Source: Bacteroidota bacterium
GTDB lineage: Bacteria; Bacteroidota; Bacteroidia; Bacteroidales; GCA-2748055
Direction: 5' to 3'
DNA length: 32,870 nucleotides
Assembly: GCA_003648635.1 (NCBI GenBank)
Contig: QMPQ01000011.1
Location: forward strand, 1 to 32,870
Both the position numbers and the translations under genes were made by a program. Shown here in pieces: positions 1 to 32,870 of this stretch. How positions within the stretch are numbered: position 1 is the first letter of the stretch; every line of letters starts with the position of its first letter. The notes under the pieces are model-generated. The model saw only the letters and a list, made by a program, of their open reading frames with translations. It made no database searches and was not told where the DNA came from.

Positions 1-1
1 C

Positions 2-175
2 CTTTTGCTATGCGTTCTATGTATGTTCCTGGTTTATATAGATCAGCAGTTGGCTGCAGAGATTATTTTTGGAATCGCCCTGGTGATGCTGATCATCTCA
101 CTGGCCATCTCGGTGAGAGAAATACAAATTTCGGTGAAAGCACTGGACCTTCACCTTAGTGATATGGAGCTTTGA
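2..175 (+). CDS. DUF2721-like membrane protein, C-terminal fragment
   Basis: The window opens inside this gene, so only the last 57 residues are visible and the start is missing. The readable frame ends in TGA at 173-175. It shows two hydrophobic stretches separated by a short polar segment (YIDQQLAAE), followed by an amphipathic tail with the pattern REIQISVKALDLHLSDME. That tail, a transmembrane helix followed by an E-I-x-x-S-x-x-A-L-x-x-x-L helix, is what I remember of DUF2721 family proteins, which are small multi-pass membrane proteins of unknown function. The family name is recognition from a fragment and could be wrong; the membrane character is plain. It converges on the small gene at 189-371 with a 13-base gap. 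Confidence 0.6.
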   Translation, partial: LLLCVLCMFLVYIDQQLAAEIIFGIALVMLIISLAISVREIQISVKALDLHLSDMEL

Positions 176-188
176 GGAGAATAGGAGA

Positions 189-371
189 TCAGGCGCCCAA
201 TGATTTTAACGCTTCCATCACCAGGAAAACCGGCCAAACCACTGCTTTTAAAAAACCGAGTAAACCCATGCCGAAAGTGGTAGCTGCACTGATGTAATAA
301 ATTGCTGCACCAATCAGGCCCAATCCGTATACGGCACCTGCAGGGGCACTGCTTTGACATTCTTTTGCCAT
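189..371 (-). CDS. Small conserved membrane protein (60 aa)
   Basis: A 60-residue protein begins MAKECQSSAPAGAVYGLG and is otherwise almost wholly hydrophobic. A glycine- and alanine-rich first helix (about residues 12-30, GLIGAAIYYISAA) is followed by a second helix (about 33-56, GFLKAVVWPVFLVMEAL). Small proteins with this AGAVYGLGxIGAxxYYI / GFLKAxVWPxFLVxEAL pattern occur widely in bacteria as hypothetical proteins; I recognise the pattern but know of no assigned function. The pattern spans the whole length, so it is probably complete and real. It diverges from the gene at 454 with about 80 bases between, where each gene would have its promoter. Confidence 0.7.
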   Translation of the reverse strand: MAKECQSSAPAGAVYGLGLIGAAIYYISAATTFGMGLLGFLKAVVWPVFLVMEALKSLGA

Positions 372-453
372 GATAGTTGTTTTAAATTCAGGTATAAAGG
401 TGATCTAATTTACTATTTTTACTATAAAGAAAGAATTAAATCCCGGAGTGTAT

Positions 454-885
454 ATGAATATCTATTTTTGTGGTTCCATAAGAGGAGGCCGAAATCTGGC
501 CGCCACGTATGAAAAGATGATTGAGATGCTTAAGTCTTATGGGAAGGTTCTTACCGAGCATCTGGGTAGTGATGAAGAAATTGAAAGCAACGACAGGGTG
601 CTTACAGATAAGGAAATTCATGACCGCGATTTGCAATGGATCGTAGAATCGGATCTATTGGTTGCCGAGGTGACGGTTCCCAGCCTGGGAGTGGGCTATG
701 AGATCGGGCGGGCCATTGAGATGGGTAAACCGATACTTTGTCTTTTCAAGCAAGATTCGAAATATACCACCTCTGCCATGATTGCAGGATGCGATAGCGT
801 GGAGATGAGGTATTACCAGAGTTTAGAGGATGTAAAGGGTATTTTTGAGACCTTCTTCAGTTTGCATGCTCCTCATCGTACTTAA
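454..885 (+). CDS. Nucleoside 2-deoxyribosyltransferase-like / DNPH1-like N-glycosidase
   Basis: A 143-residue protein of the nucleoside 2-deoxyribosyltransferase superfamily. It opens with MNIYFCGSIRGGR, matching the IYFAGSIRGG strand-loop of DNPH1 (RCL), which hydrolyses the N-glycosidic bond of 2'-deoxynucleoside 5'-monophosphates. Further family marks are the aspartate-rich stretch IHDRDLQWIVESDLLVAEV and PSLGVGYEIGRAIEMGKPILCLF, which carries the catalytic glutamate region. The length is normal for DNPH1. The open frame reaches a GTG at 448, but the ATG at 454 is preferred: GGAG at 445-448 sits 5 bases before it and the protein then begins at the family's first strand. Its last 29 bases overlap the convergent thymidylate synthase-like gene. 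A transferase activity cannot be excluded from sequence. Confidence 0.8.
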   Translation: MNIYFCGSIRGGRNLAATYEKMIEMLKSYGKVLTEHLGSDEEIESNDRVLTDKEIHDRDLQWIVESDLLVAEVTVPSLGVGYEIGRAIEMGKPILCLFKQDSKYTTSAMIAGCDSVEMRYYQSLEDVKGIFETFFSLHAPHRT

Positions 886-1759
886 GGATCTTCATCAGGG
901 TCGCCTGCTCGGCCTGCTCATACATCTCACGGATAAAATCATCGCCAAAATTGAAGGTTCTTTCCTCCAGGCTCATGGTGTCAATCCGGTCAAATAACAT
1001 GGCTTTGGCCTGTGCAATATCTCTCCCGTAGATATGGTATGAATCGGCCTGCCAGTTCATTCTTCCCAGGCGAACCTCTTTGCCACTTCTCCGGGCCACT
1101 TCATCTGCAATCACTTCACGATTGAAGCGTATAAATCCGAACATATTCATAAAGCTGGCTCCCCAGGCATCGTTGCTTCTGAAGCGGATGTTGCAGTTGA
1201 GCCATTGCAGCCCTTCTTCATCTTCCATTATACGGTACCACAGCGATTGTAGACATGGAGGATCATACACTTGCAGGTCATGGTTAGGCATCCAGGTAAT
1301 CATCTGTGCCTGTCTGGTATAGGGTTGGTCCACCAGTTTTTGAATCACATGCTCCACCTGGTCCACCTGGAATCCCACATCTTTTCGGATCATCTTCCCA
1401 TTCTCTTCAACGCGTTCCTTCCAGGAACCGTAGCGCTGCAACCTGCCATGGTAAGTATATTCCCAGCGGGTATCGTCGGGATCGTTCATGTTTTTTACCC
1501 AGTGATCTTTAAATCCCTTCAGCTCCATCACATACTCCTTGAGCTCATCAATACCACCTGGAAAGGCCTGGTGAATCATTGGATCAAGCTCGGGATTCAT
1601 TACTGTGGCGTTGAGAGTACAATCGAGGCTTAATGGATCGCCTGGTTTGTCATACTGGGTCTTAAATCGGGTTCCTTCCTTGTAGAGTTTAACAAGCGCT
1701 GCTTCATAAGTTACAGCAAGGGATTCACCCGTGACACAAAGAACTGGTATGTTATTCAT
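857..1759 (-). CDS. Thymidylate synthase-like protein (long form)
   Basis: A 300-residue protein related to thymidylate synthase, which methylates dUMP to dTMP using methylene-tetrahydrofolate. The catalytic cysteine lies in YDPPCLQSLWYRI (Cys169). The nucleotide-binding segment RSNDAWGASFMNM aligns with the E. coli RSCDVFLGLPFNI segment and keeps the aspartate (Asp197) and the asparagine (Asn205) that selects dUMP over dCMP. The segment ADSYHIYG corresponds to the conserved H-x-Y that contacts the sugar. The N-terminal half is divergent and longer than in ordinary ThyA, closer to the archaeal/long form of the family. Retention of Asn205 favours dUMP as substrate; a hydroxymethylase role is less likely. 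Its neighbour on the other strand is a deoxynucleotide N-glycosidase-like protein, so both act on deoxynucleotides. Confidence 0.75.
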   Translation of the reverse strand: MNNIPVLCVTGESLAVTYEAALVKLYKEGTRFKTQYDKPGDPLSLDCTLNATVMNPELDPMIHQAFPGGIDELKEYVMELKGFKDHWVKNMNDPDDTRWEYTYHGRLQRYGSWKERVEENGKMIRKDVGFQVDQVEHVIQKLVDQPYTRQAQMITWMPNHDLQVYDPPCLQSLWYRIMEDEEGLQWLNCNIRFRSNDAWGASFMNMFGFIRFNREVIADEVARRSGKEVRLGRMNWQADSYHIYGRDIAQAKAMLFDRIDTMSLEERTFNFGDDFIREMYEQAEQATLMKILKYDEEHAN

Positions 1760-1837
1760 AAACGAAGGGTTTTCCTAAAGATATGGATCATACCTTCCAG
1801 TACACAGCGATGTTGATAGATTGTTCAATAATTGATC

Positions 1838-2521
1838 TTAGCCCGGCAAGTTTGTGAATTTAACGATTCCTTCCTTTGCAAAATCGGGTTGACAAATGCC
1901 AAAATGTTCATACAGATTCCCCGGGATTCCAATGTCGGCAATAAAGAGGCCCGGACCATGTCCGAATTTGATCAATTCAATTTTTGGCGCAGCCATGGTC
2001 AGTATGAAATCGGGTCTAAAAAGATGGTCTCCATTGGTCTTATTGAATCCGGAAGGAAGATCCAGGGAAATTTTGAGTGCGGAATCTCTATTTGCTTTTT
2101 CAATGGAGGCCAGAAAAATATCTGGTAAGGGAAGTTTTTGAGAGAAACCAAAATAGGCATCCACAAAAACATCAGCTTTGCTCAGATTTGAAACTTCTGC
2201 CCCAGCGGCAATGGACCTCTCAAGCTGGAGGGTGGGAAGGGGTTTCAGCTTCCTTTCAGGAATATCGAGCTTAACCCGGTATCCCCAACCCGAAAGCCTC
2301 CGGGCCGCAACCAATCCACCTCCTCCATTGTTTCCCGGCCCAACGCCAATCCAGATATTATTTTTTCTGGTCGCATTTTTACTAACGAGGCGGGCCATCT
2401 GAAGACCGGCATTCTCCATCATTAATTCAATAGGGAGGGCATAATTTTGTATGGCCAGGGTATCCATCTCTTTAAACTGGTCGATGGTAAGTGAAAAGGC
2501 CAATTGATTTTGTTTCCTCAA
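1838..2521 (-). CDS. nnrE: NAD(P)H-hydrate epimerase domain protein (YjeF_N), stand-alone
   Basis: A 227-residue YjeF N-terminal domain, the epimerase that interconverts R and S forms of hydrated NAD(P)H so the dehydratase can repair them. Family marks are MMENAG (35-39), the loop GPGNNGG (61-67), VDAYFGF (about 115) and SLDLPSGFNKTNG (about 153-165). The C-terminal kinase-like dehydratase domain of the usual bifunctional bacterial protein is absent. The normally conserved aspartate of the GNNGGDG loop reads glycine (GNNGGGG, residue 68), which may affect ion or ligand binding. No ATG precedes the domain start: the frame begins at a TTG at 2521, and a second TTG at residue 7 has an AGGAA about 11 bases upstream. 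It follows the coiled-coil protein gene by 6 bases, probably cotranscribed. Confidence 0.8.
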   Translation of the reverse strand: MRKQNQLAFSLTIDQFKEMDTLAIQNYALPIELMMENAGLQMARLVSKNATRKNNIWIGVGPGNNGGGGLVAARRLSGWGYRVKLDIPERKLKPLPTLQLERSIAAGAEVSNLSKADVFVDAYFGFSQKLPLPDIFLASIEKANRDSALKISLDLPSGFNKTNGDHLFRPDFILTMAAPKIELIKFGHGPGLFIADIGIPGNLYEHFGICQPDFAKEGIVKFTNLPG

Positions 2522-2527
2522 AAGCTC

Positions 2528-3142
2528 TTAGCTGTTTTTAAGCTTCATGATTTCGTTGTGGTGGGAGACCACAAGTTTTTCATACTTCTCTCTTGAACTT
2601 TTCCGGTATTCTTCAAACTCATTCAGGGAAGCCTGAAGTTCCTCTTTTACCTGCTTCGTAACCTGGTGAGAACGCCTGAACAGCACTACCATCATGACGG
2701 CCAGGGCGGCCAGTCCAAGAACAATAAACCACATAATTGAGTTGTATAGCCCTTTGCTCATTTGGATTCCAAAAAAAGAGAGGCTGTCTCTGTTCCTGAT
2801 GGCTTCGTCCTTCTCGTTTTTGGTCCTGGTGAGATCCGTAGTTAATGTGTTAATCTGGAAATTTCTTTCCGTTAATCTACTGTTCAACTCTTCAACTTCA
2901 AGTTTGGTCGCGTTGAGGGTATCCTTTACGTTCCGTTTCAACTTCAGAAAGAGATCATCCCGGATGGCACGGAAATTATTGTAAACCCGGGTATTTTCGT
3001 GAATATAATCCAATTGGGCCTCCAGCAAGGCGGAGTCCAGAACGGCTGATGCACTGGATTGCGCATGGACCGTTTGCATCATGGATATGAACAGGCCTGT
3101 AAATAGCAGGATTGCGGTGTATTTAATAAATGTTCTTTTCAT
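2528..3142 (-). CDS. Exported/inner-membrane coiled-coil protein, Bacteroidota family
   Basis: A 204-residue protein with a clear N-terminal signal peptide (KYTAILLFTGLFISMMQTVHAQ, written here as residues 7-28, cleavage likely after HAQ). A long alpha-helical, coiled-coil-prone segment follows (about 60-120, KLEVEELNSRLTERN and similar), then the motif DSLSFFGIQMSKGLYNSIMW leading into one transmembrane helix (about 133-157) and a charged, helical cytoplasmic tail. I recognise this architecture and the SFFGxQMSKxxYNxxMW motif from a Bacteroidota family that databases sometimes label as tRNA (guanine-N1)-methyltransferase; nothing in the sequence supports a methyltransferase fold, and I regard that label as an error. 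The function is unknown. It precedes the epimerase gene by 6 bases. Confidence 0.7.
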   Translation of the reverse strand: MKRTFIKYTAILLFTGLFISMMQTVHAQSSASAVLDSALLEAQLDYIHENTRVYNNFRAIRDDLFLKLKRNVKDTLNATKLEVEELNSRLTERNFQINTLTTDLTRTKNEKDEAIRNRDSLSFFGIQMSKGLYNSIMWFIVLGLAALAVMMVVLFRRSHQVTKQVKEELQASLNEFEEYRKSSREKYEKLVVSHHNEIMKLKNS

Positions 3143-3239
3143 AATTGTAGTTTATCATGCCCTAGATCTGCAATATTAACGAATGTTAGAAAGATATATG
3201 ATTTTTCTCAATGATAATTCTGTCGTCATAAAACATAAA

Positions 3240-3266
3240 GCCCCGTAAATAAGAGATTTACGGGGC
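3240..3266 (-). terminator. Strong hairpin at the end of the hydrogenase operon
   Basis: A perfect 11-base-pair inverted repeat, GCCCCGTAAAT (3240-3250) with ATTTACGGGGC (3256-3266), encloses a 5-base loop. It lies 17 bases beyond the stop of the last hydrogenase-operon gene. Read on the minus strand it is followed by TTTATGTTTTAT, a T-rich but interrupted tail; the other flank carries six A's, so on the minus strand it also has a preceding U run. This fits a Rho-independent terminator for the operon. Confidence 0.75.
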
Positions 3267-3283
3267 CAAAAAAGATCAATTCT

Positions 3284-3694
3284 CTATAAGTATTTACGAT
3301 ATTCGTCTGGTACATCCAGGTAATTGCGATATCGTTTGGCATCTGGCCCAAACGATTCCACCTTTTTTTCCTGGATCTTGTAGGTGCAATATTCACCGAT
3401 AATATTCGAAATATTGATTTCAACCTCCTTTCCATTGTCATCGGTCATGTGTACTTTAACAAGGTTGAAATTCTCCTCCTTGTTCAGCTTGAAGTGGCAC
3501 ACGGGACAATAAAATTTGTATTCCACTCCCTCCTGCAATTCGAAATCAGGGTGGGTGGTTTTGGTATAATTTCCCAGCTCCGTATCAAGGAAAATCAACC
3601 CTCTTTCGTTATCGGGCGATTTGGCTGAAAATACCAGTGAACTGCCAATGTTCATTTTGCTTTTACATTCGGGACATGAATAATTGTTGGGCAT
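3284..3694 (-). CDS. Small zinc-ribbon protein at the end of the hydrogenase operon
   Basis: A 136-residue soluble protein with two CxxC knuckles, CPEC (Cys7, Cys10) and CPVC (Cys63, Cys66), which together can bind one zinc or iron ion as a zinc ribbon. The rest is predicted mixed sheet and charged helix with a basic, tyrosine-rich C-terminus (KRYRNYLDVPDEYRKYL). It has no signal peptide or membrane segment. The gene follows the maturation protease by 11 bases and is the last of the operon, so it probably belongs to hydrogenase assembly or delivery. I do not recognise a named family. It is not HypA: the HypA N-terminal MHE nickel motif is absent. Confidence 0.7.
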   Translation of the reverse strand: MPNNYSCPECKSKMNIGSSLVFSAKSPDNERGLIFLDTELGNYTKTTHPDFELQEGVEYKFYCPVCHFKLNKEENFNLVKVHMTDDNGKEVEINISNIIGEYCTYKIQEKKVESFGPDAKRYRNYLDVPDEYRKYL

Positions 3695-3705
3695 ATCTAA
3701 TTGTT

Positions 3706-4146
3706 TTATTGGTTGATCACTTGAACGATCCGCCTGGTTGCATCCTGCACAGGATGTGAAAGGTATTCCCCGAATTCAACGCTCTCAGGCTGTATCCCTA
3801 GCACATAAGTGGGATAGAGGAAGAAATCAACAAGCCTTCCAAGGGAAATATTGTGCGTATTAAAAGTGATGTCTTCCACATCATCAAGGGCTACCAAACG
3901 ATAGGTTCCGGGACTACGGCCCAGCTCCATGCAGTCTACAATGACAATCTCATGCGGCTCCAGGGAGTTAATTTTACCTATATAGTTTTCAATACTAACT
4001 TCGACAGTAAGCGACTTGATAGCTGGTCTTTCAATAATCTGTTTGCTGATCACCACTCCGACACCGTCATCGCGTTTCAGTACATTACCCACTCCGATAA
4101 ACAGTAATCGGCTGGCTCGTTCTAGCAAGTCCTTCAGTTCAGGCAC
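3706..4146 (-). CDS. hycI: Hydrogenase maturation endopeptidase (HycI/HyaD-like)
   Basis: A 146-residue member of the nickel-dependent hydrogenase maturation protease family, which removes the C-terminal peptide of the large subunit after nickel insertion. The GVGNVLKRDDGVG motif (18-30) carries the first nickel-binding aspartate, VIVDCMELG (68-75) the second (Asp71), and His98 (NTHNISL) is the likely third ligand. The GIQPESVEFG stretch is typical of HycI-type proteases. It lies 6 bases after the MbhN-like gene in the same operon, and the large subunit encoded upstream has a matching C-terminal extension, so the pair probably work together. The gene symbol is by analogy with E. coli. Confidence 0.88.
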   Translation of the reverse strand: MPELKDLLERASRLLFIGVGNVLKRDDGVGVVISKQIIERPAIKSLTVEVSIENYIGKINSLEPHEIVIVDCMELGRSPGTYRLVALDDVEDITFNTHNISLGRLVDFFLYPTYVLGIQPESVEFGEYLSHPVQDATRRIVQVINQ

Positions 4147-4152
4147 CGGCTT

Positions 4153-4761
4153 CTAAATATATTGAATTAGGACAGACCGCATGCAATTGGGGCAGATGAT
4201 ATTGAACATATCTTTTCTTTTCAGGCCATCCCTAATATTTATGTCAGTTTCTTCAGCAGGAGCCAGCTGCAGCTTTTGGTTCAGGAGATTTAGGTTCAAT
4301 GTAGAGGCAAAGGCTTTGGGCCCTAGTTTGTTATGCATGTACTGGATATGTTCATCGGTGGTGATAATGGCAGAGCAATTCTTGCAAAGGACCAGGTTTT
4401 TTTCCTGTTTTTCGATGATTTTGTCCCTGTCAAATACAGCCAGATCAAATATTTTATCGGAGAGAACGACCCCTTTTCCTGTGATACAGTGCTGCTGGCA
4501 CATTCCACAGAAAATACATTTTCCAAAGTCTCTTGTTATTACTCGCTTCCCTGTTTCCCGGTCATCCTGGATTGTGATGGCATTTGAGGGACATACATTG
4601 GCGCAGGTTTCGCACCCGACACAGTTAAGATCATCCACCTCCGGTTTTCCCCTGAAGTTTTCAAAGGGAGTATGGGGCTTGTGTGGGAAGGAGGAAGTAT
4701 ATGCCGGCGTAAGCAGTGATGTTACTGCTTCTTTAAGCTCTCTGATTTTTGGATACTTCAT
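4153..4761 (-). CDS. Hydrogenase 2x[4Fe-4S] subunit, NuoI/HycF/MbhN-like
   Basis: A 202-residue electron-transfer subunit equivalent to MbhN of archaeal membrane hydrogenases and HycF/NuoI. Two [4Fe-4S] motifs are present: CVGCETCANVCP (Cys47, 50, 53, 57) and CIFCGMCQQHC (Cys82, 85, 88, 92). It then has a CKNC pair (Cys126, 129) and a C-terminal CPNC pair (Cys190, 193), the zinc-ribbon-like extension found in several group 4 hydrogenase ferredoxin subunits. It should carry electrons between the electron-input subunits and the small subunit MbhJ. The start overlaps the stop of the MrpG-like gene by 4 bases (ATGA), showing translational coupling. Confidence 0.88.
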   Translation of the reverse strand: MKYPKIRELKEAVTSLLTPAYTSSFPHKPHTPFENFRGKPEVDDLNCVGCETCANVCPSNAITIQDDRETGKRVITRDFGKCIFCGMCQQHCITGKGVVLSDKIFDLAVFDRDKIIEKQEKNLVLCKNCSAIITTDEHIQYMHNKLGPKAFASTLNLNLLNQKLQLAPAEETDINIRDGLKRKDMFNIICPNCMRSVLIQYI

Positions 4762-5075
4762 TTTGCTACATCTTTATAGTCGTCCTTGACACTTTTGTCT
4801 CCAAGCTTAATCCCGAAATGATAGGCTCCCCGTACCAGGGCATGTGCAGCCACGGTGGCCCCGAAGAAAATTAAGGGTATGGCAATGATTGCTTTTATTC
4901 CGGCATCCGTGAAGCCGAAATGAAATAAGGTGCCGGCCAGGATGCTGCAAGTACCGAGTGTTCCACATTTGGTAGCCGATTGGAGCCGGTTATAGACATC
5001 AGGAAATCTGATCAGGCCAATGCAGCCAATCAGGTTGAAGAGTACTCCGATAACAATGAGAATAGTGCTGACCAT
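4758..5075 (-). CDS. mrpG: Mrp/Mbh antiporter subunit G (MbhC-like)
   Basis: A 105-residue three-helix membrane protein of the MnhG/MrpG/PhaG family. The conserved section LIGCIGLIRFPDVYNRLQSATKCGTLG is diagnostic (I see it at about residues 16-42). It corresponds to MbhC in the archaeal hydrogenase and helps form the ion-translocating membrane module. The stop overlaps the start of the MbhN-like gene. It follows the MrpF-like gene by one base. Confidence 0.92.
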   Translation of the reverse strand: MVSTILIVIGVLFNLIGCIGLIRFPDVYNRLQSATKCGTLGTCSILAGTLFHFGFTDAGIKAIIAIPLIFFGATVAAHALVRGAYHFGIKLGDKSVKDDYKDVAK

Positions 5076-5076
5076 T

Positions 5077-5340
5077 TTATTCGTTTAGTTTTTTTCCACT
5101 TAAGTATTTTGCAAGCGTGAGTGTTCCGATAAAACTGAGGATGACCCATGCGATCCCGATATCCAGGATAAATCCTTTTTCGGTGATAATGGATAGGATG
5201 GCGCAAATTCCCACCACAAGAACACCAAAAATATCGATGGCCACCATCCTGTCGGCAATGGACGGGCCCCGAATAATCCTGTACAGGCAGGATGTACTCA
5301 GCGCTATCTGTATATAGAGTAGAATTTCTAGTAGGTCCAT
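5077..5340 (-). CDS. mrpF: Mrp/Mbh antiporter subunit F (MbhB-like)
   Basis: An 87-residue three-helix protein of the MnhF/MrpF family. The signature RIIRGPSIADRMVAIDIFGV is visible at about residues 21-40, followed by two further hydrophobic helices and a short basic tail (LSGKKLNE). It equals MbhB in archaeal hydrogenases. Its ATG shares one base with the stop of the preceding MrpE-like gene (TAATG), a typical coupled junction inside an Mrp operon. Confidence 0.92.
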   Translation of the reverse strand: MDLLEILLYIQIALSTSCLYRIIRGPSIADRMVAIDIFGVLVVGICAILSIITEKGFILDIGIAWVILSFIGTLTLAKYLSGKKLNE

Positions 5341-5825
5341 TATTCAAAAGTCTTTTTGATATATTTTTCAAAGCGGCCGGTTATTTTCCGGCTGTATTGT
5401 TCAGGATCTTCAGAACTCACGTATATCCAGTGCACGAAGAGGTCATCACCCACAATATCCACCGTAATGGTTCCGGGCGTCATTGTAATGGAGTTGGCCA
5501 GCATGGCCCGGGCAAATTCTGATTGCAGTTCTAGTTTTATTTTGACGATTCCGGGTTTAATTGGCATGGCAGGATGAAGTACACGATAGGCCACATCGAA
5601 ATTAGCTTTAATACACTCCCAGATTAAAATGATAATATATATCAGGAACCAGAAGTAGCGTTGTGGCTGCAGAAATTTGTACACCCTTTCATAGAAGTAT
5701 TTTCCGAACAATAAGGAAGTAATAAGTGCTGCAACAGCTCCAACTGCCAGGTTGATCGGTGAAAGGTCGAAAGTAAGCAGCAACCAGAACAGAAAACTTA
5801 GTATGAACAGGGCCAGATATCTCAT
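5340..5825 (-). CDS. mrpE: Mrp/Mbh antiporter subunit E (MbhA-like)
   Basis: A 161-residue protein of the MnhE/MrpE family: two N-terminal transmembrane helices (about 1-30 and 60-75) and a cytoplasmic C-terminal domain. Family marks include FWLLLTFDLSPINLAVG near the start, WECIKANFDVAYRVLHP in the middle and the MTPGTITVDIVGDDLFVHWI strand region (about 118-137). It is the MbhA equivalent. It follows the MrpD-like antiporter gene by one base and overlaps the next gene by one base. Confidence 0.92.
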   Translation of the reverse strand: MRYLALFILSFLFWLLLTFDLSPINLAVGAVAALITSLLFGKYFYERVYKFLQPQRYFWFLIYIIILIWECIKANFDVAYRVLHPAMPIKPGIVKIKLELQSEFARAMLANSITMTPGTITVDIVGDDLFVHWIYVSSEDPEQYSRKITGRFEKYIKKTFE

Positions 5826-5826
5826 A

Positions 5827-7365
5827 TTATAGTCCTAAAGTGCTTGTGAAATAAAGATCTGATTGCATCAATACATCAATGGCGGGACTTAATATGGAAT
5901 CTCGGACTGATGGAAGCGCCAGTAAGCTTAATGCGAGACAGAGTACGGCAAGGAATATCATACTGAATGACATGGCGAAGGGTACCTCCTTTATCTTATC
6001 CAGGGCTTTTCCAGTGCTTTTATTGAAAAAAGCGAAGCGCTGGAATTTCAGAAAATAGGCAAGGGTGATGATGCTAACCACAACGGCCAGTGTGGCCAGC
6101 AAATAAAATCTTCCGTTGATGGCAGCAATCACAATAATCAGCTTGCTGAAAAATCCATTAAATGGGGGGATCCCGGAAATGGACATGGAGGCCATAAATG
6201 AGGTAGTGGATGTAACAGGCATGGCCTTTGAAAGCCCTCCCATCTCTTTAAGGTTGCGGGTATTGAGCCGGTGTTCAATCGCTCCTGCATTCAGGAACAA
6301 TAAGCCTTTGAACACTGCGTGATTGATCATATGGTAGATGGCACCCCCGATGGCCAAAACCGCCGCCGCTTCATTGTTTCCCCTTAATAGTAGAAGAATT
6401 CCCATTCCAAATGCCATGACCACGTATCCCACCTGGCTGATACTTGAATAGGCCAGCAGTCTTTTCAGATCCCACTGTTTGATGGCCAGCAAAGATCCTA
6501 CAACCATGGAGATGGCTCCAAGGGAGGTAAGGACCAGCGCAATTTCATAACTGAAAACAAACATGTTGAAGAAGAGCCTGATCAGCACATAAATTCCCAC
6601 AGCTTTGATTAGTACACCCGAAAGCATGGCTGAAATGGGGGATGGGGCTGAAGAGTGGGCGTCCGGTAACCAGGCATGAAAGGGGATAATGGCTGCTTTC
6701 AGGCCGAATCCGGCAATGAGCAGTACCTGGACAAACAGATAAAAGGGTTTGCTGTAGCCGGCGTCAAGCACATTCCTGACATCTGCAATATTGAGTGTTT
6801 TGGTTTTCCAGTATATCAACCCGATGGCCAGCAGAATCAGCATGGAGGCAAGTCCCCCGAGTACCTGGTATTTAAAGGATGCTTCCAGTTCGGTTTTTCC
6901 CACTCCGAATGCCACCAGGGCATATGAGGAGATCACCGAGACCTCCAGAAATACAAAAAGATTGAAAAGATCGCCACTCAATACCACTCCGTTCATCCCT
7001 GCAATAATCAGGCAGAAGAGTGCGAAGTAGTTGCTCTCAGCCGTATATTTAGTTATGTAGGAAAGTGAGTAGAAAAGTGCAATCAATCCAATGAGGTTGA
7101 TGATGCAGAGCATCAGAACCGAAAAGCCATCCAGAACAAGGTAAATACCCACAGGGACCCCTCCCTCGCTGGTCCATCCTCCCATGGCATAGGTGATGGA
7201 GATCTTTCCCAGACCGGTAAATTCATAAACAGCCAAGATAAGCAGAACTAACAGGGTCAGCGGAGCCAGGAACCTGTGGAACCCTTTTACAAGCTTCCCG
7301 AGAATGACAATCAGGAATGCTGAAATCAATGGTATGGCGACAAACAGGGGAATCAGTGCGTCCAT
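5827..7365 (-). CDS. mrpD: Ion-translocating antiporter subunit, MrpD/MbhH-like
   Basis: A 512-residue, about 14-helix protein of the proton-conducting NuoL/M/N and MrpD family. The residues of the proton/ion channel are in place: the glutamate of the fifth helix (Glu141 in LFVFLEVSVISSY), the helix-7 lysine (Lys223 in GLKAAIIPFHAWLPDAHSSAPSPISAMLSG), Lys254, and the His345/Lys353 pair (IYHMINHAVFKGLLF). This subunit is therefore expected to be a working antiporter, equivalent to MbhH/MrpD. It sits between MrpC- and MrpE-like genes in normal Mrp order. It lacks the amphipathic C-terminal arm of NuoL. Whether it moves H+ or Na+ cannot be told from sequence. Confidence 0.93.
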   Translation of the reverse strand: MDALIPLFVAIPLISAFLIVILGKLVKGFHRFLAPLTLLVLLILAVYEFTGLGKISITYAMGGWTSEGGVPVGIYLVLDGFSVLMLCIINLIGLIALFYSLSYITKYTAESNYFALFCLIIAGMNGVVLSGDLFNLFVFLEVSVISSYALVAFGVGKTELEASFKYQVLGGLASMLILLAIGLIYWKTKTLNIADVRNVLDAGYSKPFYLFVQVLLIAGFGLKAAIIPFHAWLPDAHSSAPSPISAMLSGVLIKAVGIYVLIRLFFNMFVFSYEIALVLTSLGAISMVVGSLLAIKQWDLKRLLAYSSISQVGYVVMAFGMGILLLLRGNNEAAAVLAIGGAIYHMINHAVFKGLLFLNAGAIEHRLNTRNLKEMGGLSKAMPVTSTTSFMASMSISGIPPFNGFFSKLIIVIAAINGRFYLLATLAVVVSIITLAYFLKFQRFAFFNKSTGKALDKIKEVPFAMSFSMIFLAVLCLALSLLALPSVRDSILSPAIDVLMQSDLYFTSTLGL

Positions 7366-7368
7366 CTT

Positions 7369-7707
7369 CTAGCCTCTTAGGTTTTTCATTTCACGTATGT
7401 CGAAGGTCTTATACTTGCGGTAGAGCCTGATGGCTATGGCCATAAGCATAGCGGTGGTAGCCAGACCAATCACAATGGCAGTAAGAACCATGGCCTGGGG
7501 CAGGGGGTCCACATAGACCTGCGCGGACAATCCGGGATCGACGATGGGCATCAAACCATTATCGATATATCCGATCAGCACAAGCATCAGAAATATGCTG
7601 AATTCCATGATCGAAAGGGAGATGGCAATCTTGATCAGGTTTCTCCGTGTGATAAGCCCGTAAAGGCCCACAAGGAAAAGAACGAAGCAAAGGATGTAGA
7701 CAGTCAT
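7369..7707 (-). CDS. mrpC: Mrp/Mbh antiporter subunit C (NuoK-like, MbhG-like)
   Basis: A 112-residue three-helix membrane protein of the NuoK/MrpC family. The helix-2 region IKIAISLSIMEFSIFLMLVLIG holds the conserved glutamate (Glu35), and the third helix region DPLPQAMVLTAIVIGLATTAM is characteristic of MrpC and MbhG. A C-terminal basic tail follows. Its first codon overlaps the stop of the MrpB-like gene by 4 bases (ATGA), and the MrpD gene follows 3 bases later. Confidence 0.92.
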   Translation of the reverse strand: MTVYILCFVLFLVGLYGLITRRNLIKIAISLSIMEFSIFLMLVLIGYIDNGLMPIVDPGLSAQVYVDPLPQAMVLTAIVIGLATTAMLMAIAIRLYRKYKTFDIREMKNLRG

Positions 7708-8141
7708 TTTGAGCTCTCCTCTTTAAAGATTACCAAGGCCAGGAAGATGGTCAGGATGGCCCCGGCCACTTCGATGCCAATGAAAATGTTGTACAGCGGA
7801 ATCACCCCTGCGCTTAACAGCTCTCCCGGCTCCCCTTTGGGAAGATAGTTGAAGAAAAAAACCTTCGTGCCAAACAGTAGCGCCATCAGGGCCAGCACCA
7901 CCACCATCAGGAGGGCAATGCTTTCGGTGTTTGACGATCCGGCCACCTCCTTTTTCAGGTTGAGGGCACTGCTTCCAAAAGCCAGAATAAGCAGGATAAA
8001 GGCCCCCGCAATGATGGCACCGCCAGCAAATCCACCACCCGGAGTAAGGTGTCCATGTAGGATGATGTAGATGCCATAGAGGAATATAAGCCCTGCTAAT
8101 AGCGGAGTTACCCTTTTAACGATAGTAGACATTCCTTCCAT
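7704..8141 (-). CDS. mrpB: Mrp/Mbh antiporter subunit B (MbhF-like)
   Basis: A 145-residue four-helix protein of the MnhB/MrpB family, MbhF in archaeal hydrogenases. The signature YIILHGHLTPGGGFAGGAIIAGAFILLILAFG is evident at about residues 25-56 (shown as a motif span; key residues His29/His31, Pro34, Gly35-37). The C-terminal half, IEVAGAILTIFLALVIFKEES, is the last membrane helix. It follows the fused MbhD/E-like gene by 6 bases. Role: part of the membrane arm, not itself an obvious channel. Confidence 0.92.
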   Translation of the reverse strand: MEGMSTIVKRVTPLLAGLIFLYGIYIILHGHLTPGGGFAGGAIIAGAFILLILAFGSSALNLKKEVAGSSNTESIALLMVVVLALMALLFGTKVFFFNYLPKGEPGELLSAGVIPLYNIFIGIEVAGAILTIFLALVIFKEESSK

Positions 8142-8147
8142 AGCGTT

Positions 8148-8675
8148 TTATTTTTTCCCTTTTATTCTCAGCAGGGTCAGTACTCCCAATGCAGCAGTAT
8201 AAAGTATTACTGCTTCTCCCAGGGTATCATAAGCCCGGAAGTCGAACAACACACCGGTTACAAGGTTTACACTTCCGGTAAGCTCTACAGCTCCATTAAC
8301 ATATGTCTCAGACATTCTCAGGGTATGAGCTCCCAGTGGATCAAGATGTTCAATGGCCAGGATGAAAAAGTAAAATAGTCCAGCAAAAACAATAAATCCG
8401 GCTATCATCTGTAAAATGGCCCTTCTGTCAAGGGTGATTGCAAGCTCCTCTCGTGTACTGTCCAGTACCACAGCGACCATAATGACCAAAGTGATGGTTT
8501 CCACCACAATTTGTACAATGGCCAGATCTGGTGCTTTTAATAAGAGGAAGCAGATCACCAGGCCGTATCCCACAATGCCCATAGCCATAACAGCCGATAG
8601 TAAATCTTTGGCATGGAGTGCATAGATAGCTCCGATGATCATAAATCCCAGTATGATGGAAATCGTCAGTTCCAT
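8148..8675 (-). CDS. Fused MbhD-MbhE-like subunit (MrpA C-terminal domains)
   Basis: A 175-residue membrane protein that combines two parts encoded separately in archaeal Mbh operons and at the end of MrpA in Mrp operons. Residues about 1-80 form the DUF4040/MbhD part (LHAKDLLSAVMAMGIVGYG, LKAPDLAIVQIVVETITLV), a NuoJ-like helix bundle. Residues about 95-175 form the MbhE part, with NLVTGVLFDFRAYDTLGEA near residue 140-158 and a final helix. The gene follows the large antiporter-like gene by 11 bases. Fusion of D and E is common in bacterial versions; the product should sit between the antiporter modules. Confidence 0.88.
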   Translation of the reverse strand: MELTISIILGFMIIGAIYALHAKDLLSAVMAMGIVGYGLVICFLLLKAPDLAIVQIVVETITLVIMVAVVLDSTREELAITLDRRAILQMIAGFIVFAGLFYFFILAIEHLDPLGAHTLRMSETYVNGAVELTGSVNLVTGVLFDFRAYDTLGEAVILYTAALGVLTLLRIKGKK

Positions 8676-8686
8676 ATTTATTCAAG

Positions 8687-10513
8687 TTAGGTTATCAGTA
8701 AAAGCAACAGGATAACCAGGCCGGCAACGACCCAGAGTGTATAGTCGTGCAATATCCCGGTGTGAAGGCGACTGAAAATTCCGCCCAACCAGGAGATGAA
8801 ACGCCCGGAAAGGTCATAGAGATCGAACCAGCGATCCTTTGCTCTCCGAAACAGGGTATCGAGCCATTTAAACTCTTGAAAGCTTTTATAAAATTCAAGG
8901 GTTGAGAAGGAGGTTTCCTCCTGAATTTTTTCTCCCCCAACAAAACTATCAGATGTTCTGAAATTCTTTATGTTGCCGATGAGGTAAATCAATATGCCCA
9001 GGGCAATAGATACCAGGACCAGCAAACTTACTGTGGATGATGCCCATGTTCCTGTATATTCAAATGAACCTGATACCGGCATAAAGAGTTTTGGAACCAC
9101 CTGGTTGGTGGCAAATACTCCAAAACCAATACAAAGCAGCGCGAGGATCAGCATGGGAACCCACATGGCCGGGGATGTTTCCCTGATTTTCGAGGATTGT
9201 TTCTGCTGTCGTCCCAGGAAGATTCCTCCTGTAAATTTGATAAAGCTGGCCAGGGTGAGCGCAGAGCCCAGCACTGCAAGGCCAAGCCAGACCATCCAGA
9301 GTTGATTGGAGATACCGGTACCAAGACCAAAATCAATGATTCCCTGGTAGATCATCCACTTGGAAGCAAATCCGTTAAATGGGGGAATACCTGAGATGGA
9401 GAGAGCAAACACCAGGGTGGCAATGAAGGTGATCGGCATGGCTCTGGATAGTCCACCCAGGTCTTCCAGCTCCTCCTTTCCGCTCTGTTGCTCTACAGCA
9501 CCAGCTGCCAGGAAGAGTCCCCCTTTGTAAAGGGTATTGTTGATCATATGAAACAGTCCGGCAGCAATCCCGATTAAAGATCCCAGACCGAATCCCACAA
9601 TCATGTATCCCACCTGGGAGACTGCATGAAAACCGAGCAGTCGCTTGTAATTATGCTGTACCAGGGCCATCATCACCGCGGTGATAATGGTGATTACTCC
9701 AATGGTCAGCAGGATGAATCTTATCCAATCGCCGATCACAAACAACTGTGTGGTGATCCTGGCAAGGAAGTAGATCCCCAGGAGCTTATCGAGGGAGGCA
9801 GGAAGGTAGGCTGAAGAGGAAGCGGGAGCTGTTTCTGAATAATCGGGAACCCAGGTATGAAACGGGAAAGCCCCCGCCTTGGTAAAGCTCCCAATAAGAA
9901 GGCAAAGGCATGCAATTGATCGCACCAGATCGCTCGTTGGGAGGGCAATTTCGTCCATGTTCAGCGTTCCGGTAACCCTCCAGATAATGGCAATCCCAAG
10001 GATCATGATCCCGTCTGAAGCCCCGATGATGATCAAGGTCTTTTTGGCTGCAGCACTGCTTTTTTCATCCTTGCCGAGGGTTAGTTTGTAGAGCGAAATA
10101 CCCAGGATACCCCAGCAAATAAGGAATAGCAGCAGGTTGTTGGCCAGTACAGCACCGAATGAGAATCCCAGGGTGATCAGGAACCAGGCGTAATAGTTAC
10201 GCATGGCAGCTGCAGTTTTGTATGTGATGGAATAGACAGCAACCAGTAAAGAGATCAGGCTCATAAACAAGATGATGAGTTTGCTTAAACCATCCAGCGA
10301 AAAGGAGCAATATTTTTCAGCACCAGCCCAGTAATCTAAAGTAAATACCAGCTCTTCGGTTCCGAAAAGTGAGATGGCCAGATATCCTGTGAAGAGGATC
10401 ACCCCTATGGAGATGATGGCTTTGATTAGCCTCAGTCCAGATGGCAACAGGAACAACAGGATTCCAATCAATACGGGAAGGATGATGATTTGTATGGCCT
10501 GGTTCATGAGCAT
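8687..10513 (-). CDS. Second antiporter-like subunit with C-terminal arm (NuoL/HyfB/MbhH'-like)
   Basis: A 608-residue membrane protein of the NuoL/M/N family. Conserved features are Lys212 in SFTKAGAFPFHTWVPDYSE, Lys243 in SLDKLLGIYF, His322 and Lys330 in LFHMINNTLYKGGLF, and the GLSRAMP and SISGIPPFNGFASKW loops. The fifth-helix glutamate that most family members have is replaced by glycine (Gly135 in FLICWGILGISLY), so proton transfer may be altered. After about residue 500 comes an extension with amphipathic helix (LSGRFISWLGGIF) and a last transmembrane helix after HTGILHDYTLW, reminiscent of NuoL's lateral arm and of the separate MbhI subunit, which I do not see elsewhere in the operon. 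It lies 3 bases after the large-subunit gene. Confidence 0.85.
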   Translation of the reverse strand: MLMNQAIQIIILPVLIGILLFLLPSGLRLIKAIISIGVILFTGYLAISLFGTEELVFTLDYWAGAEKYCSFSLDGLSKLIILFMSLISLLVAVYSITYKTAAAMRNYYAWFLITLGFSFGAVLANNLLLFLICWGILGISLYKLTLGKDEKSSAAAKKTLIIIGASDGIMILGIAIIWRVTGTLNMDEIALPTSDLVRSIACLCLLIGSFTKAGAFPFHTWVPDYSETAPASSSAYLPASLDKLLGIYFLARITTQLFVIGDWIRFILLTIGVITIITAVMMALVQHNYKRLLGFHAVSQVGYMIVGFGLGSLIGIAAGLFHMINNTLYKGGLFLAAGAVEQQSGKEELEDLGGLSRAMPITFIATLVFALSISGIPPFNGFASKWMIYQGIIDFGLGTGISNQLWMVWLGLAVLGSALTLASFIKFTGGIFLGRQQKQSSKIRETSPAMWVPMLILALLCIGFGVFATNQVVPKLFMPVSGSFEYTGTWASSTVSLLVLVSIALGILIYLIGNIKNFRTSDSFVGGEKIQEETSFSTLEFYKSFQEFKWLDTLFRRAKDRWFDLYDLSGRFISWLGGIFSRLHTGILHDYTLWVVAGLVILLLLLIT

Positions 10514-10516
10514 GGA

Positions 10517-11710
10517 TTATTCATGTTGAAGCAATTTGTTTGTAATGGATGCAGAGTGATTGATGATCTCTTTTGCATTCATGATCCGATTGCCCGACTG
10601 CCGGTCAATTGCAACTGCCAGCCTTTCGGTACAGCAGTAACAAGGATCTACTGCGGCCAGGGATATGGTGGCATCGGAAATGCTTTGTCCCACACAAGAT
10701 TTTTTGAATGTGGCAATGTTGGTGTAACTGGGGGCCCTTATCTTGTGCCTTGCCGGTGAGTTGGAACCATCGGACACCACAAAATGAAAAACCTCCCCGC
10801 GGGGAGCCTCGGCACGCCCTGTCCCATACCCTTCGGGGATATGTTTGACCTTTACATCCACTTCTCCCTCCTTCTCTTTTTTCAAACCTGCCAGGCACTG
10901 TTCAATAATAGAGATCGACTCGTACATCTCCAGCAGCCGAACCTGTGCCTTGGCAAAAACATCTCCGGCTTCAGCAGTGATCACTTTCCAGTTTACCAGC
11001 GGATAGGCTGCGTAGGGGTCGTCGCGCCTCACATCTACATCCACTCCCGATGCCCTGGCGGTGGGTCCTACAGCTGCAAAGTCAAGAATATCCTGTTTTG
11101 TCAGGATGCCAACCCCCTTGGTCCGGGCGTGGATCACAGGATCATCCATGACGGCTCCCACCAGCAAATCAGTTTTTTTCTTTACCAGGTCCAGCATCTC
11201 TTGGATGGCCGGAATTTTTTGATTTTCGATGTCCCTTCGCACCCCTCCCACCTTAAACATGGCATAGTTGTTCCGGTTGCCTGCTATCATCTCAAAGAGA
11301 TCCAGGACCGGTTCGCGGTATTTCCATGCCCACATAAAAACTGTATTGTATCCCAGGAAATGACCTGCAAGCCCTACCCAAAGCAGGTGGCTGTGGATGC
11401 GTTCCAGCTCACCAATAATGGACCGGATGTACTTGGCACGATTGGTGATTTCCACCCCCACGATCTCTTCCACGCTGTTGGCAAATGCAAAAGGATGGGA
11501 GGTGGAGCAGATCCCACAGATCCTCTCCACCAGGAAGAAGACTTCTTCATAACTTTTCTGCTCGGCCAGCTTCTCGATGCCACGGTGGTTATAACCCGTC
11601 TCCCATTTTACATCCTTAACAATTTCGCCGTCGCAGTACAGTTTGAATAGTTCTGGTTCTTCCTGTAAGGGGTGGTAAGGACCAATTGGTATCAATGTCT
11701 GTTTGCTCAT
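10517..11710 (-). CDS. Group 4 [NiFe] hydrogenase large (catalytic) subunit, MbhL-like
   Basis: A 397-residue catalytic subunit. Both nickel-binding motifs are complete: ERICGICSTSH (Cys65, Cys68) and DPCYCC (Cys357, Cys360), so it is a true hydrogenase subunit and not a complex I NuoD, which lacks these cysteines. The N-terminal PIGPYHPLQEEPELFKLYCDGE and YNHRGIEKLAEQKSYEE are group 4 signatures. The sequence continues 37 residues past Cys360; by analogy with HycE the protease would cut after Arg363 in CTER. The frame is open upstream to 11770, but the ATG at 11710 is chosen because it overlaps the preceding stop by 4 bases (ATGA) and starts the conserved region. It should produce or oxidise H2 on the cytoplasmic face. 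Confidence 0.95.
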   Translation of the reverse strand: MSKQTLIPIGPYHPLQEEPELFKLYCDGEIVKDVKWETGYNHRGIEKLAEQKSYEEVFFLVERICGICSTSHPFAFANSVEEIVGVEITNRAKYIRSIIGELERIHSHLLWVGLAGHFLGYNTVFMWAWKYREPVLDLFEMIAGNRNNYAMFKVGGVRRDIENQKIPAIQEMLDLVKKKTDLLVGAVMDDPVIHARTKGVGILTKQDILDFAAVGPTARASGVDVDVRRDDPYAAYPLVNWKVITAEAGDVFAKAQVRLLEMYESISIIEQCLAGLKKEKEGEVDVKVKHIPEGYGTGRAEAPRGEVFHFVVSDGSNSPARHKIRAPSYTNIATFKKSCVGQSISDATISLAAVDPCYCCTERLAVAIDRQSGNRIMNAKEIINHSASITNKLLQHE

Positions 11711-12153
11711 GCTTGTGCCTCCCCTTTTGATTTGAATTTTTTCCGGTAGGGATACTCCCCTGTGGCCCAATTTCCTTCGGATAATAACTGCTCCAGGTTG
11801 GGATGATTCAGAAAGTCAATTCCAAAGAGTTCATGCATCTCTCTTTCGATCCAGTTGGTGGATTCAAACATATTGGAAAGGGATTCAATGGCAGGTTTTT
11901 CGTGATCAAGTATCACATGCAGGTTCAGGATCATTCCGGTGCTGTCGTAACTGAAATGATAATAGATCTCAAATCCTCTCCTGGTATGGAGAGCCGAGGC
12001 GATGATAAACCTGAAACCAAGTTCTTTGAAAAGGTGTTCAGACATGGAAACCAGTGCGGCAGGATCGATGTAGAGGGTGACCCGCTGTTCATTCCTGGTC
12101 TCTGATCCCAGGATCTCTGTTGAAAAAGTCTTTTTAAGTTCTTCAAGGACCAT
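11707..12153 (-). CDS. Hydrogenase 30-kDa-like subunit, NuoC/MbhK-like
   Basis: A 148-residue protein of the NuoC/30-kDa family, equal to MbhK and to the N-terminal part of HycE. The C-terminal signature NWIEREMHELFGIDFLNHP (about residues 100-118) followed by LLSEGNWATGEYPYRKKF is the family pattern. It has no cofactor motif and is expected to be a structural partner of the large subunit. The coupled ATGA overlap with the large-subunit gene and the 6-base gap from the small-subunit gene fit the core order J-K-L. Confidence 0.9.
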   Translation of the reverse strand: MVLEELKKTFSTEILGSETRNEQRVTLYIDPAALVSMSEHLFKELGFRFIIASALHTRRGFEIYYHFSYDSTGMILNLHVILDHEKPAIESLSNMFESTNWIEREMHELFGIDFLNHPNLEQLLSEGNWATGEYPYRKKFKSKGEAQA

Positions 12154-12159
12154 GATCTG

Positions 12160-12573
12160 TTAGTTTTTACCGAGAAGTTTTACAATTCCTGCCAGGATAG
12201 CTTCGGGTTTTGGGGGACATCCCGGGATATATGCATCCACCGGAATGATCTTGTCCACCGGACCAGCAAAGGTGTATCCCTCTGCAAAAATACCTCCCGT
12301 ACACCCACAAGCACCAATGGCCACCACAAGTACTGGCTTGGGAGCCTGTTCATAGATTTCAAGCAGACGCGGCTTATCCTTCTTATTGATGGAGCCATTG
12401 ACCAGCAGTACGTCGGCATGCCGGATACTTCCCACCAGCAGCATTCCAAATCTTTCCAGATCATACCTGGGGGTGAGGCAATCCAGGATCTCAATATCAC
12501 AGTTGTTGCAGGAAGCTCCTCCGAAATGGAACAACCACAATGATTTTTTGAAACAGTAGCTTTTAAATCCCAC
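12160..12573 (-). CDS. [NiFe] hydrogenase small subunit, NuoB/MbhJ-like
   Basis: A 137-residue subunit carrying the proximal [4Fe-4S] cluster next to the Ni-Fe site. The ligands are visible as ASCNNCDIE (Cys22, Cys25), GACGCTGG (Cys89) and PGCPPKPEAI (Cys119). It is short, like MbhJ and HycG, and has no twin-arginine signal or extra clusters, which agrees with a cytoplasmic group 4 enzyme. It follows the NuoH-like gene by 11 bases. Confidence 0.93.
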   Translation of the reverse strand: MGFKSYCFKKSLWLFHFGGASCNNCDIEILDCLTPRYDLERFGMLLVGSIRHADVLLVNGSINKKDKPRLLEIYEQAPKPVLVVAIGACGCTGGIFAEGYTFAGPVDKIIPVDAYIPGCPPKPEAILAGIVKLLGKN

Positions 12574-12584
12574 GTTCTAAATAT

Positions 12585-13517
12585 TTATAAGCCTAAGATT
12601 GCCAGCACAATAGCGATAATTACCAGCAGGTTCATCCAAACAAAGAAGAAGCGCATGGCCTGCTTGATCTTTACTCTTGGATTGGTGTTTCGTATGAGGG
12701 TGAGCAGAAGCACCACAGCAACAAGCTTGAGCACTGCCCAGAGAATATTTATCCCTTCCAGTAAGGTTCCATTCATCAGAATGGCCATTACAAAGGCCGG
12801 AAGGATAAAGAAGAGTATATATTTGGATAGCTTGATCATGGCATAAGGGGTGCCGGAGTACTCGATGAAAATCCCATCGGAGATCTCGGTTTCTGCTTCA
12901 GGCATATCAAAGGGGACAAGTGCCAGTTTTGCCTGCAGGCAAAAAATGACCACTATAAAGAGCAATACGCCGGAAACACTTCCTATGAATGGGACTCCGC
13001 TTTGTTGTACATGGATGATCTGATAGAGGTCTATGCTCTGTCCGGATTTGATGATGATCCCAACCATGACCAGAAGAAAGGTGAGTTCATAGCTCAGAAT
13101 CAGTTTCATCTCACGGGATGCTCCCACGGCAGCCAGTGGATTTCCCGATGAGAGGGCTCCAATCACATAGCTTAAAGATGGTATGGTTAAGAGGTAGAAA
13201 ATAACGATCAGGTCACCATGAAATCCGGAGGTAATATTTAACAGTGGCAGAAGGATAAACACTCCGGCCATGGTTGCACCAAAAACCGCAAATACGGGAG
13301 CTGCCAGGAAGAGCCCCTTGGCCCCCCTGGCAGGCAGGATGGTCTCTTTTACCAGCAGAAGCTTGAAAAAATCATAAAAGGGCTGCAAGAGAGGAGGCCC
13401 TTTGCGAAACTGCACCCCGGCTGTAATCTTCCGGTCAAACCAGGAGAGCAGTCCACCGATCACCGCCATAAACAGGAAACCGGGGTATACAAGAAAATAG
13501 AACAGGTTCGTTCCCAT
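12585..13517 (-). CDS. Membrane anchor subunit, NuoH/HycD/MbhM-like
   Basis: A 310-residue, about 8-helix protein of the NuoH family, which joins the hydrogenase module to the ion-pumping arm. Marks are DRKITAGVQFRKGPPLLQPFYDFFKLL near residue 28-54, the loop PFDMPEAETEISDG (about 198-211) with its acidic residues, and GIFIEYSGTPYAMIKLSKYI. It occupies the first position of the hydrogenase core here, in front of MbhJ, whereas the archaeal operon has it after MbhL. Confidence 0.92.
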   Translation of the reverse strand: MGTNLFYFLVYPGFLFMAVIGGLLSWFDRKITAGVQFRKGPPLLQPFYDFFKLLLVKETILPARGAKGLFLAAPVFAVFGATMAGVFILLPLLNITSGFHGDLIVIFYLLTIPSLSYVIGALSSGNPLAAVGASREMKLILSYELTFLLVMVGIIIKSGQSIDLYQIIHVQQSGVPFIGSVSGVLLFIVVIFCLQAKLALVPFDMPEAETEISDGIFIEYSGTPYAMIKLSKYILFFILPAFVMAILMNGTLLEGINILWAVLKLVAVVLLLTLIRNTNPRVKIKQAMRFFFVWMNLLVIIAIVLAILGL

Positions 13518-13527
13518 AAATTATTTT

Positions 13528-14025
13528 TTACAATTGATCAGTAAGCCATATGCGTTCCCGCACCAGGATATGTTCATTCAGTTTGTAAATATGCTGTTCC
13601 GGATCTTCCTCCATATCGACCCTGGTTACAGCTCCTTCGGGACTTTCCCTGATCCACAGCTCCAGCTCCTTTTCATTCGACAGGTCATAGTAGTTTTCTT
13701 TGTTCCGGTGATATTCGAAAAAATCGGTCATCATGGTACCGAATGGACAGATGACCACACAGGATTTACAGGAGATGCAAAGATTGGTGGACCGGGTAAT
13801 GACCCCCTGGTCATCCTTTTCCAGGGCATCGGCGGGACAGACTTCTATGCAGGGTGCATCTGAACACTTTCTGCAGGTAAATTGGAATACGGCCAGTTCG
13901 CGTATACTTTTCAAGCCATTGCTTCCCACCGAAGGTTCGCATATTCCTTCCGGCGGTGATTCATCACAACTTGTGCCGTTTGGACTTCTCAGTTTTTCCA
14001 GATCGATCAGTATCTTTTGTGCCAT
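13528..14025 (-). CDS. HycB/HydN/CooF-like 2x[4Fe-4S] ferredoxin subunit
   Basis: A 165-residue iron-sulfur protein. Two clusters are evident, CRKCSDAPCIEVCP (Cys51, 54, 59, 63) and CISCKSCVVICP (Cys83, 86, 89, 93). The CxxCx4CxxxCP spacing of the first is typical of HycB, HydN and CooF, which feed electrons to group 4 hydrogenases. Two more cysteines (20 and 29) lie before them. The frame is open to 14082, but the ATG at 14025 is preferred: it lies one base after the stop of the preceding gene and starts at MAQKILIDLEK. It most likely bridges the sulfhydrogenase-like gamma/beta pair and the MbhN/MbhJ subunits. Confidence 0.88.
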   Translation of the reverse strand: MAQKILIDLEKLRSPNGTSCDESPPEGICEPSVGSNGLKSIRELAVFQFTCRKCSDAPCIEVCPADALEKDDQGVITRSTNLCISCKSCVVICPFGTMMTDFFEYHRNKENYYDLSNEKELELWIRESPEGAVTRVDMEEDPEQHIYKLNEHILVRERIWLTDQL

Positions 14026-14026
14026 G

Positions 14027-14851
14027 TCAGTTCCAGATATGAGGTTGATCTTTGATTTCATCATAGGTAAAGACCGGACCATCTTTACATACCAGGTACT
14101 TGCCCATCATGCAATGGCCGCATTTGCCAAGACCGCATGACATATTTTTCTCCATGGAAAGGAAAATATCATGCTCAGGATAGCCCATCTCCAGTAGCTT
14201 CATGGTTCCGAATTTCATCATAATGGGAGGGCCGCAGACCACTGCAACGGAATTCTTAATATCCATCTTAACATCATCCAGCAGGACAGTGACCACACCC
14301 ACCCGCTCGTTCCAGTTCCCATTTGCCTGGTCCACACTTCGAAGCACTTCAAACTTTGGCGTGTCACGCAGTTCCTGGATATAGGGTTTATAGATACAAT
14401 CTTCAGGAGTTTTTGATCCGTAGCACAGGGTCACTTTCCGAAGTTTGTCGGAGATGGCAATCAGATTGAAGAGCAGAGACCGTATGGGAGCAAAGCCACA
14501 ACCACCCCCCAGGATCAGCACCTCTTTGTCGTAGAATTTTTCAAGGGGATAACCTCTCCCAAAGGGCCCCCTGATCCCCATAAGCTCTCCTGGTTTCATG
14601 CGATGCATGTGATCGGTTACATAACCGGTTTTCATAACAGTTACCTCAAGCTTATCTTTTTGAAGCGGTGAGGAGGAAGGGGTAAAAGGAGCTTCTCCCA
14701 TGCCATCAACGGTGACCTCAATAAACTGGCCAGTGGCAAATGAAAACTCCTGTTCGGGCACCAGGACAAATGTTTTGATCAGGGGTGATTCATCAATCAC
14801 CTTGACCAGCTCACACTTCAGGGGCTTATACAGACTTCCATTCTTTCCCAT
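14027..14851 (-). CDS. FAD/NAD(P)-binding [2Fe-2S] subunit, sulfhydrogenase gamma / AsrB-like
   Basis: A 274-residue flavoprotein of the ferredoxin reductase family. An FAD-binding barrel comes first (GQFIEVTVDG, TPSSSP at about 57-62, GIRGPFGRGYPL), then a nucleotide-binding domain with GGGCGFAPIRS (115-125) and CGPPIMMK (206-213), and then a PyrK-type [2Fe-2S] site at Cys239, Cys244, Cys247 and Cys255 (MSCGLGKCGHC..). This matches the gamma subunit of soluble archaeal hydrogenases and AsrB of anaerobic sulfite reductase, where it exchanges electrons with NAD(P)H. In this operon it is the expected NAD(P)H end. NADH versus NADPH preference cannot be read reliably. It follows the beta-like gene by 4 bases. 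Confidence 0.9.
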   Translation of the reverse strand: MGKNGSLYKPLKCELVKVIDESPLIKTFVLVPEQEFSFATGQFIEVTVDGMGEAPFTPSSSPLQKDKLEVTVMKTGYVTDHMHRMKPGELMGIRGPFGRGYPLEKFYDKEVLILGGGCGFAPIRSLLFNLIAISDKLRKVTLCYGSKTPEDCIYKPYIQELRDTPKFEVLRSVDQANGNWNERVGVVTVLLDDVKMDIKNSVAVVCGPPIMMKFGTMKLLEMGYPEHDIFLSMEKNMSCGLGKCGHCMMGKYLVCKDGPVFTYDEIKDQPHIWN

Positions 14852-14855
14852 GGCA

Positions 14856-15848
14856 TTAATTTGCTAACTCCATGAATAGTTCGTTCTTATTGATCTGGCC
14901 AATACAGGCCTCTATACAACGACCGCATCCAGTACAGGCTTTTAACTCATATTTCAGGGGCTTCCACACATATTTACACATATAGCGGTTTCTGAATCTG
15001 TCCTTGAGATGGCCAAGTGAATCTTCACCACCAGCCACACGTTCAAAACCAGGGTATTGACAGGTATCCAGCTGTCGTATTTTCTCAAATCCAGGCCTGT
15101 CGATTAATAGGAAACAGGAGCAAGTAGGACAGATAGCACTACAGGCTCCACAGGAAACACAGTCTGAGGCATATTTAATCCATGGCTCATCCCCGGAAGC
15201 TTCTACCAGCTCACCTGTCTTCTCATATCCTGGCAATGCATTATTCTGCTTGCCAAGTAATTCTTTCACCTCCTTTTGTTGAGTCTGTAGTTTCTCCAGA
15301 AGATTTTCTTCAGGGGTACTGGCTACGACTATTCCCAGCTTCTGTACAAAAGATTCACCCTTTTCGGTAAAAATGCTAAGGATCACCTGTTCCTCTACCA
15401 GGGCGGCAGAGATATCAGCAAATTTATTCCCGACGGGCTCAATGCCATAGCTGGTGCAGTGGCAGTGTTCCTGAATGCTAAGGCAGTCGAAGGAAATGAT
15501 GGTGGTCCGGTCCCGGCGGTCACCATAGGATGGATCATCGTATTCCTGGTCCAGGTATATCTGGTCCAGGAAGGCCAGTGCCATCACATCACAATTGGGA
15601 GCACCGATGAGAACCACTGGAGATCCATTGGTGCTGTCTGTCACATTCTCTTTGACAGGAAGGAAGAAGTTTTTTAGGGGAGTGACCGGCTTAGGTTTGT
15701 TATAGCTGATTTCAGGTATTGTATCTGTATCCAGTTTGACATAGTCACACGAGAAATCATTCTCCACCGGTGCATAAAGGTCAAGAGATGATAGGAGTTG
15801 ACTAAGCCTCTCATCCCATTCATGCTTGGGGATAGCTATCCTATTCAT
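14856..15848 (-). CDS. Iron-sulfur subunit, sulfhydrogenase beta / AsrA-like
   Basis: A 330-residue electron-transfer protein, first gene of the operon. Two C-terminal [4Fe-4S] sites are CVSCGACSAICP (Cys230, 233, 236, 240) and CTGCGRCIEAC (Cys305, 308, 311, 315), and further cysteines follow the first (PTCSCF). The N-terminal domain holds GAPNCDVMALAFLD and the cysteine-rich DCLSIQEHCHC (Cys122, 129, 131), as in the beta subunit of archaeal sulfhydrogenase and AsrA. It pairs with the gamma-like subunit encoded next. The start ATG is at 15846-15848, downstream of the candidate promoter and Rex site. No sulfite reductase catalytic subunit (AsrC) is near, so the hydrogenase context decides its role. 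Confidence 0.9.
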   Translation of the reverse strand: MNRIAIPKHEWDERLSQLLSSLDLYAPVENDFSCDYVKLDTDTIPEISYNKPKPVTPLKNFFLPVKENVTDSTNGSPVVLIGAPNCDVMALAFLDQIYLDQEYDDPSYGDRRDRTTIISFDCLSIQEHCHCTSYGIEPVGNKFADISAALVEEQVILSIFTEKGESFVQKLGIVVASTPEENLLEKLQTQQKEVKELLGKQNNALPGYEKTGELVEASGDEPWIKYASDCVSCGACSAICPTCSCFLLIDRPGFEKIRQLDTCQYPGFERVAGGEDSLGHLKDRFRNRYMCKYVWKPLKYELKACTGCGRCIEACIGQINKNELFMELAN

Positions 15849-15869
15849 TAGATGTGAAAAATATAACTA

Positions 15870-15900
15870 TAAAAATAGACCCACACCTAACATCAGTCAA
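15870..15900 (-). promoter_or_regulatory. Candidate promoter for the hydrogenase operon
   Basis: On the minus strand, a TTG (complement of 15898-15900) is followed after 20 bases by TATTTTTA (complement of 15870-15877), one mismatch from the Bacteroidota -7 box TAnnTTTG. It lies about 20-50 bases before the first ATG of the operon. A second candidate, TTG (15953-15955) with 18 bases to TATATTTT (15927-15934), overlaps the Rex-like site and is equally possible. Confidence 0.35.
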
Positions 15901-15921
15901 GCTTTACATGTTAAACAAGTG

Positions 15922-15939
15922 TTGTGAAAATATACGCAA
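15922..15939. promoter_or_regulatory. Rex-like operator
   Basis: The 18-base sequence TTGTGAAAATATACGCAA matches the Rex consensus TTGTGA-N6-TCACAA in 10 of 12 defined positions; the left half is perfect. It lies between the divergent rex gene and the hydrogenase operon. Rex binds such sites when NADH/NAD+ is low and leaves when NADH rises, so it would control the operon and probably rex itself. Confidence 0.6.
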
Positions 15940-16037
15940 CAATTTTAAACAGCAATAAAACAGATATATACAGCGGTTTGAAAACTAGAATATTTTTCGC
16001 AACTTGTATATGAAAAAATAAAGGAAATATTTTTATT

Positions 16038-16685
16038 GTGAAAAAAAATACAAAATGCCCCCTTAGAAAGAGTTTGAGAAGGATCCTGTTATACCGGGGA
16101 AGCCTGCTACAACTGCAGGCCCTGGGTGTAAAAAGGGTTTACTCCTATACACTTGGTAAAGAGACAGGAATTTCGGCCCAACAGGTACGGAAGGATTTCT
16201 CGGAATATAAAATCAAAGGAAACCAGCGTGGAGGATATCGTGTAGATGAACTGATCAGTGAGATGGAAAATATTTTCTACAAGAAGGGCAGCCAGAATAT
16301 CATTATAGTGGGACGGGGGAATATCGGTTCCTCACTGGCTAACTATGACAATTTTATACAGCGTCAGATCAATATTGTGGCCACCTTTGATATTGATCCA
16401 TCCAAACAACGGATCCGATCGGAAATACCTGTCTATACCATGGAGCGAATGGAAGAGATCATTGATCGTTTCGGAGTGCGTACAGCCATTATTGCAGTTC
16501 CTGATATGGCTGCACAAAAGGTCTGTGATCAACTGTTGGGATATGGCATCAACGGGATCATCAACTTTGCCCCGGTGATCTTGAAGGTAAGCGAAGATAT
16601 CATCATCAACAATGTAAACCTGAGTGACGAAATTGAGAGTGTAATCTACTGTGTTTCACTCACGGAAAATGAGTGTCCGGAATAA
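16038..16685 (+). CDS. rex: Redox-sensing transcriptional repressor Rex
   Basis: A 215-residue Rex protein: N-terminal winged-helix domain (about 8-80, with GISAQQVRKDFSEY as the recognition helix) and a Rossmann NAD(H)-binding domain starting IIIVGRGNIGSSLANY (88-103), which senses the NADH/NAD+ ratio. The LSDEIE..YCVSL C-terminal helix that swaps between subunits is present. The gene begins at a GTG (16038), with AAGGAAA upstream (16021-16027); no in-frame ATG lies near. It diverges from the hydrogenase operon across a 189-base gap that contains the Rex-like operator, so it is the likely regulator of that operon and probably of itself. Confidence 0.93.
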   Translation: MKKNTKCPLRKSLRRILLYRGSLLQLQALGVKRVYSYTLGKETGISAQQVRKDFSEYKIKGNQRGGYRVDELISEMENIFYKKGSQNIIIVGRGNIGSSLANYDNFIQRQINIVATFDIDPSKQRIRSEIPVYTMERMEEIIDRFGVRTAIIAVPDMAAQKVCDQLLGYGINGIINFAPVILKVSEDIIINNVNLSDEIESVIYCVSLTENECPE

Positions 16686-16687
16686 TT

Positions 16688-17707
16688 TTAATTTCTAATA
16701 GAGAATGCATTGCGAGGATTTATTTCTAGTAAAAGATTAATGTCCTCCTGAGAAAACCCCACCTCCCTTAGTGCAGGGACCAGGGCAGTAAATATTCCGG
16801 TAAATCCCCTGAAAGACCCTCCATTCTCTTCTCCGGGTTTATACCATCCTGCATCATGAGATATCAGTACCCGGTTCAGAAAACCTGCTTCTTTTAAGTC
16901 CTGGATGCGATCAGCATACCATGCCACATCGTATTTGCTACCCTGCTGTTGATCGAGGTTTAGGTTGTCCAGCGATATCCACGTACCCATCTTAGCTGCT
17001 CTGATATTCCCCTCCAGACTTCCCAGCTGGGCATGTACCCAGATAAAACAAGATGGATTTAGACCATGGGATTGAAGTACTGAGATCTGCTCAAATGCCG
17101 GGCCATCGGGTCCGGTGTGAGATGCAATGACCAGGCCGGTTTGTTGATGTGTAAGAGCTGCCGCGGTAATAATCTTAACATGTTCCTTTGAAAGTGATTC
17201 GTCTCCATTCACGGCAATCTTAATAAATCCTGGTTTAACACCACTCCCCTCGATCCCGTTTTCAAACTCATCCACCCAGATACGGGACAGCTCTTCTGCT
17301 GTAAGCTCATAGAATTTTGCCGGGATAAACAGGTTATCATGTGCACCGTAATAGCCTGTGTTGGTGACAAGGTGCATGCCCGTATTTTTAGAAAGTGTTT
17401 TTAATAGCCAGGGATCCCTGCCCAGGTAGGCAGGAGTGCATTCCATTAATGTTGACACCTGGTACTCCTGGATTTCTTCAAGGTAGGGAATGACCTTATT
17501 TACTACCTCCTGTTTTTCCCATCGGTGGTAAGCAGTGCTATCGGCTCCAATAAAGTCCACCAGTATATGTTCATGGCTCAGGGTAATACCCATAGCTGAA
17601 GCAGGGATGGGACCAAGGACGGTCATGATGATTTGTTCGGATTCCGGGCTGCAACTTAAAAGTCCTGTCAGGGCAAGCCCCAGGAAAATGCGTGAAATAT
17701 TTCTCAT
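16688..17707 (-). CDS. Phosphotriesterase-like amidohydrolase, lipoprotein
   Basis: A 339-residue member of the phosphotriesterase/phosphotriesterase-like-lactonase family. The binuclear metal site is complete: HEH (His45, His47), the bridging lysine (Lys163 in GFIKIAVNGD), His197 (ASHTG), His225 (WVHAQ) and Asp285 (ISHDAGWY). The N-terminus has a lipoprotein signal ending LTGLLSC (Cys19), so the mature enzyme is anchored to a membrane outside the cytoplasm. Members hydrolyse organophosphates, lactones or related carboxylic esters; the real substrate cannot be read here. It lies 25 bases after the CPBP protease gene in the same direction and converges with rex with a two-base gap. Confidence 0.85.
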   Translation of the reverse strand: MRNISRIFLGLALTGLLSCSPESEQIIMTVLGPIPASAMGITLSHEHILVDFIGADSTAYHRWEKQEVVNKVIPYLEEIQEYQVSTLMECTPAYLGRDPWLLKTLSKNTGMHLVTNTGYYGAHDNLFIPAKFYELTAEELSRIWVDEFENGIEGSGVKPGFIKIAVNGDESLSKEHVKIITAAALTHQQTGLVIASHTGPDGPAFEQISVLQSHGLNPSCFIWVHAQLGSLEGNIRAAKMGTWISLDNLNLDQQQGSKYDVAWYADRIQDLKEAGFLNRVLISHDAGWYKPGEENGGSFRGFTGIFTALVPALREVGFSQEDINLLLEINPRNAFSIRN

Positions 17708-17732
17708 GATATAAATATAACTTCAAATTCAA

Positions 17733-18401
17733 TTAACTCCATACCCATACTGGTGCTGAGGCCAGACCTCCATACAATACTATATCAAAAACTGCATGTG
17801 CAATTACCGGCGGAACTGTACTATCCGCCAACTCCCGAAGCGCTCCGACCAGGAGCCCTACAACAAAGGTCCAGAAGATTAAGAAGAAAAAATCGAATTG
17901 CAAAGGAGCGGCAAGGCTGAGGATTACCAGTAATTTGTAAGAAGTATGGAGAGCGGAGGCAGTTATGATGGAGAAACCTGAGCCAATTGGACGTAGCTGT
18001 CCCTGAAAATATCCTCTGAATACCAATTCTTCCGTGGCACCTATCAGTGGTGCCACAAAAGCGATCCCGGTAAAACCCGCAGGCAGAAAAGTCAGTTCAA
18101 AGCGTTCGCGGGTAAGCATGCCCATGATAAGGCCCAGTACGATGGCAGGAAGAATGTAAAGAAGGACCTTTCGATTTAAGGATTTGATACCAAAAGCCTC
18201 ACGGAGCGTCAAGTGCCTGATAGAGTATCCAATTACCGCTGCAGTACCGGCAAGCCCCCCGAAGGCAAGTAGTAAAAGCGGAAATGTTTTGTGGATGAAA
18301 CCTGCAAAAATGAGGATTCCTGCGAATGAGAGTAATACAGTCCGGATTCGGCCGGGGTGTTGCCTAAGCGCGGAAGTGTTGGAATTCTTGAGTTCCGGCA
18401 T
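17733..18401 (-). CDS. CPBP-family (CAAX-type) intramembrane glutamic protease
   Basis: A 222-residue membrane protein of the CPBP/Abi family. The first motif, EELVFRG (Glu124, Glu125, Arg129), holds the catalytic glutamate, and the later histidines are His152 (ITASALHTSYKL) and His202 with Asp206 (HAVFD). Several membrane helices surround them. Family members cut C-terminal or membrane-proximal peptides; relatives known as myxosortases process C-terminal sorting tails. The gene starts 4 bases after the stop of the LRR lipoprotein gene and is the obvious candidate processing partner of that protein. A bacteriocin-immunity role is possible but nothing nearby supports it. Confidence 0.85.
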   Translation of the reverse strand: MPELKNSNTSALRQHPGRIRTVLLSFAGILIFAGFIHKTFPLLLLAFGGLAGTAAVIGYSIRHLTLREAFGIKSLNRKVLLYILPAIVLGLIMGMLTRERFELTFLPAGFTGIAFVAPLIGATEELVFRGYFQGQLRPIGSGFSIITASALHTSYKLLVILSLAAPLQFDFFFLIFWTFVVGLLVGALRELADSTVPPVIAHAVFDIVLYGGLASAPVWVWS

Positions 18402-18405
18402 TGTA

Positions 18406-19761
18406 TTAAATTTTGCGACGGGAAAAATGTCGGAAAATCAGGATGAAGGGAAGCAACAGCAGCAGCCAGCCCGATCCCAGGCAAAGACCGCTTCCAGGCA
18501 CAATTGTTGTGCATGGAAGTGATGCTCTTAACTCTTTGATCCATTCCGGATTATCTTCGAACACCTCATTTGTTAGTATAAGTAACTTCAGTTGCTCCAG
18601 TGAATCAAGCTTGCTTAGCTGTTCTTTCTCAAGTTGAAGTACCAGGATGTTTAAATCGGGCAGTGCTTGCAGGGGAGACAGGTCTCTTATATCTGAACAG
18701 CCAATTAACTCCACCACTTTCAGTTGTGAGAAATGTTCTGTAAGCTCACCGAATTTATGGTGAGATATATTTGGAGGTAAGGATAGCCAATAAAGAGGTT
18801 CCATTTCCAGTAAAACATCTACATCCTGTACCCTGCTACACTGGGTCAGACTTAAGTGTTTTAAATTTTGGAGATCGCCAAGCCCGCTGATATCAGACAG
18901 GGTATCGCAGCTGATCAGATGAAGTTTACGGAGCGATTTGGGGAACTCAATGGATTCAAGGGTGGTTAGTTCTGATTCTGCAATGGTGATGCTTTGCAGC
19001 TTTTTTAATCCGGACAGAGGAAGCAGCTCTCCTGGTTTCGGTTCCCAGCTTGCCACGATCAATGATTCCAGATTACTGCAGCAATTGGCAAGTTTTGTCA
19101 GTGCAGGAATGTTACTGTCTACCCAGAGGAGTTCCAGCTTAGATACACAACTACCATCTTCCGGATCCGGAAGGACCCCTAAATCATCGATCACCAGGAA
19201 TGTTGGCTGACAGATAGAAAGGATTTCATGGAAACTATCTGATCCAGCCCTTCCTTCTACCACAAGCCCTTTACCCGAAAGTCTTGTTTCGTGTTTCTTC
19301 AGAACCATAAGTTGATCATCCGAAACGGGCCCCTGTATATAAATGGTGGAGAGCTGTTCAAATTCAGGATCGCTTAGTTGACTAAAGGCCTCCATAGAGG
19401 AGGGCCCTGACAGTTCCATATATTCCAGATTCCCGTTCAGGTAAACCGAAACCGCATTTAAGGTATCGAAACTGACTGAAAGAAGTGTGCCATTTTCCTG
19501 ATTGTACCTGTAGTAGAACTGAAGATCATCCTTGATCATATAGAGCAGATCCCCTGCAGAGGCTGGCAGGGTGACTTCCAGCAGCTCCTCTGATTCCGAG
19601 GAAGATCCAAATATTGCATAGGAAGTGCTTACGTTGCAGGCCCAGGAGACTCCCTCTATCCGGATCATATCAACTTCCGGGCTGTATGTATCGTTGCAAG
19701 CAGTCATTATTCCTGCAAAGGCTACCCATACAGGAAGAAAAATGAATCCTAGTTTTTTCAT
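18406..19761 (-). CDS. Leucine-rich-repeat lipoprotein with C-terminal sorting-type tail
   Basis: A 451-residue protein of unknown function. The N-terminus is a signal peptide ending IMTAC (Cys22), a lipobox-like site. Residues about 170-400 contain irregular leucine-rich repeats (for example LESLIVAS, LKKLQSITIAES, LRKLHLISCDTLSDISGLGDL, LKVVELIGCSDIRDLSPLQAL), suggesting protein binding. The end is unusual: a glycine/serine-rich stretch with a single cysteine, PGSGLCLGSGW (Cys427), a short hydrophobic segment (428-443) and a basic tail FRHFSRRKI. That is the layout of MYXO-CTERM/GlyGly-CTERM-type sorting signals. The neighbouring CPBP protease gene, 4 bases downstream, makes processing or lipidation at Cys427 plausible. 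Extracytoplasmic location is likely; function is unknown. Confidence 0.75.
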   Translation of the reverse strand: MKKLGFIFLPVWVAFAGIMTACNDTYSPEVDMIRIEGVSWACNVSTSYAIFGSSSESEELLEVTLPASAGDLLYMIKDDLQFYYRYNQENGTLLSVSFDTLNAVSVYLNGNLEYMELSGPSSMEAFSQLSDPEFEQLSTIYIQGPVSDDQLMVLKKHETRLSGKGLVVEGRAGSDSFHEILSICQPTFLVIDDLGVLPDPEDGSCVSKLELLWVDSNIPALTKLANCCSNLESLIVASWEPKPGELLPLSGLKKLQSITIAESELTTLESIEFPKSLRKLHLISCDTLSDISGLGDLQNLKHLSLTQCSRVQDVDVLLEMEPLYWLSLPPNISHHKFGELTEHFSQLKVVELIGCSDIRDLSPLQALPDLNILVLQLEKEQLSKLDSLEQLKLLILTNEVFEDNPEWIKELRASLPCTTIVPGSGLCLGSGWLLLLLPFILIFRHFSRRKI

Positions 19762-19788
19762 GATCAGAATTTTAAAGATTCAGAACAT

Positions 19789-19819
19789 GAAAGTTACAAT
19801 ACAGGATTAGCTATGTCAA
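19789..19819 (-). promoter_or_regulatory. Candidate promoter for the LRR/CPBP/phosphotriesterase genes
   Basis: On the minus strand, TTG (complement of 19817-19819) is followed after 20 bases by TAACTTTC (complement of 19789-19796), one mismatch from TAnnTTTG. The box lies about 28 bases before the LRR gene ATG. The TTG part overlaps the very end of the untranslated stretch after the permease gene, which ends at 19823. Promoter recognition is by eye only. Confidence 0.4.
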
Positions 19820-19822
19820 GTT

Positions 19823-22237
19823 TTACTCATATTTAAGAGTGTCGGCAGGGTTCATCCTGGAGGCACGATAGGCATGGATGGAGGTAATCATGACCGTAAT
19901 AAAAATAGTTACAAGTCCTGAAACCAGGAAGAGGTACCATTGCATATCAATGTGCTTACTGAAGTTTTCAAGCCACCTAAGGATGACCAGATAGGCAAGG
20001 GGCCAGGAGATCAAATTAGCTATAAGTATGAGCCAGAGAAATTCTCTGGACAGCAGGGTATTCACATGGGCGACGGTAGCTCCGTGAACACGTCTTATAC
20101 TGATCTCCTTGGTTTTTCTCTCCACCATAAAAGAGGTAAGGCCAATAATTCCAAGACAGGCAATGACAATAGCCAGGATGGTCAGGATAATGGAAAGCTT
20201 GGAAAAGCTACTCTCATCTTTATAGAGGGCATTGAGTTCTTCATCCAGGAAGGTGTATTCGAAGGGTCTGGTGGGGGCGACCTCCTCCCAGATATTCTGA
20301 ATATATGCCAGTACTTCCGTATAATTGTCGGTGTTGACCTTGACGGCCATGTAGCGTGTAAGTGCAGCTGCTCCAAAGGGGTTTTCCAGCATATCCAGGA
20401 TGAAGTTATCTGCAGGCTTATGGAGAGATAGGGCATTGAAATCACTAAACACCCCGATCACCCTTTCGTTTCCGTCCATCCGGACCGCTTTGCCAATGGC
20501 TTCCTCGTTGGTCCAGCCCAGGTGATTGACCATGCTCTCGTTGATCATGATGGCCTCCGAGGTATCCGACGGGAAATCGCGCGAAAAGGATCTTCCCTGC
20601 ACCACCTGGATATTGAAGGTTTCGATGAAATCGTAACGCACCAGGAAAGCAGGATACCAGAAGGCTTGATCATCGAACATCCCTTCTACGACTACAGAAC
20701 GGGTGTTGTGGTTGGCTCCGAGAATGTCTTCCATTCCGGTTACTGATATCACCTGGTTATGTTTTTTAAGCTCTTCGGCTAATCTGTCAAAATGAAGAGC
20801 TGTATTGAATTTGGTAGGAATCAGTATTACCTGGTCCCGATCAAATCCCAAATCGGCTTTTCTAAGGAAGTTTAATTGTGAAAAGGCAGTGATGGTACCA
20901 ATGATCAAAGCCACAGAAATCAGGAATTGCACCACCACAAGAATTTTTCTTGCCATGCCTTTTCCTGCCCCTGTGGCGAGGGCTCCTTTCAGGTGACTGG
21001 TATCCAAACGCGAAAGAAAAAAGGCAGGGTAGGAACCAGACAGAAGCCCCACAACCAGTAGCAACAGAAGTCCTATGGCCAGACTTTCCGGATGGATTAT
21101 GATACCCGTTTCAATCGATTTCCCGGTAAAGTTATTAAACAGAGGAAGCAGTACTTCCACCAGGATGGCAGCCAGCAACAGGGACAGAAAGGTAATAATC
21201 ATAGATTCGCCCAGGAACTGGGCCCGAAGCTGGACCTTCCTGGCACCCGCTACTTTCTTCATACCAATCTCCCTTCCGCGTCCGGATGAACTTGCCGTGG
21301 CCAGGTTCATAAAGTTGATACAGGCCAGGATCAAAACAAAAATACCAATAATGGAAAGAATCCGGATGTAGGATAATTTTCCATTGGGATGCATCTCATA
21401 TTCATGATGCGACTGTAAGTGGATGTCGGTCAAGGGCTGCATATAGAGGGTGATTTTCTGGTCCTTGAAATCGGCATACTGCCTCAGGTGAAAATCAGCT
21501 AACTGTGCCTCCAGTTGTTCTTGCGTGATATTATCATAAAGCTCCACATAGGTCCAGCAGGGATTCCAAATCCAGGTTTGGGGAAACTGTCCCCTTTGCA
21601 AGGCTCTGAAGCTGGAAAGGGAAGCAAGCATATCGATTTTAAAGTGGGACTGTTCCGGAAGGTCTTTCATTATTCCGCTTACCTCAAATACGATTTGTTC
21701 TTCCATCCGGAGGGATTTTCCAATGGCTGGAGTATCTCCAAAATATTTTTTGGCGGTACTTTCCGAAAGAACAATGGTGTTGGGCCGGTTGAGAACAGTT
21801 GCCGGATCCCCTTCCAGAAGAGGAAAAGTAAACATCTGGAATACATTTGAATCGGCCAGGTAGAACCACTCTTCATTAAATTTTAGCACATTGGTGCTAT
21901 CCTCCAAATTTTCAAATAGCATTTCCGATACCTGGAAATCAAAGAACCTGACCATGGATTTGATCATGTCGGGATAGTCTGCGGCAAGGGCGGGACCAAA
22001 AGGAAATGACATGGTTGCTGCATCTTCGTTGATGTCATTGGAGTCATACAAGCGATTCATACGGTAGATCTGTTCATGGTTCTCATGAAAGCGATCATAT
22101 TTAAGTTCATCGGTGACATAGATCAGGATGAACAGGAAACTGGAAATGCCGATGGCCAGACCCAGGATATTTAAAATGGAATAGTTGAAATGCTTCAGGA
22201 TATTCCTGATGGCAATGGTAAGTAAATGTCGAAGCAT
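19823..22237 (-). CDS. MacB/FtsX-type ABC transporter permease
   Basis: An 804-residue protein with the double FtsX architecture common in Bacteroidota. A first helix (about 20-42, ILNILGLAIGISSFLFILI) is followed by a MacB-type periplasmic domain (about 45-285), a helix group with the marker RGREIGMKKVAGARKVQL (about 318-335), another periplasmic region, and a C-terminal helix group with RKTKEISIRRVHGATVAHVN. The paired E-I-x-x-(K/R)-x-x-G-A signatures are those of permeases powered by a MacB/LolD-like ATPase. No ATPase gene lies in the window, so it must be encoded elsewhere. Such proteins have been linked to efflux, lipoprotein transport or envelope stress; the substrate is unknown. It follows a region with sigma-54-like and inverted-repeat sequences. 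Confidence 0.85.
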   Translation of the reverse strand: MLRHLLTIAIRNILKHFNYSILNILGLAIGISSFLFILIYVTDELKYDRFHENHEQIYRMNRLYDSNDINEDAATMSFPFGPALAADYPDMIKSMVRFFDFQVSEMLFENLEDSTNVLKFNEEWFYLADSNVFQMFTFPLLEGDPATVLNRPNTIVLSESTAKKYFGDTPAIGKSLRMEEQIVFEVSGIMKDLPEQSHFKIDMLASLSSFRALQRGQFPQTWIWNPCWTYVELYDNITQEQLEAQLADFHLRQYADFKDQKITLYMQPLTDIHLQSHHEYEMHPNGKLSYIRILSIIGIFVLILACINFMNLATASSSGRGREIGMKKVAGARKVQLRAQFLGESMIITFLSLLLAAILVEVLLPLFNNFTGKSIETGIIIHPESLAIGLLLLLVVGLLSGSYPAFFLSRLDTSHLKGALATGAGKGMARKILVVVQFLISVALIIGTITAFSQLNFLRKADLGFDRDQVILIPTKFNTALHFDRLAEELKKHNQVISVTGMEDILGANHNTRSVVVEGMFDDQAFWYPAFLVRYDFIETFNIQVVQGRSFSRDFPSDTSEAIMINESMVNHLGWTNEEAIGKAVRMDGNERVIGVFSDFNALSLHKPADNFILDMLENPFGAAALTRYMAVKVNTDNYTEVLAYIQNIWEEVAPTRPFEYTFLDEELNALYKDESSFSKLSIILTILAIVIACLGIIGLTSFMVERKTKEISIRRVHGATVAHVNTLLSREFLWLILIANLISWPLAYLVILRWLENFSKHIDMQWYLFLVSGLVTIFITVMITSIHAYRASRMNPADTLKYE

Positions 22238-22260
22238 GTTGTTCAGTTATAGTGAATATG

Positions 22261-22275
22261 GCACTATTCTGTCCA
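22261..22275 (-). promoter_or_regulatory. Candidate sigma-54 promoter before the permease gene
   Basis: On the minus strand TGGACAGAATAGTGC has the GG-N10-GC spacing of a -24/-12 sigma-54 promoter and agrees with TGGCAC-N5-TTGC at 7 of 11 positions. It would start transcription about 12 bases before the permease ATG at 22237. An overlapping alternative, 22275-22289, agrees at 8 of 11 but lacks the final GC. Both are weak, and the case rests partly on the upstream inverted repeat. Confidence 0.25.
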
Positions 22276-22361
22276 CAAATGCCTTACCATAATTTTTAAG
22301 CTGCAGATAATCAGCAGAATAGGAAAAATTCGGCGGTTAAAAAAAAATATGAAGTGACCCC

Positions 22362-22384
22362 AAGCGGACAAGCACTGTTCGCTT
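22362..22384. promoter_or_regulatory. Inverted repeat upstream of the permease gene (possible activator site)
   Basis: AAGCGGACA and TGTTCGCTT form a 9-base inverted repeat with one G-T mismatch around a 5-base centre. It lies between the TolC-like gene's stop (22403) and the permease, about 90 bases upstream of the candidate sigma-54 promoter, the usual distance for an NtrC-type activator site. It could also be a weak terminator of the RND operon, but the run of nine T's on that strand comes about 15 bases after the stem. Confidence 0.4.
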
Positions 22385-22402
22385 ACGCACAATTCATACT
22401 GT

Positions 22403-23701
22403 TTATTCGGAAGTGTAACTAAGGAATCCGCCGGTGATCTGGGTCAGACTGGCCTTGGAGCTGATCAGGTTGTGAATTGCCTGTAGCCGCTGAAAGGATA
22501 CATTCAGATATATCAATTGGATATCCCGGTAGTTAAAAGAATTAATCACACCGGAGCGGTATTTATCCTCCGAAATGGAGAGGTTCAGCTCGGCTGCTTC
22601 CAGGTTTTCGTTGGCCACATTCAAAAGCTCCAGCCTTACCGTGTGATAATCGAAGAGATTGAAAAGTTCATTGGTCAGAGCATGTTCCATCTGGTCGATC
22701 TCCACTTTGGCCACGTCTTCGTTGATCCTGGCAATCTCCACACCCCTTTTTCTGACTCCTGCACTATAGATATCGAAGGAGAGGCGCACATTTCCGTAAG
22801 GCAACACGGTTTCACTATTGAAGGTTTGGGCACCACCAGAATAGGACCGTGTGTTTCCGTAGTCCATTCCAGCGCCCACGGATATGGAAGGGTAGTAGGC
22901 CGATCTTTGCAAGGCGGTCTCATTCTCCTTCAGAAGCAGACTTGTATACTGATTTTTCAAGGTCTGGTTGTCGGCTGTCATTTTCGAAAGCAGGTCGGCC
23001 AGGATAAACTCCGAGGTGTCGGCTTCAAAGGCTTCGGAAAATTCCCAGGTTTGGGAGGGTTCTATTCCCATCATAAAATTGAGATTCCTGGTGGTATTCC
23101 GTACAAGCATTTCCTGGTTCATAAAGTTGGTCTTGTCGGTCAGATAAACATTCTTCGCCTGGAGTACATTATATGTGACCGATCCGCCCAGAGATTTCTT
23201 TTTCATTTCATACTGGTAGCGATCTTCAGAGAGCTGCATTACCGTTTCAAGTACTTCGAGCTGCTCTTGTTGCAATAGTACACCATAGTAAACCTGGATG
23301 ATATCCTCGATGGTCGACATAACCTGAACGGCCAGCAGGCCCGAACTTAGGTCCTCCAGGGTCTCCAGTTGGGATTTGGTAAACTTAACTCTGAATCCAT
23401 CAAATAGAATCCAATTCAGTCCCACACCAGCTGCTAGCCGGTTGGTGTATAGGCTGTTATTTAGCTCATAGCTGTTGTTACCGGAGGCATCAAAACCAAT
23501 GGTTGGGTAGCGACCTGCGGTACCCCAGTTGTTGTTGATTTCTGCCACATCCAGGCTGGCCCGCGAGATGATCAGGCCATAGTTATTCTCCAGCGCCTGC
23601 TCCAGGGCAGTAGAGAGTGTCAGGATGTTATCCTGTCCCTTTGCAAAGTTCGCAATGAACAGAATGCTAAGTATATATATGGTTTTTTTCAATGGTTTCA
23701 T
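22403..23701 (-). CDS. TolC-family outer-membrane efflux channel
   Basis: A 432-residue outer-membrane factor with a signal peptide (ILFIANFAKGQ near residue 13-23, cleavage likely after KGQ). Two repeated helical-hairpin units, about 30-215 and 225-430, follow the TolC pattern, with LEQALENNYGLIISRASLDVAEIN in the first and LTNELFNLFDYHTVRLELLNVANENLEAAE in the second, and strands such as SVGAGMDYGNTRSYSGG. It is the last gene of the efflux operon, 6 bases after the RND pump gene, and should form the outer duct of the pump. The substrate is unknown. Confidence 0.9.
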   Translation of the reverse strand: MKPLKKTIYILSILFIANFAKGQDNILTLSTALEQALENNYGLIISRASLDVAEINNNWGTAGRYPTIGFDASGNNSYELNNSLYTNRLAAGVGLNWILFDGFRVKFTKSQLETLEDLSSGLLAVQVMSTIEDIIQVYYGVLLQQEQLEVLETVMQLSEDRYQYEMKKKSLGGSVTYNVLQAKNVYLTDKTNFMNQEMLVRNTTRNLNFMMGIEPSQTWEFSEAFEADTSEFILADLLSKMTADNQTLKNQYTSLLLKENETALQRSAYYPSISVGAGMDYGNTRSYSGGAQTFNSETVLPYGNVRLSFDIYSAGVRKRGVEIARINEDVAKVEIDQMEHALTNELFNLFDYHTVRLELLNVANENLEAAELNLSISEDKYRSGVINSFNYRDIQLIYLNVSFQRLQAIHNLISSKASLTQITGGFLSYTSE

Positions 23702-23707
23702 AGCTGA

Positions 23708-26700
23708 TTATTCTTCTATGGCTGTTACTCTTCTGCCTCGGTTTTTCTCAAACTTTAACTTTCTGTTATTCTGGATAACTGCAGTCTCAATCTCCTCACG
23801 GGTGGGTTTCACCCCCGTCCACAGGTAGCTTAGATAAACCTTAGCATCGTTTAAAAGCATAATTAGTACCGGGAAAAAGATCAGGATAAAAATGGTTCCC
23901 AGGAACACCCCGTACGCCAGGCTGATGGCCATGGGAATCAGAAACTGTGCCTGTACACTCTTTTCAAAGAGCATGGGAAAGAGTCCAACGCTAGTGGTAA
24001 TGGAGGTGAGGATAATGGGTCGCAACCTTATTTTGCCTGCCTCTTTGACCGCGTCCGGAACCTTCCAGCCTTCAATCAACAGCCTGTCATACTTGGAATA
24101 GTATACAATGGCATCATTGATAATTACCCCGGTTAGTGCAACGGCCCCCCACAAGCTCATCATGGAAAGGGGCTGACCGTGAAGGCCATGTCCCCATGCC
24201 ACACCAAGCAGTGAAATGGGAATCATCATGATAACAATAAGTGCCTTGGGAACACTCCTGAAATGCAGTACCAGCAACATAAGAATTACAGCGAATGCGA
24301 TCATATAGGAACTACCTGCCTTTCCCATAGCTTCCTGGCTATATTTTTGCTGTCCCTGGTAGACAACCCGGATTCCGGCAAACTGTGCATTCAGTTCCGG
24401 GATGATCTCTGCCTCGACCTGCTCCAGGATATCTGGAACTGAGGCCAGTGGATCAACAGTTTCTGCCTCCACCCTTATCTCCCGCGATCCGTTAAAACGG
24501 TTAATGGCCACCGGGCCCCGTTCCATATGGTAGTCAGCCAGCTCTGAAAGGGGATATGTGCCCTGGGCTGTTTTGATCTTCATATTCTCCAGCTGTCCCA
24601 GGGTGGTACGGTCCGATTTGGGATAACGTACCCATACCCGGAGTTCATCTCGCCCCACCTGTAGCCGCTGTGCCTGCGCACCGTAAAATCCCTGTCTTAC
24701 CTGACTGGCCACAGTGGACTCATCCAGACCCAGGAAATAGGCACGTTCTTTCAAATCAAGCCGGATCTCCTGCTTTCCCAGTGCAATGTTTTCATTCACA
24801 TCTTTTAGCTGAGGCATTTCGTTGAGGCGGGCAATCATATACTCCTTGGCTTCCTCCAGCTCCTGGAGGTTTTTTGACATCAGTCCGATGGAGACAGGTG
24901 ATCCCCACCTGTTTCGACCCCCTACCGTAAACTTACTGGCCTCAGGCACCTTGCCAATTTTCATATTCACCCGGGTAGAGATGTCCCTGCCCGAAATGTC
25001 ATATCCTTCCAGGTCGACCGGGTATACACTGATACTTCCTGCATGGGCCCCTCGCTCCTGTCCGCTAAAGGCACTCCCCAGCCTCTTGCTGGTTCGTTCA
25101 ATAATATCATGATCCAGCCCCAACTCCTCATTGATTTCATCATTGACTTCCCAGATGGCTGTCTCAAATTTGTCCAGGAACTCCAGGGTTTGTTTCTCCC
25201 CGTCACCCGGCGTAAAAGCCACATTCAGGGTAAACTGGTCAAAGTCTACCATGGGGAAGAAAGTATTGCGGATATGTCCTCCCATAAAAAGCCCCATGGT
25301 TATAAGCACCAGGGCAACGGGAAAGCTGGCAGCAATGTACCTCCATTTAACCAACCAATTCAGGAAATGCTGGTAAACGCGGTCGCGAAGCCATATAATA
25401 AAACCTTCAAAGTATTTCCTAATCCCCTTGTTTTTTGCTTGCAGGGTCTTCCGGCTTAATGTCTTCTCATTCCCCAGGTGGGCAGGAAGCACCAGGAAGG
25501 CTTCAAAAAGGGAGAAGAAGAGCACTGCGATCACTACAATGGCCACATCCCACATCATTTCCATCCTTGTTCCCCGAAGAAACAGGAGGGGAGCGAAAGC
25601 TACGATGGTGGTGGCTACAGAGGTCAGTACCGCCGGTGCCACCTCCATGGTCCCATCCACAGCTGCATGCATGGGGGTCTTGCCCCGTTCAAAATGGAGA
25701 TAAATATTTTCGGCAATTACAATGCCATCATCCACCAGGATTCCAATCACCAGGATCATCCCAAAGAGCGACTGCAGGTTGATGGTTACCCCCATAAAAC
25801 TGGCAGCAATAAACATGGCCAGGAAGCTGAAAGGAATCCCGAAAGAGACCCAGAGAGACAAGCGAAAACTGAGGAACATCGAAAGGGCAATAACCACCAG
25901 TAGCAAACCGAGCAGTCCGTTTCTGGTAAGCAAACTCAGGCGGCTCTGGAGGATATCCAGGAAGTTCCTTGAAACAATGAGTTCAACCCCCAGGTTCCTG
26001 TTGTTAAATTCTTCAATGTAGATGTTGACGTATTCGCTAATTGCGTCCAGGTCCTCCTCCGGCAATTTCTGGACGTTGATCGAAACAGAGGGTTTTCCAT
26101 TGGTCCATTGCTTGTTGGGAGAATCAGCAAATTTCAGTTTCACATCGGCCACATCCCGGATCAGGATAAAACCTCCATCAGTCTGTCCCCTCAGTGTAAT
26201 ACTTCCAATCTTATTGGGATCGGCACTCCTGGAACGCAAGCGGATCAGGAACTCCTCCTCTTCAGATTTTATTTCACCACCAGAAACGTCCCGGTTGTTG
26301 TTCTGGATGGCCCTGACGATCTCTGAGAAAGTGATATTGTATCTCAACAACTCTTCCTCTTTAATCTCCACCGATATTTCAGGTTGGGGATATCCGGAAA
26401 GGGAGATTTGACTCATCACCCCGGAGCTGAAAAAATCCTCTTCGATACGCTGGGCATGCTCCTTCAGGGTCATCAGATCCATCTGATGACCATCCACCGG
26501 AACCAGCTCAAGACTGGTGGCTCCTGCGCGTGAACGACGCTTGGATACAATGGGTCGCTCAGCAGCTGAGGGCAGAGAAGAGATACCATCCACCGCATTT
26601 TTTACCTCCTGAAGTACTTCGTTAATGGGGTATTCTCCAGTGGTTTCAATGGACACTGAAGCCATATTTTCCATCGATGTGGATGTGATCTCCTTGATCC

Positions 26701-26929
26701 CGATCAGGCCCCGAACTGCCTCTTCAATACGGGAGGTAACACCCTCTTCCATCTCCACAGGCGAAGCTCCTGGGTAAAAGACTGAAATCGAGAGAAAGCG
26801 ACTCTCCGTCTCCGGGAAGAAGGACTTCTTCATATTGGACAAACTGAGTCCGCCTGCCAGGATTACCACCGCGATGAGCAGGTTGGCATAGACCGGGTAT
26901 TCTACAAAACGCTCAATAATCTTCCTCAT
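23708..26929 (-). CDS. RND-family efflux pump (AcrB-like inner-membrane subunit)
   Basis: A 1073-residue pump of the hydrophobe/amphiphile efflux RND family, the normal length. Two halves each have one helix, a large periplasmic loop and about five helices. The proton-relay aspartates of helix 4 are present (Asp400, Asp401 in GILVDDGIVIAENI), and the GVWG-like/TGVIINDAIVYYSKYD region marks helix 10. The opening VEYPVYANLLIAVVILAGGLSL and the porter sequences FYPGASPVEMEEGVT are typical. The C-terminus extends about 50 residues past the last helix with a basic tail. It forms the drive unit of the tripartite pump with its neighbours; the exported compounds cannot be inferred. Confidence 0.95.
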   Translation of the reverse strand: MRKIIERFVEYPVYANLLIAVVILAGGLSLSNMKKSFFPETESRFLSISVFYPGASPVEMEEGVTSRIEEAVRGLIGIKEITSTSMENMASVSIETTGEYPINEVLQEVKNAVDGISSLPSAAERPIVSKRRSRAGATSLELVPVDGHQMDLMTLKEHAQRIEEDFFSSGVMSQISLSGYPQPEISVEIKEEELLRYNITFSEIVRAIQNNNRDVSGGEIKSEEEEFLIRLRSRSADPNKIGSITLRGQTDGGFILIRDVADVKLKFADSPNKQWTNGKPSVSINVQKLPEEDLDAISEYVNIYIEEFNNRNLGVELIVSRNFLDILQSRLSLLTRNGLLGLLLVVIALSMFLSFRLSLWVSFGIPFSFLAMFIAASFMGVTINLQSLFGMILVIGILVDDGIVIAENIYLHFERGKTPMHAAVDGTMEVAPAVLTSVATTIVAFAPLLFLRGTRMEMMWDVAIVVIAVLFFSLFEAFLVLPAHLGNEKTLSRKTLQAKNKGIRKYFEGFIIWLRDRVYQHFLNWLVKWRYIAASFPVALVLITMGLFMGGHIRNTFFPMVDFDQFTLNVAFTPGDGEKQTLEFLDKFETAIWEVNDEINEELGLDHDIIERTSKRLGSAFSGQERGAHAGSISVYPVDLEGYDISGRDISTRVNMKIGKVPEASKFTVGGRNRWGSPVSIGLMSKNLQELEEAKEYMIARLNEMPQLKDVNENIALGKQEIRLDLKERAYFLGLDESTVASQVRQGFYGAQAQRLQVGRDELRVWVRYPKSDRTTLGQLENMKIKTAQGTYPLSELADYHMERGPVAINRFNGSREIRVEAETVDPLASVPDILEQVEAEIIPELNAQFAGIRVVYQGQQKYSQEAMGKAGSSYMIAFAVILMLLVLHFRSVPKALIVIMMIPISLLGVAWGHGLHGQPLSMMSLWGAVALTGVIINDAIVYYSKYDRLLIEGWKVPDAVKEAGKIRLRPIILTSITTSVGLFPMLFEKSVQAQFLIPMAISLAYGVFLGTIFILIFFPVLIMLLNDAKVYLSYLWTGVKPTREEIETAVIQNNRKLKFEKNRGRRVTAIEE

Positions 26930-26937
26930 ATCCGGTC

Positions 26938-28194
26938 TTATTTACGTTTGGATTTCTTTTCAGATCCTTCTTTTTTGTCTTCACCCTTAGCAGCTTGTCC
27001 GGCAGGGGCTCCCTGAGGAGGACCACCGGGTCTGCCGGGTCCCATTTGTTGCGCATCTTTGTCTGTTTGTATCAGGGTTCCTTCAGAAACATTAATCAGC
27101 TGTTGTAGCACCACGGAATCCCCTTCAGGCAGACCGTTAAAGATCAGGGTACTCTCATTGACTTTTACAATATTGATTTGCTCCTTTGCCAGTCTGCCCG
27201 ACCGGGCAATAAAAACTTCGTTTGAATTGAATACCGAGTTCCTGGGGATTTCCATCACGCCCTCAATGGGCCTGAGAGGGAAATGAGCCACGAAGTACTC
27301 TCCGGCCAATAGTGGTTGCTTATGGTTATTGGGTATGCTGATAAAAATAGTCTGCCTCTGGGTGTTCTCATCTATAAACTGACTCTTGCGAAGCACCTGT
27401 CCCTTCCAGGATTTCTTACCATCTTCAGAGATTACTGAAACAGCATCGCCCTGGTTGACCCAGACGGCATCGCTGCGCTGAAGTGGAACTTCAAGCTCCA
27501 GGTGGTCGGTTTGAATGGCCCGTGCCACACGACCACCGGTATTGGTATATGCCCCCAGCTCCATATAAACATCTTTATAAGTGCCGTTGAACGGGGCCCT
27601 GACGGTGCGTCTTTTCAACTGCAGTTCAGCGCTCTGAATGCTGTAATGTTCACTGATCACATTTCTGCTGGCCAGGAAGATCTTTAATGTATTATCTTCG
27701 ATTTCCGGCATGGGAGGTAAAGGTTTATCCACATTAATGGAGGAGAAAAACTGACCGAATCCTTCTTCCGCTTCTGGAAAATCAATGACCAGATCGGGTA
27801 TAATATTTGCCAGTGTGTTCTGGTACTGGCTTTTCATGGCCTTAAGCGAAAGGATGGCCTCATCGGGATAAACCACAAATAGCACATCCCCTTTTGAAAA
27901 ACTGGCACCTTTCTTAAGAGATACTTGCCCCGATTCAATTTTTCCTGAAGCTTCTGCTACTATATCTATTTCGGCTATGGATGAGAGCCGTCCTGTTTCT
28001 GCTATGGAAGAAGAAATACTGCTATATTTTACAGGCTCCACCCTTACATAACGACGTGATTCAAGGGAGCGGCGCACAGGAGGTTCCTCCTTCTGTGCAA
28101 TTAAAAAACGCATTAATCCATAGGCTAGTCCCAGGATGAAGATGACACTAACTATGATGACAATTCTTCTGTCTATTTTTCTCATTATCTGCAA
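26938..28194 (-). CDS. RND efflux periplasmic adaptor (HlyD/AcrA-like)
   Basis: A 418-residue membrane-fusion protein, first gene of the efflux operon. It has an N-terminal transmembrane anchor (about 10-30, IVIIVSVIFILGLAYGLMRF), a lipoyl/barrel-sandwich part (ETGRLSSIAEIDIVAEASGKI and the matching VRAPFNGTYKDVYMELGAYT), a hairpin between them (about 110-195) and beta-barrel and membrane-proximal domains. The C-terminus ends in a low-complexity tail rich in Gly, Pro, Lys and Glu (from about residue 384). Its ATG lies 20 bases below a TATCTTTG box. It joins the pump and TolC-like channel encoded downstream. Confidence 0.92.
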   Translation of the reverse strand: MQIMRKIDRRIVIIVSVIFILGLAYGLMRFLIAQKEEPPVRRSLESRRYVRVEPVKYSSISSSIAETGRLSSIAEIDIVAEASGKIESGQVSLKKGASFSKGDVLFVVYPDEAILSLKAMKSQYQNTLANIIPDLVIDFPEAEEGFGQFFSSINVDKPLPPMPEIEDNTLKIFLASRNVISEHYSIQSAELQLKRRTVRAPFNGTYKDVYMELGAYTNTGGRVARAIQTDHLELEVPLQRSDAVWVNQGDAVSVISEDGKKSWKGQVLRKSQFIDENTQRQTIFISIPNNHKQPLLAGEYFVAHFPLRPIEGVMEIPRNSVFNSNEVFIARSGRLAKEQINIVKVNESTLIFNGLPEGDSVVLQQLINVSEGTLIQTDKDAQQMGPGRPGGPPQGAPAGQAAKGEDKKEGSEKKSKRK

Positions 28195-28214
28195 TTAAAA
28201 GTCAAAAATTCGCG

Positions 28215-28222
28215 CAAAGATA
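28215..28222 (-). promoter_or_regulatory. TAnnTTTG promoter box for the RND efflux operon
   Basis: On the minus strand TATCTTTG matches the Bacteroidota -7 consensus TAnnTTTG exactly and lies 20 bases before the adaptor ATG. A TTTT about 22 bases further upstream could serve as the weak -33 element. The region lies between divergent genes, which supports a promoter here. Confidence 0.5.
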
Positions 28223-28281
28223 GCATTTAGACAATGAACACGTTAAAAGGTTTAAACTTAGTTTGGTTTGTATCAGTTTTT

Positions 28282-28289
28282 TAACTTTG
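28282..28289 (+). promoter_or_regulatory. TAnnTTTG promoter box for the GNAT gene
   Basis: TAACTTTG matches the consensus exactly and ends only 4 bases before the ATG at 28294. TTTG at 28262-28265 lies 16 bases upstream as a possible -33 element. Transcription starting about 5 bases after the box would give a leaderless or nearly leaderless message. Confidence 0.5.
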
Positions 28290-28293
28290 AATT

Positions 28294-28785
28294 ATGAAGA
28301 TCAGCTTAGCTAGAAAAGAGGATCTGCCTATTATTAATGAGATCTATAATCAAGCCGTTCGGCAACAATTCTGCACGGCTCATCTGGAATCCGTTGATAT
28401 GAAGGAACGTGAGCTCTGGTTTCTTAGTCATGATCCCTATCACTTTCCAGTTTTTGTGGCCTTTGATGAAAAGGGAGTTGTTGGGTGGGTCTCCCTTGGG
28501 CCCTATCGGGAAGACCGGCAAGCTCTGGCTCATGTGGCCGAGGTAAGTTATTATGTGGATGAAAAGGTGCGAGGTCTGGGAGTTGGAAGCAGCTTGCTGG
28601 ACCATGCTCTGAATATTGCACCCGGTTTTGGCTTTTCAGTGCTCATCGCTATTCTACTGAATAAAAACCCAGCAAGCATTGCATTGCTGCTTAAATATGG
28701 CTTTGAAGAGTGGGGCAGGATGCCTGAAATTGCCAGAATAGATGAGCAGCTGGCCGATCACCTCTACTTCGGAAAAAAGCTTTAG
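28294..28785 (+). CDS. GNAT-family N-acetyltransferase
   Basis: A 163-residue acetyltransferase. The acetyl-CoA pyrophosphate loop is RGLGVGSS (Arg93-Gly98), preceded by the strand VAEVSYYVDE, and followed by LLNKNPASIALLLKYGFEEWGRMPEIARI, the usual C-terminal part. The overall arrangement (ARKEDLPIINEIYNQAV at the start, WVSLGPYREDRQALAHVAE in the middle) resembles phosphinothricin/methionine-sulfoximine acetyltransferases, but the acceptor is not determined. It overlaps the convergent mtaB gene by 4 bases at the stop codons. Confidence 0.88.
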   Translation: MKISLARKEDLPIINEIYNQAVRQQFCTAHLESVDMKERELWFLSHDPYHFPVFVAFDEKGVVGWVSLGPYREDRQALAHVAEVSYYVDEKVRGLGVGSSLLDHALNIAPGFGFSVLIAILLNKNPASIALLLKYGFEEWGRMPEIARIDEQLADHLYFGKKL

Positions 28786-30062
28786 ATCCTGGCAATTATT
28801 AAAGGAGGATCAGCTGGATTTACCTTTTCAAGTACCACATCCTGGAAAATGTTTTTTGTGCGAAGTGGAGCGGAAAACTGTATAGGTAAATAGTGTTCGC
28901 CATAGCCCTGAGCCATTCCCTTGCTGTTCACTTTTTCGATCAGTACACGCTCTGTTTTTCCGACCATCGAAGACATGTAGTCCAGCCTGTTTTCCTCAGA
29001 TATTAGCCGGATAATCTCACTTCTTTCAGCTTTGATCCGCTCCTCAATCTGCTCTTCCAGGTGATCCGCCCGAGTACCTTTTCTCCTTGAGTATCTGAAG
29101 GTGTGAATATGGCTGAATCGGGCCTCTTTGACTACCCTGGTAGTTTCAGCAAAATCATCTTCCGATTCGCCTGGGAAGCCCACAATGACATCCGTTGTGA
29201 AATTAAAGTCAGGCATCTCTTTGCGGAAAGTCTCCACGATATCCATAAAAGACCGGGTGGAGTACATTCTTCGCATTTTCTTTAGAATGGAATCGGAACC
29301 ACTCTGAATACAGAGATGAAGGTGTGGAGCCATTTTGGGATGCCGGAATATCTTGTGGAAATCAGGACCAAAGCCATCCGGTTCCATGGAAGAGATCCGG
29401 ATACGAAAATCGCCAGGCAACTCAAGCATCTTTTCAATGGCACTTTCTAATTTGTATTTCCCAAAATCGTAGCGTCCGATATTTACCCCGGTTATTACGA
29501 TCTCCTTGAATCCATTATCGACCACCCGTCTGATATTCTCCAGGATCTCGTCCAGGGGACGACTCACCGCCCGGCCTCTTACCGAGGGTACAATGCAGTA
29601 GGTGCAAAAATTATCACATCCATCCTGTACCTTGATGGAGGTGCGGGTATGCAAGCTTTGATCGACTGTTTCAAATCCAAAAATATCTCCGGCCAGGCTG
29701 TCGGGATGGACCACTTCTCCTTTAAAGTGGGCATCCACCAGCGATACAATCTGGCTCTTGCGCTCATTGTCCACCACGTAAGTGATCTTCTCATTGGCTT
29801 CCAGTTGCTCCTTGTAATTATTGGCCATACAGCCGGTCACCACCACCAGGCCTGCAGGGTTTTTCCTGGCAGCATGATTGATGGTATTTCGTGATTTCTG
29901 ATCACTCTGATTGGTTACTGTGCAGGTATTGATCACGGCGATATCGGCCTGAGTAGCGAAGTCCACTATTTGGTATCCCGCCTGGTGAAAGCGTGTGACC
30001 AGAGCATCGGTTTCATACTGGTTAAGGCGGCAGCCCAATGTTTTAAATGAGACCTTTTTCAT
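28782..30062 (-). CDS. mtaB: tRNA (t6A37) methylthiotransferase MtaB
   Basis: A 426-residue radical-SAM methylthiotransferase that converts t6A37 to ms2t6A37 in tRNAs. It has the UPF0004 domain with Cys11 (TLGCRLNQYE), Cys47 (NTCTVTN) and Cys78 (VTGCMANN) for the auxiliary [4Fe-4S] cluster, the radical-SAM motif CDNFCTYC (Cys149, 153, 156), and a TRAM-like C-terminus. The sequence GCRLNQYETDA favours MtaB over MiaB or RimO. The frame is open to 30101, but the ATG at 30062 begins the family's MKKVSFKTLGCRLNQ and has TACATTTG just upstream. The adjacent sulfatase is divergent. Confidence 0.93.
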   Translation of the reverse strand: MKKVSFKTLGCRLNQYETDALVTRFHQAGYQIVDFATQADIAVINTCTVTNQSDQKSRNTINHAARKNPAGLVVVTGCMANNYKEQLEANEKITYVVDNERKSQIVSLVDAHFKGEVVHPDSLAGDIFGFETVDQSLHTRTSIKVQDGCDNFCTYCIVPSVRGRAVSRPLDEILENIRRVVDNGFKEIVITGVNIGRYDFGKYKLESAIEKMLELPGDFRIRISSMEPDGFGPDFHKIFRHPKMAPHLHLCIQSGSDSILKKMRRMYSTRSFMDIVETFRKEMPDFNFTTDVIVGFPGESEDDFAETTRVVKEARFSHIHTFRYSRRKGTRADHLEEQIEERIKAERSEIIRLISEENRLDYMSSMVGKTERVLIEKVNSKGMAQGYGEHYLPIQFSAPLRTKNIFQDVVLEKVNPADPPLIIARI

Positions 30063-30067
30063 GTTCG

Positions 30068-30075
30068 CAAATGTA
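30068..30075 (-). promoter_or_regulatory. TAnnTTTG promoter box for mtaB
   Basis: On the minus strand TACATTTG matches the consensus exactly and ends 5 bases before the mtaB ATG. A TTTTG lies 23 bases upstream (complement of 30099-30103). As with the GNAT gene, the start codon is so close that the message would have almost no leader. Confidence 0.5.
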
Positions 30076-30141
30076 AACAATCCATTAGAGCTTAGGTTCA
30101 AAATATGTACATTGTGTGTTCAACCAATATGCCCTTTCACG

Positions 30142-31599
30142 ATGAAAAATAGCATTTCACTGATTATTTTGATTTTCGGCCTGACTATTAGTGCTTGTAC
30201 TCCCAAAGAGGCTGCGACAGAAATTGAAAAAACGCCCCCCAATATTATTTATATCCTGGCTGACGACCTGGGATATGGCGATCTGAGTTGTTACGGTCAG
30301 GAAAGGTTTAGCACACCTCATCTGGATCAGCTGGCCATGGATGGCATCCGGTTTACCAGACACTATTCGGGCAGCACTGTTTGCGCCCCATCGCGTTCTG
30401 TATTGATGACCGGACTGCACACAGGACACACACCAATCCGTGGAAATCAGGAGGTGAAACCAGAGGGACAATGGCCTTTATCCGCTTCAGCAGAGACCCT
30501 GGCGGAACGACTGAAAGAAGTTGGATATGTAACGGGTGCATTTGGAAAATGGGGCCTGGGTTTTCCTGGTTCGGAGGGAGATCCTGTAAAGCAGGGTTTT
30601 GACAGGTTTTTTGGTTATAACTGTCAGCGCTACGCGCATCGCTACTATCCTGAATATCTCTGGGAGAATGAAGAAAAGGTATACCTGGAGGGTAACGATT
30701 GGGGCAGTGCGGTAAGCTATGCACCGGATATGATTCAGCAGAAGACCATCGACTTCATCAGGGAGCATCGCGACACCAGCTTCTTTGCCTTTGTTCCCAT
30801 TGTGATCCCCCATGCTGAACTGATCGTACCGAATGATGATATTTACCAGCAGTACCTGGGAAAATTTCCGGAAACACCCTATGAGGGAAGACCAGGCGCT
30901 GATTACGGCCCTGATATGATAATTTCCATGTATTGCAGCCAGGAGAATCCACATGCCACTTTTGCTGCCATGGTCCATCGCATCGATCGTTACGTGGGTG
31001 AAATTGTAAAAGAGCTTGAGGATTTGGGCTTATCTGAGAATACCATCATTATGTTTACCAGTGATAACGGACCCCATATGGAAGGAGGAGCCGATCCTCG
31101 GTTTTTTAATAGCAATGGCGGATTACGGGGTTTTAAAAGGGACCTCTATGAAGGTGGGATCAGGGTTCCTTTTATAGTGACATGGCCAGGTACCATACAG
31201 GAGGGGGGAGTGTCTGATCATCCATCTGCCTTCTGGGATCTGTTTCCCACACTGGGCGATCTGACCGGTTTTGAATCGGAGCAGACAGATGGAATTTCTT
31301 TTCTTCCAGAGTTGCTTGGCAGGGAGCAGCCGAAACATGATTTTTTGTACTGGGAATTTCATGAGAGGGGAGGAAAGCAGGCTCTTCTGAAGGATGAGTG
31401 GAAGGCTGTCAGACTGAATGTGGGGAAGGATCCCAATGGACCCCTGGAACTTTACAACCTGGAGAGCGATCCCTTTGAGGAGTATAATGTGGCTGAAGCA
31501 CATCCGGACCTGGTAGAGACTTTCGCCCGGATGATGGAAGACGAGCGGGAGCCTTCAGCAAAATTTAATTTCGGAAGCTTAGCAAATTCGGGGAAGTAA
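30142..31599 (+). CDS. Secreted sulfatase (formylglycine-dependent), lipoprotein
   Basis: A 486-residue S1-family sulfatase with a lipoprotein signal ending LTISAC (Cys19). The metal-binding aspartates lie in LADDLGYGD (Asp41, Asp42), and the active-site cysteine converted to formylglycine is Cys81 in CAPSRSVLMTG. The later metal site is FTSDNGPH. The usual GKWHLG motif reads GKWGLG, as I recall for one subgroup with DRFFGYNCQRYAH, so this is probably a family trait. The frame is open from 29995, but the ATG at 30142 starts the signal peptide. The sulfated substrate, probably a glycan, is not readable. The next sulfatase starts in its stop codon (TAATG). Confidence 0.92.
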   Translation: MKNSISLIILIFGLTISACTPKEAATEIEKTPPNIIYILADDLGYGDLSCYGQERFSTPHLDQLAMDGIRFTRHYSGSTVCAPSRSVLMTGLHTGHTPIRGNQEVKPEGQWPLSASAETLAERLKEVGYVTGAFGKWGLGFPGSEGDPVKQGFDRFFGYNCQRYAHRYYPEYLWENEEKVYLEGNDWGSAVSYAPDMIQQKTIDFIREHRDTSFFAFVPIVIPHAELIVPNDDIYQQYLGKFPETPYEGRPGADYGPDMIISMYCSQENPHATFAAMVHRIDRYVGEIVKELEDLGLSENTIIMFTSDNGPHMEGGADPRFFNSNGGLRGFKRDLYEGGIRVPFIVTWPGTIQEGGVSDHPSAFWDLFPTLGDLTGFESEQTDGISFLPELLGREQPKHDFLYWEFHERGGKQALLKDEWKAVRLNVGKDPNGPLELYNLESDPFEEYNVAEAHPDLVETFARMMEDEREPSAKFNFGSLANSGK

Positions 31600-32870
31600 T
31601 GAAAAAACAGATCTTCCTGGCATTTATTGCTCTGTTAATAGCTCTTAGCTCCTGTGGGAAAAGGGACTCCGGACTTCCTAATATTGTGCTGATCGTTGCG
31701 GATGATCTGGGCTGGAAGGACCTTGGGTTCATGGGATCATCTTATTATGAAACCCCCAATTTGGATCTACTTGCCGGCGAAGGGATGGTCTTTCTGCAGG
31801 CATATGCTGCGGCAGCCAATTGTGCTCCCAGCCGTGCTTGCCTGATGACTGGGATGTATACCACAGCCCATGGCATTTATACAGTGGCTTCGTCTGAAAG
31901 AGGTGATCCCCGGACCCGCAGACTGATTCCGGCAACAAATACAGATACTCTCGATAATCGATTTTTCACACTTGCCGAAGCCCTGAAACAAGCAGGTTAC
32001 ACCACTGTTAACATCGGGAAGTGGCACCTGGGAAATGACCCTTGTTCCCAGGGCATGGATTATAATGTAGGTGGAAGCATCTGGGGTCATCCTAAGAGTT
32101 ATTTTGCGCCCTACATTCAACCCAGCCTTAGTGCGCCCGAAGGCGAGTATCTGACGGATCGCCTGACGGAAGAGGCCATTGCTTTTATGCGGAACCATCA
32201 CCGGCATCCCTTTTTTCTTTATTTACCCTACTACGCTGTTCACACTCCCATACAGGCCAAAGCAGGTCTTGAACAGAAATATGAAAAAAAAGGAGCTGTA
32301 GCCTGTCAGGATAATGCTAGCTATGCCGGGATGGTGGAAAACCTGGATAGCTGCATAGGCAGGTTGATGGAGGAACTGGATGTCCTGGGACTTTCTGAAA
32401 ATACCCTGGTCATTTTTACCTCGGATAATGGAGGGATCAGGGAAATATCCTGCCAGGATCCCCTTCGGGCAGGCAAAGGATCCTACTATGAAGGAGGAAT
32501 AAGAGTTCCACTGATTTTCAGATGGCCGGGACTAATTGAAAATGAATCTGTTTCGATAGAACCAGTCATCAACCTTGATTTTTATCCTACGCTTTTGCAA
32601 ATCACTGGACAGGAGTCTCCGGCGAATCTCGATGGACTTTCTCTCTGGCCTGTACTAGGCGGGGAAGATGCCTTAACTGAACGCCCGATTTTTTTCCATT
32701 TTCCAGTATACCTTCAGGCCTATAAGAAGGGATTCGACGATGGAAGGGATCCCCTGTTTCGAACCAGACCCGGGTCGGTGATTATTGAGGGGAATTGGAA
32801 GCTCCATTATTATTATGAAGATGGTGGAATAGAGCTCTATGATCTCAATTCGGACCCGGGGGAAAGAAAG
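31599..32870 (+). CDS. Second secreted sulfatase, lipoprotein (3' end cut by window)
   Basis: An open frame of at least 424 residues that runs off the window. Its ATG overlaps the previous stop by one base (TAATG), so the two are translationally coupled. The signal peptide ends ALSSC (Cys19). The sulfatase motifs are VADDLGWKD (Asp35, Asp36), CAPSRACLMTG (formylglycine Cys75), GKWHLG and FTSDNGG, and the usual SYYEGGIRVPLIFRWPG loop. The more C-terminal segment IELYDLNSDPGE is the normal end region, so only a short C-terminal part is missing. It differs from its neighbour by having the canonical GKWHLG and probably acts on a different linkage of the same glycan. Confidence 0.92.
   Translation, partial: MKKQIFLAFIALLIALSSCGKRDSGLPNIVLIVADDLGWKDLGFMGSSYYETPNLDLLAGEGMVFLQAYAAAANCAPSRACLMTGMYTTAHGIYTVASSERGDPRTRRLIPATNTDTLDNRFFTLAEALKQAGYTTVNIGKWHLGNDPCSQGMDYNVGGSIWGHPKSYFAPYIQPSLSAPEGEYLTDRLTEEAIAFMRNHHRHPFFLYLPYYAVHTPIQAKAGLEQKYEKKGAVACQDNASYAGMVENLDSCIGRLMEELDVLGLSENTLVIFTSDNGGIREISCQDPLRAGKGSYYEGGIRVPLIFRWPGLIENESVSIEPVINLDFYPTLLQITGQESPANLDGLSLWPVLGGEDALTERPIFFHFPVYLQAYKKGFDDGRDPLFRTRPGSVIIEGNWKLHYYYEDGGIELYDLNSDPGERK

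What the first reader, a model, noticed from the sequence alone, without database searches (positions are those of the whole stretch)
3284..15848. Membrane-bound Mbh-type hydrogenase fused in one operon to a sulfhydrogenase beta/gamma (NAD(P)H) module
Seen: one unbroken operon encodes AsrA/AsrB-like proteins with FAD/NAD and Fe-S sites, a HycB-like ferredoxin, the complete Mbh hydrogenase core with intact Ni ligands, and an Mrp-like ion-pumping set. Known: archaeal Mbh uses ferredoxin, while beta/gamma subunits belong to soluble NAD(P)H-linked hydrogenases. Inference: this would be an ion-gradient-coupled hydrogenase exchanging electrons with NAD(P)H (perhaps with ferredoxin as a second partner), which could let a fermenter make H2 from NADH using, or conserving, membrane energy. 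I cannot say whether this combination has been described in Bacteroidota.
Basis: partly seen in the sequence, partly recalled or inferred. Interest (0 to 1): 0.78.

Follow-up and report, generated by a model that had tools for sequence, protein, structure and literature searches.

The report
Membrane hydrogenase with NAD(P)H-oxidising arm
A bacterium of the Bacteroidota carries one long operon for a membrane-bound, probably ion-pumping hydrogen enzyme that appears to take its electrons from NAD(P)H; the same operon is found in many relatives, a similar gene set has been noted in other phyla, and we found no report of a biochemical test.

Summary
Eighteen minus-strand genes (3284-15848, gaps of -4 to 11 nt) encode sulfhydrogenase beta/gamma-like AsrA-AsrB, a two-cluster HycB/CooF-like protein, a group 4 [NiFe] core with all four Ni ligands, two antiporter-type subunits with a full Mrp set, a HycF-like ferredoxin, the HycI protease and a small Cys-rich protein. 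AsrAB is a fixed part: 61 of 62 testable Bacteroidota loci have AsrA, AsrB, HycB and core genes upstream of the large subunit (the exception breaks at scaffold N runs), and another Bacteroidota class keeps the order. A divergent Rex gene stands beside 51 of 58; a Rex-type operator is exact in 41 of 55 intergenic regions, degenerate in the window. In this genome AsrAB has no other visible partner (no AsrC, no second [NiFe] large subunit) and the hydrogenase no molybdopterin dehydrogenase. New detail: the NuoL-like subunit lacks the TM5 glutamate family-wide (73 of 74 Gly). Best reading: an NAD(P)H-fed, ion-coupled hydrogenase, formate hydrogenlyase-like with formate dehydrogenase replaced by AsrAB. 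Donor, direction and ion are inferred. Mbh + Mrp + cooF + asrAB was already noted in Saganbacteria (PMC6349859): a new variant of a known kind.

The parts
14856..15848 (-). AsrA/sulfhydrogenase beta-like subunit, several [4Fe-4S] sites
   Evidence: 16 cysteines invariant in 64 of 64 rows (window plus 63 of 67 loci with a hit; 4 partial hits dropped)
14027..14851 (-). AsrB/sulfhydrogenase gamma-like subunit: FAD, NAD(P) and [2Fe-2S] sites
   Evidence: C239, C244, C247, C255 in 68 of 68 rows (window plus 67 of 69 loci; 2 partial hits dropped)
13528..14025 (-). HycB/CooF-like adapter ferredoxin with two cluster motifs
   Evidence: 8 cysteines invariant in 59 of 59 rows (13 of 71 loci dropped); both motifs in 69 of 71 loci on recount, L059 cut and L112 with N run
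12585..13517 (-). MbhM/NuoH-like membrane anchor
   Evidence: PF00146; P. furiosus 6CFW_M the only PDB sequence at E<=1e-30
12160..12573 (-). MbhJ/NuoB-like small subunit (proximal cluster)
   Evidence: PF01058; C22, C25, C32, C89, C91, C119 invariant in 76 of 76 rows
11707..12153 (-). MbhK/NuoC-like subunit
   Evidence: PF00329
10517..11710 (-). MbhL: [NiFe] large subunit with both CxxC pairs and a C-terminal extension
8687..10513 (-). NuoL/MrpA-N-like antiporter subunit, TM5 glutamate replaced by glycine
   Evidence: PF00361; column counts; four PDB relatives with Glu
8148..8675 (-). MrpA C-terminal part (MbhD+MbhE domains)
   Evidence: PF13244, PF20501
7704..8141 (-). MrpB
   Evidence: PF04039
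7369..7707 (-). MrpC
   Evidence: PF00420; NCBIfam antiporter subunit C
5827..7365 (-). MrpD, Glu/Lys ion-path residues kept
   Evidence: PF00361
5340..5825 (-). MrpE
   Evidence: PF01899
5077..5340 (-). MrpF
   Evidence: PF04066
4758..5075 (-). MrpG
   Evidence: PF03334
4153..4761 (-). HycF/NuoI-like 2x[4Fe-4S] protein with an extra C-terminal CxxC pair
   Evidence: eight cluster cysteines in 57 of 57 rows
3706..4146 (-). HycI-type hydrogenase maturation protease
   Evidence: PF01750, TIGR00142 below its cut-off, TIGR00072 above its cut-off
3284..3694 (-). small Cys-rich (CxxC...CxxC) conserved protein of unknown role, last gene of the operon
   Evidence: no Pfam match; found in 43 of 54 loci with at least 8.8 kb downstream; model pLDDT 79, no PDB fold match at E<=0.001
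3239..3267 (-). terminator-like hairpin just after the last gene
   Evidence: 12-pair stem; the scan as a whole is at shuffle level (15 against 13.2 +- 3.1)
15872..15900 (-). promoter-like pair upstream of AsrA
   Evidence: TTGACT-17-TATTTT (scan at shuffle level, 20 against 24.1 +- 4.9)
15923..15938 (.). degenerate Rex-type operator (2 mismatches to TGTGA-N6-TCACA)
   Evidence: 90 nt from AsrA, as in L037 (90, one mismatch) and L068, L091, L104 (88, exact)
16038..16685 (+). divergent Rex redox repressor
   Evidence: NF003996, 209 bits over cut-off 138; divergent in 51 of 58 loci

Best explanation
The operon encodes one membrane complex: a Mrp-linked group 4 [NiFe] hydrogenase whose cytoplasmic arm is fed by an NAD(P)H dehydrogenase module. 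AsrB takes hydride from NAD(P)H onto FAD, passes electrons through its [2Fe-2S] to the Fe-S clusters of AsrA, then through the HycB-like adapter and the HycF/NuoI-like protein to MbhJ and the NiFe site of MbhL, where H2 is made (or, reversed, oxidised). This is the layout of formate hydrogenlyase with the formate dehydrogenase replaced by AsrAB. The reaction is coupled to ion movement through MbhM and the Mrp arm, with MrpD a canonical unit and the NuoL-like unit altered. NAD(P)H to H2 is near equilibrium or uphill, so it most likely runs as a two-way valve that spends or saves a small ion gradient depending on NADH/NAD+ and H2 pressure, with Rex letting the operon on when NADH is high. Shown: genes, order, conserved cofactor ligands, Rex gene and operator conservation in relatives. 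Inferred: assembly, donor, electron path, direction, ion and stoichiometry.
For: Unbroken operon with gaps of -4 to 11 nt. AsrA, AsrB, HycB, MbhM, J, K upstream in 61 of 62 loci; NuoL, all Mrp genes and NuoI-like downstream in 53 of 54; the one failure in both is L112, whose two breaks coincide with runs of 100 N. Same order in another class of the phylum, AsrB 52% and MbhL 58% identical over the best segments (L158). Cofactor cysteines of AsrA, AsrB, HycB, NuoI-like and MbhL invariant in the rows counted. In this genome: no AsrC over cut-off, one [NiFe] large subunit, and no PF00384 molybdopterin oxidoreductase at all (0 of 1; the control rings in 11 of 14), so AsrAB is the visible input module and has no other visible partner. 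HycF-like subunit matches FHL HycF best; HycB is the proposed adapter in the Moorella Fdh-Ech complex (PMC13040438 passages). Divergent Rex in 51 of 58, operator exact in 41 of 55 regions against 1 of 5,500 mononucleotide shuffles, which points to NADH. Genome G530 has both an AsrAB-type operon (L176) and a second group 4 hydrogenase without AsrAB or HycB in the 19.5 kb read (L173), so the arm belongs to this type.
Against: No biochemistry, expression or structure of the complex. AsrA and AsrB score far below the cut-offs of every NCBIfam equivalog they match, so NAD(P)H use rests on homology. NADH against NADPH cannot be told: the nearest characterised family (group 3b) is NADP-coupled in HydDB, Rex points to NADH. 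The window's own Rex site has two mismatches, reached or beaten by 139 of 2,000 shuffles of that region; the spacing pattern was chosen after looking at the palindromes in the set, and the 55 regions are related. Gene-distance correlations (0.73-0.87, 40 loci) are not consistently higher for AsrAB-hydrogenase pairs than for Rex-hydrogenase pairs, so they show shared descent, not contact. Mrp-linked group 4g enzymes in Cloacimonadota and Omnitrophota are read as ferredoxin-coupled (PMC8542988 passages); ferredoxin could still enter at the HycF-like subunit.
Confidence: 0.7

Rival explanations
1. Electron confurcation: NAD(P)H enters through AsrB and reduced ferredoxin through the HycF/NuoI-like subunit, and both are needed to make H2, with or without ion pumping.
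For: Two possible entry points exist in the gene set; the genome also has an Rnf-like cluster and three contigs with [FeFe] hydrogenase beside a 51K-type subunit, enzymes that link both pools.
Against: No 51K (NuoF/HydB-like) domain among the operon proteins and no other flavin domain than AsrB's in the Pfam scans. HycF-like subunits in FHL are not known to take ferredoxin (recalled).
Confidence: 0.13
2. Ferredoxin-only Mbh; AsrAB is an independent soluble diaphorase or ferredoxin:NAD(P)+ reductase that is merely co-transcribed.
For: 4d is ferredoxin-coupled and 4g putatively so in HydDB (PMC5037454); AsrAB relatives are soluble enzymes.
Against: AsrA, AsrB and HycB directly before the core in 61 of 62 loci and in a second class; the HycB-like adapter is not found at the AsrAB-free second hydrogenase of G530.
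Confidence: 0.11
3. AsrAB serves sulfur or sulfite reduction (sulfhydrogenase or anaerobic sulfite reductase).
For: Names and homology of AsrA/AsrB.
Against: No AsrC over cut-off in a 97% complete genome; the weak hits cover only the ferredoxin part of the model. No second [NiFe] large subunit.
Confidence: 0.03
4. AsrAB is only a wire for a separate dehydrogenase, as the molybdopterin oxidoreductase beside asrAB in Saganbacteria RX5A might suggest.
For: PMC6349859 reports such a gene in the region (passage).
Against: No PF00384 match anywhere in the window's genome. The other loci were not searched for one. (Odds lowered from 0.03 to 0.02.)
Confidence: 0.02

Closest known systems
Group 4 [NiFe] hydrogenase with Mrp, cooF, asrA and asrB in Saganbacteria RX5A (PMC6349859; passages read)
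   Different: That region also has an unclassified molybdopterin oxidoreductase (none in the window's genome); its function was likened to Mbh; Rex and an NAD(P)H role do not appear in the passages read. Sequences not compared here.
Pyrococcus furiosus MBH (6CFW, group 4d)
   Same: MbhL 290 bits; MbhM and MbhH homologues; Mrp-type arm.
   Different: Ferredoxin-fed, no AsrAB or HycB, one MrpD-type subunit (recalled); the window has two antiporter-type subunits.
Formate hydrogenlyase of E. coli (7Z0S, group 4a)
   Same: HycE 272 bits, HycF the best PDB match of the NuoI-like subunit, HycB-type adapter, HycI protease.
   Different: Formate dehydrogenase as input module and no Mrp set (recalled).
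T. onnurineus Fdh2-Mrp-Mbh (group 4b; mentioned in PMC13040438 passages, and HydDB passages)
   Same: Mrp-linked hydrogenase with an added input module.
   Different: Input is formate dehydrogenase. Sequences not compared here.
P. furiosus sulfhydrogenase I (9NEZ, group 3b)
   Same: AsrA and AsrB are homologues of its beta and gamma subunits.
   Different: Soluble, with alpha/delta hydrogenase subunits of group 3b and no membrane arm (recalled).

Membership tests
Group 4 respiratory [NiFe] hydrogenase | Both CxxC Ni-ligand pairs in a NuoD-like large subunit | tested here: met
   of the 30 phylum-wide loci returned, only the window and G327 show both motifs
Group 4 respiratory [NiFe] hydrogenase | NuoH/NuoB/NuoC-like partners and antiporter-like subunits | tested here: met
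HydDB subgroup 4b, 4d or 4g | Placement of the large subunit in the HydDB tree or classifier | not testable with these tools
   HydDB sequences not on hand; definitions read in passages
Mbh of P. furiosus type (4d) | Ferredoxin as the donor | not testable with these tools
   needs biochemistry
Mbh of P. furiosus type (4d) | No added dehydrogenase module (recalled) | tested here: not met
   AsrAB and HycB in the operon
Group 3b sulfhydrogenase | Beta/gamma subunits of the AsrA/AsrB superfamily | tested here: met
   (below equivalog cut-offs)
Group 3b sulfhydrogenase | Group 3b alpha subunit | tested here: not met
   large subunit is NuoD/Mbh-like; no other [NiFe] large subunit found in the genome
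Anaerobic sulfite reductase AsrABC | AsrC siroheme subunit | tested here: not met
   no match over cut-off in the genome
Formate hydrogenlyase | Molybdopterin formate dehydrogenase, in the operon or elsewhere | tested here: not met
   none in the operon; no PF00384 match in the genome, control 11 of 14
NAD(P)H-linked hydrogenase | NAD(P)H-dependent H2 turnover | not testable with these tools
   needs biochemistry

The most novel reading that the evidence does not exclude
A widespread NADH:H+ oxidoreductase ('NADH hydrogenlyase') that uses reverse ion flow to push H2 production from NADH, working with a crippled first antiporter unit (no TM5 glutamate) so that the ion cost fits the small NADH/H2 gap, and governed by Rex; it would give fermenting Bacteroidales a non-bifurcating way to vent NADH as H2 and would assign a donor to Mrp-linked hydrogenases whose function is unresolved.
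Probability: 0.35. Interest if true: 0.78.

Novelty: new variant of a known kind. Interest (0 to 1): 0.52.

Why it matters
Fermenters are thought to make H2 from NADH by confurcation with ferredoxin or at very low H2 pressure (recalled). A membrane hydrogenase with an NAD(P)H arm would couple the NAD(P)H pool, H2 and the ion gradient in one reversible machine. HydDB lists the role of subgroup 4g as undetermined and PMC6776011 still calls it functionally unresolved (passage); if this type falls there, which could not be tested here, the fixed AsrAB arm gives a directly testable donor. The family-wide loss of one antiporter glutamate in an otherwise conserved arm is a natural experiment on pumping stoichiometry in complex I relatives. 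Two carriers are records of named strains not marked as MAG (Labilibacter sediminis CG51, Marinilabiliaceae bacterium JC017).

Tried and rejected
Sulfite reductase or group 3b reading: rejected for want of AsrC and of a second [NiFe] large subunit. Formate hydrogenlyase proper: no molybdopterin oxidoreductase in the genome. AsrAB as a separately transcribed unit: no long gap or strand change; promoter and terminator scans are at shuffle level and decide nothing by themselves. Exact Rex consensus in the window: 0 matches with variable gap; four consensus forms gave mean excesses of -0.05 to 2.09 over shuffles before the N6 form was counted; the window has only a 2-mismatch site. Exception L112 (AsrAB and distal Mrp genes not found): its two breaks lie at runs of 100 N, 7927-8026 and 13515-13614, and the only AsrAB found in that genome (37%/25%) lies in another kind of cluster; read as a scaffolding fault, not proven. 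The first count of complete upstream sets gave 57 of 62 because the 4-nt MbhK/MbhL overlap failed my test; corrected to 61 of 62. 'Found' there means a tblastn hit at E<=1e-4: in L043, L047, L109 and L110 the AsrA hit covers under 80%. Rows dropped before cysteine counts: AsrA 4 of 67, AsrB 2 of 69, HycB 13 of 71 (11 because my query began 19 codons early, as I read it; recount 69 of 71), NuoI-like 2 of 58, MbhJ 2 of 77, MbhL 1 of 80, NuoL 6 of 79, MrpD 3 of 66. Gene-distance correlations gave no clear extra support for contact. Fold of the last gene: no PDB match. Viral contigs: no relatives. A first Ni-motif control returned empty proteins and was void; redone. No reference sequences of HydDB subgroups or of Saganbacteria were on hand, so no subgroup tree was made. 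Loci examined: the best 80 of 265 confirmed relatives; the other 185 were not returned, so taxa outside Bacteroidota may be among them. Some of the 80 appear to be the same contigs as genomes under G handles (equal contig lengths, e.g. L037 and G007:C112), so the two sets are not independent.

Full report
What is there. Eighteen genes on the minus strand between 15848 and 3284 follow each other with gaps of -4 to 11 nt: AsrA-like, AsrB-like, HycB/CooF-like, MbhM, MbhJ, MbhK, MbhL, a NuoL/MrpA-N-like subunit, MrpA C-part (MbhD+MbhE domains), MrpB, C, D, E, F, G, a HycF/NuoI-like ferredoxin, HycI and a 136-residue Cys-rich protein. A 12-pair terminator-like hairpin lies at 3267-3239 and a promoter-like pair at 15900-15872 (the scan finds no more of either than shuffles do). 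A Rex gene runs the other way from 16038.

The catalytic core is a real [NiFe] site. MbhL has RICGICSTSH and DPCYCCTER, a C-terminal extension and a HycI-type protease in the operon. The four ligand cysteines are in 80 of 80 aligned rows, window included; the one locus dropped, L083, has an in-frame stop but both motifs. Best solved relatives are P. furiosus MbhL (290 bits) and E. coli HycE (272 bits). HypD is elsewhere in the genome, with HypF-like and HypE-like ORFs beside it; hyp-like genes also flank the operon in L100 (Labilibacter), L116 (JC017) and L158 (all read by eye from the translations).

The input arm. AsrA and AsrB align over most of their length with sulfhydrogenase I beta and gamma (9NEZ). 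Sixteen AsrA cysteines are invariant in 64 of 64 rows, the four C-terminal AsrB cysteines in 68 of 68, and both cluster motifs of the HycB-like protein are in 69 of 71 loci, the other two being cut or N-filled there. AsrA and AsrB stay far below the cut-offs of the NCBIfam equivalogs they match, so they are a separate branch. The HycF/NuoI-like subunit matches FHL HycF at 90 bits against 39 for MbhN. The peripheral arm is thus more like formate hydrogenlyase, with AsrAB in the place of formate dehydrogenase, and the membrane arm more like Mbh/Mrp.

How general it is. In genome contigs 265 relatives were confirmed and the best 80 returned; all 80 titles name Bacteroidota or a group within it. 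Of 62 loci with at least 5 kb upstream of MbhL, 61 have hits to AsrA, AsrB, HycB, MbhM, J and K there; of 54 with at least 8.8 kb downstream, 53 have NuoL, all Mrp genes and the NuoI-like gene, 52 HycI and 43 the last gene. The exception, L112, breaks at two runs of 100 N. In whole genomes, 21 of 393 sampled from the order (window genome included) have the large subunit at E<=1e-100; in the phylum sample of 395, only the window genome and G327, of another class, reach that level, and 28 of the 30 loci returned there lack the Ni motifs. G327 has the same order with MbhL 58%, AsrB 52% and AsrA 35% identical over the best segments, but no Rex hit and no match to the last gene (L158). In the genus, 7 of 17 other genomes have a match of 70% identity or more, one of them partial.

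Regulation. A divergent Rex gene lies within 600 nt of AsrA in 51 of 58 loci with at least 6 kb upstream and AsrA found. TGTGA-N6-TCACA, the core of the Rex consensus quoted in PMC5317091 (passage), occurs exactly in 41 of 55 rex-asrA regions, window included, and in 1 of 5,500 mononucleotide shuffles. The form was chosen after looking at the palindromes and the regions are related, so this is not 41 independent cases. The window's best site has two mismatches, which 139 of 2,000 shuffles of that region reach or beat; it stands 90 nt from AsrA, near the positions in L037, L068, L091 and L104. Rex senses NADH/NAD+ and represses at low ratio (PMC5317091 passage), which favours NADH as the controlled pool.

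A family-wide change in the ion arm. In the NuoL-like subunit the TM5 glutamate position is Gly in 73 and Ser in 1 of 74 rows, and Gly in L158; the four closest solved antiporter subunits have Glu there, as does the other group 4 hydrogenase of G530. The TM7, TM8 and TM12 lysines are kept in 74 of 74, and MrpD keeps Glu and all three Lys in 64 of 64. The role of that glutamate in pumping is recalled knowledge. That the change lowers the ion stoichiometry is inference.

Energetics (inference). With the potentials in the abstract of PMC9304861 (NADH about -280 mV, H2 -414 mV; seen in the listing), H2 at 10 Pa stands at about -296 mV by my arithmetic, so NADH to H2 is near balance there and uphill at higher H2. 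A coupling that spends part of one ion per H2 would shift it; with NADPH in a more reduced pool the reaction could instead save some energy. The machine is therefore best seen as a reversible valve.

Other partners in this genome. PF00374 finds one [NiFe] large subunit, this one. AsrC has no match over cut-off; the hits cover only the ferredoxin part of the model. PF00384 finds no molybdopterin oxidoreductase, while the control finds one in 11 of 14 genomes. The genome is 97% complete in 416 contigs, so absences are probable, not certain. [FeFe] hydrogenase matches stand on three contigs that also have 51K-type subunits (C90, C97, C201), and an Rnf-like cluster is on C73, so both ferredoxin and NADH are in play.

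What is known. PMC6349859 (passages read) reports in Saganbacteria RX5A a group 4 hydrogenase with Mrp subunits, cooF, asrA, asrB and an unclassified molybdopterin oxidoreductase, nearest to Zixibacteria and Omnitrophica, and likens it to Mbh. So the combination is known from sequence. PMC8542988 (passages) reads Mrp-linked group 4g enzymes of Cloacimonadota and Omnitrophota as ferredoxin-coupled. Searches of the paper library showed no paper whose listing or read passages describe the AsrAB type in Bacteroidota or test NAD(P)H as donor; most subscription papers are not held, and I read only passages. HydDB (passages) lists 4d as ferredoxin-coupled and 4g as undetermined; I could not classify the large subunit.

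Verdict. A real, conserved, probably single complex; best read as an NAD(P)H-fed ion-coupled hydrogenase; new variant of a known kind; mechanism inferred.

Noticed in passing
L044, L046, L048, L058, L065, L078 between AsrB and HycB: A cNMP-binding-like gene sits inside the operon in relatives (PF00027 for the L065 copy; the other five read by eye); 23 of 69 loci have a gap over 300 nt there. The window lacks it.
   Followed up: partly
L173 (G530:C10:182000-201500): A second group 4 [NiFe] hydrogenase in a genome that also has the AsrAB-type operon (L176): complex I-like membrane arm, no AsrAB or HycB hit in 19.5 kb, Ni ligands intact, TM5 Glu kept.
   Followed up: partly
L174 (G804:C1:1294000-1313000): Another AsrAB pair (37%/25% identical) beside ORFs that read like flavoprotein, Hdr and 2-oxoacid oxidoreductase genes (by eye).
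   Followed up: no
L161 (G000:C201): A second Rex-like gene (31% identical) directly after an [FeFe] hydrogenase gene set in the window's genome.
   Followed up: no
window 4153-4761: The HycF-like subunit has an extra C-terminal CxxC...CxxC pair, kept in 56-57 of 57 rows, looking like a zinc or rubredoxin-type site.
   Followed up: partly
window 3284-3694: Last gene: conserved Cys-rich beta protein without Pfam or PDB match; possible assembly factor.
   Followed up: partly
window 22403-28194: ORFs that read like an RND efflux system (outer membrane factor, pump, adaptor) on the minus strand; by eye only.
   Followed up: no
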